This document shows, piece by piece, positions 1 through 64,000 of a stretch of 64,000 bases of DNA. Source of the stretch: Gemmatimonadota bacterium (GTDB lineage: Bacteria > Gemmatimonadota > Gemmatimonadetes > Longimicrobiales > Gaopeijiaceae); the NCBI GenBank assembly GCA_022827345.1, contig JAJDTB010000039.1, positions 124,001 to 188,000 on the forward strand, written 5' to 3'. The position numbers were made by a program, and so were the translations under genes. Positions within the stretch are counted from its first letter, which is position 1, and each line of letters opens with the position of its first letter. The notes under the pieces were generated by a model that did not search any database, was not told the origin of the DNA, and worked only from the letters and a program-made list of their open reading frames with translations.

Positions 1-1192
1 CGTAACGCTCCAGCGTCTGCAGCCCGAAGTCGTCCATGTGGATCGCGTAGAGCACGCCGTCGCCGAAGCCGACGACCCGGCGGCCCATGGGGAACTCGAC
101 GGACATCGCCAGTTCGCCGCCCGGGCCGAAGACATCGTACCCGGGAGCCTCGCCGGCATCGCGGTGCCGCCGCACCCAGGCGCGCCCGAGCCCGTCGACC
201 GGTACGGGCCGGTCATAGAATGCGGGTTTGACATCGGGCCAGGGGCGGTCGTCGAGGTTGTCGTCGTCATCCGACGAGCCGCCGCGGGTGGCCTGCATGC
301 TCATGGAACCGTTCTCGACCTCCACCGAGATGGCGAGCACGCCGCCCGCTTCCATCCGCTCCTGCGCCCATTCTTCCCTTTCGGCGCGCCCCAGCCCGAT
401 CGGCGTATAGGGAACCGGCTCGCCGCTGACGATCGAGCCGTCGTCACTCATCCAGTCGACGTGATAGTCGCCGGCACGGACGATCACCACGCGCCCGTCG
501 GGAGCCACGCCCCAGGCATCGGCCGGCGACAGCGGAACCTGGCTTACCCGCTCGTTGCGCTCCCCCGCCCCTCCGCTGACCTCGACGATCGTCTCGGGAG
601 GCTTGAAGGTGGCGACCGTGTCGAGGAGCCCGGTTTCCAGGTCGAGCCTGAGGACATCGGCCGAGTCGGATCTCATCCCCCCCATGCCGCCGAGGCCTCG
701 GAAATAGAGCCTGCCGCGGTCGTCGACCGCCTGCGGGAGCGCCATCACGATCTGGCCCATCGACCTGTCGCCGAGGCTGTAGGGCCGCGTCTCGCCGAAT
801 TCCAGATCCGGGCCCAGCTCCGTCAGGCGTCCGTTGCCGAGGTCCACCAGCAGCGTGCGGCCGCCGGGCAGGGGCCAGACCGCATCGGGCTGCCGGTACT
901 CGGTCGGGCCCTCGCCGACGCCGCCGATCGTGTCGGCCGTACCGGCGTCGAGATCGAGCCGCACCACGACCTGGCCGAGAGGATCGGCCACCAGCACGTC
1001 GCCGCCGGGCAGCTCGCGCACCGTGGAGACGACCGAGAAAGGCTCGCCGTAGACCGCGTCCGCCTCGGCCAGCGCCACGACCTCGACCGCGTCGGCGCCC
1101 GCGCCCGGTGCTCCACCGCCCCGCACGATCAGCCACGTGCCCGCGGCCAGGACGACCGCCCCGGCCACCGCCGCCAGAACTCTGCTGCGCAT
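1..1192 (-). CDS. Secreted 6-bladed beta-propeller (NHL-like) protein, 3' end outside the window
   Basis: The frame stays open from an ATG at 1192 to the left edge (397 codons), so the C-terminus is missing. The N-terminus is one hydrophobic segment (VLAAVAGAVVLAAGTWLIV), a signal anchor or signal peptide. The rest is a run of blade-like units with short recurring patterns such as ELPGGDVLVADPL, PLPGGRTLLVDLGNGRL, DDRGRLYFRG, APDGRVVIVRAGD and FGDGVLYAIH, typical of the 6-bladed propeller family common in Gemmatimonadota and Bacteroidota. These are usually extracytoplasmic; the ligand cannot be told. It lies 19 bp upstream of the glutamine synthetase stop on the same strand, and I infer no functional link. 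Confidence 0.75.
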   Translation of the reverse strand, partial: MRSRVLAAVAGAVVLAAGTWLIVRGGGAPGAGADAVEVVALAEADAVYGEPFSVVSTVRELPGGDVLVADPLGQVVVRLDLDAGTADTIGGVGEGPTEYRQPDAVWPLPGGRTLLVDLGNGRLTELGPDLEFGETRPYSLGDRSMGQIVMALPQAVDDRGRLYFRGLGGMGGMRSDSADVLRLDLETGLLDTVATFKPPETIVEVSGGAGERNERVSQVPLSPADAWGVAPDGRVVIVRAGDYHVDWMSDDGSIVSGEPVPYTPIGLGRAEREEWAQERMEAGGVLAISVEVENGSMSMQATRGGSSDDDDNLDDRPWPDVKPAFYDRPVPVDGLGRAWVRRHRDAGEAPGYDVFGPGGELAMSVEFPMGRRVVGFGDGVLYAIHMDDFGLQTLERY

Positions 1193-1211
1193 CGGTCGAA
1201 CCGCGGTCAGC

Positions 1212-3392
1212 CTACTTCACGAAGAGCATGTCGCGGTACGTCGGCAGCGGCCACAGCTCGTCCGGAATCACCTTCTCCATCCGGTCCGCCACCTCGCGCA
1301 CCGCGTTCATCGCGGGGATCACGTTGTTGCGCATGTGGACGACCTTGGACGACACCTCGTCGCCGCCGAGCTCCTCGTTCTGCGCGTCGAGCTCGTCGAG
1401 CGCGGCGCTCAGCTCGTCGATGAGGCCGGAGACCCGGGCGATGTTGCTGTCGAGGCCCGCCGTCGAGCCGCCCGCCCCGGCCGCTCCGCTCCGCGCCGAC
1501 CCGAGCTGGCTCAGGTAGCTGACCGCGGCCGGCAGGATCATGCAGCGGGCGATGCGCGCCGCCGTCTCGCCCTCGATGTTGATCTTGATGAAGTACTGTT
1601 CGGTCAGGACCTCCAGCCGGGCATCCAGCTCGCGCGGCGTCATGACGCCGTATTTGTCGAAGAGCTCCTCGTTCTTGTGGGCACCGAGCGCCGGCAGCGC
1701 CGTGACGGTGTTCCCCGTGTTGAGCAGCCCGCGGCGCTCCGCTTCCTCCACCCACTCCTGGGAGTAGTTGTCGCCGTTGAAGATGATCCGCTTGAAGGAG
1801 GGGATCTCGTTCGAGAGCAGCGTCCACAGCGCGTCCTCGATGGAGGTGCCGGCCTCGACGATCGGCTCGAGCACATCCGTCCACTCGTCGATCGCTTCGG
1901 CGACGATCGTGTTGAGCACGGTGGCCGGCAGCGAGATGCTGGCCGACGAGCCGACCGCGCGGAACTCGAACTTGTTCCCCGTGAAGGCGAAGGGCGATGT
2001 GCGGTTCCGGTCTCCCGAGTGCCGCGGCAGGTCCGGAAGCACGGTGACGCCCAGCCCGAGCAGCCCCTCGCGCTCTCTTTCCCTCGCTCTCCCGGATTCC
2101 TCCAACTGGTTGAAGATGTCCTCCAGCTGGCTGCCCAGGAACACCGAGATGATCGAGGGCGGCGCTTCGTTGGCGCCTAGGCGGTGGTCGTTGCCGGCCG
2201 TCGAGACGCAGGCCAGCAGGAGATCCTGGTGCTTCTCCACCGCGCTCATCACCGCCGTGCAGAAGAAGAGGAACATCAGGTTGTCGTGAGGCGTGTCGCC
2301 CGGCTCCATCAGGTTGTGGGTCGACGTGCCGAACGACCAGTTGACGTGCTTGCCGCTCCCGTTGATCCCCATGAACGGCTTCTCGTGCAGAAGGCAGACG
2401 AGGCCGTAGCGGCGGGCGTTCCGCTCGAGCACGCGCATGGTGAGCTGCTGGTGGTCCGACGCCACGTTCGCGTTCTCGTAGACCGGAGCCATCTCGTACT
2501 GCCCCGGCGCCACCTCGTTGTGCCGCGTCTTCATCGGCACGCCCAGGCGGTACAGGTCCATCTCGACGGACTGGATGTATGCCAGCACGCGCTCGTGCAT
2601 CGAGCCGAAGTAGTGGTCGTCGAGCTCCTGTCCCCGCGGCGGCTTCGCGCCGAAGAGCGTGCGGCCGGAGGTCATCAGGTCCGGGCGGCGGTAGTAGAAC
2701 TCGCGGTCGAGGAGGAAGAACTCCTGCTCGGGCCCGAGATTGGCCGTCACCCGGCTCGGCTCCTCGCCGAAGAGCTTCAGCGCCCGGCGGGTGACGCGAT
2801 CGAGCGCATCGATCGACTTCAGCAGCGGGATCTTGGCGTCGAGGCTCTCGCCCGCCCAGCTGGAGAACGCCGTCGGGATGCAGAGGTAGGTCGCCGATTC
2901 ACCGCCGAGCACGAACGCCGGCGAGGTCGGATCCCAGGCGGTGTAGCCGCGGGCCTCGAAGGTGGCGCGCAGGCCCCCGGAGGGGAACGAGGATGCGTCG
3001 GGCTCGCCCTGGACGAGTTCGTCGCCGCCGAAATCGGTGATCGCGCGGCCGTCACGCCCGACCTTGAGGAAGGAGTCGTGCTTTTCGGCCGTGCTCCCCG
3101 TGAGCGGCTGGAACCAGTGCGTGTAGTGGGTCGCGCCCCGCGAAAGCGCCCAGTCCTTCATCGCCGCCGCCACGGTATCCGCAACTCCGGGATCGAGCTC
3201 CTCACCGTGGGCGATCGTCCTCGTCAGCTGCTTGAAGACGTTGTCCGGCAGGCGGGACTGCATCTCCTTCATCCCGAAGGTGTCCTCCCCGAAGACCCGG
3301 GGAAGGAAGTCCCGGTCGCCTGATCTGGATTCCTGCCTGCGGCTCCAGGTTTTGGCCGCGCTGACGGAATCGAAACGTCTCTGGGTGCTCAT
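1212..3392 (-). CDS. glnN: Glutamine synthetase type III
   Basis: This cytoplasmic enzyme makes glutamine from glutamate, ammonia and ATP. The 726-residue length fits GSIII and is far longer than GSI (about 450-470) or GSII. GSIII-typical motifs are visible: an acidic metal-binding block GPEQEFFLLD near residues 220-229, RHNEVAPGQYEMAPV near 290-304, and the ATP/metal loop NGSGKHVNWSFG near 344-355. The first in-frame ATG gives the family N-terminus (MSTQRRFDSVSAAKTW). It is transcribed alone: the upstream gap to the multicopper oxidase is 221 bp and holds a palindromic hairpin, and no PII or amtB gene is adjacent. Confidence 0.95.
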   Translation of the reverse strand: MSTQRRFDSVSAAKTWSRRQESRSGDRDFLPRVFGEDTFGMKEMQSRLPDNVFKQLTRTIAHGEELDPGVADTVAAAMKDWALSRGATHYTHWFQPLTGSTAEKHDSFLKVGRDGRAITDFGGDELVQGEPDASSFPSGGLRATFEARGYTAWDPTSPAFVLGGESATYLCIPTAFSSWAGESLDAKIPLLKSIDALDRVTRRALKLFGEEPSRVTANLGPEQEFFLLDREFYYRRPDLMTSGRTLFGAKPPRGQELDDHYFGSMHERVLAYIQSVEMDLYRLGVPMKTRHNEVAPGQYEMAPVYENANVASDHQQLTMRVLERNARRYGLVCLLHEKPFMGINGSGKHVNWSFGTSTHNLMEPGDTPHDNLMFLFFCTAVMSAVEKHQDLLLACVSTAGNDHRLGANEAPPSIISVFLGSQLEDIFNQLEESGRAREREREGLLGLGVTVLPDLPRHSGDRNRTSPFAFTGNKFEFRAVGSSASISLPATVLNTIVAEAIDEWTDVLEPIVEAGTSIEDALWTLLSNEIPSFKRIIFNGDNYSQEWVEEAERRGLLNTGNTVTALPALGAHKNEELFDKYGVMTPRELDARLEVLTEQYFIKINIEGETAARIARCMILPAAVSYLSQLGSARSGAAGAGGSTAGLDSNIARVSGLIDELSAALDELDAQNEELGGDEVSSKVVHMRNNVIPAMNAVREVADRMEKVIPDELWPLPTYRDMLFVK

Positions 3393-3534
3393 CGTTGGAC
3401 AGTCCTTTGGTGGGCGTGGGAGTGCTCAAATGAGCCCGGCCTTTCGGCCCGGCAGAATGTTGAAAAAAGCAATGCTAATGGGAAGCTGTAAGGGTGCGGG
3501 CGCAGTTTCAAGGGTGCGGCAGAGAAAACTGTTG

Positions 3535-3570
3535 TTTGTCCGCCAAATCAGGCCTTTTTTGGCGGACAAA
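3535..3570. repeat. Inverted repeat TTTGTCCGCCAAA ... TTTGGCGGACAAA
   Basis: The two 13-base arms at 3535-3547 and 3558-3570 are perfect reverse complements around a 10-nt loop containing a T run. It occupies the gap between the multicopper oxidase 3' end and glnN, so it could act as a terminator for the oxidase or be a member of a dispersed palindromic element. Two hairpins with the same core (TTGTCSGCCA) occur at 48848-48933, which favours a repeat family. Nothing else recognisable lies in 3393-3613. Confidence 0.7.
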
Positions 3571-3613
3571 GTCGGAAGTCCTCTCGCTTCTGACGCTGCT
3601 CCTGAAAGATCGA

Positions 3614-5335
3614 CTAGTCTTCCACCGTGAAGTGGAACATCATGCCCGCGCTGAGGTGCTCGGCGATGTGGCAGTGCAGCATCCAGTCGCCGGGATTCGA
3701 CATCTCGACGAGGATGTCCATGGTCGAGCCGACCGGCACGATCGCCGTGTCCTTCCAGACCAGGTTGTCGTTGGGGACGTCGTCGCGCGCGAGCACCACG
3801 AAGCGCTGGCCGTGGACGTGGATGGGGTGGTTCATCGGGTGAAACGAGTCGGGCGAGTTGAAGACGCGGATCTTCACGAGGTCGCCGCGCTGGAAGGTCC
3901 AGTGGATGTCCCCGTTCTCGCGGCCGGTGGCCAGGTCCTTCAGGATCCAGGTGACCTGCGTGCCGGATGAGAGCCAGTTCATCATCGGCATCGCGTCGTT
4001 CCACTCCATGGGAGGGACGTAGAGGGTGTCCATCTCCATCGAGCGGATGATCGGGAGCGGAAGCCCCCGAACCCGCACGGTGGCTTCGAGGTTGTAGTCG
4101 GGGGCGCGGCCGGCGTGTGCGCGCAAGGCCTCCACTTCGGCCGCCACCTCGGCGACATCGCGTAGCGTCTCGAATGCCTCCGCGACCTCGTCCCGGACCG
4201 GCGGCCCGGCGACCGTCACGCGCGCCAGCGTGTCCACATGCGGGTAGAACTCGCCCCGGAAGTGGTTGATGGCCTGGATCGTGTTCGCGATCGCCACCTC
4301 CCCTTCTTCCGGGAAGACCACGTCGACCACGTAGCGCTCGGCCGGCGCGATCACCACGCTCGACACCCACGTCTCGCGCTCGAAGCGGCCCACGTCCGAC
4401 GCGACCAGCTTCACCCGCGCCGACCCGAAGGTCACGTTGAAGGTGCGCGTGTTGGCGACGTTGGTCATGAAGAAGCGCACCACCTCGCCCGGGCGCACCG
4501 CCAAACCGTGCCCCGTCACCCCGTTCACGAGCATCACGTTGCCGAAGCGCCCCATGAGCGCGTGGGTCGGCGCCTCCTTCCCCCACGGGATGAAGCCCTG
4601 GTCGTCCATCAGGATGTCGTCCAGGACGAGCAGCTCCTCGCGGTGGGCCGGGCCGTAGTAGTCCGGGTCGGGGGAGTCGACGAGGAGGTTGCCGTAGAGG
4701 CCCAGGTCCTGCTGGACGTCTTCGCGCATGTGGGGGTGGTACCAGAACATCCCCGCGTCGGGCACGTGCAGTTCATAGACGAACGACTCGCCGACCTCGA
4801 TCGGGTCCTGGGTCAGCGTCTCGACGCCGTCGAAGCGGTTTTCGAGGCGGAGGCCGTGCCAGTGGACGGTGGTGGGACTCTCGATCCGGTTCGTGACGCG
4901 CACCACCACGGTCGAGCCCTGCGGCGCCCGGATGAGGGGGCCCGGATACTGGCCGTTGTAGCCGTACATGGCCGCCGTGTGGCCGTGCAGGGTGCGGCGG
5001 ACAATGGTGACGTCGACGTTGAACGTGTCGCCCGCCGCCAGGTGGACGACCTCGCTCGGCCGCGCCTCGGGCAGGGTCATGACGTCGATCCCGGCCGCCG
5101 CGAGGAAGGGTTCGACCGGGGGCAGCGCCATCTCCAGCCCCGGGATCATGGGCATGTTCGGGTCCATGGGGGGCATGCGCCAGCCGCCGCCCATGTCGTG
5201 CATCATGTGGGCGGCGTGGTCCATGTCCTGGGCGGCGGCGGGGGCCGGGAGGAGGAGCGCCACAGCGACGGGCAGGAGCACCACGCAAGCCAGGCTGGCC
5301 CGGGCCGTCCGAAGATACGGTTGCGCGGCGGTCAT
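3614..5335 (-). CDS. Secreted multicopper oxidase (laccase-like)
   Basis: This periplasmic three-cupredoxin oxidase couples one-electron oxidation of a metal or organic substrate to reduction of O2. All four copper-binding blocks are visible: HWHG near residue 156, WYHPH near 197, HPIHVHG near 501 and HCHIAEH near 552, followed by the Met-containing tail AGMMFHF. A signal peptide (ACVVLLPVAVALLLPAPAAAQ) precedes a Met/His-rich stretch (HMMHDMGGGWRMPPMDP) like those that bind Cu(I). I chose the ATG at 5335, which gives 573 aa with the signal peptide at the very start; an upstream in-frame start would bury it. The ATG overlaps the vapC stop as ATGA, with no Shine-Dalgarno visible, so translation may be coupled to vapC. 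Confidence 0.93.
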   Translation of the reverse strand: MTAAQPYLRTARASLACVVLLPVAVALLLPAPAAAQDMDHAAHMMHDMGGGWRMPPMDPNMPMIPGLEMALPPVEPFLAAAGIDVMTLPEARPSEVVHLAAGDTFNVDVTIVRRTLHGHTAAMYGYNGQYPGPLIRAPQGSTVVVRVTNRIESPTTVHWHGLRLENRFDGVETLTQDPIEVGESFVYELHVPDAGMFWYHPHMREDVQQDLGLYGNLLVDSPDPDYYGPAHREELLVLDDILMDDQGFIPWGKEAPTHALMGRFGNVMLVNGVTGHGLAVRPGEVVRFFMTNVANTRTFNVTFGSARVKLVASDVGRFERETWVSSVVIAPAERYVVDVVFPEEGEVAIANTIQAINHFRGEFYPHVDTLARVTVAGPPVRDEVAEAFETLRDVAEVAAEVEALRAHAGRAPDYNLEATVRVRGLPLPIIRSMEMDTLYVPPMEWNDAMPMMNWLSSGTQVTWILKDLATGRENGDIHWTFQRGDLVKIRVFNSPDSFHPMNHPIHVHGQRFVVLARDDVPNDNLVWKDTAIVPVGSTMDILVEMSNPGDWMLHCHIAEHLSAGMMFHFTVED

Positions 5336-5718
5336 GCCGGATCGATATCGGTTTGGGAGAAGTCCCCGCCCTTGAACAACAGCGGCTCGCCTGTCGTCCT
5401 GGCGAGCGCGTAGGCGAAGCAGTCTCCGAAGTTCAGCGCGGCAGGGTGATTTCCCTTCCCGTAGCGGCGCCATGCGCGGCGCGCTGCTTCAAGGTGCTCG
5501 ACTGTGACGGGCACCAATTCGATTTCCGCGCGCTCCAGCAGGGCATCCAGGTCATGGGCCGCCGCTTCGCTGCCTCGACTTTCCACCACTATCGAAGCCT
5601 CCAGGACGTTGGCGACCGACATGCGGCAGGGATAGGCACCCATGATCGCAGCGGCATGACGCCTCGCATCGGGCTCGTCAAACAGGATCGCGAGTACCGC
5701 CGAGCTGTCGACGATCAC
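5332..5718 (-). CDS. vapC: VapC-type PIN-domain ribonuclease toxin
   Basis: The 128-residue PIN domain has the expected acidic active site: D4 in MIVDSSAVLA, E40 in NVLEASIVVES, D99 in LNFGDCFAYALA and D119 in FKGGDFSQTD. Such toxins cleave RNA at specific sites and are neutralised by the cognate VapB. The start codon overlaps the vapB stop by 4 nt, and the stop overlaps the multicopper oxidase start by 4 nt, so three genes form one minus-strand unit. No frame damage is visible, and the protein looks active. Confidence 0.93.
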   Translation of the reverse strand: MIVDSSAVLAILFDEPDARRHAAAIMGAYPCRMSVANVLEASIVVESRGSEAAAHDLDALLERAEIELVPVTVEHLEAARRAWRRYGKGNHPAALNFGDCFAYALARTTGEPLLFKGGDFSQTDIDPA

Positions 5719-5972
5719 CCGGGGAGGCCCCGGTCATCGTAAAGTAGATCTCCGTGCTCGATGGCCGACGGCCCGGGCTTGAGCGACTCGGCACAGCGCC
5801 TCCCGATTGTCAGCAACTCGTCGATACCGGCTTCCAGGCCGCGTCGGCGCTTCTCGCGCGCAAGGCGTTCACGAAGTGCCACGGTGATGGCGCCGGTCAT
5901 GGTTTCGCCGGTCAGCCGGGCCAAGTCGCGCGCGAGCAGACAGGTCTCGTCATTTTTGATGTTGAGCCCCAT
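5715..5972 (-). CDS. vapB: VapB-type antitoxin (PSK/Rv0623-like family)
   Basis: This 85-residue protein begins MGLNIKNDETCLLARDLARLTGETMTGA, the characteristic start of the Rv0623/PSK family of VapB antitoxins with an N-terminal DNA-binding strand-helix part and a C-terminal toxin-binding tail. It should bind VapC and repress its own promoter. A strong ribosome-binding site (GGAGG) sits just before the ATG, and an inverted repeat lies 12-40 nt upstream. Confidence 0.9.
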   Translation of the reverse strand: MGLNIKNDETCLLARDLARLTGETMTGAITVALRERLAREKRRRGLEAGIDELLTIGRRCAESLKPGPSAIEHGDLLYDDRGLPG

Positions 5973-5983
5973 GGCAACCTCCG

Positions 5984-6012
5984 GGGTAGAAGCGAAACCT
6001 CCAGCTCTACCC
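5984..6012 (-). promoter_or_regulatory. Candidate VapB operator (inverted repeat)
   Basis: GGGTAGA at 5984-5990 and TCTACCC at 6006-6012 form a perfect 7-bp inverted repeat with 15 nt between arms, directly upstream of the vapB ribosome-binding site. Position and symmetry fit an autoregulatory operator for a VapBC complex. The remaining sequence to 6147 shows no gene. Confidence 0.45.
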
Positions 6013-6147
6013 TATGTTGGCTTGCTCGCAACCGCAACCCTGGTCATAGATCGCCGAGGCGTCGACCTCATCGCCGGCGACCTTTGCGGGGTGGCTGGAT
6101 CAGGCCCCGGGGGGACCGCCGCCAGCAGCACAAGCCGGGCGACGGCC

Positions 6148-6762
6148 CTATTCATACCCGTAGGCGGCGCAGTTCTTCTCTTCGAAGGGGCCGTGGCCGG
6201 CCATGGTGTGCATCATGCCGCTGCGGGACATGCCGCGGATGACGATCGGGCCGGTCCACATGGTCGCGTCCGGGTCGAAGGCGGGCTCCAGGGTGACCAC
6301 CACGAGGAACTTGTTCCAGGCGACCCTGCCGCTGAAGCCGGCCGGTTCCGTCAGCTCGCCTGCGAGGGCGACCTGGTCCAGCTCGGGAGTGGTGGTCCAC
6401 ACCACGTACGTGCCTCCCCGGGCCGGGGCGAGGCGCTCGAAGCGGACCGTAAAGTCGTACTGGTAGCTCCCGTCCGTTCCCAGCGCTACGCCGTACGGCG
6501 ACTGCGCGAAGGCAACCTCGCCGACGCCGGTCGCGTTGCCGGTGCCGGGCACGCGCTTCGTCGAGACCATGGGGAACCGGTAGTACTCGGGGCCGGAGTC
6601 GGCCCTGTGCAGCGCGCCGCACGCGGCCACGTCGCCGGCCACCTCGGAGCGCGAGTCGGCCACCCGCCAGCCCCCCTCGGCGTTCCGGACGGGGGCCGCG
6701 ACGACGAGCAGCGCCGTCAGCGCCAAGAACCCTCCCGGTCTTCCGGATCCAGTCATCCTCAT
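6148..6762 (-). CDS. Secreted protein of unknown function
   Basis: The protein has 204 residues with a basic start and a hydrophobic signal peptide (GGFLALTALLVVAAPV). The mature part is rich in Gly and beta-prone residues (YVVWTTTPELDQVALAGEL, GRVAWNKFLVVVTLEP), suggesting a small beta-sandwich, and ends with a Met/His patch (SGMMHTMAGHGPF) and two Cys, at least one of which could pair. I do not recognise the family. It follows the LVIVD propeller by 19 bp on the same strand and probably shares its transcript. The Met/His patch and the nearby multicopper oxidase raise the possibility of a metal-related role, but that is inference only. Confidence 0.7.
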   Translation of the reverse strand: MRMTGSGRPGGFLALTALLVVAAPVRNAEGGWRVADSRSEVAGDVAACGALHRADSGPEYYRFPMVSTKRVPGTGNATGVGEVAFAQSPYGVALGTDGSYQYDFTVRFERLAPARGGTYVVWTTTPELDQVALAGELTEPAGFSGRVAWNKFLVVVTLEPAFDPDATMWTGPIVIRGMSRSGMMHTMAGHGPFEEKNCAAYGYE

Positions 6763-6781
6763 CCTGCTCTGCCTCCGATGT

Positions 6782-8116
6782 TCAGCTTACGGGGCGCCGG
6801 ATCGGGCCGCGGTCCCAGTCCTGCGCGGACGAGATGTCGGGCATGCCCCAGTCCTCGCCGTTCCAGCCGCTGAATCCGTCCATGCGGAAGGTCCAGAGGC
6901 CGGTGGACATGTCGCTGACGACGATCAGTCCGTCGGCGTTGCGGACGTCGACTCCGAAGGCGCCGTTGAAGACGGGGGTGCGATCCCGGTTGGGCGGGCC
7001 GACGTAGGTGTCGTAGTAGCCGACCGTGACCGGGTTCTCCGGGTCCATGAGCGAGAAGATCTGCAGGCCGTCGAGGTAGCCGGACGCGAAGACGTAGGGC
7101 CAGCGGACCTCGTGGTTGTGCACGAGGTTCTGCCAGTCGGCGGTCCAGGCGGAGATCGGGGTGCGGATGTTGGTGACCTCGCCGTCGAGCGCGGGCTGCA
7201 GGTCGAAGATGCGGATGGGGGCGTACTGGTACTCGGTCTCGGCGATGACGTAGCGGCCATCGGGGCTCGGGGTGAAGGTGTGGCCGCCGCGCACGCCGCT
7301 GACGCCGACGAGCGTGACGCGGAGTTCGGGGTTCTCGAGGTCGGTGACGTCGTAGATGTAGTAGCCGCCGCTGCCGCCGCCGTAGAAGCGGTCCTCGCCG
7401 GTGTCGGGGTGATAGCCGACGTAGAAGTCGTGGTATCCGCGTCCGCCGCGGTTGAATTCGGTTTCCGGAACGGGGACGCGGCCGACGAGGGCGTTGTCGA
7501 GGTCGCCTTCGACGACGCGTGCCAGGTCGTAGACGTGCGCGAAGGGGCCGCTGACGGTCGAGAAGAGCAGAACCCGGCCATCGGAGTGCTTGTAGATGAA
7601 GATGTTGTGGAAGCCGCCCGGCAGGTCGGGCTCGCGGATCCGGGCCACTTCGCTGACGGTGGCGGGGTCCGGCAGGCCGGTCACGTCGAGCACGACGGCG
7701 CCCATGTCGGTGTTGGGACCGCCCTGTCCGAACTGCAGCGACTGCACCACGTAGTAGCGGTCACCGATCTTGAAGTGCTTCACGTCCATGCCGCCGGTGC
7801 GCATGTGGAGGTCCTGGTTCTCGATCCGCCATTCGTACAGGACCTCCGGGTGCTCGGGGTCGGCGATAGAGACGATGTCGAGGCCCTTGGGACCGACGTC
7901 GCCGTAGACCATCCGCGCGACGTACGCGTAGGGGCGGTCGAGCTCCTGCTCGAGGTCCATGTCGGCCACCGAGAGGCGCGGGCCCAGGGGGATGTGGCCG
8001 AGGATCTCCATGTTGTCGCTGCCAGGCTTGGAGGCCGTCCACTGGGCGTGGGCGGGGGCGGCGAGGAGGAGGAGAAACGCGGCGGTGCTCAGGGCATACA
8101 AGGGGCGGACGGACAT
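6782..8116 (-). CDS. Secreted LVIVD-repeat beta-propeller protein
   Basis: The 444-residue protein has a clear signal peptide (ALSTAAFLLLLAAPAHAQ). The body repeats the pattern of LVIVD proteins: a blade naming a status followed by a D-x-x-x-P turn, as in LDIVSIADPEHPEVLYEW, AVVLDVTGLPDPATV, YYIYDVTDLENPELRV and LQIFSLMDPENPVTVGYY. This family forms extracellular propellers; no enzymatic residues can be assigned. It likely heads a two-gene unit with the secreted unknown downstream. Confidence 0.85.
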   Translation of the reverse strand: MSVRPLYALSTAAFLLLLAAPAHAQWTASKPGSDNMEILGHIPLGPRLSVADMDLEQELDRPYAYVARMVYGDVGPKGLDIVSIADPEHPEVLYEWRIENQDLHMRTGGMDVKHFKIGDRYYVVQSLQFGQGGPNTDMGAVVLDVTGLPDPATVSEVARIREPDLPGGFHNIFIYKHSDGRVLLFSTVSGPFAHVYDLARVVEGDLDNALVGRVPVPETEFNRGGRGYHDFYVGYHPDTGEDRFYGGGSGGYYIYDVTDLENPELRVTLVGVSGVRGGHTFTPSPDGRYVIAETEYQYAPIRIFDLQPALDGEVTNIRTPISAWTADWQNLVHNHEVRWPYVFASGYLDGLQIFSLMDPENPVTVGYYDTYVGPPNRDRTPVFNGAFGVDVRNADGLIVVSDMSTGLWTFRMDGFSGWNGEDWGMPDISSAQDWDRGPIRRPVS

Positions 8117-8217
8117 AACCGAAACCTCCGGGTGATTGGATGTCGCTTTGCGTCGGGTGACTCGGTCGAAAACTATGGGAGAGTGTGCCCGGCGAACAAG
8201 GCGAGCGGGGAGGCGGC

Positions 8218-8436
8218 TTATGAGCCCGACTCTACCTCGACCGACCCGACACCAGTCCGCGGCTCGGGGATTGGATCACCGTGTTCACGCAGGGAATCCA
8301 GATGGAAGACAACCGCTTCCTGAATCAGCTGCTCCGTGTCTTCGTAGGAGCCTGCAGCCGCAACGCAACCCGGCAGGTCGGGAACGTAGGCCGAGTATCC
8401 GTTGTCGGTCGGCTCAATGACGATCGCGTATGTCAT
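8218..8436 (-). CDS. hicB: HicB-family antitoxin-like protein (orphan)
   Basis: The 72 residues match the short HicB fold: MTYAIVIEPTDNGYSAYVPDLPGCVAAA, then SYEDTEQLIQEAVVFHLDSLREHGDPIPEP. HicB normally neutralises the HicA mRNA interferase through this partially degraded RNase H fold; the C-terminal DNA-binding part of longer HicBs is absent, as is common in this subfamily. A complete hicA would be expected directly upstream, but only its last 27 or so codons remain (8414-8499), so the protein is now an orphan. Confidence 0.88.
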   Translation of the reverse strand: MTYAIVIEPTDNGYSAYVPDLPGCVAAAGSYEDTEQLIQEAVVFHLDSLREHGDPIPEPRTGVGSVEVESGS

Positions 8437-8499
8437 GGGATCTCTCCAATCGTAGTCCAGCCTGTTTGAGGATACTCTTCCCGGGGGCCAAGTCCTGGC
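8414..8499 (-). pseudogene. hicA: hicA remnant (C-terminal tail only)
   Basis: Immediately after the hupE stop, one frame reads GQDLAPGKSILKQAGLRLER and stops inside hicB at 8414-8416. This matches the conserved end of HicA toxins (L-x-P-G-T-L-x-x-I-L-R-Q-A-G-L), in the position a hicA 3' end should have relative to hicB. No start codon or upstream HicA sequence (including the catalytic His region) remains, since hupE occupies that space. It is read here as the scar of a deletion that removed most of hicA. Confidence 0.6.
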
Positions 8500-9114
8500 C
8501 TAGAACGGCAGCCGCTGCACCGCCATCCAGCCGGCGACCGCGCCAGCCGCAGCGGACACGGCGACATTCCAGCCCTTCTGCGAGAGCGGCAGCCAGCGCG
8601 TCGCCACCATCGCCAGCGCCAGCACCGCCCCCGCCACCACGATCTGGCCAAGCTCCAGCCCGATGTTGAAGGACAGCAGGGGGAGGAAGATGTTGCGCTC
8701 CTCGCCGAGGACCAGGCGGAGGAAGCTGGAGAAGCCGAGGCCGTGGATGATGCCGAAGACGAGGGCGGCCGCGTAGCGCGGGCGGCGGGCGGGGTGGAGG
8801 GTCGGGCGGCGAACGGCGGAATCGTCGGGCTGGGGACCGCGCGCTCCGATCAGGTTGACGACCGCCGTGGCGACGATCGTGACCGGGATGAGGAACTCGA
8901 CGAGCCCGGTGTCGACGCGCACGAGCCGGAGGGTGGCCAGCGCGAGCGAGACGGAGTGGCCGATTGTGAAAGCCGTCACAAGTACGAGCAGTTCGCGCCA
9001 CCGCGTGAGTGTGTAGGCCGCGCAGAGCGCCGCCAGGAAGAGGATGTGGTCGTAGCCCTGCAGGTCCAGCAGGTGCTCGAAGCCGAGGCGGAGGTAGACG
9101 GTGAAGGTGGTCAT
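8500..9114 (-). CDS. HupE/UreJ-like membrane protein
   Basis: The 204-residue integral membrane protein has about six hydrophobic segments and HupE/UreJ-type His motifs: YDHILFLAALCAAYTLT near the N-terminus, FTIGHSVSLALA, and FGIIHGLGFSSFLR. The family is associated with nickel/cobalt handling, but many members outside hydrogenase or urease operons have no assigned substrate. I chose the ATG at 9114, which gives the family N-terminus (MTTFTVYLRLGFEHLLDLQGYDH) and overlaps the PHP gene stop as ATGA. Confidence 0.82.
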   Translation of the reverse strand: MTTFTVYLRLGFEHLLDLQGYDHILFLAALCAAYTLTRWRELLVLVTAFTIGHSVSLALATLRLVRVDTGLVEFLIPVTIVATAVVNLIGARGPQPDDSAVRRPTLHPARRPRYAAALVFGIIHGLGFSSFLRLVLGEERNIFLPLLSFNIGLELGQIVVAGAVLALAMVATRWLPLSQKGWNVAVSAAAGAVAGWMAVQRLPF

Positions 9115-10379
9115 GGGTCGGTGGGCTTCCGTGCGTCGCGGCGTGTCCGGCGTAGCCTCGCGGCGGCCCACACGGCGGTCCAGGCCAGCCAGGATACGCG
9201 CTCCCAGGGCGTAAGGGTGCGGAAGTGCGACCATAGCAGCAGCGGGACGGTGGCCGCCAGCTTGACCGCCGACCCCTCGTGGTACGGCACCCTCCGTTCC
9301 ACCACCGTGACCGCCCGGCGACGTTCCCGGTGCAGGGTGCCCTCGATCGCGCCGCCGAGCTCGTCCGGCGACATTTCGCGCCAGCCGGGAAGCCGCATCA
9401 CGCTCCAGGCCGGAACGGTGCGCCCCCATCCGTGGTTGTTGGTACCCGCTACCACCGCCAGATCCATGTCATCGGCGAGGGCGAGGATCTCGCCGCGCTG
9501 TGAACGGACCTGCTCGAGGCCGCGCGGCGCGCCGTCGCTGAGCTCGACGCCGATCACGCCGGCAGGGAAGCCGGGCCGAAGCGGGGCGATCCGGTCGAGC
9601 GGGCCGGGGATCGTGTAGAGCATGGTGGGGGGAGTGGCGCCGCGGTCGTGGGCGGCGGCGAGGGAGTCCGGGTCGAGGTGGTGCCGGGTGCTGTCCAGCG
9701 CGAAGGCGTAGCGCGCGCGGTCTCCCAGGATGTTGGTGTGCCGGTCGCGCAGCCGCACCTCCATTCCGCTGAGCAGGACGGTGCGGTCGCCGGCGCGCGC
9801 GGGATTCGCGGGCAGCGCCTCGTCGACGCCTGCCCAGGTGTAGTGGTCGGTGACGTAGGCCGCGTGGAACCCGCCGGCTTCGTGCCATGCGCGGTTGCGG
9901 GCCGCCGTGAAGAGGGACCAGCCGTCGTGGGAGCGGTTGGTGTGCGAATGGAAGTCGACCGCGAGCAGATCGGGGGACGCCAGCCGGATCGAGGCCATGG
10001 GGCGCGGGATGAGGGCGGCGGCGGCGTAGAAGGCGAGCAGGGCGGCGAGGGCGGCGGCGGCATGGAGGGCTTCGCGGGGGAGGCGGCGGGGGATCCGTGC
10101 CGCGAAGACGCGCCAGGCCGCATACAGCAGGCCCAGGGTGGCAAGGACCGCGTAGTGCTGCGTAACCACGAGGAGGGACAGCGTGTCCCAGAGGCCGAAG
10201 AGGGGGGCGCCCAACAGGTAGCCGGGCGGGTGGTGGAGGGTGGCGGGGGGGAAGGGCTGATGGGTGGCGGCGTCGCGCAGGGCGGGAACGGCGACAAACG
10301 CCGTCACAACGACGAGGACGGCGATGACGGTTGGTGCGCGGCAGGGCCGGATCGAGGTGCGGATCACGTGGCCCGTCAC
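9111..10379 (-). CDS. Membrane-anchored PHP-domain metal-dependent hydrolase
   Basis: The 422-residue protein has N-terminal hydrophobic segments (near residues 17-33, 60-90 and 105-125), then a PHP-type domain starting with VDFHSHTNRSHDGW near 141-154 and AAYVTDHYTWAG near 174-185; these His/Asp motifs bind divalent metals in PHP phosphoesterases. A C-terminal hydrophobic segment follows. The substrate is unknown. The GTG start overlaps the truncated hipA stop (GTGA) and its stop overlaps hupE (ATGA), so it is the middle of a hipB-hipA-PHP-hupE chain. Confidence 0.78.
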   Translation of the reverse strand: MTGHVIRTSIRPCRAPTVIAVLVVVTAFVAVPALRDAATHQPFPPATLHHPPGYLLGAPLFGLWDTLSLLVVTQHYAVLATLGLLYAAWRVFAARIPRRLPREALHAAAALAALLAFYAAAALIPRPMASIRLASPDLLAVDFHSHTNRSHDGWSLFTAARNRAWHEAGGFHAAYVTDHYTWAGVDEALPANPARAGDRTVLLSGMEVRLRDRHTNILGDRARYAFALDSTRHHLDPDSLAAAHDRGATPPTMLYTIPGPLDRIAPLRPGFPAGVIGVELSDGAPRGLEQVRSQRGEILALADDMDLAVVAGTNNHGWGRTVPAWSVMRLPGWREMSPDELGGAIEGTLHRERRRAVTVVERRVPYHEGSAVKLAATVPLLLWSHFRTLTPWERVSWLAWTAVWAAARLRRTRRDARKPTDP

Positions 10380-10705
10380 ACCGCGGCCGACAGCCGGGAA
10401 GCCCGTGCCCGGACCAGTTCCGACTGGTTGGCAAGCGCGCTGCTGCCGAGTCCCGGGAGGGTGACTTCCCGCATCACTGCATGGGACGCCTCTTCGACCA
10501 TGTCACACAGCTCGGCCACGCGCCGCCGGACGAACGGCGGTCCCAGGCCGCGCTGCTGTCGCTCGGGCAGCGAAAACGAGATGGGCGGCGCCGACGCGTT
10601 CTCGACCCAAACGCCGTCGTAGGTGAAGCGCATCGCGCCGTGTCGATCCAGGGCAAGGCGGCCCACGATCTCCCCGCCCCACCAGACGGTCAGCGAGCGG
10701 ATCAT
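10376..10705 (-). CDS. hipA: HipA-like protein lacking the kinase core (internal deletion)
   Basis: Only 109 codons remain, against about 400-440 in full HipA Ser/Thr kinases. Residues 1-58 match the HipA N-terminal domain (LTVWWGGEIVGRLALDRHGAMRFTYDG, then APPISFSLPE). The sequence then jumps to a helical tail (AELCDMVEEASHAVMREV, LVRARASRLSAAV) resembling the HipA C-terminus. The ATP-binding and catalytic motifs are absent, so it cannot phosphorylate a target. The ATG at 10705 overlaps the hipB stop; an upstream start inside hipB is less likely. The frame is intact, so a shortened protein may still bind HipB. Confidence 0.75.
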   Translation of the reverse strand: MIRSLTVWWGGEIVGRLALDRHGAMRFTYDGVWVENASAPPISFSLPERQQRGLGPPFVRRRVAELCDMVEEASHAVMREVTLPGLGSSALANQSELVRARASRLSAAV

Positions 10706-10995
10706 TCCGAGGACCAGTTCGGCGGCGGGCCGCCGACGCCGGGAGCCTCCAGCCGCGCCGCGGCGTCCTGTTCCGACACTGCCAGCCCCGGGGGCATCTC
10801 GATGCTCATGCGGCATCCCAGGGCATCGAGCACCGCAAGCACCTTCTCCAGGCGGACGGTCGGCTTGCCCCGCTCGAGTTCCGACAGAAAGCGGACGCCG
10901 ACGCCCGCGGCCCCCGCCAACTGGTCCTGGCGGAGGCCCTGTGCCCGTCGGGCAGCCCGCACGATGTGTCCAATTTCCGCAGGGGTCATTCGCAT
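10702..10995 (-). CDS. hipB: HipB-like XRE/Cro HTH antitoxin and repressor
   Basis: The 97-residue protein contains an XRE helix-turn-helix (IVRAARRAQGLRQDQLAGAA, GVRFLSELERGKPTVRLEKV) as in HipB, and a short C-terminal tail rich in Pro. HipB dimers bind palindromic operators and sequester HipA. Five near-identical palindromes lie in 11002-11230, the nearest 7 nt from this start codon and overlapping its ribosome-binding site. A second in-frame ATG two codons downstream is an alternative start. Confidence 0.9.
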   Translation of the reverse strand: MRMTPAEIGHIVRAARRAQGLRQDQLAGAAGVGVRFLSELERGKPTVRLEKVLAVLDALGCRMSIEMPPGLAVSEQDAAARLEAPGVGGPPPNWSSE

Positions 10996-11001
10996 AGTCC
11001 C

Positions 11002-11230
11002 TTCCCGATCGGGAAAACCGTGTCTGCCGAGCCTGTGTCCCGGACCCTCAATTCATCAAAACACATTCCCGAACGGGAAAAATGACAGGGCGTGCGACGT
11101 GGGTCAACCCACAAATTGCCCGATCGGGACAATCAGGTGATGGCGAAGCCGTCCGGGACCCGGATTTGCCCGATCGGGACAACCAAGCGGGTGGCGAGCC
11201 GTCCGGGGTCCGTTTGCCCGAACGGGAAAA
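11002..11230. promoter_or_regulatory. Array of five CCCGWTCGGG-type palindromes upstream of hipB
   Basis: Palindromes sit at 11002-11015 (TTCCCGATCGGGAA), 11066-11079 (TTCCCGAACGGGAA), 11116-11132 and 11166-11182 (both TTGCCCGATCGGGACAA) and 11214-11230 (TTGCCCGAACGGGAAAA). Centres are about 64, 51, 50 and 48 bp apart. The last three lie in imperfect direct repeats of about 50 bp sharing GCGAAGCCGTCCGGG-like flanks. The array fills the 236-bp gap between hipB and the DUF5916 gene and is best explained as a multi-site HipB operator. Confidence 0.7.
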
Positions 11231-11231
11231 C

Positions 11232-13493
11232 TCACCTCGCAAACGTATGCGAGTACTTCACCAGCAGCGCGCGCCCGGACGACAGCGGACGCCGCGGCCC
11301 CAGCCCGTTGTCGCGGTCGTTGTACAACCCCTCGTTGTAGACGATCCACAGGTCGGTGCCTTCGCGGAAGTGATACCGGAAGCGCACGTTGAGGCTCGTC
11401 AGGTCGGTCGCACTGTTGTATTGGCCGAAGGTGCTCATCGACACCTTGGGATTCAGCGCGGCCTTGACCCTCACGCGGCCCAGCTGGGCGGTGGTGCCGA
11501 CGCCGCGGTCGGCGAAGTCCAGGCGGTTCACCTCGTAGCCGGCTTCCAGCTCCAGGTACTTCGACGCGACCCAGACGGGGGCCACCAGCAGGCGGATCCG
11601 GCTGCCGTCGTAGAAGCTCCCGACAGACGCCTCGAATTCGCCGCGGAAGAAGTCGCTGCGGGGCAGCCGGAGCATCGTGGTCGCCTCGTGGAACCAGTAT
11701 TCGCCGGCGGGCACGACCACGTCCGAGATGTTGAACGGCTCGCGCACGCTCTCGAAGCTCGACAGGCCCCCCACGGTCAGGTTCGACCCGTTCCGGAACT
11801 GGAACTCGAGTTCGGGCTTGATCTCGCGCGACTCGGCGCTCCGGTCGGCGTTGCGGAAGTACTGGGCCGTGCTGATCTGCAGCGCGCGTGCAAGCAGCGG
11901 TGAGGCGTCGTCCCGCAATTGCCGGTAGCGCAGCTGCGCGCCGCCGTAGGTGAAGTCCTTTCGCAGCTGGAACCCGAGGCCCGGCAGGTAGTCCTCGCCG
12001 GCCCGGATCCCCTCGGCGTAGTAGGAGAACCCCTCGTCGTGGCGGCGCTCGAGCCGGACCCTCCCGAGCCCCGACTCCAGTCCGCCCGCCTGGTCGGCCA
12101 CTTCGTCGAAGGTATGGGCCCACTGGAGGATCAGGTACTCGTAGCCGAGCCAGCGGATTACGGCGTCCAGGCCGTAGGCGGTATTGTTGCGGCCGCTCGA
12201 TCCCAGGCGCGTGGTCAGCATTGCGCCGACCCTCGAGAACTCGTCGATGATCTGCTGGCGCAGCCGGAACACGCCGACGTTCTCGGACGAAAGGTCGCCG
12301 TGCGGGGCGGTCTGCATGCTGAGGAAGCCGAAGTCGGTGCCGGCCCAGCGCCCGACCGCCCGCGCGCCCCCGTAGATGCGCACGATTTCGCCCTGGTCCA
12401 GCCCGATCCGGCGGCTGTGGAAGAGGCGGTTGAACATGCCGCCCGTGTTGAAGTCGAAGGTCGAGGCGCGCTCCTGGAAGAACTGCCGCTTCTCGGGGAA
12501 GAACAGGGCGAAGCGCGTCAGGTTGATCTGCTGGTCGTCGGCCTCGACCTGCGCGAAGTCGGTGTTGAGGGTCAGGTCGAGCGCCAGGTTCGAGGTGGGC
12601 GAGAACTTGACGTCGAGCCCCGCCTCGGTGGTGGGGTCACGCTCGCTCCGCCATTCGGCCCGCGGCACTTCGGGCGGCTCGGCGAGGACGGGGTTCTGCT
12701 TGAAGCCGCCGAGCGTGAACGGGGTCAGGTACACCGGCGCGGACTGCCGCACGTCGCGCAACACGATCCGCTGCGCCCGCGAGGGCTTGGCGAACGCAAG
12801 CCGTCCCCACCTGGGCTCGATCGGGGGGAAGGTCTGGCGCTCGTCCTTGCGGGCCACGACCCGGTAGAGGATCAGGCCCATGGTCACTTCGTTCCCGGTG
12901 ACCTGGAAGCCGAGCGTCGAGAACGGAATCCTGAACTCCGCGAACCACCCCTCTTCGGTCTGTGTGGTGACCACGTCCCAGTACGAGTTCCAGTCCCAGC
13001 TCATCGGCATGCCGTTGGTGAACTCGGCATCGTTCGACACCGTCCGGTCCTGCCGCACACCCGAGGGATTCACGGTGAACCAGACCGCGGTCTCGTAGTC
13101 GTTGTAGCTGTCGATGACCACGGAGAGGATGTCGTCGCCGCTGTACTGGTCGCGGTAGAAGGTCCCGGTGCGGATCCCGTCGGGGTCCGAGTCCCACATG
13201 CGTCCCGCGACGTACAGGTACTCGTCGTCGTGCGCGATCCTCACGTCGGTCACCTCCGAGAGCTGCCCCCCGAAGTTGGGCTGCTGCATGGTCATCTCGA
13301 AGGGCGCGAGTTCGTCCCAGGCCGCTTCGTCGACGACGCCATCGATCACGACCTCGCCCGAGAGGCGGGGAATGGTGATCGGGGAGTCGGGTGAGGCTGA
13401 TATGGAGGGGAGTTGGCCGCTCAGTGCGCCCGGGATCGTCAGGAAGGCCGCGAGGAGCGCCCCGGCGAGGAGGATGGTTGGTGTCCGCTTCAA
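11232..13493 (-). CDS. Secreted DUF5916-family outer-membrane protein with CBM9-like N-terminus
   Basis: The mature protein opens with a carbohydrate-binding-module-like segment (LSGEVVIDGVVDEAAWDEL, then YLYVAGRMWDSDPDGIRTG) and continues with the DUF5916 region, whose alternating strands (FALFFPEKRQFFQERASTF, YHFREGTDLWIVYNEG) suggest an outer-membrane beta-barrel. Function is not established. I prefer the TTG at 13493, which gives a compact signal peptide (LKRTPTILLAGALLAAFLTI) and 753 aa. An ATG at 13559 would add 22 residues before it and is supported by a GGTGG motif, so the start is uncertain. Divergent from the hydrolase at 13565. Confidence 0.85.
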   Translation of the reverse strand: MKRTPTILLAGALLAAFLTIPGALSGQLPSISASPDSPITIPRLSGEVVIDGVVDEAAWDELAPFEMTMQQPNFGGQLSEVTDVRIAHDDEYLYVAGRMWDSDPDGIRTGTFYRDQYSGDDILSVVIDSYNDYETAVWFTVNPSGVRQDRTVSNDAEFTNGMPMSWDWNSYWDVVTTQTEEGWFAEFRIPFSTLGFQVTGNEVTMGLILYRVVARKDERQTFPPIEPRWGRLAFAKPSRAQRIVLRDVRQSAPVYLTPFTLGGFKQNPVLAEPPEVPRAEWRSERDPTTEAGLDVKFSPTSNLALDLTLNTDFAQVEADDQQINLTRFALFFPEKRQFFQERASTFDFNTGGMFNRLFHSRRIGLDQGEIVRIYGGARAVGRWAGTDFGFLSMQTAPHGDLSSENVGVFRLRQQIIDEFSRVGAMLTTRLGSSGRNNTAYGLDAVIRWLGYEYLILQWAHTFDEVADQAGGLESGLGRVRLERRHDEGFSYYAEGIRAGEDYLPGLGFQLRKDFTYGGAQLRYRQLRDDASPLLARALQISTAQYFRNADRSAESREIKPELEFQFRNGSNLTVGGLSSFESVREPFNISDVVVPAGEYWFHEATTMLRLPRSDFFRGEFEASVGSFYDGSRIRLLVAPVWVASKYLELEAGYEVNRLDFADRGVGTTAQLGRVRVKAALNPKVSMSTFGQYNSATDLTSLNVRFRYHFREGTDLWIVYNEGLYNDRDNGLGPRRPLSSGRALLVKYSHTFAR

Positions 13494-13564
13494 GTCGATG
13501 TTTGTCGTCGCAGTGGGTAACGTGCCGGGGCGGGGAACGCCGCGCGCCGGTGATAACATACTTC

Positions 13565-14410
13565 ATGGCCACCTTGCACCACGAAATCGTTGAGGCGCCC
13601 GGGGCGGCGCCGTACCGCCAGATGCTGTTGCTGCACGGGATCTACGGCGCGGGCAGGAACTGGGGCAGCATCGCGCGCCGTCTGGTTCGGACCCGGCCGG
13701 AGTGGCGCGTGGTGCTGGTGGATCTGCGCTCGCACGGGAAGTCGCCGCGGCTGGCGCCGCATACGATCGACTGCTGCGCGGCCGACCTGCTGGATCTGGA
13801 GGATCACCTGGGGCGCCCGGCCAACGCCGTGCTGGGGCATTCGTTCGGGGGGAAGGTGGCGCTGCTGTATGGGCGGCTGCGGGCGGAGGGGGGCGGGGAC
13901 GGCGCGCGGGCGCGGTGCCAGCTCTGGATCGTCGACTCCTCGCCGAGCGCGGGCCGGCCCGGTGGCGGCGCCTGGCGGATGCTGGGCGTGCTGCGGCGGC
14001 ATCCGGGCCCGTTCGGGAGCCGCGCCGAGGCGGTCGACGCGGTCGCATCGGAGGGGTTCTCGCCGCTGGTGGCGAACTGGATGGCCATCAACGCGGTGCG
14101 GACCGACACCGGGCTCGAGTGGCGCATCGACCCCGACGAGATGGAAGCCTACCTGCGGGACTACTTCCGCACCGATGCCTGGGACGTGGTCGAGCGTCCG
14201 CCGGCCGGGACGTCGCTGCGCTTCATCAGGGCGCTGGGGTCGAGCGTGCTGGACGATGCGGCGGGGCGGCGCATCCGGGGGGCGGCGCGCGGTGCGGGGC
14301 AGGTCGTGCTGCACGAGGTCGAGGGCGGGCACTGGGTGAATACGGAGAACCCGGAGGCGTTGCTCGAGCTGCTGGTCGGCGGGCTGGACCAGCCTTCGCC
14401 CCGCGGGTAA
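13565..14410 (+). CDS. Alpha/beta hydrolase (YbfF-like esterase fold)
   Basis: The 281-residue protein shows a complete alpha/beta-hydrolase signature: oxyanion loop LLLHGIYGAGRNW, nucleophile elbow GHSFGGKVAL, an acid candidate in LWIVDSSPSAG, and the catalytic His in GGHWVNTENP near the C-terminus. No signal peptide is visible, so it is cytoplasmic. The ATG at 13565 gives a family-like N-terminus (MATLHHEIVEAP). It is a single gene followed by a strong GC hairpin. Substrate is unknown; ester or thioester hydrolysis is most likely. Confidence 0.88.
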   Translation: MATLHHEIVEAPGAAPYRQMLLLHGIYGAGRNWGSIARRLVRTRPEWRVVLVDLRSHGKSPRLAPHTIDCCAADLLDLEDHLGRPANAVLGHSFGGKVALLYGRLRAEGGGDGARARCQLWIVDSSPSAGRPGGGAWRMLGVLRRHPGPFGSRAEAVDAVASEGFSPLVANWMAINAVRTDTGLEWRIDPDEMEAYLRDYFRTDAWDVVERPPAGTSLRFIRALGSSVLDDAAGRRIRGAARGAGQVVLHEVEGGHWVNTENPEALLELLVGGLDQPSPRG

Positions 14411-14429
14411 TCCCCTCCTGAAATGCGAA

Positions 14430-14459
14430 GGCCCCCGCGCCGGGATCGGCGCGGGGGCC
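14430..14459. terminator. GC-rich hairpin between convergent genes
   Basis: GGCCCCCGCGCC (14430-14441) pairs perfectly with GGCGCGGGGGCC (14448-14459) around a 6-nt loop. It lies 20 bp past the hydrolase stop and 55 bp past the convergent TonB-receptor stop, so it can serve both strands. No T tract follows, so efficiency is uncertain. Confidence 0.65.
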
Positions 14460-14514
14460 CCTGCAGGCTGGCGAGGACCGGGCCGCCGCCCGGCCATCGC
14501 CGCCCTTCAATCAG

Positions 14515-17265
14515 CTAATGAGCGATCCGGAATCCGAAGTTGATCGACCGCGGATAGCCAAGGAACACCTCGGCGTCGTCGGCCTTGTGGCTCAGCTGGC
14601 CGCGCTCGCGCTCGGCTGAGTCGCGATAGCCGTTGAAGGGCGAGTTGTCCTGCGCGTCCTGGATGTACTTCGTGTCCAACACGTTGAACGCGTGGAGGAA
14701 GATCTGCACGTTCCCGCCGAAGGCCGCGGCCAGGTCGGACGGGAGCCGGTACGACGTGTGGATGTCGAAGACCGTGTACCCCGGCGGGCGCCAGGACTGG
14801 ATGCCCGCGTCGATGTCGCTGGTGCGGCCGAAGGGGTCGAAGTTGGCGTAGTGCTTGCCGTAGGTCTTGCCGACCACACGCCCGTAGAATCCTCCGGACG
14901 GGAACACCGAAAACGCGTAGGCCAGCTGGACCTGGGGCGCGTCGCCCACGTAGAGGCCGTTCAGATAGAAGTTGTACTCCCGCGTCTCGGCCTGCCGGTC
15001 GTCGGGCTTGTAGGTGCCGGTGGGATCGTTGGTGTATTTCCAGTCGCCGTACGAGAAAGCGCCGTCGAAGCGCATCCAGTCGCTGGGCTGGAAGGCGGCT
15101 TCGAGCTCGAAGCCCATGTGGCGCGCGTCGACGCCGAGCAGGTTCACCAGACCGTCCTGGTTGTCGCCCAGGAGGTTGCGGATGAAGAGGTTGCGGGTCC
15201 GGTCGTTCCACTGCGTGAAGTAGACGTTGGCGTCCAGGGAGACCTGGCGGTTCAGGGAGCGGAAGCGCGTCCCCGCCTCGAACGACGTGAAGGTCTCGTT
15301 CGTGGGGTTCGGGTTGAGAATGCCGCGGTTGTCGTCGATGACGCCGTCGAAGATCGGCACTTTCGAGACCAGGCCGGCGTTGCCGTACACGGACCACTCG
15401 GGGTTGAGATTGCGCTGCGCCCCGCCCTTCAGCTGATAGCCGGTCAGGCCGCCGCTGCTGAGCTGGTGGAAGCCGCCGCTGGAGCCCCGGGTGAAGAAGT
15501 CGGTGAAGTCGTACGAGATGCGCGACACGCCGACCATTCCGTAGTAGGACCCGGCGAGCGACGATTTCTCGGCCTGGAGGTGGGCGCCGATCCAGTTGAC
15601 GTCGTTCTCGTTGTGGTAGTTGATCTTGTCGCCCAGGCGCCGGTTGCCCTGCTCCTCGGTCCAGAAGTCCGAACTGCAGCCCCGGAAGCAGTCGTTGTAG
15701 AACGCGCCGCCGAGGAGGTCGCGGACCTCGCGGTAGTGCTCGATGGTCGCGGTCCGCCAGTCGATGCCGAAGACGGTGTTCAGACCGTTGTCGAATTCCT
15801 TCTGCAGGCTGCTGATGACGCCCCAGGTATCCTGGTTGTTCACCGAGTTGCGCAGGATGCCGAAGGATCCGCCGTTGTCGCTGCCGCGGTTGCGCGCGAT
15901 CGTCGCGTTCCAGTCTGCGTAGCGCTGGCCGTAGGTGTAGTCCCAGCGCATGGAACCGTAGGTGCCGGTGCCGCCGCCGTTGCCGCCGGAGTAGTAGGCC
16001 ACGGTGTTGGCGGTCAGGCCGCTGCCCAGGTACGAGTACCAGTTCATGTTGACCTGGGGCTTGTAGAAGTAGTTCTCGCGCTCGTTGAGGAAGTTGTTGT
16101 CGAAGCGGCTGGAAACACCGGCCCCGGGGCCCGTGCTGTTGAACTGGCGTCCGTTGTAGCTGGGATCCACGCCGGCAACGTTCGGGTTCCAGAAGCGTCC
16201 GGCCTCGGTCGAGAACTGGTTGAGGGCCGCCGGGTCGTAGTCGTCCAGGGACATCGCGAATTCACGGTCGATCGTTGCGATGTTGAGCTTGTAGAGCCGC
16301 TGGCCGTGGCGCTGGGGCGCGCCGAGGGCGTAGAACTCGAGCCGGTTGTTGTCGCCGAGCTTGTACTGCGACGCGATGTAGAAGGCCCACGCGTCGGTCC
16401 AGACACCGTCGACGAGGCCGTCGCCTGTCTTGCGGATCCCGGACGCGGTCATGGAAAAGTCCCCGACCGGTCCGGTCGACGCCGTCATGGTCGTCTTGAG
16501 GAAGTTGCCCGAGCCGAACTCCTGCAGGAGGGTGTAGCCGGGGCTGAGGGCGCTGGGGTCGGTGATGACGTTCAGGGTCCCGCCGATGGAGGGCGTGGCC
16601 AGGTTGACCGCGCTCAGGCCGCGCTGCAGCTGGATGCTGGTGGCGGCGTCGCCGACTCCGTCCCAGTTGGACCAATAGACCCAGCCGTTCTCCATGTCGT
16701 TGACGGGCACGCCGTTCATCATCACGGCGGTGTTGCGCTGGTTGAAGCCGCGGACGTTGATGCGTGCGTCGCCGGCCCCGCCGCCCTGCGCGGTCGCGTA
16801 GACCGACGGGGTGATGTTGAGGACCAGCGGCAGGTCGCGCGAACCCAGCTGGGTCTGGATCTCCGTCTTCGAAACGTTGGTGAAGGCCACGGGCGTCCGG
16901 CGCTCCTCGGCGCGCTCGGCGAGGACCTCGATGCCGCCCAGCGCCAGCGCGGTGGGGGTCAGCAAGAAGTCGAGCGTCGCGGTTCCGCCGGCGGCGACAT
17001 TCACCTGCTGGGTCTCGCCGGTGAAGCCGATCAGCTGGACGCTGACGGCGTAGGAGCCGGCCGGCACGCCCACGATGTTGAAGCGGCCGCTTTCGTTGGT
17101 GAGGCCGCCGTACTGGGCGCCGGTTACGGACTGGGACAGCACCACCTGGGCGCTCCCCACGCCCGCGCCATCCGATGTGACGCTCCCCGTCACGGTGCCG
17201 CCATCCTGGGCGGTCACGGGCATTGCCGCGAGCAGCAATGCGAGTACCGGGTAAAGTCGCTTCAT
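14515..17265 (-). CDS. TonB-dependent outer-membrane receptor with carboxypeptidase-regulatory N-terminus
   Basis: The 916-residue precursor has a signal peptide (LYPVLALLLAAMPVTAQ), then a carboxypeptidase-regulatory-like domain (near residues 22-105: GGTVTGSVTSDGAGVGSAQV, FNIVGVPAGSYAVSV), a TonB plug (INVRGFNQRNTAVMMNGVPV, then MENGWVYWSNWDG) and a long beta-barrel rich in Trp/Tyr/Asn. It ends in SINFGFRIAH, typical of barrel C-termini. Such receptors import large or scarce substrates with TonB energy. No SusD partner follows, so it is a stand-alone receptor. The ATG at 17265 has AGGAG upstream. Confidence 0.93.
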   Translation of the reverse strand: MKRLYPVLALLLAAMPVTAQDGGTVTGSVTSDGAGVGSAQVVLSQSVTGAQYGGLTNESGRFNIVGVPAGSYAVSVQLIGFTGETQQVNVAAGGTATLDFLLTPTALALGGIEVLAERAEERRTPVAFTNVSKTEIQTQLGSRDLPLVLNITPSVYATAQGGGAGDARINVRGFNQRNTAVMMNGVPVNDMENGWVYWSNWDGVGDAATSIQLQRGLSAVNLATPSIGGTLNVITDPSALSPGYTLLQEFGSGNFLKTTMTASTGPVGDFSMTASGIRKTGDGLVDGVWTDAWAFYIASQYKLGDNNRLEFYALGAPQRHGQRLYKLNIATIDREFAMSLDDYDPAALNQFSTEAGRFWNPNVAGVDPSYNGRQFNSTGPGAGVSSRFDNNFLNERENYFYKPQVNMNWYSYLGSGLTANTVAYYSGGNGGGTGTYGSMRWDYTYGQRYADWNATIARNRGSDNGGSFGILRNSVNNQDTWGVISSLQKEFDNGLNTVFGIDWRTATIEHYREVRDLLGGAFYNDCFRGCSSDFWTEEQGNRRLGDKINYHNENDVNWIGAHLQAEKSSLAGSYYGMVGVSRISYDFTDFFTRGSSGGFHQLSSGGLTGYQLKGGAQRNLNPEWSVYGNAGLVSKVPIFDGVIDDNRGILNPNPTNETFTSFEAGTRFRSLNRQVSLDANVYFTQWNDRTRNLFIRNLLGDNQDGLVNLLGVDARHMGFELEAAFQPSDWMRFDGAFSYGDWKYTNDPTGTYKPDDRQAETREYNFYLNGLYVGDAPQVQLAYAFSVFPSGGFYGRVVGKTYGKHYANFDPFGRTSDIDAGIQSWRPPGYTVFDIHTSYRLPSDLAAAFGGNVQIFLHAFNVLDTKYIQDAQDNSPFNGYRDSAERERGQLSHKADDAEVFLGYPRSINFGFRIAH

Positions 17266-17719
17266 TCGCTCTTCTCCTGTTCGTGTTGTTGCGCAGGCAG
17301 TCTGTCGCCTTGCGCGATGAATCATCGGCCACGAGCGGCGGGATTTCAATCCGGCCGCTGAGCAAGGGTAGCCGGAATCCGACCGCATTTCAGTCACTTG
17401 ACGGTAACAAGTCCGCGGGCCGGAAGCCCGTGAGCAACTCCCCGCCGTCGAGGGGGCGGGGCAACCGGTTTGGACCCTGCTAAAGTACGGTCCGGGGTGG
17501 GTCGGGACAAGCGACGAAACCGCCGCTCCGGCGTCTCCGATACACTGGACAGCCATTTCGGTACATCCTACAATTTTTGCCGGCGGCAAGGCCGATTGTG
17601 CGGTCGCTGATGGGAACAGTTGTTTCGGTCCTTTCGCACGGTCGGCATCCACCGCGTCAGCCCGGTGCGGGCGGCGCGGTGTTCTTTGGTTACACCACAG
17701 GCACCTTACGGGAGGAAGG
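17266..17719. other. 454-bp divergent intergenic region
   Basis: This region separates the minus-strand receptor from the plus-strand ABC operon and must hold both promoters. Visible structures are an inverted repeat ACTTG...CAAGT around 17395-17412 and a perfect 13-bp palindrome TTGCCGGCGGCAA at 17577-17589, either of which could be a regulator site. The latter follows a T run. I see no convincing small gene. Confidence 0.4.
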
Positions 17720-18745
17720 ATGATTTCGGTTGCAGGGGTGACGAAGCGCTACGGTCCCATCGTGGCGGTTGACGACGCCAGTTTCGAGGTGAACCGCGGC
17801 GAGGTCGTCGGGTTCCTCGGGCCCAACGGGGCCGGGAAGACGACCACCATGCGGATGCTTACGGGCACGCTACAGCCCGACGAGGGCACGATTCTCTTCG
17901 ATGGCGCCCCCATCGCGGACCACCTCACCGAGGCCAAGTCCCGGGTGGGGTATCTGCCGGAGGCGAACCCGCTCTACGACGACATGCTCGTCTGCGAATT
18001 CCTGGAGTACGTGGCCCGGCTGCGCGGGATGGAACCCGGCGCGGCGCGGCCCGCGATCTCCGACGCGGTCGACGAGACGGGGCTGGCAGAGGTCTTCTTC
18101 CGGCCGATCGGCGAAATCTCGAAGGGGTACCGGCAGCGCACCGGGATGGCCGGCGCGATCCTTCATCAACCGGAAATCCTGGTGCTCGACGAGCCCACCG
18201 AGGGACTCGACCCCAACCAGCGCGTCGAGATCCGCAAGCTGGTGAATTCGCTGGGGAGCGAGCGCACGGTGATTCTGAGCACGCATGTGATGCAGGAGGT
18301 CGAGGCGACCTGCGACCGGTTGCTGATCATCTCGAAGGGGTCGATCGCGGCGGACGGGACGGTGGCCGAGCTGATGGACGCCGGACGCGGGATTTCGCGG
18401 TATACGGTCGAGGCGGCGGGTGACGGGGTGGCCGAGGCGCTGTGCGGGCTTCCCGGGGTCGCGGACCACGTGGTTACGGCGGTGAACGGGCGGGTGCGCG
18501 TGAGCCTGGAGGCGACGGGCGATGGCGAGCTGCGGCCTGAGATCTTCCGGATGGCGACGGAGCGGGGATGGGTGCTTTGGGAGCTGCGGCGGGAGCGGGC
18601 GACGCTGGAGCAGGTGTTCCGGGAGTTGACGACGGATGACTCCGGGGCGGGCGGTGGAGGCTCGGCTGCGGACGATGTGGCGGCGGGTGGCGACAGCGCC
18701 GCCGGCGCACCTGACGGCGGGGCGGCCGGGGAGGTGGCGGAATGA
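17720..18745 (+). CDS. ABC transporter ATP-binding protein (GldA-like)
   Basis: The 341-residue ATPase has Walker A GPNGAGKTTT (from residue 34), the GldA-style signature ISKGYRQRTGMAGA in place of LSGGQ, and Walker B ILVLDEPTEGLDPN. It should energise the membrane protein encoded next. The C-terminal 40 residues are a Gly/Ala/Asp-rich low-complexity tail. The ribosome-binding site GGGAGGAAGG immediately precedes the ATG, and the stop overlaps the next start as ATGA. It heads a three-gene operon resembling the gldA-gldG type system of Bacteroidota. Confidence 0.92.
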   Translation: MISVAGVTKRYGPIVAVDDASFEVNRGEVVGFLGPNGAGKTTTMRMLTGTLQPDEGTILFDGAPIADHLTEAKSRVGYLPEANPLYDDMLVCEFLEYVARLRGMEPGAARPAISDAVDETGLAEVFFRPIGEISKGYRQRTGMAGAILHQPEILVLDEPTEGLDPNQRVEIRKLVNSLGSERTVILSTHVMQEVEATCDRLLIISKGSIAADGTVAELMDAGRGISRYTVEAAGDGVAEALCGLPGVADHVVTAVNGRVRVSLEATGDGELRPEIFRMATERGWVLWELRRERATLEQVFRELTTDDSGAGGGGSAADDVAAGGDSAAGAPDGGAAGEVAE

Positions 18746-21153
18746 ACGTCAAGCAGGTTCTTCTCGTGGCCCGCCGCGAACTCCGCGGCTTCTTCGACCA
18801 GCCGACCGCCTACGTGCTGGCGGTCGCATTCCTGGGTCTCGGGCTCTTCCTGGCCTTCCGCTCGCTCTACGCGATGTCGGCCGCCTCGCTACGGCCCTTC
18901 TTCGACCTGCTCCCGTGGCTGCTGGTCGTCTTCATACCCGCCGTGGCGATGAAGAGCCTCGCCGAGGAGCGGCGCGGTCGCACGCTGGAGTGGCTCCTGG
19001 CGCAGCCGCTGGGCGAGACCGAGATCGTACTCGGCAAGTTCCTGGGCAACTGGCTCTTCGTGATGATTACGCTGGCGGGCACGCTGCCGATGGCGATCGG
19101 GGTGCTCGCGGTGTCGGAGGCGGACGTGGGGATCATGGTGGCGCAGTACTTCGGCGCCGCGCTGCTGGCCGCGCAGATGGTCGCGATCGGCGTGTGGGCC
19201 TCGTCGATGACGCGCAACCAGATCACGGCCTTCATCCTGGGCGCGTTCATCTGCTTCGCGCTGGTGCTGATCGGGACTCCGATCGTCCAGATCGGGCTGC
19301 CGCGGCTGATCGGGGGATGGGCGGCCCAGCTGTCGGTCATCAGTCACTTCGAGAACGTGGCGCGCGGGGTCGTCGATCTGCGCGACCTGCTCTACTTCGG
19401 GTCCACCTGCGGGTTGTTCCTGCTGCTCGCGGTCGCGTCGCTGAGCCAGGAGCGCCTGAGCAGCCATGGCGGCGCCTTCCGGAGGCTGCGATTGGGCACC
19501 GGCGTGATCGCGCTGGCCGTGCTCGTGCTCAACCTGCTGGGCGGCAGCGTGCGGGGGCGGCTCGACCTGACCCGCGACGACCTGTTCACCCTTTCGGACG
19601 GCAGCCGGGAGATCCTCGGCGGGCTGGACGACGTGGTGAACCTGACGTTCTTCGTGAGCGACGACCTGCCGCAGGAGATCCAGCTGATCGAGCGCGATGT
19701 GCGCGACCTCGTGGCCGACCTGCGCGGCGCCTCCAACGACATGCTCAACACCGCGGAGGTGAACCCGGACGACGGGGAGGAAGCGGCCGAAGAGGCGTCG
19801 TCGATGGGGATCATGCCGATCGAGTTCAACGTCCTGCGCGACGACGAGCTGCAGGTGAGGCGCGGGTACTTCGGGCTCGCGGTCACCTACGCCGACGAAC
19901 AGGAGATCATCCCGGTGATCGACCGCGCCGACGACCTCGAGTTCCGGCTCGTGTCGACGATCGCGAACATGACGATGACCGAGCGCCCGACGCTGGCCTT
20001 CATGTCGGGGTTCGAGGCCAAGGAGTCGTTCCAGTACCGGGCCTTCCGCGAGAGCCTGGCCGACCGCTACAACATCACGAGTGTGAACCTGGCCGCCGAT
20101 TCGCTCGGGCCGCCGTCGGTGCCGGACACGGTGGACGTGCTGGTGGTAGCCGCGCCGGCGCAACCGCTTTCGTTCGGTGCCGTGCGGGCTGTGGAGGACT
20201 TTCTGGAGGGCGGCGGCGCGGCGCTGCTGCTGCTCGAGCGGCACGCGATCAACCCGCAGTCGCCGATGTCGATGCCGGTGACTTCGGGCCTGGAGGACCT
20301 GCTGGCCGCGCGGGGGGTCGATGCCTCCGACGAGATGGTGTTCGACGTGGCGTCTTCCGAGCGGGTGTCGGTCCCTCAGGGGTTCTTTTCGGTGATTCGC
20401 CCCTACCCGCTCTGGCCGATCGCCTTCGCGGGCGAGGATCACCCCACCATCCGCGATCTCAGCAACGCCACCTTCGGATGGGCCGCACCCTTTACTTGGG
20501 AGGTGGACAACACCGCGGTGACGCCGCTGTGGAGCACCTCCGAGGGCGGGGGCACGCAGATCGCCGGCGGGATGATCGACCCGCGCAACCAGTACGCGAG
20601 TTCGGCGGAGGAGCTGGGAGTGCATACGCTGGCGGTGGCGATCGACCCGGCGACGGCTGGCGAGGGGGGGTTGGGCGGTAGTAGCGACGGAGATGATGAG
20701 GCGGACGCCGGTGCCCAGGCCGAAGAGGGCGGCGAGGACGCCCCAGGGGATGTCGCAACGCCCAGCGGCCCGTTCCCGGGCGGCCGGATCATCGCGGTCG
20801 GCGACGGGGACTTCCTCGAGGACCGCTTCGCGCAGGCCAACTCGCAGAACGTGATCTTCGCGGCCAACGCCGTAGACTGGCTGGCGCAGGACGAGGCGCT
20901 GATCGGCATCCGGTCGAAGGACAGGACTCCGCCGGCGCTCGCCTTCGAGTCCGAGAACGGCAGGGACGCGCTGAAGTGGGGTTCGCTGGTGGGCGTGCCG
21001 CTGGCCTTCATGCTCTTCGGGTTCGCTCGGGTGCGCGGGCGCGCGTCGCGTGCGGAGCGCCGCTGGAATGAGGGCGCGCCGACGGGAGAGGGTGCGGCGG
21101 CGGGCGATGGTGCGGTTGACGGCGATAATGCGGGAGAGGAGGGCGCCCGATGA
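18742..21153 (+). CDS. ABC-2 permease fused to GldG-like auxiliary domain
   Basis: The 803 residues begin with an ABC-2 type permease: six hydrophobic segments in about the first 260 residues, including YVLAVAFLGLGLFLAF and QITAFILGAFICFALVLIG. A periplasmic GldG/ABC_transp_aux-like domain follows (LDLTRDDLFTLSDGSREIL is the family hallmark), then a C-terminal membrane segment (LVGVPLAFMLFGFARV) and an acidic low-complexity tail. In Bacteroidota GldF and GldG are separate; fusion in one chain is common elsewhere. It overlaps both neighbours by 4 nt. Confidence 0.9.
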   Translation: MNVKQVLLVARRELRGFFDQPTAYVLAVAFLGLGLFLAFRSLYAMSAASLRPFFDLLPWLLVVFIPAVAMKSLAEERRGRTLEWLLAQPLGETEIVLGKFLGNWLFVMITLAGTLPMAIGVLAVSEADVGIMVAQYFGAALLAAQMVAIGVWASSMTRNQITAFILGAFICFALVLIGTPIVQIGLPRLIGGWAAQLSVISHFENVARGVVDLRDLLYFGSTCGLFLLLAVASLSQERLSSHGGAFRRLRLGTGVIALAVLVLNLLGGSVRGRLDLTRDDLFTLSDGSREILGGLDDVVNLTFFVSDDLPQEIQLIERDVRDLVADLRGASNDMLNTAEVNPDDGEEAAEEASSMGIMPIEFNVLRDDELQVRRGYFGLAVTYADEQEIIPVIDRADDLEFRLVSTIANMTMTERPTLAFMSGFEAKESFQYRAFRESLADRYNITSVNLAADSLGPPSVPDTVDVLVVAAPAQPLSFGAVRAVEDFLEGGGAALLLLERHAINPQSPMSMPVTSGLEDLLAARGVDASDEMVFDVASSERVSVPQGFFSVIRPYPLWPIAFAGEDHPTIRDLSNATFGWAAPFTWEVDNTAVTPLWSTSEGGGTQIAGGMIDPRNQYASSAEELGVHTLAVAIDPATAGEGGLGGSSDGDDEADAGAQAEEGGEDAPGDVATPSGPFPGGRIIAVGDGDFLEDRFAQANSQNVIFAANAVDWLAQDEALIGIRSKDRTPPALAFESENGRDALKWGSLVGVPLAFMLFGFARVRGRASRAERRWNEGAPTGEGAAAGDGAVDGDNAGEEGAR

Positions 21154-22037
21154 GCGAGAAGACCCTGCGCATTTCGCTGTACAGCCTGCTGGCGATCACG
21201 GCGCTGTATCTCGCTGTGACGATGCTGGGTGGGGGCAACGGCTCCGTGGCGGCCGACTCCGCCCTGGACGAGGCCTTCGCGGAGCTGAACCGGGTTTCGC
21301 ACACGCATTTCGAGATCGCGGGCCCACGCGACAGGATCCTCCTGGACAAGGTTGACGCCGGCTGGACCGTGAACGGTTTCGAGGCGGACTCGGGCGCGGT
21401 CGCTCGCTTCCTGCGCGCGGTCGAGGAGGTGGAGATCGCTTCCGTGGCCGCGACCAACCCCGCGAATCACGGCCGGCTGGGCATCACCGCCGACAGCGCC
21501 TGGTCGCTGGGGACGGGAGACGGCCCGCTGGTGCTGCTCGGCAAGACCGGCAACCGCTTCCGCACCGCGTACGCGCGCCTGCCGGAGGCCGACGTGGTCA
21601 GCCTGATCGAGGGCGACCTGCGCTCGGCTGCGGCGCGACCGCTACTGGACTGGCGCAACAAGGTGATCCTGCAGACGGACACCGCCGTCGTGGCGAGCCT
21701 CGAGGTCACGCGCGACGGCGGGACCGTGGTATACGAACGGCAGGATTCGAGCTGGACGGCCGACGGCGCCGAGGCGGACGCGGTCACGGTGCGCAACATC
21801 CTGCAGGAGCTGGCGAATCTGCGGGCGAGCGGATTTGCGCCGGAGGGGACCGAGATGCCCGCCGAACCGGAGCGGGCGGTAAGGGCCGCCGATGCGGACG
21901 GCAACGAACTCGCGTCGCTGGTGCTGGCCGGCGGCGACGGGAACGTGCTGGTGCTCTCGGCGCGCAGTCCGTACATCTTCGAGGTGCCGACCTTCCGCGC
22001 CGACCGAATCGCCCCCGCCCCATCCGACGAAGAATAG
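21150..22037 (+). CDS. DUF4340-domain membrane-anchored protein
   Basis: The 295-residue protein has one N-terminal transmembrane segment (ISLYSLLAITALYLAVTML) and an extracytoplasmic part with the repeated layout of DUF4340 proteins (ILLDKVDAGWTVNGFEADSG, VVYERQDSSWTADGAEADAV). DUF4340 genes regularly follow GldG-like permeases and are thought to be accessory subunits, with biochemistry unknown. The ATGA overlap with the permease gene supports a shared complex. Confidence 0.87.
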   Translation: MSEKTLRISLYSLLAITALYLAVTMLGGGNGSVAADSALDEAFAELNRVSHTHFEIAGPRDRILLDKVDAGWTVNGFEADSGAVARFLRAVEEVEIASVAATNPANHGRLGITADSAWSLGTGDGPLVLLGKTGNRFRTAYARLPEADVVSLIEGDLRSAAARPLLDWRNKVILQTDTAVVASLEVTRDGGTVVYERQDSSWTADGAEADAVTVRNILQELANLRASGFAPEGTEMPAEPERAVRAADADGNELASLVLAGGDGNVLVLSARSPYIFEVPTFRADRIAPAPSDEE

Positions 22038-22097
22038 GCCCGCCGTGACTCCGTCTCCTGAACAGCTGCACCCGCGCCGGTGCCCCGAGGCGGCTTC

Positions 22098-23876
22098 GTG
22101 ACCGCCCAGACACAATACGACGCCGTCGTCGTCGGCTCGGGGGCCGGCGGGGGCGTGACCGCGTTCATCCTGGCCACCTCGGGGCTGCGGGTGCTGCTGC
22201 TCGAGGCAGGGCGCGACTACGATCCGCTTCGCGAGACGCCGATGTTCCAGCTGCCGAAGGACGCCCCGCTGCGCGCCGCCGGCACCGAGGACAAGCCCTT
22301 CGGCTTCTACGACGCCACGGTCGACGGCGGCTGGCAGGTGCCGGGCGAGCCGTACTCGGTGGCGGAGGGCTCGGAGTTCATGTGGTGGCGCTCGCGGATG
22401 CTCGGTGGACGCACCAATCACTGGGGGCGGATTTCGCTCCGCATGGGCGAGTACGACTTCAAACCCCGCAGCAGGGACGGGCTGGGCTTCGACTGGCCCA
22501 TGTCATACGACGACCTGGCTCCCTATTACGACCGAACAGAACAACTGATCGGCGTCTACGGCTCGAACGAGGGGTTGGAGAACACGCCGAACTCGTCTCC
22601 CGGCGTGTTGCAGCCGCCCCCGAAGCCGCGGGGCTACGAGCTTCTGACCCGGAAGGCCTGCCGCCGCCTGGGGATCCCCGTGATCCCCTGTCACCTCGCG
22701 ATTCTGACGGAGACCCAGGATCCGGACCGCCTCCCCGGTGCGCTGTTCCCGGACAACGACCTGGCCCGGCGCGTCACCGCCGACTCGATGCGTGGTCGCG
22801 CCGCCTGCTACTGGGCGACGCCGTGCGGACGCGGCTGCTCGATCCGCGCCAACTTCCAGTCGACCACCGTGCTGCTGCCCCCCGCGCTCGCCACCGGCAA
22901 CCTCGAGATCCGGACGGGAGCCATGGTGCGCGAAGTCACCGTGGACTCGCAGGGACGCGCCACCGGCGTGCACTACGTCGACAAGGCCACCCTGCTCGAC
23001 GAATTCGCCGCGGCGCGCGTGGTCGTGGTTGCAGCGAGCGCCTGCGAGTCCGCGCGCATCCTCCTCAACTCGACCAGCTCCCTGTTTCCGGACGGGCTGG
23101 CGAACAGCAGCGGCCTCGTGGGCAAGTACGTCATGGACACCGTCGGCGCGAGCACCTATGCGCACATCCCCGCGCTGCAGTCGCTGCCCCCGCACAACGA
23201 GGACGGCGCCTCGGGGATCCACATGTACATGCCGTGGTGGCTCTACGGCGAGCAGCTCGCAGGCCAGCTCGACTTCCCCCGCGGCTACCACATCGAATTC
23301 GGCGGCGGACGGCGCATGCCCGGCTTCGGCGCTTTCGCGGGCCTCGAACCCCTCACGGGGGGCAGCTACGGCCAGCGCTTCAAGGACGATTGCCGACGCT
23401 ACTACGGCAGCTTCATCGGGTTCGACGGGCGCGGCGAGATGATTCCCAACGAGGACTGCTACTGCGAAATCGACCCCGATCGCGTCGACCGCTACGGCAT
23501 CCCTGTGCTGAAGTTCCACTGGAAGTGGGCCGACCACGAACTGCGTCAGGCCGTGCACATGCAGCAGACCTTCGCGGAGATCGTGGACGAGATGGGCGGG
23601 CAGGTGCTGTCGACCATTCACACCGACGGCACGCAGGCGATCTCGAAGGGTGGGCAGATCATCCACGAGGTTGGCGGAGCGATGATGGGTGAAGACCGGC
23701 GCACCTCGGTGCTGAACGAGTTCTGCCAGTCGTGGGACGTGCCCAACCTGTTCGTCACCGACGGGGCGCCTTTCGTGTCGAATGCGGACAAGAATCCGAC
23801 CCTGTCGATCATGGCGATCGCGTGGCGGGCCAGCGACTACATCGTCGAGCAGCTGAGTCAGAGGAGTATCGGGTGA
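22098..23876 (+). CDS. GMC-family FAD-dependent oxidoreductase (gluconate 2-dehydrogenase large-subunit type)
   Basis: The FAD-binding dinucleotide motif VVVGSGAGGGVTAFILA lies at the N-terminus, followed by LLLEAGRDYD. GGRTNHWGRISLR and the C-terminal block IHEVGGAMMG...FVTDGAPFVSNADKNPTLSIMA carry the GMC active-site His/Asn region. It should oxidise a sugar or alcohol and pass electrons to a membrane carrier. No signal peptide is present; export probably relies on the Tat signal of the next gene's product. I prefer the GTG at 22098, which has GAGG seven bases upstream, over an in-frame GTG at 22080. The result is 592 aa. Confidence 0.92.
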   Translation: MTAQTQYDAVVVGSGAGGGVTAFILATSGLRVLLLEAGRDYDPLRETPMFQLPKDAPLRAAGTEDKPFGFYDATVDGGWQVPGEPYSVAEGSEFMWWRSRMLGGRTNHWGRISLRMGEYDFKPRSRDGLGFDWPMSYDDLAPYYDRTEQLIGVYGSNEGLENTPNSSPGVLQPPPKPRGYELLTRKACRRLGIPVIPCHLAILTETQDPDRLPGALFPDNDLARRVTADSMRGRAACYWATPCGRGCSIRANFQSTTVLLPPALATGNLEIRTGAMVREVTVDSQGRATGVHYVDKATLLDEFAAARVVVVAASACESARILLNSTSSLFPDGLANSSGLVGKYVMDTVGASTYAHIPALQSLPPHNEDGASGIHMYMPWWLYGEQLAGQLDFPRGYHIEFGGGRRMPGFGAFAGLEPLTGGSYGQRFKDDCRRYYGSFIGFDGRGEMIPNEDCYCEIDPDRVDRYGIPVLKFHWKWADHELRQAVHMQQTFAEIVDEMGGQVLSTIHTDGTQAISKGGQIIHEVGGAMMGEDRRTSVLNEFCQSWDVPNLFVTDGAPFVSNADKNPTLSIMAIAWRASDYIVEQLSQRSIG

Positions 23877-24640
23877 GCAACGATCGGAACGTGGGTCGGC
23901 CGGATTCCGGAGTCGGCGCTTCCGGCGAGGCGGACGCGGCTGCCCGGCCAATCGAGCCTGGCGCAATCTCCCGCCGCGGCGCGCTCAAGGTGATCGCCGC
24001 GGGTGCGGCCCTCGGCGCGGCCGGCTCGTGCTCGCCCGAGGACGCCGGACAATCGGCCGACGCAGCCCACGAGGCCCTCTCCGGCTTCAATCCCCTGCCC
24101 CCCAGCAATCCCATGGCCGCCGGCACCCCAACCGATCCGGACATGCTGGCGCCCGTCGTCCCGTGGGACATGGTCCTCACCGACGAGGAGATGCGGCTCG
24201 TCGCCGCGCTGGCCGACGTGATCATCCCGGCCGACGAGCGGTCCCCGGCAGCGAGCGAGGTGGGCGTAGCCGACTACGTGAACGAGTTCGTGTCGGCGCC
24301 CGGTCACGAGGACAGCCTGACCGTGCTCAGGGGCGGCCTGGCCTGGCTGAACCGCACGGCCGAGGCACGATTCGGGGCGGCCGACTTCCCGTCCCTCGAC
24401 CTGGCCCAAAAGCACGAGATCTGCGACGAGATCTGCTTCGAGCCCGACGCGCCTGCCGAGCTCAAGCCGCAGGCCCGCTTCTTCGACCAGTTCCGCGACA
24501 TGGTGTCGACCGGATTCTGGACCACCGAGGAGGGAATGCGCGACATCGGCTATGTCGGGAACATCCCGCTGCCGAGTTTCGATGGTCCGCCGCCGGAGGT
24601 GCTGGAGCGGTTGGGGTTGGCGGGGGAGGATCTGGTGTGA
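23873..24640 (+). CDS. Gluconate 2-dehydrogenase subunit 3-family protein with Tat signal
   Basis: The 255-residue product carries a twin-arginine signal (ISRRGALKVIAAGAALGAAG) ending near a Cys. The body matches subunit 3 proteins: LTDEEMRLVAALADVIIPAD, ADYVNEFV, then FFDQFRDMVSTGFWTTEEGMRDIGYVGN. This small subunit pairs with the GMC flavoprotein and carries it across the membrane. The GTG start at 23873 overlaps the GMC stop (GTGA) and has GAGGAG upstream; a longer frame starting earlier would be internal to the GMC gene. Confidence 0.9.
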   Translation: MSNDRNVGRPDSGVGASGEADAAARPIEPGAISRRGALKVIAAGAALGAAGSCSPEDAGQSADAAHEALSGFNPLPPSNPMAAGTPTDPDMLAPVVPWDMVLTDEEMRLVAALADVIIPADERSPAASEVGVADYVNEFVSAPGHEDSLTVLRGGLAWLNRTAEARFGAADFPSLDLAQKHEICDEICFEPDAPAELKPQARFFDQFRDMVSTGFWTTEEGMRDIGYVGNIPLPSFDGPPPEVLERLGLAGEDLV

Positions 24641-24643
24641 CAC

Positions 24644-24739
24644 GGTCCCGTGGAGATGACGTGGGACAAAGGGATGTTCGGATGGGACCGGGGTCCCGCG
24701 GAGACGACCCGGGACAGCGAGATGCCCGGATGGGACGGG
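24644..24739. repeat. Two-copy 48-bp imperfect tandem repeat
   Basis: Two units begin GGTCCCG at 24644 and 24692 and share the sequence layout GTCCCGYGGAGAYGACSYGG, GGACA, then CCGGATGGGAC or TCGGATGGGAC. They fill the gap between convergent subunit-3 and fic genes. No gene is visible here. Confidence 0.65.
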
Positions 24740-24758
24740 ATCTCGCGCCAGGAGCTCT

Positions 24759-25928
24759 TCAGTTCGGCTCGGTCTCCGTGCCTTCATTCAGAACCGCAAG
24801 GTACTCGTCGTAGACGAACAACCGGCCACGCCGCTTGCCGGTGCTCTCCCGGACCAGTCCAAGGTCGACAAGCAGGCGCATGGCCGAGGAGGCGCCGGAG
24901 AACGAGATGTCGGCCCTCTCGGCAGCCGCGGTGATGGACAGAATCGGCCTCTCCCTGAGGGCGGCATAGACACGCAGGGCAGAACCCGCCCGGCGCCCGG
25001 AGCGCTCGATCGCACTCCGGTGGTTCGCGAACAGCTCCAACAGCCGCTTTGACGTGTTCACGGCTCCCTCGGCCGTGACCCTTACACCTTCCAGGAAGAA
25101 CTCCAGCCAGGCCTCCCAGTCGCCTGTTTCCCGCACGTGATCCAGGAGTTCGTAGTAGGTGCTCCTGTGTTGCTTCAGATACAGGCTCAGATACAACAGA
25201 GGCTCCTGCAGCACGCCGGCATGAAGCAGAAGCAGCGCAATGAGTAGCCGTCCCACTCTGCCGTTCCCATCCAGAAACGGATGGATCGTCTCGAACTGGA
25301 CGTGCGCAAGGGCGATCCGAACCAGCGTCGGCAAGTCGTCGTCGCCGATGTGAAGAAAGAGCTCCAGGTCGCCCATGCAGCGGTGCACCTGCGTGTGGGG
25401 CGGCGGCACGAAATGGGCGTTGCCCGGCCGCGACCCGCCGATCCAGTTCTGCGAGCGGCGAAAATACCCCGGGTCCGTGTTGCTCCCGCGTCCCTGGGAA
25501 AGGAGCACCCCGTGTATCTCCCGGATGAGTCGGTTCGACAGAGGGAAGCCTCCTTCGAGCCGGCTGCGTCCATGTTCCATCGCGGCCACAATGTTCGATG
25601 TCTCGATCGCGTCGTCGATCGGAGATCCGGGGACTTTCTCGAGTTCGAACAGGAGAAGGTCGGACAGGGACGATTGCGTGCCCTCGATCTGTGACGAGAG
25701 TACCGCTTCCTTCCAGGTGTAGGCCGACACGAAGTGGGTTCGGTCGGGCAGCAGGGCCGACAATCCGTCAAGTCGGCCCAGGTTCATCGCGGCCGACTCG
25801 AGCACCGATCTGAGCGGACCATCCATCACCGGCGCGGGATTCGGCGGCAATGGCGCCGGCACGAAGGCCCGAACCCGTTCACCGCCGGTCACGGTCAGTT
25901 CGTATCTCCCCGTCCGCCCTCGATGCAT
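24759..25928 (-). CDS. Fic-domain protein (putative AMPylase), class II layout
   Basis: The 389-residue protein has the canonical Fic loop HPFLDGNGRVGR at residues 216-227. The N-terminal inhibitory-helix motif SSQIEGT (near 78-84) matches the (S/T)xxxE(G/N) signature of autoinhibited class II Fic proteins. An N-terminal Fic_N region (LNLGRLDGL-like) and a C-terminal winged helix (ALRERPILSITAAAERADIS) complete the usual architecture. Fic enzymes transfer AMP or another group to a target hydroxyl; this layout is common in chromosomal regulators and mobile defence or TA genes. Upstream sequence is noticeably AT-rich. Confidence 0.93.
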   Translation of the reverse strand: MHRGRTGRYELTVTGGERVRAFVPAPLPPNPAPVMDGPLRSVLESAAMNLGRLDGLSALLPDRTHFVSAYTWKEAVLSSQIEGTQSSLSDLLLFELEKVPGSPIDDAIETSNIVAAMEHGRSRLEGGFPLSNRLIREIHGVLLSQGRGSNTDPGYFRRSQNWIGGSRPGNAHFVPPPHTQVHRCMGDLELFLHIGDDDLPTLVRIALAHVQFETIHPFLDGNGRVGRLLIALLLLHAGVLQEPLLYLSLYLKQHRSTYYELLDHVRETGDWEAWLEFFLEGVRVTAEGAVNTSKRLLELFANHRSAIERSGRRAGSALRVYAALRERPILSITAAAERADISFSGASSAMRLLVDLGLVRESTGKRRGRLFVYDEYLAVLNEGTETEPN

Positions 25929-26104
25929 CCAGGCGCTCCTGTTGGCTTATTCCGCGCAAGCGAATAGCATGAATCGCTATTCTGTGTTTGCTGTAAAAAC
26001 ATAATAAATGACGCTCTCTGGCTGGTTCGACGGCATCTTCCTATTATGCTCTCCGCCTTAGCGTCTATGCTATTCCGTTTTACAACATAAGTCAGAATAA
26101 GATA
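25929..26104. promoter_or_regulatory. AT-rich divergent promoter region between fic and the Sel1 gene
   Basis: These 176 bp are far richer in A+T than the surrounding DNA, with stretches such as AAAACATAATAAATGACG and CAGAATAAGATAATG. Promoters for both divergent genes must lie here. The base composition break could mark an acquisition boundary or just promoter DNA; no repeats or attachment site are visible. Confidence 0.4.
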
Positions 26105-26809
26105 ATGCGAAAAGCCAATTGTGTCCCCACCCCAGCCTTCTTTCGGCTGCGCGCCGCAGCCACGCTCCTGATCGCGGCGACTTGTGTCAGCGCCCCCCAG
26201 GAGCCCGGCCCTACCCTCCTCGAAGCCATCGACTGGTACACCGGAGTCGCCGGCGCGGTGGATAACGACCGGGCGCGCGAACTCCTGGAAGAGGCGGTCG
26301 CCGGCGGCGGTCCGCTCGCCACCATGTGGCTGGCGCGGGTCCACTCGACCGGTCGCATGGGGTTTGACCACGACCTGGAGAGGGCTCGGGAAATCGCCGA
26401 CGGTGTGATCCGCGAGGTGCAGCGCGCGGCCGAGTCTGGGGTGCTGGAAGCGGTGTTCCTGATGGGCACCGCCTACGACGAGGGCCTGGGCAAGCCCCTC
26501 GATCACGAGCGGGCGGCGCTGTGGCACCGGCGGGCCGCCGAGCGGGGACACGTTCTCGGAGCGCACAATATCGGCAACCAGTACAGCGAGGGCCGCGGGG
26601 TGGCCGTGGATCCGGCCCTGGCGGTCGAGTGGTGGACCCGGGCCGCGGAGAAGGGGGATGCGATTACGCAGCTCCGGCTGGGCGAGGCCTACGAGGCCGG
26701 GCGGGGAGTGACGCACAGCCTGGATACCGCGTGGGAGTGGTACTCGCGATCGGCGGCCGCCGGGAATGAGGACGCGAGGGAGGCACTGGGGCGGTTGGAG
26801 CACCAATGA
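26105..26809 (+). CDS. Secreted Sel1-like repeat protein
   Basis: The 234-residue precursor has a hydrophobic signal region (AAATLLIAATCVSA). The rest consists of Sel1/TPR-like helical repeats, clearest in AVFLMGTAYDEGLGKPLDHE, GAHNIGNQYSEGRGVAVDPA and TQLRLGEAYEAGRGVTHSLD, each with the G-x-G-V and A-x-x-W features of the family. Sel1 proteins scaffold protein-protein contacts in the envelope. The ATG at 26105 has no strong ribosome-binding site. It converges on sbcC with a 57-bp gap. Confidence 0.85.
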   Translation: MRKANCVPTPAFFRLRAAATLLIAATCVSAPQEPGPTLLEAIDWYTGVAGAVDNDRARELLEEAVAGGGPLATMWLARVHSTGRMGFDHDLERAREIADGVIREVQRAAESGVLEAVFLMGTAYDEGLGKPLDHERAALWHRRAAERGHVLGAHNIGNQYSEGRGVAVDPALAVEWWTRAAEKGDAITQLRLGEAYEAGRGVTHSLDTAWEWYSRSAAAGNEDAREALGRLEHQ

Positions 26810-26866
26810 ACGACCGTGGCGCGCTACGGGCCCTGCTGTCGCTGCCTTGGCCGAGCGTGATCCCGG

Positions 26867-29800
26867 CTATTCCAGCAGCCCGGCCAGCGCCGAGGCTCCC
26901 TCCATGCCCGCGTCGCCGCGTGCAACCTCCTGCCGCTCCGCGCGGGAGAGCCAGTGTACTTGGCTGCCGGACGGGCTGCGCTCTACCACGAGCACGTCTT
27001 CGATCTGTTCCGCGACGGCGGCGACATGGGAGATCACACCCACCATCCGGCCCGTCCCGGCGACCAACGAGAGCGACTCGATGGCGGAGTCCAGGTTGGT
27101 ACGGTCCAGCGATCCGAAGCCCTCGTCCAAGAAGAGCGACTCGAGGCGGCCGCCACTCCTGGCCATCATCTCCACCATCCCGAGCGCGAGCGCCAAAGAT
27201 CCGATGAACTGTTCCCCGCCCGACAGGCTGGCGGGGGAGCGCACCTGCCCCGAGTCGTTGTCGACGACCAGCCACTGCTGGTTTTCCAGATTCCCCGGAT
27301 CGGCAAAGCTGTAGCGGCCCCCGGTCATCTCTTCCAGCATCCTCGACGCGTACACCAGCAGGTCTCGCGACCGCCGCAACGTGAGCCACTTCAGGAATGC
27401 GCCCGGCTTGAGCGCGGCGTCGACATCACCCAGGGCGAGTTCCAGCGCGGAAACCTCGTCGGCGGTCTTTCGGAGGCTCAGGAGGTCGTCGAGGATCGCG
27501 GCGAATTCGTCCCGGCCCTGCGTGGCGGCCCGGGCGGTGTAGACTGCCTCGGTAGCGGCACTGCCTGTGGATTCGACCAGGGCCTCGAGGTCGGTGGGGT
27601 CGGCGGGAGGGTCCAACTGCCCGGCGATCCCGCGGGCTTCGGCGCGGGCCTCGTCCGTGGCAACACGAGCGCGGCGGCCAAGGTCCACTGCCAGCGCCAC
27701 CACCTCGACCATCGCTTCACGGAGCCGGTCGATTCCTTCGCGGAGCGTCTCCGGGTCCACTGGGTAGTGGATGACCGCGGGGATACCGGTGTCGGCAGCC
27801 AATTCGCGCGCCGTTTCCGCCAGGGTGGTGCGGTGGTTGGCCAAAGCGTGGACAAGAGCTACCAGAGGCTCTTGGATTTCGGTCTTGCGGGTCTCGCCGA
27901 GTTTCTTCAGCGCGGTTCTCGTGTTCTCGATTTCGCGGCGCAGGAGAATTCGCTTCTGCTCGCGCACCTGGAGGATTTCCTCGCGCTCCCGTGCCGTGTA
28001 CGAGGCGCGGTCGACGGGTGTGGTGTCGATCTCCCTCAGCTCCAGAGGATCCGCGGGAAGGGAGAGTTGGGGGCGGAGGGGCGGGTGGATGGATCGGATG
28101 TTCCGGTTGAGATCGCCGAGGGCGTCGTTGGCGGCGTTCCGGGTCCGGTCGATGTCGTCCCGCGCGTGCTCGAGTGTATGTCTGGCCGAGGTTTCCTCCA
28201 CCTGAGCGCTCGTTTGCGCCTCGCGCAGCCTATTGGCCTCGTTGCGGTGCGCGTTCAGTTTCGTCTCGGCCAGACGGAGACGTTGACGAACCGGGGCAAG
28301 GACGGGTTCCCGCTCCGGCAACGGTGCGCCCTCTGCGAGCGGGAAGGCGTCGTCCAGCCCGGCGGTGCTGCTAAGGTGGTCGAGCGCGACGGCAATCTCG
28401 GATCGGAGGTCATCCAGAACCGTCCCGGAGTCCCTCATCCTCTGCTGAACGGATTCCTGCTGCGCCTCAAGGCCGGCCACGACCTTGCTCGCCTCCCCGG
28501 CCTGCGATCTCGCTTCCTCGTGCGCCACGCCCGCCGCGTCCAGGCCGGTGTCCTGCGGCGGGGTCCAGCTCTCGGGGAGGCTGCTCTGGCAAATTGGACA
28601 TTCGTCGCCGGGACACAGGCCGCTTGCCGCTGCGACCGCCGAGTTGGAGCGATGCGCCTCCGTCAGTTCGCGCTCTGCTTGTTGCAGACGCCCTTGCGCC
28701 CCTTGCAGTTCACGCTGGGCGCTGGCGATCCTGATGGTGACTTCGGCCATCTCCTGCTTCCGCCTGGCCAACGCGTCCTCCGTCGAGCGGATGCGGGCCC
28801 GCAAGTCGGTGCACTTTTCATACCTGCGCTCGACTTCCGCCAGCAGATCACGGGCGGAGCCGACAGTTTCGGCGAGGGATGGCTCCACCGCCTCGTGCCC
28901 GGTCGCCCGATCCCTTGCCGATGCAAGGACTTTCTGCGCCTGGGCATGATGCTTCTCCGCCTCGGCCGCGTCGGCAATCGTCCCGCGCAACGCCTCGGCC
29001 GCGTCGACGGCCTTCGCGACCTGTGCCGGGATCGCGTCCAACGCGGCCAGGGTGCGCGCAATCTCACGATGGTCGGGGCCGTCATCGATCGGAATGCCGT
29101 TCAGGTCGCGCTTCAGGCTGGCCTCGCGCTCCTCCAGCTCCGTCGCTTGGGCCTGCACCCGGCGCTGTGCATGCTCCACGGGCACCAGCCGGTCGGCCAG
29201 GTCGTCCATCGCTGACGGGGCAATGCGTTCGCCCGCCTGCCGGGCCGCCGTGATCCTCTCCCGAGAACGACGGAAGGTCTCCCAAACCCGTGCGGAGCGA
29301 TCCCGGAGATCGGTCAAAGCATTCGCTCGGCGGCTCGCCGTGTCGGCCTCGGAGCTCAGCCGCGCAAGGTGGGCTTCGGGATCATCCGGATGGCGGTGCA
29401 GTTCGTCCTGCAGCCGCACCGCCAGCGTTCTGACCTCCCCCAGCCGCTGCCCTGCCACCTGTCCCGCCGCCTCCAGGTCCCGGGTGCGCCACACCTGTCG
29501 CAGGATCTCCGTGCGGGCGGAAGGTGCGTCCTCGACCAGAAGACGGGCAAAGCGCCCCTGCGGCAGGATCACGGTTCGCAGGAAGGCGTCGCTGTCGAGT
29601 CCGATCAGGGCTTGCACACGGTCGTTGACGGGTCTGACCTGCTCGACCTTTTCGACCGTCTCGGCGCCGGCCCCGTAGCGAACCAGCTGCGCCTGGGGAG
29701 GGCGGAGCCCCCCCGCCCCAGCGCGCCGGTCCACTCTGCTGACCTCCCACTCCTCGCCGGCCACCTGGAAGCGTAGTACCACGCGCATCAGGTCCGACGT

Positions 29801-29998
29801 GTCGTTCATCAGTTCCTGCTTGGACTTGCTCCCGAGCGAGGTCAGTCCGTACAGGGCGTAGGTCATCGCTTCCAGGATCGAGGACTTGCCGGCGCCGGTA
29901 TCGCCGATTACGGCGATCTGGGTGCGGTCGCCGAAGTCGATCCCGACCTCGGCCCGGAAGGAACGTAGTCCCTCGATGGTGATGCGAACTGGGCGCAT
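26867..29998 (-). CDS. sbcC: SbcC/Rad50-type SMC-like ATPase
   Basis: The 1043-residue protein has an N-terminal Walker A GDTGAGKSS near residue 32, long coiled-coil arms on both sides of a zinc hook (CPGDECPICQ near 463-472), and C-terminal signature SLSGGEQFIGSLALALG near 919 with Walker B LFLDEGFGSLD near 961. It pairs with SbcD to open and process DNA ends and hairpins in an ATP-dependent way. It lies 4 nt downstream of sbcD in a unit that also carries HerA-like and NurA-like genes, a layout best known in archaea. Confidence 0.95.
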   Translation of the reverse strand: MRPVRITIEGLRSFRAEVGIDFGDRTQIAVIGDTGAGKSSILEAMTYALYGLTSLGSKSKQELMNDTSDLMRVVLRFQVAGEEWEVSRVDRRAGAGGLRPPQAQLVRYGAGAETVEKVEQVRPVNDRVQALIGLDSDAFLRTVILPQGRFARLLVEDAPSARTEILRQVWRTRDLEAAGQVAGQRLGEVRTLAVRLQDELHRHPDDPEAHLARLSSEADTASRRANALTDLRDRSARVWETFRRSRERITAARQAGERIAPSAMDDLADRLVPVEHAQRRVQAQATELEEREASLKRDLNGIPIDDGPDHREIARTLAALDAIPAQVAKAVDAAEALRGTIADAAEAEKHHAQAQKVLASARDRATGHEAVEPSLAETVGSARDLLAEVERRYEKCTDLRARIRSTEDALARRKQEMAEVTIRIASAQRELQGAQGRLQQAERELTEAHRSNSAVAAASGLCPGDECPICQSSLPESWTPPQDTGLDAAGVAHEEARSQAGEASKVVAGLEAQQESVQQRMRDSGTVLDDLRSEIAVALDHLSSTAGLDDAFPLAEGAPLPEREPVLAPVRQRLRLAETKLNAHRNEANRLREAQTSAQVEETSARHTLEHARDDIDRTRNAANDALGDLNRNIRSIHPPLRPQLSLPADPLELREIDTTPVDRASYTAREREEILQVREQKRILLRREIENTRTALKKLGETRKTEIQEPLVALVHALANHRTTLAETARELAADTGIPAVIHYPVDPETLREGIDRLREAMVEVVALAVDLGRRARVATDEARAEARGIAGQLDPPADPTDLEALVESTGSAATEAVYTARAATQGRDEFAAILDDLLSLRKTADEVSALELALGDVDAALKPGAFLKWLTLRRSRDLLVYASRMLEEMTGGRYSFADPGNLENQQWLVVDNDSGQVRSPASLSGGEQFIGSLALALGMVEMMARSGGRLESLFLDEGFGSLDRTNLDSAIESLSLVAGTGRMVGVISHVAAVAEQIEDVLVVERSPSGSQVHWLSRAERQEVARGDAGMEGASALAGLLE

Positions 29999-30002
29999 CC
30001 GG

Positions 30003-31310
30003 TCAGCCGTTCCCGTGTCGGCTCGGTGCGCCGGTGTGTGGTGTGCCGTTGTGCCCGGCCGCGCTGCCTCCCGGGGTACCGCGCAGTGCGGCGAGGACTC
30101 CCTCGGCGCGCACCGTGAGCCGGGTCAACCCGAAGTCCGGCCCGTCCTCGTCCCCCGATCCGGCCACGGCCTCGCGAAAGAGTGCCCGCACCGTCTCGCG
30201 GGACGCTTTCGTGGCCCTTCTGGTCGCCGCTGTGCTCCGCCACTCGACGAAGAGGTCCTCGATGGAAGGCTCCTCGCTCTCCCCGTCCCCGGAGATCGCC
30301 TTGACGGGTCGGTTGGCCACTTCGTTGACCAGATTGAAGATCGCGCACTTCGGCGACCACTCGGCCACCCGGTCCGCCAGTTCGGGAATCGGATCGTCGG
30401 ACTTGACAATGGCCTTGAGGAAACAGCCGTCCAGCGCCCCATTCGCCGCGCGCGCCTCCAGTTCGTGAAGCGTCCCGGCGAAGCTATGCAGAGGCCGCCC
30501 TGGGGGCAGCTCGCGTTCGCCCACCTGGACGTCGTCGCCGATAGTGACCACGACAGCGTGCTTGCTCTGGCCGCTCTCGCCGTAGTCCAGCGGGATGAGC
30601 GACCCGGCGTACCGGCCGCGCGCGCTTCCAGGAAGCTGCTGCGGGTCATGGATGTGACCGAAGGCGCAGTAGAGCGCGCGGTGCAGACCCTTCGTGTGCG
30701 TAGCGTGGTCCTCGCCCACGGTGAACCGCCGCTCGGAGTTGCCGGGACGCGCCCCGTCTACGTGCAGGTGGGCCGTGTAGAGCACGATGCCGTTTGGGCC
30801 CGCTGCCTCGCGAGCGCGGCCTATCACATGGTCGTTGAGGCTGCGGATTCCGTCGGCGTAGTCGCCCTCGAAGCGCGACGCGTCGCCGGTGGCGTAGTCG
30901 GTGATCGCGCCTGGGGGGATGAACGGGACGCACGCGAGGGCGACGGGGACATCCGCGAGGTCGTCGAACTCCAGGACGCGCGGCGAGGTGACGAACCGGA
31001 GACGCCGGGGCGAGGCCATGCCCGCCATGTCGTCGAGTACATTGAAGAGGGCAGCCGAATCGTGATTGCCGCAGATCACCACGGTGGGGGCGATCCGTGC
31101 CATCTGCTGCAGGGCCATGACCCCGAGCCGCAATGCCGGGTAGGGGGGGCGGTAGGCGTCGAATAGGTCGCCCGCGTGGATGATCAGGTCGGGGATCTCG
31201 GAGGCGGCCACGTCCAGAAGCGCGCGTAGCGCCGCACGGTGGTCATCCATCCGGTCGTGGCGCCCCAGCTTCGCCCCAAGATGCCAGTCGGCGGTGTGAA
31301 GCAGCTTCAA
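30003..31310 (-). CDS. sbcD: SbcD/Mre11-type nuclease
   Basis: The five metallophosphoesterase motifs are all present: ADWH (D8, H10), AGDLFD (D48), GNHD (N82, H83), AHLH and GHIH. This Mn-dependent enzyme nicks and degrades DNA ends together with SbcC. I chose the TTG at 31310, which starts the protein at LKLLHTADWHLGAKLG, the usual SbcD beginning, with GGGGA upstream; the frame remains open far upstream inside herA, but that part is out of frame for any gene. The result is 435 aa. It follows the HerA gene by 10 bp. Confidence 0.93.
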   Translation of the reverse strand: MKLLHTADWHLGAKLGRHDRMDDHRAALRALLDVAASEIPDLIIHAGDLFDAYRPPYPALRLGVMALQQMARIAPTVVICGNHDSAALFNVLDDMAGMASPRRLRFVTSPRVLEFDDLADVPVALACVPFIPPGAITDYATGDASRFEGDYADGIRSLNDHVIGRAREAAGPNGIVLYTAHLHVDGARPGNSERRFTVGEDHATHTKGLHRALYCAFGHIHDPQQLPGSARGRYAGSLIPLDYGESGQSKHAVVVTIGDDVQVGERELPPGRPLHSFAGTLHELEARAANGALDGCFLKAIVKSDDPIPELADRVAEWSPKCAIFNLVNEVANRPVKAISGDGESEEPSIEDLFVEWRSTAATRRATKASRETVRALFREAVAGSGDEDGPDFGLTRLTVRAEGVLAALRGTPGGSAAGHNGTPHTGAPSRHGNG

Positions 31311-31320
31311 CGCTCGTCCC

Positions 31321-33159
31321 CTACAATTCCACCTGCGGGCCCGACATGGCGGTGAGGTTGGACACGATCGTGTCTGTCCGCTTCCGGTCACGCGCGCCGT
31401 CGGCCTCGGCCTCGTCGGGGTTGGTTGCGTAGGGCGGGAAGGGGAAACGCAGCGGGATGGGCTCGGGAACGATCGGCTGGGACAGCACCATGGTCCCAGG
31501 CATGAAGCGCGAGGCACGCTCGCGGAGCGCGGAAGACAGGAAGCGGTACGAGTCAGCCTCGTTCGCGTCGAGGCGCCCGGCAACCTTGAGCGACGCGTTG
31601 CGGGGAAGCGCCGGAGCGACTGCCGAAGCGGCCTGCTGCGCGCCCACCAGAAGCACGCCCAGGGAACGTCCGCGCTCGGCGATGTCGACGAGCAGCTCGC
31701 GCAGCGGCGAGTACCCCTTCGCGGGTGCGTACTTGTTGAGTTCGTCGAGAACGACGAAGCGCAGTGGAACGCGCCCCGTCCCCTGCTTCTCGCGCCACAC
31801 GCCGTCCAGCAGGGAGCCGACCACGAAACGTTGCGCATCGTCGTGCAGGGTGGAGATGTCGACCACATGCAGGCGGGCGTTCTCCGACGACACGGGCCTG
31901 AGGCCGCAACCGACCAGGGGTCCGATGTGCTTGCGCAGCCGCAGCATCCGGCGCAGGTAGGCCTGGCGGGTGCCCGACTGGGTGCGTCCGAACCAGGTCT
32001 TGAGAGCCTCGTCGTCGTCCCGGTTGGCCATCTTCTCGGTGAAATCGACGAATCCCCCGAAGTCCTCGATCACGTGGCCGGCGCCGGCGGACACCGGTTG
32101 GGGTTCCTTCGCCGCCAGGCGGTCCGGGTCGAAGCTCGTGTCCTCGGGGACGGTCGGGAGGATCACCACCGCGCCGGTTTCGCCGCCCTCCAATCGCCGA
32201 AGATGGCGCAGAAGCTGAATGCGGAACTGCTGCTCGATGAAGCCGACCTGGGTCGAGCGGTCGTCCTCGGAGGTAAAGCAGAACTGGAGGAGCTGGTCGC
32301 GGATGAACTGCTCCGGGGTCCATCCGTAGGCGTGCACATCGCCGGTGTCGCGTGACTTGACGCCGGGCACCGTCCCCGAGACGCCGGGCCGGCGCGGGGC
32401 GTACAGGCGCACCGAACGGAAGGGGCCGGGATCGCCGACGCCGAGGGCGTTCCACTGCGCGCGGGCTCCCGGCCTGCCCGGGAACTCCGAGTTTCGGCGA
32501 TCGAGGTGGAGCAGGTCCTCGCCCTTGGTGTTGAAGACGAGCGCGCGCACGTTCTCGCGTTCGGCGCGGCCTCCGAGCAGCTCCATGCCGCCCTGGGTCT
32601 CCAGGAGTTGGTAGAGGATGTACAGCGCGTACGAGGTCTTGGTCGCGACGCCCGATATCCCCGAGATCGAGAAGTGCCCTCCGGAGCGACCGTCTACGAA
32701 GCGCATGTCGGCATAGACCGGCTCGCCCCCCATGTCCAGGCCGACCGGGAGCTTGCCGCGCTTCATCTCGTCCTCGAACAGGGCGACCGTGCGGTCTGCG
32801 CCGACGGCGCGCATGGCTACGGAACCCGCGTTCGGCGCCACGAAGAGCTCGGGAACGACGCGCAGCACCCCCACCTCGGCCAGACGCACGTGCTCGGCAG
32901 GCATGACGCGATCGACGACCCGGGCCGTGTCGGACGGCAGCTCGGCGCCTTCGAAACGGCTGCGTAACTCGGTGACGATCCCGTAGTGGGTGACGTTCGT
33001 CCCGTCGGGCAGTTCGTTGCGGACGGCGACCAGTTGGTCGAGCTGGACGTTTGCGTCCGGGTCGAGTACTACCTGGAAATCGCGCGAATTGCTGCCGTGC
33101 GAGCCGTCCACCAGCCCGATCCGGGGGTCCGGCACGGTGCTGCCGTCCTGGTCGCTCAC
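31321..33159 (-). CDS. herA: HerA-like ATPase/translocase
   Basis: The 612-residue protein resembles bacterial HerA/FtsK-type ATPases: an N-terminal HAS-like barrel region, a P-loop region FSISGISGVATKTSYALY near 163-180, Walker B FVVLDELNKYAP near 465-476, and a C-terminal arginine-rich part (VAGRLDANEADSYRFLSS). HerA hexamers pull DNA through NurA for end resection. The P-loop is atypical: the glycine normally preceding the conserved Lys is replaced by Thr (VATKTS). The GTG start overlaps the upstream NurA-like stop as GTGA. Confidence 0.85.
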   Translation of the reverse strand: MSDQDGSTVPDPRIGLVDGSHGSNSRDFQVVLDPDANVQLDQLVAVRNELPDGTNVTHYGIVTELRSRFEGAELPSDTARVVDRVMPAEHVRLAEVGVLRVVPELFVAPNAGSVAMRAVGADRTVALFEDEMKRGKLPVGLDMGGEPVYADMRFVDGRSGGHFSISGISGVATKTSYALYILYQLLETQGGMELLGGRAERENVRALVFNTKGEDLLHLDRRNSEFPGRPGARAQWNALGVGDPGPFRSVRLYAPRRPGVSGTVPGVKSRDTGDVHAYGWTPEQFIRDQLLQFCFTSEDDRSTQVGFIEQQFRIQLLRHLRRLEGGETGAVVILPTVPEDTSFDPDRLAAKEPQPVSAGAGHVIEDFGGFVDFTEKMANRDDDEALKTWFGRTQSGTRQAYLRRMLRLRKHIGPLVGCGLRPVSSENARLHVVDISTLHDDAQRFVVGSLLDGVWREKQGTGRVPLRFVVLDELNKYAPAKGYSPLRELLVDIAERGRSLGVLLVGAQQAASAVAPALPRNASLKVAGRLDANEADSYRFLSSALRERASRFMPGTMVLSQPIVPEPIPLRFPFPPYATNPDEAEADGARDRKRTDTIVSNLTAMSGPQVEL

Positions 33160-34133
33160 ACGGCCTCCTCATCTCGGTTGTGCTGCATTACGACTTCCCG
33201 AACGGCGCGCAGCGCCAGCCGCGAGTCGCCGAGAAGGTGGTGAAGGTGCTGTTCCAGCCGCGCGACCGGGGCAAGGTTGACTGGGGCCCGGGCGTCGCGG
33301 TGTGGCGCGGATGCGAACACGGGAAGCCAGCGTGCGGCCCGATCCACCGTGGCGATAGCTTGGCTGCTGCCCGAACTCGCAGGCACCTCAAGGCGCGCGA
33401 TCCCCGCCCAGGGTCCCGCCCAAGGACCGGGGTCGCCCACCCGGATATAGCACGCATACCGCTCGTCCTTCATGGCGAAGAGGCTTGTTCGTTCTCCCAC
33501 CGCGAGGCGTGGCACGGCCTGCCAGTGCTCGACCGCGAGGGTGCGTCGGTGATGGGTCTTGACGTATCCGACCACATGCGTTGCGCGGCTGCGGCGAATG
33601 CTGTGCAGCGGTCCGTCGAAGACGACGAGCCATCCTTCCGCGAAGAGGCGGTCGGCGATGGCGGCTTCGGTGTCCCGCATGAGGCGTTGGAGATGCTGTG
33701 ACGCCGCGTTGGGTTCCTCGCTGTCGACCGAAAGGCACATCCAACGCCACCCTCCCGGATGCGGGCGCAGCCACACCTGCTGTCCACCGGAGAAAATGAC
33801 CGCGCGACCGATATCCACCTTGTCGATGGACGCCGGGCCGTTCGGGCCAATCAGCACCGCGCCCGCGCCCCACGCCCCCGCGAGCCCCGTGATCGTCTCC
33901 CCCACCGGGCTCGTTCGCGTGAGGTGCGCCTCGGTTCGGCGCACCCCGTCCACGAAACAGAGGTGTTTCGGGGGGCCTGCATCGGCGGGCTGATGAATGC
34001 GGAAACTGCCCCCGTCCTCCACGATTCGGCAATCAACCGTGTGTTCCTCTTCTTCGTCCGCGCGGAAGCCGGCGCCGTGGGACACGTCGAAAGGTTCGAC
34101 TCCGATGAAGGGGCGGCGCGCGCCGTCGTTCAT
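33156..34133 (-). CDS. NurA-like nuclease candidate
   Basis: The protein is 325 residues from the ATG at 34133; longer starts at 34211 or 34271 are possible, and no strong ribosome-binding site decides. Features consistent with the NurA RNase-H-like fold are FVDGVRRTEAH near residues 60-70 (the Asp of the D-G motif), VVFDGPLHS with D173, VVGYVKTHH with K192, and a C-terminal HLLGDSRLALRAVRE. NurA degrades DNA 5' to 3' when driven by HerA. Overall similarity is low and the family assignment rests on these motifs plus the 4-nt coupling to a HerA gene. Confidence 0.6.
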   Translation of the reverse strand: MNDGARRPFIGVEPFDVSHGAGFRADEEEEHTVDCRIVEDGGSFRIHQPADAGPPKHLCFVDGVRRTEAHLTRTSPVGETITGLAGAWGAGAVLIGPNGPASIDKVDIGRAVIFSGGQQVWLRPHPGGWRWMCLSVDSEEPNAASQHLQRLMRDTEAAIADRLFAEGWLVVFDGPLHSIRRSRATHVVGYVKTHHRRTLAVEHWQAVPRLAVGERTSLFAMKDERYACYIRVGDPGPWAGPWAGIARLEVPASSGSSQAIATVDRAARWLPVFASAPHRDARAPVNLAPVARLEQHLHHLLGDSRLALRAVREVVMQHNRDEEAV

Positions 34134-34223
34134 GTGGAGGCTGTGGTATGGCGGGTCCCGATGACCCGGCCGATCGGAGGGGAGGTGGAGTGTTCGCTCA
34201 TGGTCGGCCATCAACATAAGCGA

Positions 34224-34259
34224 ACGGCCCCGGACCGGCATCAAACCGCCCGGGGCCGT
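34224..34259 (-). terminator. Probable terminator after TonB receptor gene
   Basis: ACGGCCCCGG (34224-34233) pairs with CCGGGGCCGT (34250-34259) around a 16-nt loop. On the minus strand it follows the receptor stop at 34335 by about 75 nt and is succeeded by a moderately T-rich stretch (TTCGCTTATGTT). It would also separate the receptor unit from the nurA-herA-sbcDC operon. Confidence 0.65.
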
Positions 34260-34334
34260 AGTCCTCCGCACTCCGGGCGCCGCCGGGTCCAGATCCGCGG
34301 CGCAGCCCGCACGGTCAGCCTGCCGGCGGTCACC

Positions 34335-37229
34335 CTACCAGCTGTACCCCACCCGCGTGTAGTAGTAGCCCCCGTTGAACCCGAACGGTGTGAATTGGCC
34401 GAAGCGGTTGCCAACGCCCGCCGCCGCGCCCGGGTACTCCTCCGGGTAGGTGTTGAGCAGGTTCTGGGCGCCGACCGTAAGTGTCCAGCGGTCGGCGAAT
34501 GTCCGGCCCGCCTCCGCATCGAAGATGATGCGCGCCGGATAGTCGATGGTGTTCGCCGGATCCGACTCGTAGTAGGGCTGCTCGCCGTCGAAGTAGCCGC
34601 CCCAGTAGCTGCCGCGCACCAGGAAACGGGTGCCACCCGCGAAGACGTGGTTCATCGCGACGTTGCCGCGCACGCCCGGGAGCCCTTGTTCGAGGATCCG
34701 GATGCGGTGCGCGGTGAGGGTGTTCGCGTTGAAGTCCGTCACCGTGGTCCGGGTCCAGTTCCACGCACTGCTCAGCGTCGTGGTGGAGCCGCCCGCTCCC
34801 TCGATATCGTAGGCGCCGACCAGGTCGATTCCGTCCGTCCGGGTCGTGAAGTCGTTGATGAAGAAGCGGAACCGCGCGAGCACGCCACCCGGCCGAATGA
34901 TGCCCTCGGCGATGAGTTGCTCGATCTCCGTCGGGCTGAGCGACCTGTCGGCGCTGGTCGTCAGACGGTCCGACACGCGGATCCGGAAGAAGTCCATCGA
35001 GAGACTGAAGGGACCATCGTCGTATACCGCCCCCAATGCCAGGTTGACCGACTTCTCGGGCGTGAGCGCCTCGCCGCCGAAATTCACCGCCAGCGGTGAT
35101 GTGGACGGGATGGTCCCGTTGTTCGTCAGGTCCATGATCGCGGGATCGTAGATCGTCGAAATGTTGAAGGCGTTCTGCTGCCCGGGGGTGGGCGCGCGGA
35201 AGCCGGTGCTGACGCTGGCCCGAAGCCCGAGGCTCTCCGACGCGCTCACGCGTCCCGCGACCTTGCCGTTGACGGTCGTGCCGAAGTCCGAGAACCGCTC
35301 GACGCGTCCCGCCATGCCGAACGTCCAGGCACCCTCGGGCTCGCGCATCTCCATGTCGCCGTAGACGGCGAAGTTGTTGCGGTTCCACACTCCCTCTGTC
35401 AGCGGTCCGAACCCGGTGAACCCGTTGGACCCGGGGGTGAATCCCTGCGTCGCGAGCGGCCCCTCGGTCCACGATTCCGTGCTGCCCCGAATGATCTCGA
35501 AACGCTCGTTTCGCCACTCGGCACCGCCGGCAACGTTGATCCTTTCGTTCAACGCGTACGAGAGATCGACGTTCAGATTAACTTCCTGCTGGTCGTAGAC
35601 ACCCGGGTTGAACCAGGGGGTGCAGGGCTGATCGGGCACGACGAAGGAGAGCGTTCTGTCGTTCCCGGCGCACGGCTGGTCCGGTCCCAGCGAGGCGTTG
35701 ACCGTGTTGTACATGTAGAAGTCCAGGTTGGACTTGCCCCAGGCCGCGCTCGCATCCCAGTTCAGGTCGCCGCTGGCGCCCCTGAGACCCGCCACCGCGG
35801 ACGCGTCCAGAAGGTACGAGCCGAATTGCGGGGTGAACCCCCCCGGGAAGAGCTTCTGGAAGGTGAAGCAGTTGGGATCGTTCATGACCCGGGTATACGC
35901 GCCCTTGTTCCCGGGGGTGTCGATGACCACACCGTCATCGGTGACCCGGACTTCGGGGCACATCGCAGATCCGTCGAGCACACCGTCGTGCGCATCGAGC
36001 ATGTCCCCGATCAGGAGAACCCGCTGGCCGTCGGTGTTCCTGGTTCCGAAGACGCCGCTGCGCGTGCCCGGATTGCGGTAGTAGAAGCCACCCTCCACCT
36101 GCTTGCTCACGTAGTTGCCGTGGCCATAGAACTGCGTGTTGTCGTTGAAGAGGTAGCCCATGTTCGCCCACAGCTTGATCTCGTTCGACACCTGGGGGGA
36201 GCCCCAGACCTGTGCGGGCGACCGGATGCTCGTGTTGCCGGCACCGAGCAGCGCCAGGGCGTCGTTGCGCTGCGTGCTGCGATCCGTGGGATTGGCGTTG
36301 CCGTACTCGCCGGTCAGGTTCAGGAAGCCGGTCTCGCCGAGCGGCAACCCGAAGTTCCCTGACAGGTTGTACATCTCGCCATCCCCGGGGAACATGCCCT
36401 CCTCGAAGGGCTCGCTGGTCGCGCCGAAGGGGTATCCGCCGGTCTTGAGCTCGATCAGGCCGCCCGACCGGTCGTTCCTCAGCACCATGTTCATGACGCC
36501 GGCGATCGCGTCGGAACCGTACTGCGCGGATGCGCCGTCGCGGAGCACCTCGATCTGCTCCAGTGCAATGCCGGGGATGAGCGCGATGTCGGGGCCCTGG
36601 GAGCCGTCGGCGAGGCCGTTGCCGTACCAGGTGATGACCGCCGCGCGGTGGCGCCGCTTCCCGTTGATGAGTACCAGGGTGTGGTCTGGGGCGAGGCCGC
36701 GCAGGTTGGCGGGCCGCACGAATGTAGCCGCGTCGCTGATCGGCTGGATGTTGACGTTGAACGACGGCACCACGTTGCGCACCAGGTTGGCGAAGTCGGT
36801 GTCGCCCTGCTCCACGATTTCCCGCGTCGGAATCACGTCGACGGGCACCGGCGACTCCGTTACGATGCGGGGCCGCGCGCGGCTCCCCACCGCGACCAGG
36901 CCCTCGAGCTCGAGCGTCGTCTCGCTGATCGCGACGTTCAGCGTGGTTGGCTGGCCGTCGACCACGGTCACCTGCCGCCGCGCGGTCTGGTAACCGATCA
37001 GCACGACCACCACTTCATGCGTTCCAGCCGGGACGCCCCCGACTTCGTAGCTGCCGTCCGTACCCGTTATGGCCCCCAGCGCCAGGTCCGCCAGGCTGAC
37101 CTGCGCCCCCGCGACGGCACCTCCCGTGCCGGCCGCGGTGACTCGTCCCCGCAGGCTACCCTGCGCAGCGGCCGCACCGGCCTGCGTGAGCACAAGCAAC
37201 GTGACAATCAGCGTCGCTCTCTTCACCAT
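34335..37229 (-). CDS. TonB-dependent receptor, paralogue A
   Basis: The 964-residue precursor has a signal peptide (ATLIVTLLVLTQAGAAAAQ), a carboxypeptidase-regulatory-like domain (LRGRVTAAGTGGAVAGAQV), and a plug with ANLRGLAPDHTLVLINGKRR and AQYGSDAIAGVMN, followed by a barrel ending in YYYTRVGYSW. It is a close paralogue of the receptor at 38969-41845: long identical tracts include PSFNVNIQPISDAATF and GVLARFRFFINDF. The ATG at 37229 has GGGGAGGGG upstream. It lies 49 bp after the periplasmic binding-protein gene and probably shares its transcript. Confidence 0.93.
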   Translation of the reverse strand: MVKRATLIVTLLVLTQAGAAAAQGSLRGRVTAAGTGGAVAGAQVSLADLALGAITGTDGSYEVGGVPAGTHEVVVVLIGYQTARRQVTVVDGQPTTLNVAISETTLELEGLVAVGSRARPRIVTESPVPVDVIPTREIVEQGDTDFANLVRNVVPSFNVNIQPISDAATFVRPANLRGLAPDHTLVLINGKRRHRAAVITWYGNGLADGSQGPDIALIPGIALEQIEVLRDGASAQYGSDAIAGVMNMVLRNDRSGGLIELKTGGYPFGATSEPFEEGMFPGDGEMYNLSGNFGLPLGETGFLNLTGEYGNANPTDRSTQRNDALALLGAGNTSIRSPAQVWGSPQVSNEIKLWANMGYLFNDNTQFYGHGNYVSKQVEGGFYYRNPGTRSGVFGTRNTDGQRVLLIGDMLDAHDGVLDGSAMCPEVRVTDDGVVIDTPGNKGAYTRVMNDPNCFTFQKLFPGGFTPQFGSYLLDASAVAGLRGASGDLNWDASAAWGKSNLDFYMYNTVNASLGPDQPCAGNDRTLSFVVPDQPCTPWFNPGVYDQQEVNLNVDLSYALNERINVAGGAEWRNERFEIIRGSTESWTEGPLATQGFTPGSNGFTGFGPLTEGVWNRNNFAVYGDMEMREPEGAWTFGMAGRVERFSDFGTTVNGKVAGRVSASESLGLRASVSTGFRAPTPGQQNAFNISTIYDPAIMDLTNNGTIPSTSPLAVNFGGEALTPEKSVNLALGAVYDDGPFSLSMDFFRIRVSDRLTTSADRSLSPTEIEQLIAEGIIRPGGVLARFRFFINDFTTRTDGIDLVGAYDIEGAGGSTTTLSSAWNWTRTTVTDFNANTLTAHRIRILEQGLPGVRGNVAMNHVFAGGTRFLVRGSYWGGYFDGEQPYYESDPANTIDYPARIIFDAEAGRTFADRWTLTVGAQNLLNTYPEEYPGAAAGVGNRFGQFTPFGFNGGYYYTRVGYSW

Positions 37230-37278
37230 TGGAATCCCCTCCCCTGCCAAAGTGGTTCCGTAAACAATGACTCTCGTT

Positions 37279-38676
37279 TCATGACATGCCGAACTTTGCT
37301 TCCCAGTCGCGGAGGAGCGCGAAATGGCTGCCGTCGGCAACGGTGTAGTACACTCTCTGCATCCCCTGCCGGCGGTCGGGCCGGAAGGACACCGGTTCGC
37401 CGATTCCCAGGGGGAAGTTGCGCACGCTGAAGACCGCCTGCTCCAGCCGGGACCTGTCCGGACGTCCGCCCAGGCGCCGGAGGATTTCCGTGATCACCCT
37501 GGCGTTGAGAAACCCTTCCAGGCTGACGAAGCCGCGGGCGAGGGGTTGATACGATTCGCCTTCGGTTAGCAGCTGCAGGTCGTCGGGCAGCTGGGGATCG
37601 TACCGGAACATCAGCCGGTGATATTCGTTCACTGCCGGCAGCGAGGCGTCGTCGTAGGCGGGCACAACCTGTGAATTGACCAGGAACCGGGTGTACGAAT
37701 CCGGGTTCCCGCGTCGCTCGCGTACGGTCCGCTGCAGGTTTTCGCTCCCGACGAAGGACAGGTTGGCCACCGGCACGTGCAGCCCCAGATCGACGGCATC
37801 GCGGGCGAACGCGGCACACGCGGCGTAGGCGCCGATGCAGATGACGGCGTCGGGCGACACCGCCTTCAGGATATCCACCTGGCGCCTCATGCTCGCGCCG
37901 AACGGGGTGCCGCGGCTGTAGGTGGCCTCGCCCACAATCGTCTCGCCGTGCCGCGCCAGCGCCTCGCGCACTCCGGCCCAGCCGCTGCGGCCATACGCGT
38001 CGATCTGATAGAAGACCGCCACTCGCCGGCGTCCGATGCCGACGAAGTTGTCGACCAGCCCGGCCGTCTCCTGCCGGTAGGAAGCGCGCAGGTTGAAGGC
38101 GAACTCGCCGTAGGGAGGTTCACGCTGCGGTTCCGCCCCCGTAAAGGGGAAGAACAGGTAGACCCGCCGGTCGCGGAATCTCTTCAGCAGAGGCAGAACC
38201 CGGGTAACGGTCGGGGTGCCGACATACCCGAAGAGGAGGAAGACATTGTCCTCCTGCATCAGCCGGAGGGTGTTCGCTACGCACGCTTCCGGCTGGTAGC
38301 CGTCGTCGTAGAGCTTGAGGACGATCCGGCGGCCGTTCACTCCTCCGGTGTCGTTGACGTAGCTGAAATAGGCCTGCGCGCCGCGATACAGCTCCCTGCC
38401 CAGGCCGCGGGAAGGGCCCGAGAACGCGGCCGACACGCCAAGCACGATTTCATCGTCCTGCGTGGCAGCGACGCGCGGGCGATGGCGACTCGACGGAGAG
38501 GCAGCGGCCAGCGGTTTCGCCCAGGGCGCGGCGGCCAGCGCGGCGAGCCCGGAGCGCAGGAGCGATCTGCGCGTCAGCGGGTTCGAACTTCGCGGTGCTT
38601 CGGCGGAGGATGCAGCGGCAGCGGTACCCTCGTCCGGTCGCGCCTCAAACACCGTCCGGTCTCGCCGTCCAACCAT
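37279..38676 (-). CDS. Branched-chain-amino-acid-type ABC substrate-binding protein with Tat signal
   Basis: The 465-residue protein has a twin-arginine signal (LTRRSLLRSGLAALAAAP, residues 34-51) after a low-complexity leader. The body is a type I periplasmic-binding protein: VLGVSAAFSGPSRGLGREL, AYFSYVNDTGGVNGRRIVLK, LFGYVGTPTVTRVLPLL and AVFYQIDAYGRSGWAGVREAL. No permease or ATPase genes accompany it, so it may act as a receptor or sensor, or feed a transporter encoded elsewhere. It sits directly upstream of TonB receptor paralogue A. Confidence 0.88.
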   Translation of the reverse strand: MVGRRDRTVFEARPDEGTAAAASSAEAPRSSNPLTRRSLLRSGLAALAAAPWAKPLAAASPSSRHRPRVAATQDDEIVLGVSAAFSGPSRGLGRELYRGAQAYFSYVNDTGGVNGRRIVLKLYDDGYQPEACVANTLRLMQEDNVFLLFGYVGTPTVTRVLPLLKRFRDRRVYLFFPFTGAEPQREPPYGEFAFNLRASYRQETAGLVDNFVGIGRRRVAVFYQIDAYGRSGWAGVREALARHGETIVGEATYSRGTPFGASMRRQVDILKAVSPDAVICIGAYAACAAFARDAVDLGLHVPVANLSFVGSENLQRTVRERRGNPDSYTRFLVNSQVVPAYDDASLPAVNEYHRLMFRYDPQLPDDLQLLTEGESYQPLARGFVSLEGFLNARVITEILRRLGGRPDRSRLEQAVFSVRNFPLGIGEPVSFRPDRRQGMQRVYYTVADGSHFALLRDWEAKFGMS

Positions 38677-38779
38677 GCGAGAGGGTCCCCTTTGTCTGTC
38701 ATTAATGGGCTTTCAAACGGCCTGCACCACACACATTTCCGCCACCCTGATGCAGCCTACTGGCTGGTGAGCAAACCTG

Positions 38780-38812
38780 CAACCGACAGGAGGATTCAAA
38801 CAACCGACAGGA
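38780..38812 (-). promoter_or_regulatory. Two direct repeats CAACCGACAGGA spaced 21 bp
   Basis: The 12-bp sequence CAACCGACAGGA occurs at 38780-38791 and again at 38801-38812, one period of 21 bp (two helical turns). It lies 104-136 bp upstream of the binding-protein gene start. Direct repeats with this period often bind response regulators of the OmpR type as two dimers. The rest of 38677-38966 holds the terminator of the next gene. Confidence 0.45.
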
Positions 38813-38888
38813 TCCTGTGACGCCGGGCCTGGCTCGGGGGATTTCGGGTTGTGGTTACCACCGGGACGGTCCTGCTCTGGCCAAACGA

Positions 38889-38921
38889 GGCCCCGGCCCG
38901 GCGCGATGCCGAGCCGGGGCC
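38889..38921 (-). terminator. Probable terminator after TonB receptor paralogue B
   Basis: GGCCCCGGC (38889-38897) pairs with GCCGGGGCC (38913-38921), and the inner CGGC/GCCG extends the stem. It lies about 48 nt past the receptor stop on the minus strand. Its composition and position match the hairpin after paralogue A at 34224-34259. Confidence 0.65.
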
Positions 38922-38968
38922 ATCGTCGGGCCGACCTGGGTCGAACCCGGACTGCCCGCGGGGTCAGC

Positions 38969-41845
38969 CTACCAGCTGTAGCCGATCCGCGTGTAGTAGA
39001 AGCCGCCGTTGAAGCCGAACGGCGTGAACTGGCCATACGTGTTGCCCACGCCCGCCGCCGCCCCGGGATACTCCTGGGGGAAGGTGTTCAACACGTTCTG
39101 GGCACCGACCGTCAGCGTCCACCGGTCCGCAAACGTCCGCGCGGCCTCGAGGTCGATCAGGTTGCGCGACGGGTAGTCGATTGTGTTGTCGGAGTTGCCC
39201 TCGTAGTACGGCTGCTCGCCGTCGTAGTAGCCGCCCCAGTGGCTGATCCGCGCCAGCACGCGCGTGCCGCCGGTGAAGTTGTGGTTGACCGAGATGTTGC
39301 CGCGCAGGTTCGGCAGGCCTTCCTCCAGGATGCGGATTCGGCCTGCGCTCAGCGTCTGCGGGTTGTGCTCGGTGACCACGGTGCGATTCAGGTTCCACGC
39401 GGTGCTGAAGGTTGTGGCGGAACCGTCGCCGCCGGCCACCCGGTACGCCGCCACCCAGTCGATTCCCTCGCTCTTTGTCGAGAAATCGTTGATGAAGAAG
39501 CGGAACCGGGCAAGCACGCCGCCGGGGCGGATGATGCCCTCAGCGAGCAGCCGGTCGATGTCAGCGGGGCTGAGGCTGAAGTCCCGGGTGAAGGTGAGCC
39601 GGTCGGACATGCGGATCTGATAGGCGTCGAACGACATGCTCAGGTTGCCGCTCTCGACCACGCCGCCCATCGCCAGGTTGATCGAGGTCTCCGGCGTCAG
39701 CGGCTCGCCGCCGAACTCCCTCCCCAGATCGGAGGTCGCCGGGATGGTCCCGTTGTTCGTCAGGTCCATGATGACCGGGTCGTAGATCGTGGAGATGTTG
39801 AAGGCGTTGGACTGACCGGGCGTGGGGGCGCGGAAGCCGGTGCTGGCGCTCATCCGCAGTGCAAACGCCTCGGACAGGCTTATGCGGGCGGCCAACTTGC
39901 CGTTGATGGTGCTGCCGAAGTCGGAGAAGTTCTCGAATCGGCCTGCCACCCCCAACGTCCACGCGCCCTCCGGCTCGCGGATCTCCAGGTCGGCGTAGGC
40001 CGCGAGGTTGTTGCGGTTCCAGACACCCTCGGTCAGCGGACCGAAGCCGGTGAACCCGTTTGATCCCGGCGTGAACCCCTGGGAGGCCAGCGGACCCTCG
40101 GTCCAGCTCGCCCGGTCGCCCGGGACGATCTCGAAGCGCTCGTTCCGGTACTCCGCGCCGCCGGCGAAGTTGACCCTCTCGTTCACGGCATAGGAGAGGT
40201 CGACGTTCAGGTTGGTCTCCTGCTGATCGTAGATGCCGGGGTTGAAGTACGGGGTGCACGGCTGGTCGGGAACGTGCGGCGACAGCTTCTGGTCGGTCGC
40301 GCAGGGCTGGTCCGGCCCGAGCGACGAGTTGACCGTGTTATACATGTAGAAGTCCATGTTGGACTTGCCCCAAGCCGCGCTGGCGTCCCAGGAGAGCCTC
40401 TCGCCCGCGCCCTTGATGCCCGCGACCGCGGAGGCGTCCAGCACGTTGGCCCCGAACTGCGGCGTGAAGCCGCCGGGGAACATCTTCTGGAAGGTCCAGC
40501 AGTTGGGGTTCGCCAGCAATTCCTGCCACGCGGCCTGGTCGGTCACCACGCCCCCGGAGACGGCCACCCTGGGGCAGCCCGCCGAGCCGTCGAGCACGCC
40601 GTCCTGCGCGTCCAGAAGATCGCCCACCAGCAGGAAGGCCCCGTCGTCGTCGCTGGTGCCAAACACACCGCTACGGGTGTTCGGGTTCCGGAAGTAGAAT
40701 CCGCCCTCCACCTGCTTGCTCACGTAGTTGCCGTGGCCGTAGAACTGGGTCTGGTTGCCGAAGACGTAGCCAGTGTTCGCCCACAGCTTGAGCTCGTCGG
40801 AGACCTCCGGCGATCCCCAGATCTGGGCCGGATCGCGCACGCTGGTGTTCCCCTGCGTGTTGATGAGGGCGATCGCGTCGTCGCGCTGGACGCTGCGATC
40901 GGTCGGCAGTGCATTGCCGTATTCGCCGGTCACGTTCAGGAAGCCGGTCTCGCCGAGCGGAAGTCCGAAGTTGCCGGTCAGGGTGTACATGTCGCCGTCC
41001 CCCGGCAACACGCCGCGATCCACCCGGTTGCTTGTATCGCCGAAGAGGTGGCCGCCGGTCTTGAGCTCAAGCGAGCCGCCGGAGCGGTCGTTCTTCAGCA
41101 CGAAGTTCATCACGCCCGCAATGGCGTCCGAGCCGTACTGGGCCGCCGCGCCGTCGCGCAGCACCTCGGCCTGCTCCAGCGCCGCACCCGGTATGAGTGC
41201 GATGTCCGGGCCTTGCGAGCCGTCGGCCAGCCCGTTGCCGTACCAGGTGATGACCGCCGTGCGGTGCCGGCGCTTGCCGTTGATCAGCACCAGAGTGTGA
41301 TCCGGGGCCAGACCGCGCAGATTGGCGGGCCGCGCGAAGGTGGCCGCGTCGGAGATCGGCTGGATGTTCACGTTGAACGACGGCACGACGTTGCGCAGCA
41401 GGTTGGCGAAGTCGGTGTCTCCCTGCCGAACGATTTCCGTTGTGGGGATCACGTCGACGGGGACCGGTGACTCGGTCACCGTGCGGGGCCGCGCGCGGCT
41501 TCCCACCGCGACCAGGCCTTCCAGTTCAATCGCTGCCTCGCTGAGCGAGAAATCGAGCTCGGCAGTCTGCCCGTCGGTGATGGTGACTTGCCTGCGCTCC
41601 GTCCCGTAGCCGAGCAGCACGACCATCACTTCGTGGGTGCCGGCGGGGATGTCGGTGATCTGGTAACCGCCCCCCGGCCCGGCGTTGGCGCCGAGGCTGA
41701 GGTCCGGCAGGCTCACTTGCGCCCCGCCGAGGGCGGCGCCCGTGCCGGCGGCCGTCACCGTCCCCCGGAGGGTGCCTTGCGCCGCCAACGACCCCGTCTG
41801 GGCCAGCGCGCCGATAACGGCGGCAATCGCAACTCTTCGCAGCAT
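38969..41845 (-). CDS. TonB-dependent receptor, paralogue B
   Basis: The 958-residue precursor has a signal peptide (VAIAAVIGALAQTGSLAAQ), carboxypeptidase-regulatory-like domain (LRGTVTAAGTGAALGGAQVS), TonB plug (ANLRGLAPDHTLVLINGKRR; AQYGSDAIAGVMNFVL) and barrel ending YYTRIGYSW. It is homologous to paralogue A through its whole length, so the two arose by duplication. The start at 41845 is one base from the stop of the aminotransferase gene, so the two are co-transcribed. The ligand is unknown; the partner gene suggests an amino-acid or amine-like compound. Confidence 0.93.
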   Translation of the reverse strand: MLRRVAIAAVIGALAQTGSLAAQGTLRGTVTAAGTGAALGGAQVSLPDLSLGANAGPGGGYQITDIPAGTHEVMVVLLGYGTERRQVTITDGQTAELDFSLSEAAIELEGLVAVGSRARPRTVTESPVPVDVIPTTEIVRQGDTDFANLLRNVVPSFNVNIQPISDAATFARPANLRGLAPDHTLVLINGKRRHRTAVITWYGNGLADGSQGPDIALIPGAALEQAEVLRDGAAAQYGSDAIAGVMNFVLKNDRSGGSLELKTGGHLFGDTSNRVDRGVLPGDGDMYTLTGNFGLPLGETGFLNVTGEYGNALPTDRSVQRDDAIALINTQGNTSVRDPAQIWGSPEVSDELKLWANTGYVFGNQTQFYGHGNYVSKQVEGGFYFRNPNTRSGVFGTSDDDGAFLLVGDLLDAQDGVLDGSAGCPRVAVSGGVVTDQAAWQELLANPNCWTFQKMFPGGFTPQFGANVLDASAVAGIKGAGERLSWDASAAWGKSNMDFYMYNTVNSSLGPDQPCATDQKLSPHVPDQPCTPYFNPGIYDQQETNLNVDLSYAVNERVNFAGGAEYRNERFEIVPGDRASWTEGPLASQGFTPGSNGFTGFGPLTEGVWNRNNLAAYADLEIREPEGAWTLGVAGRFENFSDFGSTINGKLAARISLSEAFALRMSASTGFRAPTPGQSNAFNISTIYDPVIMDLTNNGTIPATSDLGREFGGEPLTPETSINLAMGGVVESGNLSMSFDAYQIRMSDRLTFTRDFSLSPADIDRLLAEGIIRPGGVLARFRFFINDFSTKSEGIDWVAAYRVAGGDGSATTFSTAWNLNRTVVTEHNPQTLSAGRIRILEEGLPNLRGNISVNHNFTGGTRVLARISHWGGYYDGEQPYYEGNSDNTIDYPSRNLIDLEAARTFADRWTLTVGAQNVLNTFPQEYPGAAAGVGNTYGQFTPFGFNGGFYYTRIGYSW

Positions 41846-41846
41846 T

Positions 41847-42986
41847 TTAGATCCATCCTTTCTTGCGGAAGTTCCGCAGGGTGTCACAAAAGCGCCCCAT
41901 GTCATCCGGCAGTCCGAAGGAGAGGCGGTTCCGATCAAGTTTCGGCGGAAAATCCCTTCCCACCAGGAATCCCGCATCCGCCATGCGGTTCCGATATGTG
42001 GCCAGATCCCCGCTGATGCGGTGCATCAGGAAATTGGCCTGCGTGGGCATACGCTCGAGGCCCAGCTCGTCGAGGGTCGCCTCGGTCATTTCGCGTGACT
42101 GACGGTTGACCTCGCGGCTCTTCGTGATCAGCTCCTCGTCCCGGAACGATGCCCCGGCAGCGGCGATCGCGATCTGGTTCGCGTTGTTCCGCGAGGCAAA
42201 GTCACTCAGGCGGGCCGCGGTGTCGGGATGCGCGATCCCGTAACCCAGGCGAAGCCCGGCCATCCCGTAGATCTTCGAGAAGGTCTTCACGACGACGATG
42301 TTGCGCTTCTTGTGGATCCAGGGGAGCGAACTCCACATGCGCTCGTCTTCCACGTACTCGATGTACGCCTCGTCGGAGAGGAAGAACACGTGCTCCGGCG
42401 CATCCGCGATCCACTCGTCGATCGCCGCGCTGGGCGTGATCGTCGCGGTCGGGTTGTTGGGGTTGCAGAGGTAGACGAGCGCGGGATGCCCCGAACTCTC
42501 GGCCGCCTCGCGCATTCGGTCCAGATCGTGCTCGTAGTTGGCCGTCAGCGGCACCTTGATCAGCTCGTACGCCTCGGTGCGCTGATAGTTGGTCACGGCC
42601 TCGTAGGTGGGGTCGGCCATGACGAGCTTCGCGCGCGGCGCGGCGTACGCCTGCACCACCATCTGCAGCACCTCCGCCGACCCGGTGCCGACCACGACCT
42701 GGTTCTCGCCCACCTCGTGGGCCGCAGCCAGCTTCGTCACCAGCGCGGCCTGCTGATCCGACGGATACCGGTTCGCGACCGTAATCGCCTCGATGACCGC
42801 ATCCTTCGCGGCCGGCGAGATGCCCAGCGGGTTTTCGTTCGAGTTGAGACGAACACTGTCGTTGCTGGTCCGCCTTCCCGGCGCCGCGACGAGAGCCGCG
42901 AGCGGGTCCGCGGAAGCGCCCAGGGCACCGGTCCCGGCCACGATCCCGGAAAGGGTTCCGGCCCTGATGAATTCACGCCGACGCAT
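41847..42986 (-). CDS. Tat-exported class I/II PLP aminotransferase (histidinol-phosphate aminotransferase-like)
   Basis: The 379-residue protein has a twin-arginine start (MRRREFIRAGTLSGIVAG) followed by a complete fold-type I aminotransferase: SNENPLGISPAA, VVGTGSAEVLQMV, LVYLCNPNNPTATI, FLSDEAYIEYV, and the PLP-binding Lys in KTFSKIYGMAGLRLGYG. Its length fits HisC-like enzymes, but a Tat signal is unusual for them. PLP enzymes fold with cofactor before Tat transport, which makes export plausible. It is one base upstream of TonB receptor paralogue B, suggesting that it acts on the receptor's cargo in the periplasm. Confidence 0.87.
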   Translation of the reverse strand: MRRREFIRAGTLSGIVAGTGALGASADPLAALVAAPGRRTSNDSVRLNSNENPLGISPAAKDAVIEAITVANRYPSDQQAALVTKLAAAHEVGENQVVVGTGSAEVLQMVVQAYAAPRAKLVMADPTYEAVTNYQRTEAYELIKVPLTANYEHDLDRMREAAESSGHPALVYLCNPNNPTATITPSAAIDEWIADAPEHVFFLSDEAYIEYVEDERMWSSLPWIHKKRNIVVVKTFSKIYGMAGLRLGYGIAHPDTAARLSDFASRNNANQIAIAAAGASFRDEELITKSREVNRQSREMTEATLDELGLERMPTQANFLMHRISGDLATYRNRMADAGFLVGRDFPPKLDRNRLSFGLPDDMGRFCDTLRNFRKKGWI

Positions 42987-43142
42987 GCATCGCCTCCTTC
43001 ACTGCAGCAGTTTCAGAACGTTCCCGTCGCAAAAGCCGGGAAACCGACTGTCCACTCCTATTTTGCCGGGCACAGGGCCCCGGGACAAGGCCGAAGGGTG
43101 CTGAAACGCCCTCCAGGGCGGTTTCTCGACCCGTCCGCCGCG

Positions 43143-44792
43143 TCATGGGTTCACCAACAGTTCGTCCATGTTCCCCGTCATCTCCCACCTCGTAAGCACC
43201 ACCGGGATCACGCCCGCCGCGAAAAAGCCGTCGAAGAAGCGGCTCATGAAGAAGCCCGGGCCCTGCTGCAGCGCCCACTCCCCCATCAGCTCCTCGATCT
43301 GGATCTTGCCCGTAAGGTAACTGGTTCCGTAGCCGGGCTGTCGCAGGTAGAGGTGCTGCTCGTTGCGGACCAGGTCGGCGTCGGGGAGCCAGCCGCGCGG
43401 CGTCCAGGTAGTGGCGTGGGCCACCGCCTCCTCCATGTCGTACACGTTCCCGTGCAGGTACAGGCCACTAAGGGCGCGCGCCGCCCGCTGGGCAAGCATG
43501 ATCCAGACGAGTTCACGCGATCTGGGACTCTCATCGAAGAGCCCCGCGTGCATCATCATCTCCTCCATGCCGGTCGCCAGCCCCTCGGAGCGGGCATCCC
43601 AGATGTTGTACAGGAGCGGCTCGCTGCGCACCGTGCTGGGGTGGGGCGCCTCCACCATCGTGGCCAGCTCGATCCAGTGGTGCAGGTGGGTCCGCATCAC
43701 CACCGGATCCCGGTAGTTGACCTCGCTGAAGAAGTTGCGGATCTCGCCGGGTCCGGCCGGCGTGAAGGCGCCGTTCTTCGCGCGCAGCGCGGGATCCATG
43801 TAGGGGCGGACGCTCTGGATCTCGTCCTCCTCCAGGAAGCGCATGTATTCCGTCACCGCCTCGTTCAGCCGCCGGTCGTAGTCCGCCGCGGTCTGGATCC
43901 GCTCGAGCTCGGGCAGGTCGCGGTTGCGGTGCTCCTCGAGCCGCAGCGACGCGTGGGCCCGGGCCAGCTCGCGCCGCATCAGCGTGACCTGCTCCTCCCA
44001 CGAGTACGGGACCAGGTGGACGTTGCGCATGTACCAGGTGTAATTGTCCCTGCCGATCCCGGAGGGCGCCGTCTTTGACGAGGCGAGCCCCTCGACCCAG
44101 TCGTGGAACTCGTCGGTCGCGATCCTGGCGGCTGCGATGGCCGCGTCCAGAGCCGTGCTCGTGCCCGCCACCTGCCCGGCGAAGTCCTCCAGGACGGCCG
44201 CCTGGGCCCGGAACGAACGCAGGCCCGCGACCCAGAGGTCGTGCGCGTCGCCGTCGAGGTTGTCACGCGCCCGCGCCAGCAGCTCCGGTATGGCCCCGAT
44301 CCGCGACGCCAGCTCTTCCGCATCCTCGGGAGACAGTGGGTAGTCATAGGTCCACAGATCGATCCAGCCGTGTATGGTGGGGCCCTCGTGGGCCGGCACA
44401 TCGCTCTGCGCCGCGTGGACATTGGCGTAGAAGGCCGGGTCGCGGGCCCATGGACGGCGGATCCGTTGGTCGAAGTCGAACCCGTTCATCTCCGCCCGCA
44501 CCAGGTGCCAGTCGATTTGCCGAGATACCGACCAGTCGGTCGGGTCCAGCGCCTCCAGCCGGGCCCGCCACGCCGGAAGCTCGGCGTGCTTGGTGGCCAT
44601 CGCTCCGCGGGAGTAGTCGGGCGCCCCGCTCACGTAGTCGGGAGCCTCGAACTCCCGCCATTCGGCGAAGAGCCGGACGAGATCCTCGTAGGTTCCGGTG
44701 CCCGCGGCGGCCTGAGTCTCCGGCTGGGCGCACGCCGCCGCCGACAGCACCGCGGCCAGACACAGGTTGATCCTCGGGTCAATGCGCTTCAT
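43143..44792 (-). CDS. DUF885-family lipoprotein
   Basis: The 549-residue protein has a lipoprotein signal ending LSAAACAQPE, so a lipobox Cys at about residue 22. The body matches DUF885, a family of mostly alpha-helical predicted zinc-type hydrolases: VHLVPYSWEEQVTLM, ARSEGLATGMEEMMMH, and GYGTSYLTGKIQIEELM. The Glu-Glu of EGLATGMEE corresponds to the family's HExxH-like region, but no full zincin motif is visible, so activity is uncertain. GGGAGG precedes the ATG. It lies 12 bp downstream of the DinB-like gene and is part of the same unit. Confidence 0.82.
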   Translation of the reverse strand: MKRIDPRINLCLAAVLSAAACAQPETQAAAGTGTYEDLVRLFAEWREFEAPDYVSGAPDYSRGAMATKHAELPAWRARLEALDPTDWSVSRQIDWHLVRAEMNGFDFDQRIRRPWARDPAFYANVHAAQSDVPAHEGPTIHGWIDLWTYDYPLSPEDAEELASRIGAIPELLARARDNLDGDAHDLWVAGLRSFRAQAAVLEDFAGQVAGTSTALDAAIAAARIATDEFHDWVEGLASSKTAPSGIGRDNYTWYMRNVHLVPYSWEEQVTLMRRELARAHASLRLEEHRNRDLPELERIQTAADYDRRLNEAVTEYMRFLEEDEIQSVRPYMDPALRAKNGAFTPAGPGEIRNFFSEVNYRDPVVMRTHLHHWIELATMVEAPHPSTVRSEPLLYNIWDARSEGLATGMEEMMMHAGLFDESPRSRELVWIMLAQRAARALSGLYLHGNVYDMEEAVAHATTWTPRGWLPDADLVRNEQHLYLRQPGYGTSYLTGKIQIEELMGEWALQQGPGFFMSRFFDGFFAAGVIPVVLTRWEMTGNMDELLVNP

Positions 44793-44804
44793 CTGCTTGC
44801 CTCC

Positions 44805-45401
44805 CTACGTGGACCAGGGCGGAACGACGCCGTTCATGCGGGCGTACGCGATGGACTGCCCCAGGTGCTCGTGGCAGTGCGCGAGGGTGAAGGTCATCGC
44901 CCCGCGCACGCTGGTGGCGCCGAAGAGTTCGATCCCCTCGGGCCAGCGGTCGTCGCCCGTCGCCGCGATCGCCTCGGCCATGAAGTCGAACGAGGCTCCG
45001 ACCGCCTGGACCACCGTCGCCTTGTCGGTGATCGACTCGGCGTCCTGGCCGTACCATGCCGCCGCCTCCTCGGGCGGAGTGGTGCCCGCGACCCGCGACA
45101 CGAGGCCGAAGTTCGCGGCAGCCACGTGCATGAAGACCTCGGAGACCGACCGCACGCCCTCCGCGGGCCTCCAGCCGTACGCGGATACGGGCATCGACTC
45201 GGCCAGGCCGACGTACTTCTCGCGCAGGGTGCCCAGGTCGGCCAGGAGTTCGGACTGAACCGTGGACCGAGGAGCCGCGGCCTCTGCATCCGCCGTCATC
45301 TCTCCGGCGGCTTCGGCGTCGCCGGTCTCCGCCGCGGGGGCGCAGGCGCCCAGCGCGAGTGCGCAGGCGACAGCGAAGGTGGTCAGGAAATCTCTCTTCA
45401 T
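44805..45401 (-). CDS. DinB-like lipoprotein
   Basis: The 198-residue protein has a signal with lipobox LALGACAPA and an acidic linker, then a four-helix DinB/YfiT-like fold: LADLGTLREKYVGLAESMP, MHVAAANFGLVSR, FTLAHCHEHLGQSIAYARM. The His residues of MHVAAAN and HCHEHLGQ are in the metal-binding positions of DinB. I chose the ATG at 45401, since the frame upstream is signal-less low complexity. An extracytoplasmic DinB lipoprotein is typical of Gemmatimonadota-like genomes; its substrate is unknown. Confidence 0.85.
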   Translation of the reverse strand: MKRDFLTTFAVACALALGACAPAAETGDAEAAGEMTADAEAAAPRSTVQSELLADLGTLREKYVGLAESMPVSAYGWRPAEGVRSVSEVFMHVAAANFGLVSRVAGTTPPEEAAAWYGQDAESITDKATVVQAVGASFDFMAEAIAATGDDRWPEGIELFGATSVRGAMTFTLAHCHEHLGQSIAYARMNGVVPPWST

Positions 45402-45525
45402 GTCATCGCTCCCTGTGATGTGGAGTGGGCCGGCGCGAGTGGGCACCTCACCGGAGCGCTTGCCGCCGCCGGAACGATCCCCCGCCCTTGCCTGCAATTG
45501 ACATTCCCACTGTCAATAGACGGTG

Positions 45526-46854
45526 CTACGTCGCCGCGTGCCACCAGCGAGAGGGCTTCAGGCGCTCTCCGCGCCCGCTGCGGCGGTCCAGCCACAGCGC
45601 CAGGCGCCGCAGCGGCGTTCCCGCCATCCATCGCCACGCGCGGCTCCACCACCCTTTGTAGTCGCGGTTATACGGGCACACGCGCACGCATATCGAGCAG
45701 TCGGTGTTCTGGTTGGCCCAGAAGCGGAAACACTTCTCGGCGTCGGTGGTCCATTTGCGGATGCCCCGGATGTTGGAGCGGTTGTGGACTTCGGTGGACG
45801 GCTCGGCGTCGGCGATCGCCCGGGCGGGACAGCCCACGGTGCAGGCGCGGCAGATGTCGCAGGTCTCCTTCACGCCGAACGAGATCGGGCGGTCGTGGGC
45901 CAGGGGCATGTCCGTGAAGACCTTGCCGAGGCGGACGCGCGGGCCGAATTCGCGGGTGATGAGGAGGCCGTGGCGGCCGTATTCGCCGAGCCCCGCCTGG
46001 ATGGCGAGGGGGATGGCGAGCGCCGAGTCGTTCATGCTGGCCACGGCGCGGTAGCCCAGGTTGGTGATGTACTGCGCGATCGCCAGCAGCACGATCGTGT
46101 CGCGGGAGTAGGTGGCCCCGGTCGCGGTGCCGCTCAGGGCCGAAGGGGCCGTGCGCAGGAGTCCCCGGTCCATGGACTGCGCGATCACGATCACGTTTTC
46201 CAGGTCGGTGGAGATTTCCTGCGGCTTTTCGGCCTCGTTCTCGCGGCTGTAGGCGTGGGTGTAGAGCCAGCGCTGGTCGTTGTGTGTGATGCCGACCAGG
46301 TCCGCCCCGAGCGTCTTCGCCGCGTACTTGATCTCGCGGGCCATCTCCTCCGGTGACGAAACCGGCAGGGCGCTGCCCGGGCCGTCGCGCACGGCCGTGT
46401 ACGGATCCAGGAACCCTTCGCGCCGGTCGTCTCCGTCGCGCATCTCGGCAAAGATGTCGGTCACGTGCCACGACGCGTTGCGCAGTGCGTAGTCGCGCTG
46501 CGTGAAGCCGTCGGCCTTCCGCCACGTCAGCTTCGGCGTCCGGTACGTCTCGTAGAACATGTCGGAACGGTGGGAGCGCACGCGGGGGTCCCAGAAGGAG
46601 CGGCAGAAGATGTCGTCCTTCTGCGAGAAGCGGGTGAAGTCGTCGTCGATCTCGAAGCCGGCTTCGCGGTCGAGGGCGGCGAGCGCGGGGTCTGCGGCGG
46701 CGGGGCCCGTGCGGGCGGGGCCGGGGGCAGCGGGGAGGTCGGCAGCGGGGCTGGCCGGATCGGCGGAGGGCGCAGGTCGGCGCGTGGCCGTTCCGGTCGC
46801 GAGTCCGGCCTGCGGGAGAGTGCGGCCGGATTGGGTGGGGCGATCGTCGTCCAT
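45526..46854 (-). CDS. Reductive-dehalogenase-like iron-sulfur protein
   Basis: The 442-residue protein has two C-terminal 4Fe-4S motifs, CDICRACTVGCPA and CSICVRVCPYN, and a preceding corrinoid-domain-like region (AKTLGADLVGITHND, YITNLGYRAVASMNDSALAI, AIQAGLGEYGRHGLLI), the arrangement of reductive dehalogenases and of epoxyqueuosine reductase. Length and the DxxxxxxFxxxxFxxR-type N-terminal part favour the RdhA family. It lacks a twin-arginine signal and no rdhB anchor gene is nearby, so it should be cytoplasmic and non-respiratory. The start at 46854 is chosen over 46923 because the upstream 23 residues are basic low complexity; neither has a clear ribosome-binding site. Confidence 0.75.
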   Translation of the reverse strand: MDDDRPTQSGRTLPQAGLATGTATRRPAPSADPASPAADLPAAPGPARTGPAAADPALAALDREAGFEIDDDFTRFSQKDDIFCRSFWDPRVRSHRSDMFYETYRTPKLTWRKADGFTQRDYALRNASWHVTDIFAEMRDGDDRREGFLDPYTAVRDGPGSALPVSSPEEMAREIKYAAKTLGADLVGITHNDQRWLYTHAYSRENEAEKPQEISTDLENVIVIAQSMDRGLLRTAPSALSGTATGATYSRDTIVLLAIAQYITNLGYRAVASMNDSALAIPLAIQAGLGEYGRHGLLITREFGPRVRLGKVFTDMPLAHDRPISFGVKETCDICRACTVGCPARAIADAEPSTEVHNRSNIRGIRKWTTDAEKCFRFWANQNTDCSICVRVCPYNRDYKGWWSRAWRWMAGTPLRRLALWLDRRSGRGERLKPSRWWHAAT

Positions 46855-46988
46855 CGGACTCAATGTACGGGTGAGGTGCCGGTTTGTCCCAACTCGCTTG
46901 CTCCACCTCCGGGAACTCGCCATCGTTCGCGCACTCGTATCGCCGGGATCATCGTTCCCATCTCGTCACTTAGATTCAGGAACCCCAA

Positions 46989-48230
46989 ATGGCGAAGCCA
47001 CCCAACCCGGTCCTGAAGTCCATTACCCTGAATGGCTTTCTCTCCTTCGGGCCCGGGGTGGAGCGGTTTCCGCTGGAGCGACTGAACGTTCTCATCGGAC
47101 CAAACGCGTCCGGAAAGTCCAATTTCGTCGAAGCAATGTCGGTGCTGCGAGCGGTTCCACGAGACCTGACCAAGCCAATTCGCGAAGGTGGCCGGGTAAA
47201 GGACTGGCTCTGGCAGGGCGACCCCGGCGGCACCCAGACCGGGACGATCGTCAGTTCCGGGACGAGCCCCCCGCGTGCCCGCATGGAGCTGGTGTTCTCC
47301 GAGGGGTGGATTGCCCCGTTCAAAGCCCGTCCCGCCGTCCGGTACCGGCTGGTGTTCGGTACGGAAGGCGACTCCTTCGTCGTGCTTGACGAGCGGGTGG
47401 AGAATGTCGATGCCGCCCCCGGCGAGAGCAAACCTTACTTCTACTTCGGGTACGAGAACGGCCGTCCGATGCTGAACGTGCGGCATAGTACCAGGCCCCG
47501 AGAGCTGCGCAGGGAGTTCATTGACCCCACGCAGTCCATTCTCTCCCAACGCAGGGACCCCGAGGAATACCCGGAGCTGGGCCGATTGGCGGATACCCTG
47601 CGCGGAATCCGAATCTACCGACGATGGCACTTCGGTCCCGATGCAGTGGTGAGGGAGGCTTGCGGCGCGGACGTGCGCACCGACCACCTGTCGGAGAAAC
47701 TCGACAACCTGCCCGCACGCCTCGCGGCCCTGAAGCGAAACCCCAGGGTCAAGCGACGCCTCGTTGAGTTGGTCCGGGAGCTGGCTCCCCGGTTCGATGA
47801 CTTCGACGTGATCCCGGAGGGCGGGTTGCTGACCCTTTACATCACGGAAGACGACCTCTCCATTCCCGCCCGCCGGCTATCCGATGGAACGCTCCGATAC
47901 CTGTGCCTGCTGGCAATCCTGGTCGATCCCGATCCGCCGCCATTGATCGTGATCGAGGAGCCCGAACTCGGATTGCATCCGGACATTCATTCAGCGTTGG
48001 CGGAGCTCCTGCTTGAGGCGAGGGAACGGACGCAACTCGTCGTGACCACACATTCGGACGTGTTGGTCGATACGCTTACTGACACGCCGGAGGCGGTCGT
48101 CGTCTGCGAGAACGTTGGTGGCTCCACACAGCTGGAGCGCCTGACCACTGGGAGACTGGAGCCGTGGCTGGAGAAGTACCGGCTTGGAGAGTTGTGGTTA
48201 CAAGGGGAGATCGGCGGTACTCGGTGGTGA
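46989..48230 (+). CDS. AAA-family ATPase (AAA_21/OLD-like), first gene of a two-gene module
   Basis: The 413-residue ATPase has Walker A GPNASGKSN at residues 37-45, an ABC-like signature region ARRLSDGTLRYLCLLAIL, Walker B LIVIEEPELGLHPD near 317-330, and a D-loop/H-loop region TTHSDVLVD. This is the architecture of OLD-type ATPases without their own Toprim domain. The next gene overlaps it by 4 nt and encodes a DUF4276/Toprim-like partner. Such pairs (compare PARIS, where an AAA_15 protein pairs with a Toprim-like effector) often act in phage defence; that role here is inference. Confidence 0.87.
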   Translation: MAKPPNPVLKSITLNGFLSFGPGVERFPLERLNVLIGPNASGKSNFVEAMSVLRAVPRDLTKPIREGGRVKDWLWQGDPGGTQTGTIVSSGTSPPRARMELVFSEGWIAPFKARPAVRYRLVFGTEGDSFVVLDERVENVDAAPGESKPYFYFGYENGRPMLNVRHSTRPRELRREFIDPTQSILSQRRDPEEYPELGRLADTLRGIRIYRRWHFGPDAVVREACGADVRTDHLSEKLDNLPARLAALKRNPRVKRRLVELVRELAPRFDDFDVIPEGGLLTLYITEDDLSIPARRLSDGTLRYLCLLAILVDPDPPPLIVIEEPELGLHPDIHSALAELLLEARERTQLVVTTHSDVLVDTLTDTPEAVVVCENVGGSTQLERLTTGRLEPWLEKYRLGELWLQGEIGGTRW

Positions 48231-48832
48231 AGATCAGCCTCTACGTAGAGGGCGGTGGCAATTCCAAGCAACTCACGACGCTGTGTCGCAAAGGCTTCAG
48301 CAGGATGATCGAGAAAGCCGGACTGAGGGGCGCCATGCCGCGCATCGTCGCGTGCGGTAGCCGCCAGAATGCGTACGAGCGGTTCACGACCGCGCTCAAG
48401 GATAACCACCGCATCCCGATGCTCCTGGTCGATGCCGAAGGTCCCGTGACGGGTGCAGGACCCTGGGAGCACCTCAGCCAACAGGACCGTTGGCGCCGCC
48501 CAACGGGTGCCACGTCGGATCACTGCCACCTGATGGTGCAGGTCATGGAATCGTGGTTTCTGGCAGACAGGCGGGCGTTGAAGCTGTTCTATGGTCCGGA
48601 CTTCGGAGAGAGCTTACTCCCGGGCAACCCGAACGTCGAGGAAGTAGCCAAGGACGACATCCTGGCCCGTCTAGCCCAGGCGTCGCGAAACACGAAGAAG
48701 GGTTCCTATACCCGTCACAAGGGATCGCACAGCTTCAAGATTCTCGGCGAGATCAATACGTCGGAGGTTGAAAGAGCCTCACCTCACGCCAAACGTTTTC
48801 TCGACACGCTCCGAGCGGGCGGCCCTGCGTAG
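48227..48832 (+). CDS. DUF4276-family Toprim-like protein, partner of the AAA ATPase
   Basis: The 201-residue protein begins VKISLYVEGGGNSKQLTTL, with the E of YVEG, and continues with LLVDAEGPVTGAG, the acidic D-x-E pair expected for a Toprim-like metal site, then MVQVMESWFLAD and KKGSYTRHKGSHSFKILGEI, both typical of DUF4276. It is predicted to be a nuclease-like effector. I chose the GTG at 48227, which overlaps the ATPase stop as GTGA; another GTG one codon earlier is equally possible. It ends 134 bp before the convergent ABC exporter gene. Confidence 0.82.
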   Translation: MKISLYVEGGGNSKQLTTLCRKGFSRMIEKAGLRGAMPRIVACGSRQNAYERFTTALKDNHRIPMLLVDAEGPVTGAGPWEHLSQQDRWRRPTGATSDHCHLMVQVMESWFLADRRALKLFYGPDFGESLLPGNPNVEEVAKDDILARLAQASRNTKKGSYTRHKGSHSFKILGEINTSEVERASPHAKRFLDTLRAGGPA

Positions 48833-48847
48833 GCGGAGGGCTGACTT

Positions 48848-48933
48848 TTGTCGGCCACAAAGGCACGTTTCTGGCCGACAACCACCTCTTGAGGGGATTT
48901 GTCGGCCAAAAAAGCTGGATTTTGGCGGACAAA
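48848..48933. repeat. Two TTTGTCGGCCA-type hairpins
   Basis: Hairpin 1 pairs TTGTCGGCCA (48848-48857) with TGGCCGACAA (48872-48881). Hairpin 2 pairs TTTGTCGGCCAAAA (48898-48911) with TTTTGGCGGACAAA (48920-48933) with one mismatch. Both share their core with the hairpin at 3535-3570. They fill the gap between convergent genes, so they may terminate transcription from both sides. Confidence 0.7.
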
Positions 48934-48966
48934 ACGGGTGTAGTGGGCCAATCTGCTCAGGATCGA

Positions 48967-50784
48967 CTACGGGTCCTGCGCGGCCGAGACCGGACCCAGC
49001 TCCTCGCCCGGGTTCACGAAGCGGTTCATTTCGATCCGGTACTGGCGGTCGTGGAGTTCCCTGTAGCGCCCGTCGAGCTTCATCAGGTCGGCGTGGGTCC
49101 CCCGCTCGACCACTCTGCCCTCCTCGATCACCAGGATCTGGTCCGCGCTGCGGATCGTCGACAGGCGGTGGGCGATGACGAAGGTCGTGCGGCCGGCGCG
49201 CAGCGTGCGCAGTCCCTCCTGAATCTGCGCTTCGCTCTCGGAGTCGAGGCTGGAGGTGGCTTCGTCGAGGATCAGGATGCGCGGATCCGCGAGGATGGCG
49301 CGCGCGATCGCCAGCCGCTGGCGCTGGCCGCCCGACACCTTGACGCCGCGCTCGCCGATGATGGTGTCGTAGCCGTCGGGAAAGGCGGTGACGAACTCGT
49401 GGCAGTGCGCGAGCTTCGCGGCGCGGATCACATCGTCGCGGGTCGCGCGCGTGCGGCCGTAGCGGATGTTGTACTCGACGGTGTCGTCGAAGAGGAAGTT
49501 GTCCTGCAGCACCACCCCAACCTGGCGCCGGTAGTCGGCGAGTCGGACTCCGGCGAGGTCGCGTCCGTCGACGAGAACGCGCCCCGAGTCCGGCGCATTG
49601 AAGGACAGCACGAGGCTGACGAGGGTGCTCTTCCCCGACCCCGACGACCCCACCAGCGCCGTGGTCGACCCCGGCGGCGCGTCGAGCGAGACGCCCTGCA
49701 GGACCGGCGTATCCTCATCGTAGGCGAACCACACGTCCTCGAATGCGATGTGGCCGTCGGTCGCGGACATCGGCGACCTGTCCACGTCCCCGTCGGCCTC
49801 GGTCACCATCGCCCGGATCTCGCGGATGCGGTCGAGACCGGCGAACGCCTCCGTGATCTGGGTGCCGATGCTGGCCATCTGCACCAGGGGATTGATCATC
49901 CAGCCGGTGACGAGGACGTACATGATGAGGTCGCCGAGGGTCATCTCCCCGGCGAGCACCGCGCGCCCCCCGATCATGATCATCATGGTGCCGATCGCGC
50001 CCGTGATGACCGACGAGAAGGCCGTGATCGCCGACACGCCGGTGACGGCCTGGGCCACGTTGCGAAGGAGCTGGTGCGCCCCCCGCGCGAAGACCAGGTT
50101 CTCCTTCCGCTCCGAGGTGTAGGCCTTGACGATGCGCACGCCGGAGAGGCTCTCGCCCAGCCTGCCCGTGACATCGGCGTTGATCTTGCCGCGCTCGCGG
50201 AAGAGGGGCCGCAGGCGCCGGAAGGCGAAGGCCATGGCGCCGCCGAACAGGATCAGCACCGCGACGGTGTACAGGGTGAGCGACCAGTTGAGGTAGAGCA
50301 GCAGGACGAGCGACAGAGCCGCCGTGAGGAGGCCGCCCGTCAGCTGCACGAGTCCCGTTCCGACAAGGTTCCGGATCCCCTCGGCGTCGGTCATGATGCG
50401 CGAGATGAGGACGCCGGACTTGGTCGAGTCGAAGTAGTTGACGGGAAGGCGCGCGACGTGGGCCTGCACCGTCTTGCGCATCTCGGTGATCGCCCGCTGG
50501 GCGGTGACGCCGAGGATTTGGGAGAGGGCGAAGGAGCTGCCGCCCTGGAGGAGGGCAGCCAGGGCGACGCCGAGGGCGAGGGGGAGGAGCAGGTCGGCTC
50601 GTCCCCCGCCCACGACATCGTCGATGAGGAACTTCGACGACGCCGGGATCGCCATCCCCACCACCCGTCCGATCGTCATGACGACCAGGCCGAGGGCGAC
50701 GCGCCGGCGATACCGCCAGATGATCTGCCGCGCTTCGCGCCAGACCCTGCCCGGCTGGAGTTTCTGCTTCTGCTTGTCCGGCAA
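48967..50784 (-). CDS. MsbA-like ABC exporter (permease and ATPase fused)
   Basis: The 605-residue half-transporter has an N-terminal transmembrane domain with six segments (such as VALGLVVMTIGRVVGMAI and LLTAALSLVLLLYLNWSL), then a nucleotide-binding domain with Walker A GSSGSGKST near residue 381, signature VSGGQRQR near 488, Walker B ILILDEATSSLD near 508 and switch His in IAHRLST near 540. It works as a homodimer to move lipids or other amphiphiles outward. I prefer the TTG start at 50784, with GGAGG six bases upstream; a longer frame starting at 50994 would add a 70-residue low-complexity leader absent from the family. Confidence 0.9.
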   Translation of the reverse strand: MPDKQKQKLQPGRVWREARQIIWRYRRRVALGLVVMTIGRVVGMAIPASSKFLIDDVVGGGRADLLLPLALGVALAALLQGGSSFALSQILGVTAQRAITEMRKTVQAHVARLPVNYFDSTKSGVLISRIMTDAEGIRNLVGTGLVQLTGGLLTAALSLVLLLYLNWSLTLYTVAVLILFGGAMAFAFRRLRPLFRERGKINADVTGRLGESLSGVRIVKAYTSERKENLVFARGAHQLLRNVAQAVTGVSAITAFSSVITGAIGTMMIMIGGRAVLAGEMTLGDLIMYVLVTGWMINPLVQMASIGTQITEAFAGLDRIREIRAMVTEADGDVDRSPMSATDGHIAFEDVWFAYDEDTPVLQGVSLDAPPGSTTALVGSSGSGKSTLVSLVLSFNAPDSGRVLVDGRDLAGVRLADYRRQVGVVLQDNFLFDDTVEYNIRYGRTRATRDDVIRAAKLAHCHEFVTAFPDGYDTIIGERGVKVSGGQRQRLAIARAILADPRILILDEATSSLDSESEAQIQEGLRTLRAGRTTFVIAHRLSTIRSADQILVIEEGRVVERGTHADLMKLDGRYRELHDRQYRIEMNRFVNPGEELGPVSAAQDP

Positions 50785-50993
50785 CCGGTGCCTCCGTGGT
50801 GGGCCGCGGGTCCGCGGGGCTTCCGACGCGGCCCGCGGCGGGCGCCGCCCGGGCGTTTCTCCGCGTGAACGGTAGCGGAGGCCCCGGAAAGGGCCAAGCA
50901 GACGCAGGTGGGGGGACTCCCTGCTCGAGAGTCCCCCCTTGCCCGTGGACAACTGCGCCTCCGGGAGACCCGGACGCCACCCGCGCGTCCACA

Positions 50994-52067
50994 TCAGTCC
51001 ACGTCAGGCGGCTCGCGGTGAGCGGCCGAGTCGGCGGGCTCGCCCCCGCACACCGCCAGGTCCGAGAGGAACCTCCGGGCGATCGCGTCGGTGTCCACCT
51101 CGCTCACCGCCCCCTCGTCCACGATCGCGCGCAGCCGCTCGACGCTCATCGCGGCCTTTGCATGCCCCGGGTCGAGCGCGGCCGCCACTCCGTACGCCTC
51201 CAGCGCCGCCACCCGGTACCCCGCGCCCTCCAGCGCGCTGCCCAGGTTGTTTCGGAAGGTCGCGTTGGCGCTGTCCAGGTGGACCGCCAGCGCCAGCGGC
51301 CCGACGGCCTCGGCGGCCTCTCCGCGCTGGATGAGCAGGTATCCCATGTTGTTCAGCGACCAGGTGTCCCCGGGATCGAGCCACAGCGCCTCGTCGTATT
51401 TGGCGAGGGCTTCGTGGTGGTCGCCGGCCGCAGCCAGGGAGCGGGCGAGGGTGCGCTTCGCGGCGACGGACTCCGGGTCGAGGGACTCGGCGAGGGCGGC
51501 GTGCCCGGCCGCTGCCGCCCCCTGCGCGAGGTCGATCAGCACGCGGGCCAGGTTGATCCGCCCCTTGAGATGGTCGGGGTCGATCATGAGCGACTCGACC
51601 AGGTGCGCCTCGGCCAGTTCGAGATGGCCCCCCTTCCAGGCGGCGAGTCCGAGCATGTAGTGGCCCCACGGGTTCGACGGCGCGCGCTCCACATAGCGGA
51701 TGAACAGGTCCACGGCCTCGCCGTAGCGTCCCGCGCGATAGACCGCCTCCGCCTGGCGGTAGGTGACGGGGTCGGCCTCGTCCCATGCCGTTGCGGCGGA
51801 GGGCGTGGCGGGCGCGTATTCGTCCAGCGCCGTCCCGGGCAGGGTGGTGCCGGCCAGCGGCGAGGTGGCGGGCGGAAGCGGGAGCGAGGCGGTGTGCGCC
51901 GGTGCGGCCGCCATGGTCATTGCCTCGGCGGAGATGTCTCCGCGCCGCGCAAGGACGTCGTCCTCCCGGCACGCCGCGGCGAGCACGAAGATCATGATCG
52001 CCAGCGCCGCCGCGATCCAGCGCAATACCTTCTCCGAGCGGTCCCCTCCTGTTGTCCTGCTGTTCAT
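50994..52067 (-). CDS. TPR-repeat lipoprotein
   Basis: The 357-residue protein has a signal segment with lipobox (AIMIFVLAAACRED). After a Thr/Pro/Ala-rich linker come about six tetratricopeptide repeats: YRAGRYGEAVDLFIRYVERA, HYMLGLAAWKGGHLELAEAH, RINLARVLIDLAQGAAA, LARSLAAAGDHHEALAKYDE and LGSALEGAGYRVAALEAYGV. TPR lipoproteins scaffold envelope complexes. It starts 344 bp from the upstream regulator gene and is probably transcribed separately. Confidence 0.85.
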   Translation of the reverse strand: MNSRTTGGDRSEKVLRWIAAALAIMIFVLAAACREDDVLARRGDISAEAMTMAAAPAHTASLPLPPATSPLAGTTLPGTALDEYAPATPSAATAWDEADPVTYRQAEAVYRAGRYGEAVDLFIRYVERAPSNPWGHYMLGLAAWKGGHLELAEAHLVESLMIDPDHLKGRINLARVLIDLAQGAAAAGHAALAESLDPESVAAKRTLARSLAAAGDHHEALAKYDEALWLDPGDTWSLNNMGYLLIQRGEAAEAVGPLALAVHLDSANATFRNNLGSALEGAGYRVAALEAYGVAAALDPGHAKAAMSVERLRAIVDEGAVSEVDTDAIARRFLSDLAVCGGEPADSAAHREPPDVD

Positions 52068-52411
52068 CGTGGCCTCCCAGCCTGGTGCCCCTGGCGGCGC
52101 GGCGGGCCGGTCCCGGCCGCGCCAGACGGGGCGTCTTGGTTGGCCCTGAGGAGTGGCAACGAGCGGGCCAGAATGGGGGCGGGGCGCGGCGCGTGGACCT
52201 AATCGGTTGCGGTTGCGTGGCTTGGCGGGTGCGGGGGGAGGTCGGGGTTGGGCGAGGCCGGTGGGCGGATGTGGCCGTCGCTACACGGCGTGCGTGCGCT
52301 TCATGTGATGCGCGGTCCACAGGTACCCGGTCCTGCGGCGCTCAACCGGGGCGTGGCCGATCCGGTTTTGGCAGACCGCGGTGGCACCGATCCTGTCCGG
52401 CCGAGGGGCGT
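52068..52411. other. 344-bp intergenic region upstream of the TPR gene
   Basis: The region lies between the sigma-54 regulator 3' end and the TPR gene. An 8-bp hairpin, GGCGCGGC (52096-52103) with GCCGCGCC (52116-52123), lies about 30 nt upstream of the TPR start. No -24/-12 promoter (GG-N10-GC) of convincing quality and no small gene are visible. Confidence 0.35.
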
Positions 52412-53845
52412 TCACTTCCCCGGGCGGCGCACCCCCAGGCGGTTCATGATCCTGATCAGGCTCGAATGGTCGGACAGCCCGAGCGACCGGGCGGTGCGGC
52501 TGATCACCCATTCGTTCGCCTCGAGCGCCGCCACGATGATCGCGCGTTCGGCGGCGCGCTTCTGCTCCTGGTAGCTGGGAGCGGGTGCGTCGGCGGGAGG
52601 GGGTGGGGGCGCGGAGGACGCGGCGGACGCGGCGGCGCGCGGGCCGGGACGCGCGAGATCCTGGGGCAGGTGCGGCAGGTCGAGGGCCGGGCCGTCCGAG
52701 GCGATGATCATGCGCTCGATCGTGTTCCTCAGCTCGCGGACGTTGTTGCGCTCCCAGCTGCGGGCGCGCAGTTCGGCGAGGGCGGCCTCCGTGACGGGGC
52801 GGGGCGAGCGGCCCAGGCGGGCGGGGAGCGTCGAGGCGAAGTGCGCCGCGAGGAGGGGGATGTCGCGGGGGCGGTCGCGGAGCGGCGGCACGCGGATGAC
52901 GTGGATGTTGATGCGATGGAGCAGGTCTTCGCGAAAGTCGCCCGCTTCGGCGGCCGCATCGAGGTCGCGATGGGTGGCGGCCACGATCCGCGCGCCCACG
53001 GTGATCGGCTCTTCGGCGCCCAGGCGGATGATCTCGCCGCCCTCCAGCACGCGCAGCAGCCTGGCCTGGACGCCGCCCGGGAGTTCGCCGATCTCGTCGA
53101 GGAAGAGCGTGCCCGAGGTCGCGCGCTCGAAGGCGCCCCGCCGGGCCTTCAGGGCGCCGGTGAACGCGCCGCGGTCATGTCCGAACAGGTCGCTGTCGAC
53201 CAGGCCTTCCGCGATGCCGCCGCAGTTGACCGCGACGAAGGCCTCGCCCTGCCGCCGGCTCCGCCGGTGCAGCTCCCTCGCCACCAGCTCCTTGCCCGTG
53301 CCGCTCTCGCCCAGCACCAGGACCGCGCTGGGGATATCGGCCAGCCTGTCGATCGCCGCGCCCACCTCGATCATCGCGGCGCTCTCGCCGATCAGCGGCG
53401 ACGACTCGGCGGCCCCCCGCTCCAGCTCGCCCAGGCGCTGGCGCAGGTCGGTCTGCCGCAACGCCAGGCGCACCTCCTGCACGACCCGCTCCATCGGCTC
53501 GGCCTTGTCGATGAAGCTGAAGGCGCCGAGGCGCACCGCCTCCACGCAGCGGTCGAAGCTGCCCGTCCCCGTGTAGACGATCACCGGGACGTCGATCGAG
53601 CGGTGTTCCATGGCGCGGAGCACGTCGAAGCCGTCGAGACCGGGCATTTCGAGGTCGAGGATGACGCAGTCGACCACTTCGCGCCCGAGAATCTCCAGCC
53701 CCTCGGCGCCTCCGTGGGCGGCGCGCGTGCGGAATCCGCCGAGGCGCCGGATGTCGTATGCGTACTGCTCGGCCAGCGGGGGCACATCGTCGACGATCAG
53801 CACCATCGCCCCCGACGGGTGGATCCGTCTGCCTTCAGTCGTCAT
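52412..53845 (-). CDS. Sigma-54-dependent response regulator (NtrC family)
   Basis: The 477-residue protein has a receiver domain (DD at 19-20, phospho-acceptor D64 in VILDLEMPGLDG, K in FSFIDKAEP), an AAA+ core with Walker A GESGTGKE, the sigma-54 contact loop GAFTGA, Walker B LFLDEIGELPGG and sensor motif, a Pro/Ala-rich linker, and a C-terminal Fis-type HTH (LEANEWVISRTARSLGLSDH). It should activate sigma-54 promoters when phosphorylated by the kinase encoded just upstream. The ATG at 53845 overlaps the kinase stop as ATGA. Target genes cannot be told from the window. Confidence 0.94.
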   Translation of the reverse strand: MTTEGRRIHPSGAMVLIVDDVPPLAEQYAYDIRRLGGFRTRAAHGGAEGLEILGREVVDCVILDLEMPGLDGFDVLRAMEHRSIDVPVIVYTGTGSFDRCVEAVRLGAFSFIDKAEPMERVVQEVRLALRQTDLRQRLGELERGAAESSPLIGESAAMIEVGAAIDRLADIPSAVLVLGESGTGKELVARELHRRSRRQGEAFVAVNCGGIAEGLVDSDLFGHDRGAFTGALKARRGAFERATSGTLFLDEIGELPGGVQARLLRVLEGGEIIRLGAEEPITVGARIVAATHRDLDAAAEAGDFREDLLHRINIHVIRVPPLRDRPRDIPLLAAHFASTLPARLGRSPRPVTEAALAELRARSWERNNVRELRNTIERMIIASDGPALDLPHLPQDLARPGPRAAASAASSAPPPPPADAPAPSYQEQKRAAERAIIVAALEANEWVISRTARSLGLSDHSSLIRIMNRLGVRRPGK

Positions 53846-55620
53846 GCGGAAGCCTCCCCGGCTGCCTTCAAGATCACATGTACGGTGGTGCCCCGCCCCT
53901 CCTCGCTCTCCAGCCGGATCTCCCCGCCCACATCCCGCACCAGCCGTCGGGTGATCGCCAGCCCGAGTCCCGTGCCTTCGGCGCGCGTGGTGAAGAACGG
54001 CTCGAAGACGCGGCCCTGGACCTCGGGCGGGATGCCGGGGCCTTCGTCGGAGACGGTCAACCGGTAGCGTGGCCGGCCGTCACTCCACTCGGCATCGACC
54101 GACACCCGCACCTCTCCCCCATCCGCGCCGGCCGCCGCCACCGCATTGGCGACGATGTTCTCGACGACGCGCCGCAGCGAGAGCGCGTCCATCTCGACCC
54201 ATGCCGGATCGCGCCCGAGGTCGTGAGTCACCCGGACCCCGGCCCGTGCCTGATTGGCCTCCACGACCGACTGCGCCACCGCGCGCAGCTCCGAGCGGTC
54301 GCGGGCTCCGTGGACGGCCACGGCGCGATACTGTTCGGCAAGGCCGCCGAGGTAATCCAGGCTCGCGTCGAGGGTGGGGGCTCGGGCATCGAAGACCCCC
54401 GCCAGGTCGTCCGGGCCTTTGTTGCGGGCCTCCGAGAGGTGTCTGACGACGTTGCGGATGGGAACCAGCCCGTTGCGCACATCGTGATTCACCTGGCGGG
54501 CGAATTCCCCAAGCGTGGCGCGCTTCTCCGCGTCCTTCACGCGCGAGATGCCGTCGCGGATGCGTTGCAGCATCCCGTTCAGGAAGACGGCTAGCCGGTC
54601 CAGCTCCCGCGCGCCCCCGCGCCCGAAGGTCGTGTCGAGCCGTCCCAGGTGTACCCGCCTCGCGGTGGCGGCGAGGCGTTCGACCGGATCGGAGAGCCGC
54701 CGGGCCATGAAGCGCCCCAGGATCACCGCGAGCAGTGCCGCCGCAACGAGGGAGATGATGAGCACCCGGTCGAAAGACCGCACCATGGCCGCGAGGAGCG
54801 GGTCGTTCCAGACGATGACCAGGTCTACCGGCACGATCTCCGCAGCGGTCGCCGGAGCTTCGCCCGCGGCACTGCCGCCACCGGAACCGGCCCGCACCGC
54901 ACTCGGCCAGCCCTGCCAGAGAACCCGGCCGATCGTGCGGCGTCCCTCGTAGCCGCCGCCGTCCCGGGCGTCCGCGCCGCCGCCCTCTCCACCGCGCCCG
55001 GCCCCCGCAATCCGGACGCTCCCGGCCCCGACTCCCCCCTCCGCCACGAGCGCTGCCCGGGCATCGGCCGGCGCCAGGCCCAGCCCGGACACGCTGCCTC
55101 CCACGATCCCGATGATCTCGACACCTCCGATGTCGAACCGTTCGCCGCGCGTCAGCACCAGTCCATCCGGCGTGGGGAAAGGAACGCGGGTGACGATCGG
55201 GGCCCCCGCGCGGCCGGCGAGGGCGGCCAGCGCCGGATCGCGCCGGCCCGCGTCGCCCGCGAAGTGACTGGCGGCCAGAATCTCGCCGGTCGTGTCCAGC
55301 AGAAACGCCACATCCAGCCCGCTCGACGACGCGAACCGCGCCAGCGCCGCCTGCAGTCCCGGGCGGCTTCGCGACCGCGCCGCGATCCGCACCGTGTTGT
55401 CCTCGGTGAGGAGGGCGCCGAGCGCGGCCAGGCGGTCCTCCAGCCGGGCCGCTCCCTGCAGCCACGCCTCGGCGATGCGGTCTCCCCTCTCGCGCATCCG
55501 CTGCTCGTTCGCGTCGGCGAGGCGGCGGGTGCCGGCCGAGCGGACCACCAGGCCGAGACAGAGCACCGGGATCCACGCGACCACGATCCCGGCGAGGATC
55601 AGCCTGCCGCGAAAGGTCAT
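53842..55620 (-). CDS. Membrane-bound sensor histidine kinase
   Basis: The 592-residue kinase has a first membrane segment at the start (LILAGIVVAWIPVLCLGLVV), a large periplasmic sensor (about residues 30-280), a second segment near 282-302 (VLIISLVAAALLAVILGRF), a HAMP linker, an H-box FARQVNHDVRNGLVP near 370-385 and an ATPase domain with NIVANAVAAA, DEGPGIPP and EGTGLGLAI. I chose the ATG at 55620 because it overlaps the stop of the upstream lipoprotein gene (ATGA); a second ATG nine bases further upstream is possible. Confidence 0.92.
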   Translation of the reverse strand: MTFRGRLILAGIVVAWIPVLCLGLVVRSAGTRRLADANEQRMRERGDRIAEAWLQGAARLEDRLAALGALLTEDNTVRIAARSRSRPGLQAALARFASSSGLDVAFLLDTTGEILAASHFAGDAGRRDPALAALAGRAGAPIVTRVPFPTPDGLVLTRGERFDIGGVEIIGIVGGSVSGLGLAPADARAALVAEGGVGAGSVRIAGAGRGGEGGGADARDGGGYEGRRTIGRVLWQGWPSAVRAGSGGGSAAGEAPATAAEIVPVDLVIVWNDPLLAAMVRSFDRVLIISLVAAALLAVILGRFMARRLSDPVERLAATARRVHLGRLDTTFGRGGARELDRLAVFLNGMLQRIRDGISRVKDAEKRATLGEFARQVNHDVRNGLVPIRNVVRHLSEARNKGPDDLAGVFDARAPTLDASLDYLGGLAEQYRAVAVHGARDRSELRAVAQSVVEANQARAGVRVTHDLGRDPAWVEMDALSLRRVVENIVANAVAAAGADGGEVRVSVDAEWSDGRPRYRLTVSDEGPGIPPEVQGRVFEPFFTTRAEGTGLGLAITRRLVRDVGGEIRLESEEGRGTTVHVILKAAGEASA

Positions 55621-56918
55621 TGCGGCCATCCCGGAGGTCCCGCTGCATGGCATGATTTCGCGGAATGGTACAATTCCGTAGTATGGTATGATTTCGGTTG
55701 TATGGTACGTTCCCGTCGCATGGCAGGCGCAGGTGGGCCGATTTCGAAAACGGCGGCCTCTCCGACCAGGACAGTGGCAGCCCCGGCAGCGCGCATCGGT
55801 CCCCACGCCTCCAGCGCGCGCAGCACCTCCGCGTGCAGCGAACAGGGATGACCGGGACCCGACTCAACCCTCAAGACCGCGGCCACATCGGACTGCGCCC
55901 GCCCGGGCCGCGCTCCTCCCGCCGCGCGCACCGACGGCCTCGCAGCCGACCCGGCCAGGGCGCGCGCCGTGGAGCCGTGCCGGTCGCGGCGCATGATGGC
56001 GGAGACGATTCTCTCGGCGAGCTGAAGGCCCGGCAGGTCGCCTTCCCGGTAGCTCACCGTGGGCTCCGCCGGAGCGGGCCGGGCCTGCCCCCCTTCCGCG
56101 TCGCCGGCCAGCGAGGACGCGCCGCACCGACCGGCAAGCTCGCCCCAGGTGAACGCGGCAGCCCTCCTGGCGCCCTCCGCACCCCATTGCACCCAGTCCG
56201 CCGCAACCGCGCGCCCGAGTTCCACCGCCGCCGCTCCCCCCGCATCCCCCGCATCCCCGGCATCGCCCGCGAACACCACCATGTAGAGCCGATCGAACGC
56301 CACCATCCGCACCGGGCGGCCCAGCGACCGCGCATACTCGACCGAGGCGCCGTGGCGCGTCAGCACCGTCTGCCCGGCGTCGATCGCGTCGCGCGCGTCT
56401 CCCTCCCGCACCGCGAGCGGCACCCCCGACAGCCTCCGATCGGCGAACAGCCGTTCCGGCTCCGTCCCCGGCCCCCGCGGCGGCCCTCCAAAGCGAACCC
56501 CCACGCTTCCGCCGGGGAGCACCGTGATCGCCTCGATCCGGTGCCCCAGCCAGGGCGGCTCCGTGAGCGGCGGCCACGCCTCGACAAGCTCGGCGCCGGT
56601 GGGCCCGCCGGTCGGCTCCGCGAAGTCGAGGGTCACCTCGTCTCCATCCCGCGACCAGGCCGCCCTGCCCGGCAGCACCTCGCCGCCGCATCCGAGCCGA
56701 AGGAGCGCATGCGCATACCCGCTGCCCGCCGCGCTTTCCGGGCATGCCTCGCCTCCAACGGGCGCGGGCGCGATGGGCTCGGACGCCACGGGCTCGCGGG
56801 CGACGCGCTCGGGGGCGGCGGACCCGGGCGCCACGGGCGCCGGCACCCCACCCTCCATCGGCACGGGGCCGCAGGCGGCGGGCAGCAGGCAGCATGCAAA
56901 CCGCATCCAGTGGGTCAT
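55617..56918 (-). CDS. Lipoprotein of unknown function, first gene of the kinase/regulator operon
   Basis: The 433-residue protein has a lipoprotein signal (MRFACCLLPAACGPVP) and GAGGAG upstream of the ATG at 56918. A Pro/Ala/Val linker follows, then a globular domain with PPWLGHRIEAITVLPGGSVG, VLTRHGASVEYARSLG and MVAFDRLYMVVFAGD. I do not recognise the family. The C-terminus contains a run of tandem hexapeptides (QPKSYH, TTELYH, SAKSCH) that is absent from the rest of the protein. The stop overlaps the kinase start, so it may supply an extracytoplasmic ligand-binding partner to that kinase. Composition is extremely GC-rich. Confidence 0.7.
   Translation of the reverse strand: MTHWMRFACCLLPAACGPVPMEGGVPAPVAPGSAAPERVAREPVASEPIAPAPVGGEACPESAAGSGYAHALLRLGCGGEVLPGRAAWSRDGDEVTLDFAEPTGGPTGAELVEAWPPLTEPPWLGHRIEAITVLPGGSVGVRFGGPPRGPGTEPERLFADRRLSGVPLAVREGDARDAIDAGQTVLTRHGASVEYARSLGRPVRMVAFDRLYMVVFAGDAGDAGDAGGAAAVELGRAVAADWVQWGAEGARRAAAFTWGELAGRCGASSLAGDAEGGQARPAPAEPTVSYREGDLPGLQLAERIVSAIMRRDRHGSTARALAGSAARPSVRAAGGARPGRAQSDVAAVLRVESGPGHPCSLHAEVLRALEAWGPMRAAGAATVLVGEAAVFEIGPPAPAMRRERTIQPKSYHTTELYHSAKSCHAAGPPGWPQ
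55638..55723 (-). repeat. 18-bp tandem repeat coding hexapeptides at the end of the lipoprotein gene
   Basis: Five degenerate copies of a unit beginning CCATRC (minus strand) lie head to tail, 18, 19, 18 and 18 bp apart plus a partial copy. The middle three are read in phase as QPKSYH, TTELYH and SAKSCH. Because 18 is a multiple of three, unit gain or loss would not disrupt the frame. Local A+T content is far above the surroundings. Confidence 0.65.
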
Positions 56919-56978
56919 CGGCCGGTGCTCCTCATCGTCGCTGGCAGTCGCGGCGGGCACGCCGTTAGAATCGCAAGC

Positions 56979-57821
56979 ATGAACAAGTCATCGGAAAACC
57001 GCAAAGTCGTGCTGCCGGGCCCATCGGTCTCCTGCGAGTGGCTGGCCGGGCATCTGGGCAGCCCCGAAGTCGTCGTCCTCGACGGATCCTGGTACCTCCC
57101 CGGGTCCGGCCGCGATCCCGCCGCCGAGTTCGTCGAGCGGCGCATCCCCGGGGCCCGCTTCCTTGATATCGATAGGTGCAGCGACCCGGACGCGGAGTTG
57201 CCGCACACGGTCGCGCCGCCGGAGCATTTCCGCGCCTGCGCCGAGGACGCCGGCGTGTCCGACGCTTCCGCGGTGGTCGTCTACGACGGCTCGGGGGTGA
57301 ACCTCAGCGCGGCGCGGGTGTGGTGGAACTTCCGCTACTTCGGACACGGCAACGTGGCGGTCCTGGACGGAGGACTCCGGCGCTGGGTCGCCGCGGGCCA
57401 TCCCACCGAGTCGGGACCGGCGCTTCGCACGCTCGAGGCCCCCGCGCCCTTCACCCCCGTCCCCCAGCCGCACCTGATCCGCAACGTCGACGATGTGCTG
57501 AACGCGATCGGGGCGGACGGCACGCAGATCGTGGACATGCGCCCCCCAGGACGTTTCGCGGGGACCGAGCCGGAGCCGCGCGCCGGGCTGCGCGGAGGCC
57601 ATGTGCCGGGGAGCCGGAACGTCCCCTACGTCGACCTCGTGGACCGCGCGACCGGTCTCGCGATCGGCGCCGAAGCCTTCATGCGGCTGGTTGAGGCGGC
57701 GGGCGTCGACCCCGCGAAGGAACTGGTGGGCACCTGCGGATCGGGAACCAGCGCCTGCGCCTTCGCCTGGCTCATGGCGCGGGCGGGCCACGGCGACGTG
57801 GCGATCTACGACGGCTCCTAG
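56979..57821 (+). CDS. sseA: Two-rhodanese sulfurtransferase (SseA-like), C-terminus cut by an in-frame TAG
   Basis: The product has two rhodanese domains: residues 13-140 (VLDGSWYLPGSGRDPAAEF; no catalytic Cys) and 165-280 with the active-site loop CGSGTSAC, catalytic Cys at 253. The family moves sulfur from 3-mercaptopyruvate or thiosulfate to an acceptor. The conserved C-terminal motif YDGSWSEWG is interrupted: the Trp codon is TAG at 57819-57821, after which the frame continues SEWGGRADLPVDTGPPDG to a TGA at 57876-57878. One base change (TGG to TAG) explains this. The 280-residue protein may still work, since only the tail is lost. Confidence 0.9.
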   Translation: MNKSSENRKVVLPGPSVSCEWLAGHLGSPEVVVLDGSWYLPGSGRDPAAEFVERRIPGARFLDIDRCSDPDAELPHTVAPPEHFRACAEDAGVSDASAVVVYDGSGVNLSAARVWWNFRYFGHGNVAVLDGGLRRWVAAGHPTESGPALRTLEAPAPFTPVPQPHLIRNVDDVLNAIGADGTQIVDMRPPGRFAGTEPEPRAGLRGGHVPGSRNVPYVDLVDRATGLAIGAEAFMRLVEAAGVDPAKELVGTCGSGTSACAFAWLMARAGHGDVAIYDGS

Positions 57822-58303
57822 TCGGAGTGGGGCGGACGCGCGGACCTGCCGGTCGACACGGGACCGCCGGATGGCTGACCGGGCTGCTTTCGTCCCAGGA
57901 AGGTGCCCCGCTGAGGCCCCAGGATCCAGTTGCCGGACAGGTACTCCCCGTCCCAGGCGAGCCGGAGGATCAGGGTGCCCTGCGATGCGATGGCATGAAC
58001 CGTCATGTGGTCGTCGCCCGCATCCACGTTTACGATGCGGGCGGTGACCGAACCCACGGTGATCACCCCCGTGTAGGACCCCGGCTCGTCGGGGATGCCG
58101 CGGACCTCCATCGTCCCCTCCGAGACCATGCGCTCGCTGGACATGGTCACTTCGTATCCCCCGGCCGGATCGAAGACCCCGCCGGGCGCGGGCCCGTCTT
58201 CCGAACCCGGTGGACTCGAAGCGGTGCAGCCGGCCGCAAGACCGATCGCAAGCAGCGGCGTCAGCAGTCCGCGACCGCCGGCGGCGGCAATCCACCGCCT
58301 CAC
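57818..58303 (-). CDS. Small lipoprotein of unknown function
   Basis: The 161-residue protein has a signal with lipobox LAAGC and a beta-rich body (GGYEVTMSSERMVSEGTMEV, YTGVITVGSVTARIVNVDAG, LILRLAWDGEYLSGNWILGP) like small envelope lipoproteins of the lipocalin-like type. The GTG start overlaps the upstream small membrane-protein stop as GTGA. Its 3' end runs into the convergent sulfurtransferase gene: if that gene is read through its TAG, the two overlap by about 60 bp. Confidence 0.72.
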   Translation of the reverse strand: MRRWIAAAGGRGLLTPLLAIGLAAGCTASSPPGSEDGPAPGGVFDPAGGYEVTMSSERMVSEGTMEVRGIPDEPGSYTGVITVGSVTARIVNVDAGDDHMTVHAIASQGTLILRLAWDGEYLSGNWILGPQRGTFLGRKQPGQPSGGPVSTGRSARPPHSD

Positions 58304-58563
58304 GGCGTGCCCGCCGGGCCGCGGAAACGGTCCGCGATGGCGTCATAAACCGACATCGCCCATTCGCCCACCGCGGACAGCAAGTCCCCCGCCTGGGAGC
58401 TGTCCAGCCATCCGAACCACATCGCCACCCCTCCGAGGATCACCACCAGGGCGATGATCTTGAGTGTGATTCGCACGAAGTCCCGGAGCAGCAGCACGAC
58501 GAGCCCCAGCACGAAGAGCAGGATCAGCGCACCTCCGATCAGCACCGGAATGGACTCGTTCAT
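58300..58563 (-). CDS. Small membrane protein of unknown function
   Basis: The 87-residue protein has two transmembrane segments (VLIGGALILLFVLGLVVLLL and LKIIALVVILGGVAMWFGW) joined by a short basic loop, with an amphipathic C-terminus. No family is recognised. It is followed by a GTGA overlap with the small lipoprotein gene, so the two form a pair. The hup gene upstream has its own terminator. Confidence 0.7.
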   Translation of the reverse strand: MNESIPVLIGGALILLFVLGLVVLLLRDFVRITLKIIALVVILGGVAMWFGWLDSSQAGDLLSAVGEWAMSVYDAIADRFRGPAGTP

Positions 58564-58592
58564 CGGGCCGCCTTCAGCCGCGGGGCACGAGA

Positions 58593-58626
58593 AAGGGGCG
58601 GCCCCGGCGATCCGGAGCCACCCCTC
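58593..58626 (-). terminator. Rho-independent-type terminator after hup
   Basis: On the minus strand, AGGGGTGGCTCCGG is followed by a 4-nt loop and CCGGGGCCGCCCCTT, a long GC stem with two mismatches, then a short T-rich stretch (TTTCTCG). It begins about 30 nt past the hup stop. Confidence 0.7.
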
Positions 58627-58657
58627 TTTTCGTCCTTCCTTACTTCGGGCACTGACG

Positions 58658-58942
58658 CTAGGCGATCCTGTCCTTCAGGCTCTTGGCGGCCTTGAAGGCG
58701 GGATAGTTCTTTGCAGCGATGGTGATCGATTCGCCGGTCCTGGGGTTGCGCCCCGTACGAGCCGCCCGCTGGCGCGCCTCGAAGGTGCCGAATCCACCGA
58801 CCGACACCTTGTCGCCCGCCTGGAGCTGGTCGGCGATGATTCCGAAGACGGGATTGAAGATCATCTCCAACACATCCGCTGACATCGCTTGAGTCAGCCC
58901 GGATTTGTTGGCGAGACTCTTGGCCATCTCGGACTTGTTCAT
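58658..58942 (-). CDS. hup: HU-family nucleoid protein
   Basis: The 94-residue protein is a standard HU: an N-terminal helical body (MNKSEMAKSLANKSGLTQAM), then the arm and core motif VSVGGFGTFEARQRAARTGR followed by NPRTGESITIAAKNYPAFKA. It bends and compacts DNA as a dimer and assists replication and recombination. A good AGGAG ribosome-binding site precedes the ATG, and a terminator follows. Confidence 0.95.
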   Translation of the reverse strand: MNKSEMAKSLANKSGLTQAMSADVLEMIFNPVFGIIADQLQAGDKVSVGGFGTFEARQRAARTGRNPRTGESITIAAKNYPAFKAAKSLKDRIA

Positions 58943-59002
58943 TCAAGACTCCTTGGTTGGTTGCATCTCCGGATTCGGTTCCGAGCCCGGATCGTGGGTA
59001 AT

Positions 59003-59019
59003 GCGCGTGGTCCACGCGC
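59003..59019. promoter_or_regulatory. Perfect 17-bp palindrome between divergent hup and alcohol dehydrogenase genes
   Basis: GCGCGTGGTCCACGCGC reads the same on both strands apart from its single central base. It lies in the 288-bp gap 58943-59230, about 60 bp upstream of hup. A TATACT box at 59035-59040 could be a plus-strand -10. No gene is visible in the gap. Confidence 0.45.
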
Positions 59020-59230
59020 GCTGAATGGGCCTTGTATACTGTCAACCTGGCAAAGCGTTCCCCGGTTCCCCACCATCACCGCCTCCAAAGTCTGGAACAA
59101 AACGCGGCGAAAGGGAAGCGGTTGAGGCCGAAGACGGGGACACGAGGGTGCTGATTGTGAGGGGTCGAAACGTGACATGGATTCCGGTGCACCGTTGCCC
59201 GGGTCCTGTCCCAACAAGCGGAGGACCGCC

Positions 59231-60274
59231 TTGAAGGCTGCAATCTACAGGGAATACCGAGGTCCCATCGTGATCGAGACCTTTCCGGATCCGGAACCGG
59301 CGCCGGACGGAGTCGTCCTCCGCGTGGAGGCCAACGGGGTCTGCCGGAGCGACTGGCACGGCTGGGTGGGTCACGACCCGGACATCGTGCTCCCCCACGT
59401 GCCGGGGCACGAGATCGCGGGGGTCGTGGTGGATGTCGGGCGCGATGTCCGGCGCTGGCGGGAGGGGGACCGCGTGTCGGTGCCCTTCATCGCCGGGTGC
59501 GGACGGTGCCGGCCGTGCCGCGCCGGAAACCAGCAGGTCTGCGCCCACCAGTTCCAGCCGGGGTTCCACGGCTGGGGCGGATTCGCCGACCTGGTGGCGC
59601 TCCGTCAGGCCGACCTCACCCTCGCGGCGCTGCCGGACGACCTCGGGTTCGTCACGGCCGCCAGTCTGGGTTGTCGCTTTGCGACCTCCTTCCGCGCGGT
59701 GCAGGCGCAGGGACGGGTGACCGCGGGTGACTGGGTGGCGATTCACGGGTGCGGCGGGGTCGGTCTGTCGGCCGTGATGATTGCGCGCGCTCTGGGCGCC
59801 AACGTGGTGGCGGTGGACATCCGCGACGAGGCGCTCGCCATGGCGCGGGATCTCGGGGCGGTCGCGGCCGTCAATGCGGCCGACTCACCGGATGTCCCCG
59901 AAGAGATCCACAGCATCACGGGCGGCGGCGCGCACGCCTCCATCGACGCTCTGGGCCACCCGGACACCTGCTTCAACTCGGTGGCCTGCCTCCGCCGCCG
60001 CGGGCGCCACGTGCAGGTTGGGCTGATGACCGGTGACCACCGCAACGCCCCCGTCCCCATGGACCGGGTCATCGCCTGGGAGCTCGAAATGGTGGGCAGC
60101 CACGGCCTGCAGGCGTGGGAGTACGACCGGATGCTCCGCATGGTCGCCTCCGGCTTCGTCGACCTCGACAGGCTGGTGACCCGCACGGTAACCCTCGAAG
60201 AGGGCATCGACGTGCTGACCGGGATGGACGACTACACGGTGGACGGGGTCGTCGTCATCGACCGCTTCGGGTAG
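59231..60274 (+). CDS. Zinc-dependent medium-chain alcohol dehydrogenase
   Basis: The 347-residue enzyme has catalytic-zinc residues C38 (NGVCRSDWHG) and H60-E61 (VPGHEIAGVV), a four-Cys structural zinc site C90, C93, C96, C104 (CGRCRPCRAGNQQVC), and the NAD(P)-binding fold HGCGGVGLSAVMIARALG. It oxidises or reduces an alcohol/aldehyde pair in the cytoplasm. I chose the TTG at 59231, which begins LKAAIYREYRGP and has GGAGGA six bases upstream; the frame opens 18 codons earlier without family-like sequence. Confidence 0.92.
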   Translation: MKAAIYREYRGPIVIETFPDPEPAPDGVVLRVEANGVCRSDWHGWVGHDPDIVLPHVPGHEIAGVVVDVGRDVRRWREGDRVSVPFIAGCGRCRPCRAGNQQVCAHQFQPGFHGWGGFADLVALRQADLTLAALPDDLGFVTAASLGCRFATSFRAVQAQGRVTAGDWVAIHGCGGVGLSAVMIARALGANVVAVDIRDEALAMARDLGAVAAVNAADSPDVPEEIHSITGGGAHASIDALGHPDTCFNSVACLRRRGRHVQVGLMTGDHRNAPVPMDRVIAWELEMVGSHGLQAWEYDRMLRMVASGFVDLDRLVTRTVTLEEGIDVLTGMDDYTVDGVVVIDRFG

Positions 60275-60304
60275 TCGCCACCCCGTCGGGCCGCGCGGCA
60301 GGGC

Positions 60305-62866
60305 TCACCACTCCTCGAAGGTGCATAGCGGACCCGTCCAGTTGGTCCAGGCGTCGATCCAGTCTCGGGCCGGGGTGCCGATGGGCGCGCCCGGTGGCGC
60401 CTGCTGCGTGACGATCGGCGCCCAGGCCTCGTGGGGCCGGCCTTCGAAGCGCGCGATGTCCGTGGCGAGCAGGGCGAAGTGCGCGGCTATCGCGTCGCCG
60501 CCCGCCGCACGGCCCTGGGCCGCCTCCCGCAGCTGCCCGAGCTGCTGGGACGCGAGCGCCCGTACCTGGGGCATGGCCGCGCCCCCCGCCAAGCGCATCA
60601 GCCCGTCCGCGACCACCCGTCCCACCGCGCGCCGCACTTCGGCCTCGTAGCGTGTGTCGCCCGCGGCCGGGTCCCCCACGGCCACGAGGGCACCGATCAC
60701 GTCCTCCAGACCGGGCAGTGACGGATCGAGCGCGTTCTGCTCCAGCAGGCGGGCCGCTCGGCTGGGGTTGAAGACCTCGCCGACGACGTGCGCCGTCGCG
60801 ACCACCGCCGGCGATATCGCGTCGAATGTCGATCCGGTGTAGCGCGGGAAGAGCTCCCGGCTGCGGCCATAGCCGGCGGGCCGCGGCGGCAGCCGGTCGA
60901 GCACCGTGGCCGGGATGGTCAGTTCGGCCGGCTGAATGGCCCTCACCAGCGCATCGAGGGCACGCTGCTGCTCTCCCGCCGAGGCCGGACGCACGGGATC
61001 CATGCCGTCGCCGCGCGTGGCATACGTGTAGTGCGCGCCGCCGAGCACCGAGGCCGCGGCGGTCACCTGGTAGCGGTGATGCAGGTAGAGCGGCACCAGC
61101 ACCTCCTCCATCTGCGCCATGGGGCGGCCGGCGCGGATCGCCCGCTCCCCGAAGCGATCGAGGGCGGCCCTGCGCACGTCGAGCATGCGGTCCAGCTCGG
61201 CGCCCGCGTCCGTCCCGTTGGACCACTGATCGACCCGCGCGTGCGCCGACACGTCCTGGTTCGAGAAGTAGCGGACGTCATCCTCCCAGGCCTCCTCGAG
61301 GATCCGGTCCAGCTCCGCCTTCTCGTCGGTGCCGGGCGGGAAGTGCGAGTACCCGTAGCGGACCGCGACCTTGTCCCACTCGCCGATGTCGACGTCGTAG
61401 ACCTCCGAGTAGTCGAAGTCGGTGCCGTCGTGGGTGATGAGCGGGTGCGGGTAGTCGAGGACCGAGATCCGGCCCAGGTCGCTGTCGTAGTAGTTGTGGC
61501 CCAGGCCGATGGTGTGTCCGACCTCGTGGGCCGACAGCTGGCGGATGCGCGCCAGCGCCCACTCGGCGAGGCCCGCGGGCTCTTCGTCGCCGTTCTCGTA
61601 GGGAGCCAGCAGTCCCTCGGCGATCAGGTAGTCCTGGCGGACGCGCAGGGAGCCCAGGGTGACGTTGCCCTTGAGGATTTCACCGGTGCGGGGATCGGTG
61701 ATCGACCCGCCCGTGCTCCAGCCCCGGGTCGAGCGGTGGACCCAGTTGATGACGTTGTAGCGGACATCGTGGCTGCTGACGTCCTCGGGACGGATCTCGA
61801 CCTGGAAGGCGTCGATGAACCCCGCCGCCTCGAAGGCCTGGTTCCACCAGCGGGCGCCGTCCAGCAGGGCGGAGCGCACCGGTTCGGGCGTTCCCGGATC
61901 GAGATAGTAGACGATCGGCTCGACGGGTTCGCTCATCGCCGCCGTCGGGTCCCGCTTCTCCAGACGGTGGCGGCGGATGAAGCGCTGGGTCATCGGAGCG
62001 CCGAGCGGGGCCGAGTAGTCCTGGAAGGTCATGCCGCCGTAACCCGCCCTGGAGTCGTACGCGCGCGGCGTGTACTCGCCCAGTTCGGGCAGCTTGATGA
62101 AGGAGTGATGCATGCGGACCGTGGCCGCCGCACCGGAAGCCGCGACGTTGGACACGCCTTCGAACGCGCCGCCGCCCCCGCCGAAGAAGCCGCCGCCCTG
62201 TCCCCCGCCCTGCCGCACGAAGGTCAGCGAGGCCTCCATCTCGGTGTTCTCGGGGAAGTTCATCACCATCGGCAGATACACCGCGCTGCGGCTGGCGTCC
62301 AGGCGGTACGTCCCCGGCCGCATGCGCCCGGCGAACCCGGCGATGTCCTGCATGAGGAAGGGGGTGAAGTCGATCAGCACCCGGTTGCCGGTCGCGGCGG
62401 CGGCATCGAAGCCCCACAGCGTCGAAGGGGCGAAGGCGTCCTCAACCGCCTTGCGCTCGGCGGCATTGTCGCTGGACGCGCGGAAGCGGTAGTTCGGCTG
62501 CGTCATCATGACCTTGGGGCCGATGCGCTGGAAGCGGACGACGCGCGAGCCGGCAAGCTGGCCGCGGTCGATCCCGATGTCGTTGGAGCCGAGCCCCGCG
62601 CCGATCCCCGACGCGTGGAGGACATCGGTGTCCCACTGGTCGATCTCAAGCCAGATGCGGCCGCCCGCGTCGTCCCAGTACATGGGGAGGAAGCCGTCCA
62701 TCAGCTCCATCGAGGCGGTTCGCTCCTCGATGGTGGGGAGGGGGGCGGGGTCGCCCGTGCCGCGCTGGGCGGCCAGGGGAGTGGCCGCGAGGGCGGTGGC
62801 GGTGAGCGCCGCGAGGGCGAGGGGGGTGGCCGTCACTCGCATCGGCCGGATCCGGGTGGTCTTCAT
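60305..62866 (-). CDS. Secreted zinc-dependent metalloprotease (DUF5117-type)
   Basis: The 853-residue precursor has a signal peptide (TPLALAALTATALAATPLAAQ), a large N-terminal DUF5118/DUF5117-like region with a Gly-rich patch (GGGQGGGFFGGGGG), and a zincin motif HEVGHTIGLGHN near residues 446-457, the metzincin-like HExxHxxGxxHN. The C-terminal DUF4953-like part follows. The family consists of secreted proteases of Bacteroidota and Gemmatimonadota. The ATG at 62866 sets the signal peptide; upstream sequence is AT-rich promoter DNA. Confidence 0.92.
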   Translation of the reverse strand: MKTTRIRPMRVTATPLALAALTATALAATPLAAQRGTGDPAPLPTIEERTASMELMDGFLPMYWDDAGGRIWLEIDQWDTDVLHASGIGAGLGSNDIGIDRGQLAGSRVVRFQRIGPKVMMTQPNYRFRASSDNAAERKAVEDAFAPSTLWGFDAAAATGNRVLIDFTPFLMQDIAGFAGRMRPGTYRLDASRSAVYLPMVMNFPENTEMEASLTFVRQGGGQGGGFFGGGGGAFEGVSNVAASGAAATVRMHHSFIKLPELGEYTPRAYDSRAGYGGMTFQDYSAPLGAPMTQRFIRRHRLEKRDPTAAMSEPVEPIVYYLDPGTPEPVRSALLDGARWWNQAFEAAGFIDAFQVEIRPEDVSSHDVRYNVINWVHRSTRGWSTGGSITDPRTGEILKGNVTLGSLRVRQDYLIAEGLLAPYENGDEEPAGLAEWALARIRQLSAHEVGHTIGLGHNYYDSDLGRISVLDYPHPLITHDGTDFDYSEVYDVDIGEWDKVAVRYGYSHFPPGTDEKAELDRILEEAWEDDVRYFSNQDVSAHARVDQWSNGTDAGAELDRMLDVRRAALDRFGERAIRAGRPMAQMEEVLVPLYLHHRYQVTAAASVLGGAHYTYATRGDGMDPVRPASAGEQQRALDALVRAIQPAELTIPATVLDRLPPRPAGYGRSRELFPRYTGSTFDAISPAVVATAHVVGEVFNPSRAARLLEQNALDPSLPGLEDVIGALVAVGDPAAGDTRYEAEVRRAVGRVVADGLMRLAGGAAMPQVRALASQQLGQLREAAQGRAAGGDAIAAHFALLATDIARFEGRPHEAWAPIVTQQAPPGAPIGTPARDWIDAWTNWTGPLCTFEEW

Positions 62867-62890
62867 CGTCTTCGGTCCTCTTCGGGGGTG

Positions 62891-63040
62891 ATACTTAACA
62901 TTATTGTTTAGTGTATACAGGTTTTCGGCGCGTCGGCGGTCCCTTTGACCACAAATACTTAACAAATTTATTAACTGTCGTGCGTCGTCACGTGCTGCCG
63001 AGGCATTTGTACCACGGTCACGCATCTTACTGTGACCGTG
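62891..63040 (-). promoter_or_regulatory. AT-rich promoter region of the metalloprotease gene with repeats
   Basis: ATACTTAACA occurs twice, at 62891-62900 and 62955-62964, 64 bp apart. Further upstream CACGGTCAC (63013-63021) pairs perfectly with GTGACCGTG (63032-63040). The stretch 62890-62980 is unusually AT-rich for this window. All three features lie upstream of the metalloprotease gene and are candidate binding sites. Confidence 0.5.
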
Positions 63041-63333
63041 TGACTTACGGGATTCGCCGATCCCGTTACCGCTGTTTGGTTCCCGCCGTTTGGATCATCG
63101 GGCGTCAACCTCGCGGCGGCGGCTGTCCAGAGCCGTCCTGAGTTGTACTTCGTCGGCCTGCTGGTAGCGCAATCCGCAGGTGAAGCGAATCGCGGCGGGA
63201 AATCGTATAAGTCTAACTGGGACTGCACGATCTGCGCTTCCTACCGTAACGCTGCTTCCGTGCCCGCCACGCTGGAATGGCGAGGAAGTCGGGTCAAACT
63301 GCGGGAATCGCATTCCTATTTCGCACCGTCGGT
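63041..63333. other. Intergenic stretch without a recognisable gene
   Basis: I see no family motif here. One minus-strand frame reads FTCGLRYQQADEVQLRTALD and could be a decayed coding remnant, but it has no start or neighbour to support it. Confidence 0.3.
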
Positions 63334-63738
63334 TCAGGGTTTCGTCCAGAGCCGCAGGGGGAGGAAATGCCTCCGGCCTCCGAGGCGTGGCGCACATACC
63401 GTCGTCCGCCGTGACGACACGCTCCAGAGGCCGAGCGCCACGGCATGGTACGCCGCATCGTAGAGCGCGACACGTTACCTCACCGACTGGGACACGGCGC
63501 GGGCTCTCCACCTTGCGTCCAGCTTCGCCTCAGCCAGATCGAGTCCGAAAAAGGCGATGCGAGCAACTCGTCGGCGTCCTTGGAGAACCCTCGCCAGGGT
63601 GTTGCCCGCTTCGCAGATCGAGAGTTGGGGGACAACCAGGTCCGGGTTCCTGGCCGCCGTCTCGATAAGCAGTGCGAGCGCCGTACCGGTTCCTGCTCGG
63701 TCGTCGCCGGGAAGGAACCCATTTCAGAAAAACCGATG
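63334..63738 (-). pseudogene. vapC: Decayed vapC toxin gene with several frameshifts
   Basis: Read on the minus strand, pieces of a PIN toxin appear in order but in different frames: PDASVFLKW (its likely start ATG is ACG at 63736-63738), then FLPGDDRAGTGTALALLIET, RNPDLVVPQLSICEAGNTLA and RIAFFGLDLAEAKL, then YDAAYHAVAL, VVTADD, YVRHASEAGG and LRLWTKP ending at a TGA at 63334-63336. The order matches VapC, including the catalytic D of PDASVF and the TADD site. At least three frame changes are needed. No active protein can be made. Confidence 0.75.
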
Positions 63739-63999
63739 CGTCCGGCGTGGCGAATCGCGGGAGTCGCCGCTCCCGCCCCTCCCGTATCGACCGGACGATT
63801 CGGTCGGTCTTGATGGCGGACAGCCGAGCGCGCCGCGCGTCCATCCTTGCGGAGACATCCCGCTCTTGGATATTCCGGCCCGCTCTAGGATTGCGGCGTT
63901 GGCGGCCTGGCTTCGGTTGCCGCACGGCAGCCTCTGGATCACGCGCCACACTTCCTCATCCACCATGATGACACGGCGCGCCGTGCTGTTCTCTGCCAA
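63739..63999 (-). pseudogene. Probable decayed vapB antitoxin gene, truncated by the window edge
   Basis: Directly upstream of the vapC remnant, one minus-strand frame begins ARRVIMVDEEVWRVIQRL and continues GNRSQAANAAILERAG, resembling a short DNA-binding antitoxin. Another frame carries the better-looking C-terminal part (TDRIVRSIREGRERR), so a frameshift separates them. The 5' end may lie beyond 64000. Assignment rests on position and composition. Confidence 0.45.
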
Positions 64000-64000
64000 G

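Follow-up and report, generated by a model that had tools for sequence, protein, structure and literature searches.

Do four neighbouring bacterial genes resembling nurA, herA, sbcD and sbcC encode a single machine for processing DNA ends, and do they behave as one unit in evolution? We addressed this question at a locus within a 64,000-nucleotide stretch of a Gemmatimonadota genome (hereafter the window), in which positions 26867-34133 of the minus strand hold the four genes as one compact operon. A sequence-only reading of this DNA had described four minus-strand genes that overlap or lie within 10 bp of each other, and the layout was confirmed, with coordinates that proved exact: nurA and herA overlap by 4 nt (a GTGA overlap with the nurA stop), herA and sbcD are 10 nt apart, and sbcD and sbcC are 4 nt apart. 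The G+C content of the four genes (0.68-0.69) is the same as that of the surroundings. A scan for sigma-70 promoters found none, and terminator-like sites were rarer than in shuffled sequences.

Features of the operon region in the window (positions are those of the window) and genes lying inside the cluster in relatives
Feature	Position, genome or locus	Strand	Description
nurA	33156..34133	-	325 aa, ATG start; NurA-fold (RNase-H-like) nuclease
herA	31321..33159	-	612 aa, GTG start; HerA/FtsK-type translocase
sbcD	30003..31310	-	435 aa, TTG start; Mre11-type nuclease
sbcC	26867..29998	-	1043 aa; Rad50-type ATPase with CPIC zinc hook
Replaced segment	26806..34153		Version A in window, version B in G173; flanks align
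Scar	34154..34201	-	First 16 codons, including the start (MSEHSTSPPIGRVIGT), of version-B herA
23-codon leader ORF	34130..34201	-	Starts in the scar; TGA stop overlaps the nurA ATG (ATGA)
Druantia DruE3	G160		In the herA-sbcD or sbcD-sbcC gap
GmrSD_N/NsnA-like	G197		In the herA-sbcD or sbcD-sbcC gap
OLD-like AAA ATPase	G138, G197		In the herA-sbcD or sbcD-sbcC gap
AAA_14-DUF4143	G192, G138, G197		In the herA-sbcD or sbcD-sbcC gap
Mrr_cat_2	G138		In the herA-sbcD or sbcD-sbcC gap
DUF4268	L082		In the herA-sbcD or sbcD-sbcC gap

The identities of the first two genes, which the earlier reading had given as weak, are now firm, as the solved Deinococcus radiodurans NurA-HerA complex was matched by both profile and predicted fold. 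NurA scores 23.6 bits against Pfam PF09376 (cut-off 21), and a search of the whole genome with this model found the window nurA as the single gene. A profile of 52 homologues matched D. radiodurans NurA (7f6d_H, E 2.7e-58) and Thermotoga maritima NurA (1zup, E 7e-27) in the PDB. An unrelated fold for this gene would have spoken against the assignment, and structure prediction gave the NurA fold: with the AlphaFold (AF2) model (pLDDT 91), Foldseek retrieved 7f6d_G (1.8e-16), 1zup (3.8e-14) and Sulfolobus solfataricus NurA (2ygk, 3.1e-5), and no other structures at E≤0.001. Residues D62, E156 and D173, invariant across the 52 homologues, are the probable catalytic residues.

HerA gave a full-length profile match to D. 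radiodurans HerA (7f6d_B, E 1e-192), and its model matched 7wrw in Foldseek (6.5e-62, 37% identity). The P-loop, SGISGVATKT at 166, is non-canonical, the canonical Walker A GxxxxGK[ST] being absent from the protein, and Walker B (FVVLDE) is found at 468. Since K174 within this loop is invariant in 45 homologues, and since D. radiodurans HerA has the same P-loop motif, for which an ADP complex has been solved (7wrx), the unusual motif is no bar to a HerA of the bacterial type. The HAS-barrel Pfam model scored 12.7 bits (cut-off 25.2), and the predicted structure has a beta-rich N-terminal region.

The motifs of SbcD and SbcC had been described as complete, and all were present. SbcD exceeds the TIGR00619 cut-off (113.5 bits versus 77.65) and carries DxH at 8, GDLFD at 47, GNHD at 81 and GHIH at 218. 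SbcC exceeds the cut-offs of the AAA_23 and SbcC_Walker_B models and has Walker A at 32, the CPIC hook (CxxC) at 467, LSGGE at 925 and Walker B at 955; its TIGR00618 score (184.4 bits) lies below the cut-off of 478.5, which marks it as a divergent SbcC/Rad50-like protein. The window genome contains one SbcD above the cut-off, together with a weaker Mre11/Rad50-like pair at C41.

The distribution of the set was surveyed in 112 loci, comprising the window, the loci obtained by searching 200 genomes of the phylum and the best 80 of at least 543 relatives in public bacterial genomes; these loci are partly non-independent, some genomes being in both search sets. In 79 of the 112 loci the complete set was found on a single strand, a conservation of the cluster far beyond chance. 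The order is nurA-herA-sbcD-sbcC in 59 of these full loci and herA-sbcD-sbcC-nurA in 19, and the last was scored as departing from both orders owing to the use of an overlong ORF. Of the other loci, many stop at a contig edge. Among the best 80 of the at least 543 public loci, the full set was found in Actinomycetota (32), Acidobacteriota (7), Chloroflexota (7), Gemmatimonadota (6), Pseudomonadota (2) and Spirochaetota (1). Short-contig misbinning cannot explain one of the Pseudomonadota copies, because it lies on a chromosome record of 5.07 Mb. The complete set also occurs on a cyanobacterial conjugative plasmid and on a linear plasmid of Streptomyces, with NurA labelled only as a hypothetical protein. 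Across 77 loci the four proteins diverge in step (Mantel r 0.65-0.90, against a permutation maximum of 0.28). In some relatives herA and sbcD are several kb apart, indicating that tight linkage is not strictly required. The statement that bacteria normally have only sbcDC was too strong, as several phyla carry the set widely. The earlier reading would have been refuted if nurA-herA never adjoined sbcDC, but the two pairs are neighbours in many genomes.

A tree of HerA resolved three versions within the phylum, A, B and C, with the window carrying version A. Between Gemmatimonadota, Acidobacteriota, Spirochaetota and Gammaproteobacteria, version A HerA proteins share 69-76% identity. Version B HerA is ∼43% identical to A, adjoins actinobacterial forms in the tree and belongs to clusters with the order herA-sbcD-sbcC-nurA. 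Version C HerA is very distant (26-29% identical), typifies the other families in the class and is present in 106 of the 200 phylum genomes; its clusters contain two extra genes, one encoding a GNAT acetyltransferase. In the genus of the window, each of 15 genomes has exactly one herA, sbcD and nurA of the A/B type (10 A and 5 B), never both versions and never neither. If the versions were placed independently with 10 and 5 carriers, a split this perfect would have a chance of 1/3003, kinship ignored. An extra piece of herA is found in two genomes, the one in G138 being a C-terminal fragment.

The operons of the genus occupy two chromosomal sites, of which site 1 is that of the window. Site 2 is empty, its flanking genes ∼0.8 kb apart, in five genomes whose operons lie elsewhere (G000, G058, G173, G017 and G152), and is occupied between the same flanking genes in G066 (A), G063 (B) and G151 (B); at this site, too, A loci and B loci share both flanks. 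G017 and G152 have only the TonB-receptor side in common with site 1, and their operon place may thus be a rearranged site 1.

Comparison of the window with the sister genome G173 revealed an exchange of versions in place. The flanks of the exchanged segment (16931-24658, 26156-26805 and 34154-46889) align at 89-92%. The two genomes also differ at 24659-26155, around a Fic gene. Upstream of nurA, the window retains a scar that is identical at 47 of 48 nt to the intact version-B herA of G173, together with the upstream region of the lost gene. Because the start of B herA and its upstream region are both kept in the window, we conclude that version B was there first and that A replaced it. This swap is direct sequence evidence of versions taking each other's place, even though their HerA proteins are less than half identical and their gene orders differ. 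The leader ORF that begins in the scar could possibly provide translational coupling to nurA.

We consider it probable that the operon encodes a four-component DNA-end-processing machine and that its genes form one exchangeable unit. SbcCD processes blocked or hairpin ends. In the mechanism we propose, SbcD-SbcC (of the Mre11-Rad50 type) would recognise a broken, blocked or hairpin end and nick or clear it; the HerA hexamer would next load on the duplex and pump DNA into the NurA dimer, which would degrade mainly the 5′ strand and so leave 3′ tails for RecA or, if nothing stops degradation, would destroy the DNA. Gene identities, folds, motifs, conservation of the cluster, single occupancy and replacement in place are shown by the data, whereas the joint action of the four proteins, the direction of resection and the physiological role are what we infer here. 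Presence in every member of the genus points to a core function; the exchange of versions and the defence-type genes nearby speak instead for involvement in phage conflict. Published work on relatives is divided. Resection of 5′ tails has been reported for D. radiodurans HerA-NurA (PMC9960219). Counting against an end-processing machine, Deinococcus or Thermus strains that lack nurA or herA show modest or even improved resistance to damage (PMC9960219), and for Thermococcus kodakarensis HerA-NurA the authors judge resection unlikely and favour antiviral action (PMC12977600). The location of nurA-herA in Thermus, where it does not adjoin sbcDC (PMC5448004), likewise counts against a machine of four genes.

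One alternative, which we regard as tentative and somewhat improbable, is that the set is a functional stand-in for AddAB/RecBCD where these are absent, with A and B as redundant extras in the window's genus. A PDDEXK_1 (AddAB-type) protein was found in 19 of 106 version C genomes versus 55 of the 69 genomes that lack a clear HerA, 3 weak hits being counted among the latter (Fisher 3e-16, phylogeny uncorrected), which suggests that version C can stand in for AddAB. However, the contrast tracks a few deep, family-level splits, neither is present in 12 genomes, Cas4-like proteins also fall under PDDEXK_1, and each of the 25 genomes that carry A or B contains a PDDEXK_1 protein. The window genome itself has an AddAB-like pair at C38, and the operon is therefore not the sole candidate resection machine there.

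It is unlikely, in our view, that the set serves mainly for defence, degrading linear foreign DNA in a RecBCD-like way and changing versions because phages produce inhibitors against them. SbcCD and RecBCD are targets of phage inhibitors such as Gam. Several observations fit such a role: in close relatives the same sites hold one or the other of the divergent versions, the similarity of version A HerA across four groups suggests transfer, defence-type genes lie inside the cluster of relatives (see table), and two copies of the set are on plasmids. Flank proteins were also richer than control proteins in PADLOC matches at E≤1e-20 (∼12-14 of 109 versus ∼3-4 of 106; Fisher p 0.02-0.07), but this rough count, with controls drawn from five of the genomes, is a weak enrichment, uncorrected for shared ancestry, and is suggestive only because it was made among the 25 families listed and the loci are related. 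Against a primary defence role, the presence of the set in all 15 genomes examined from the genus does not resemble the usual pattern of accessory defence, more than half of the phylum genomes searched have a distant version, and no full-length phage homologue was found. The HerA protein scores 12.6 bits against the defence-HerA model NF042943, far below its cut-off of 800. A phage-borne origin was rejected, since no relative was confirmed in viral contigs and just partial matches of 26-29% were seen in two phage records. The HerA-Sir2 and HerA-DUF4297 anti-phage systems (PMC11291478) likewise combine a HerA ring with a nuclease, but the window HerA is partnered with NurA and SbcCD rather than with SIR2 or DUF4297, and its scores with models of the known systems were weak or far below cut-off. 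We are similarly doubtful of a wider proposal, that the operon is a widespread bacterial RecBCD-like machine for both repair and immunity, of which exactly one copy is needed and whose divergent versions are replaced at fixed sites under pressure from phage inhibitors.

Acquisition of the whole operon from archaea is very improbable: although the same four functions are encoded in one mre11-rad50-herA-nurA operon in thermophilic archaea (PMC2288612, PMC12977600), SbcD fits the E. coli-type model far better than the best archaeal Mre11 model (115 versus 35 bits), and HerA and NurA are of the Deinococcus type (the HerA match to T. kodakarensis is only E 6e-5). The description of the genes as being in the archaeal order does not imply archaeal descent, SbcD, HerA and NurA being bacterial rather than archaeal in type.

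The published archaeal operons and a case in Oceanithermus profundus show that a four-gene cluster of this kind was already known. The Oceanithermus cluster, nurA-hepA-sbcD-sbcC, has the same genes in the same order and is also bacterial, but it concerns one member of the Thermales and was presented as recruitment of sbcDC after archaeal gene gain (PMC5448004), whereas the set described here spans many phyla, occurs in two gene orders and undergoes version swapping in place. The D. radiodurans NurA-HerA proteins (7f6d, 7wrw) belong to the same families and share the unusual P-loop, but were studied as a two-gene system without SbcCD (PMC9960219). In the open-access literature, leaving aside the 2004 FtsK-HerA survey (Iyer et al.), nothing that we found describes how widely the set is distributed, its single occupancy or the in-place swap. 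What is new is that each of the 15 genomes examined from the genus carries one operon, of version A or B, at one of two sites, and that A and B have been exchanged in place with a scar left behind.

Papers of 2023 and 2026 describe bacterial NurA-HerA as rare and confined to few bacteria (PMC9960219, PMC12977600). The occurrence of a NurA-HerA plus SbcCD unit in at least six bacterial phyla contrasts with this view of an archaeal system with exceptions, and its mesophilic, culturable hosts (Micromonospora, Planosporangium) make the dispute between resection and defence genetically testable.

The start of version-B herA (whose HerA is ~43% identical to that of the window's version A) that persists upstream of nurA is a fossil of operon replacement, and the 23-codon ORF that begins there may serve as a coupled leader for nurA.

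Features flanking the nurA-herA-sbcD-sbcC operon
Feature	Position in window	Strand	Remark
23-codon ORF from version-B herA start remnant	34130-34201	-	TGA overlaps nurA ATG
Fic-domain protein (Fic_N, Fic)	24759-25928	-	adjoins the operon

The region of the Fic gene differs between the window and the sister genome G173. A related gene lies between herA and sbcD in genome G138. There, in locus L154 (~10750-12700), the 3′ end of herA recurs, with 74% identity to the C-terminus of the window HerA, on the far side of inserted DNA that includes an OLD-like ATPase gene; this looks like the outcome of an element's integration at the herA terminus with restoration of the gene. The herA-sbcD interval is occupied in G160 (L152, 1567-18983) by DruE3 (Druantia type III) along with further genes, and in three clusters of the very distant version C (L052, L054 and L058) by an unknown gene of ~300 aa; in L052 and L058 a GNAT acetyltransferase gene lies 3′ of sbcC.

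A full nurA-herA-sbcD-sbcC set is carried by a cyanobacterial conjugative plasmid (L146, 7946-14946), in whose annotation both nurA and herA are listed as hypothetical proteins. The window's genome (G000) encodes a further Mre11-like/Rad50-like pair (417 and 924 aa; C41:143030, L156), similar to YhaO/YhaN, of which the 924-aa protein carries AAA_27.

The operon of G035 (L044, 2590-9933) is chimeric, with the gene order of version A. Its HerA is of version B (~44% identical to that of the window) and its NurA of version A (62-63% identical); modules of the operon can be mixed.
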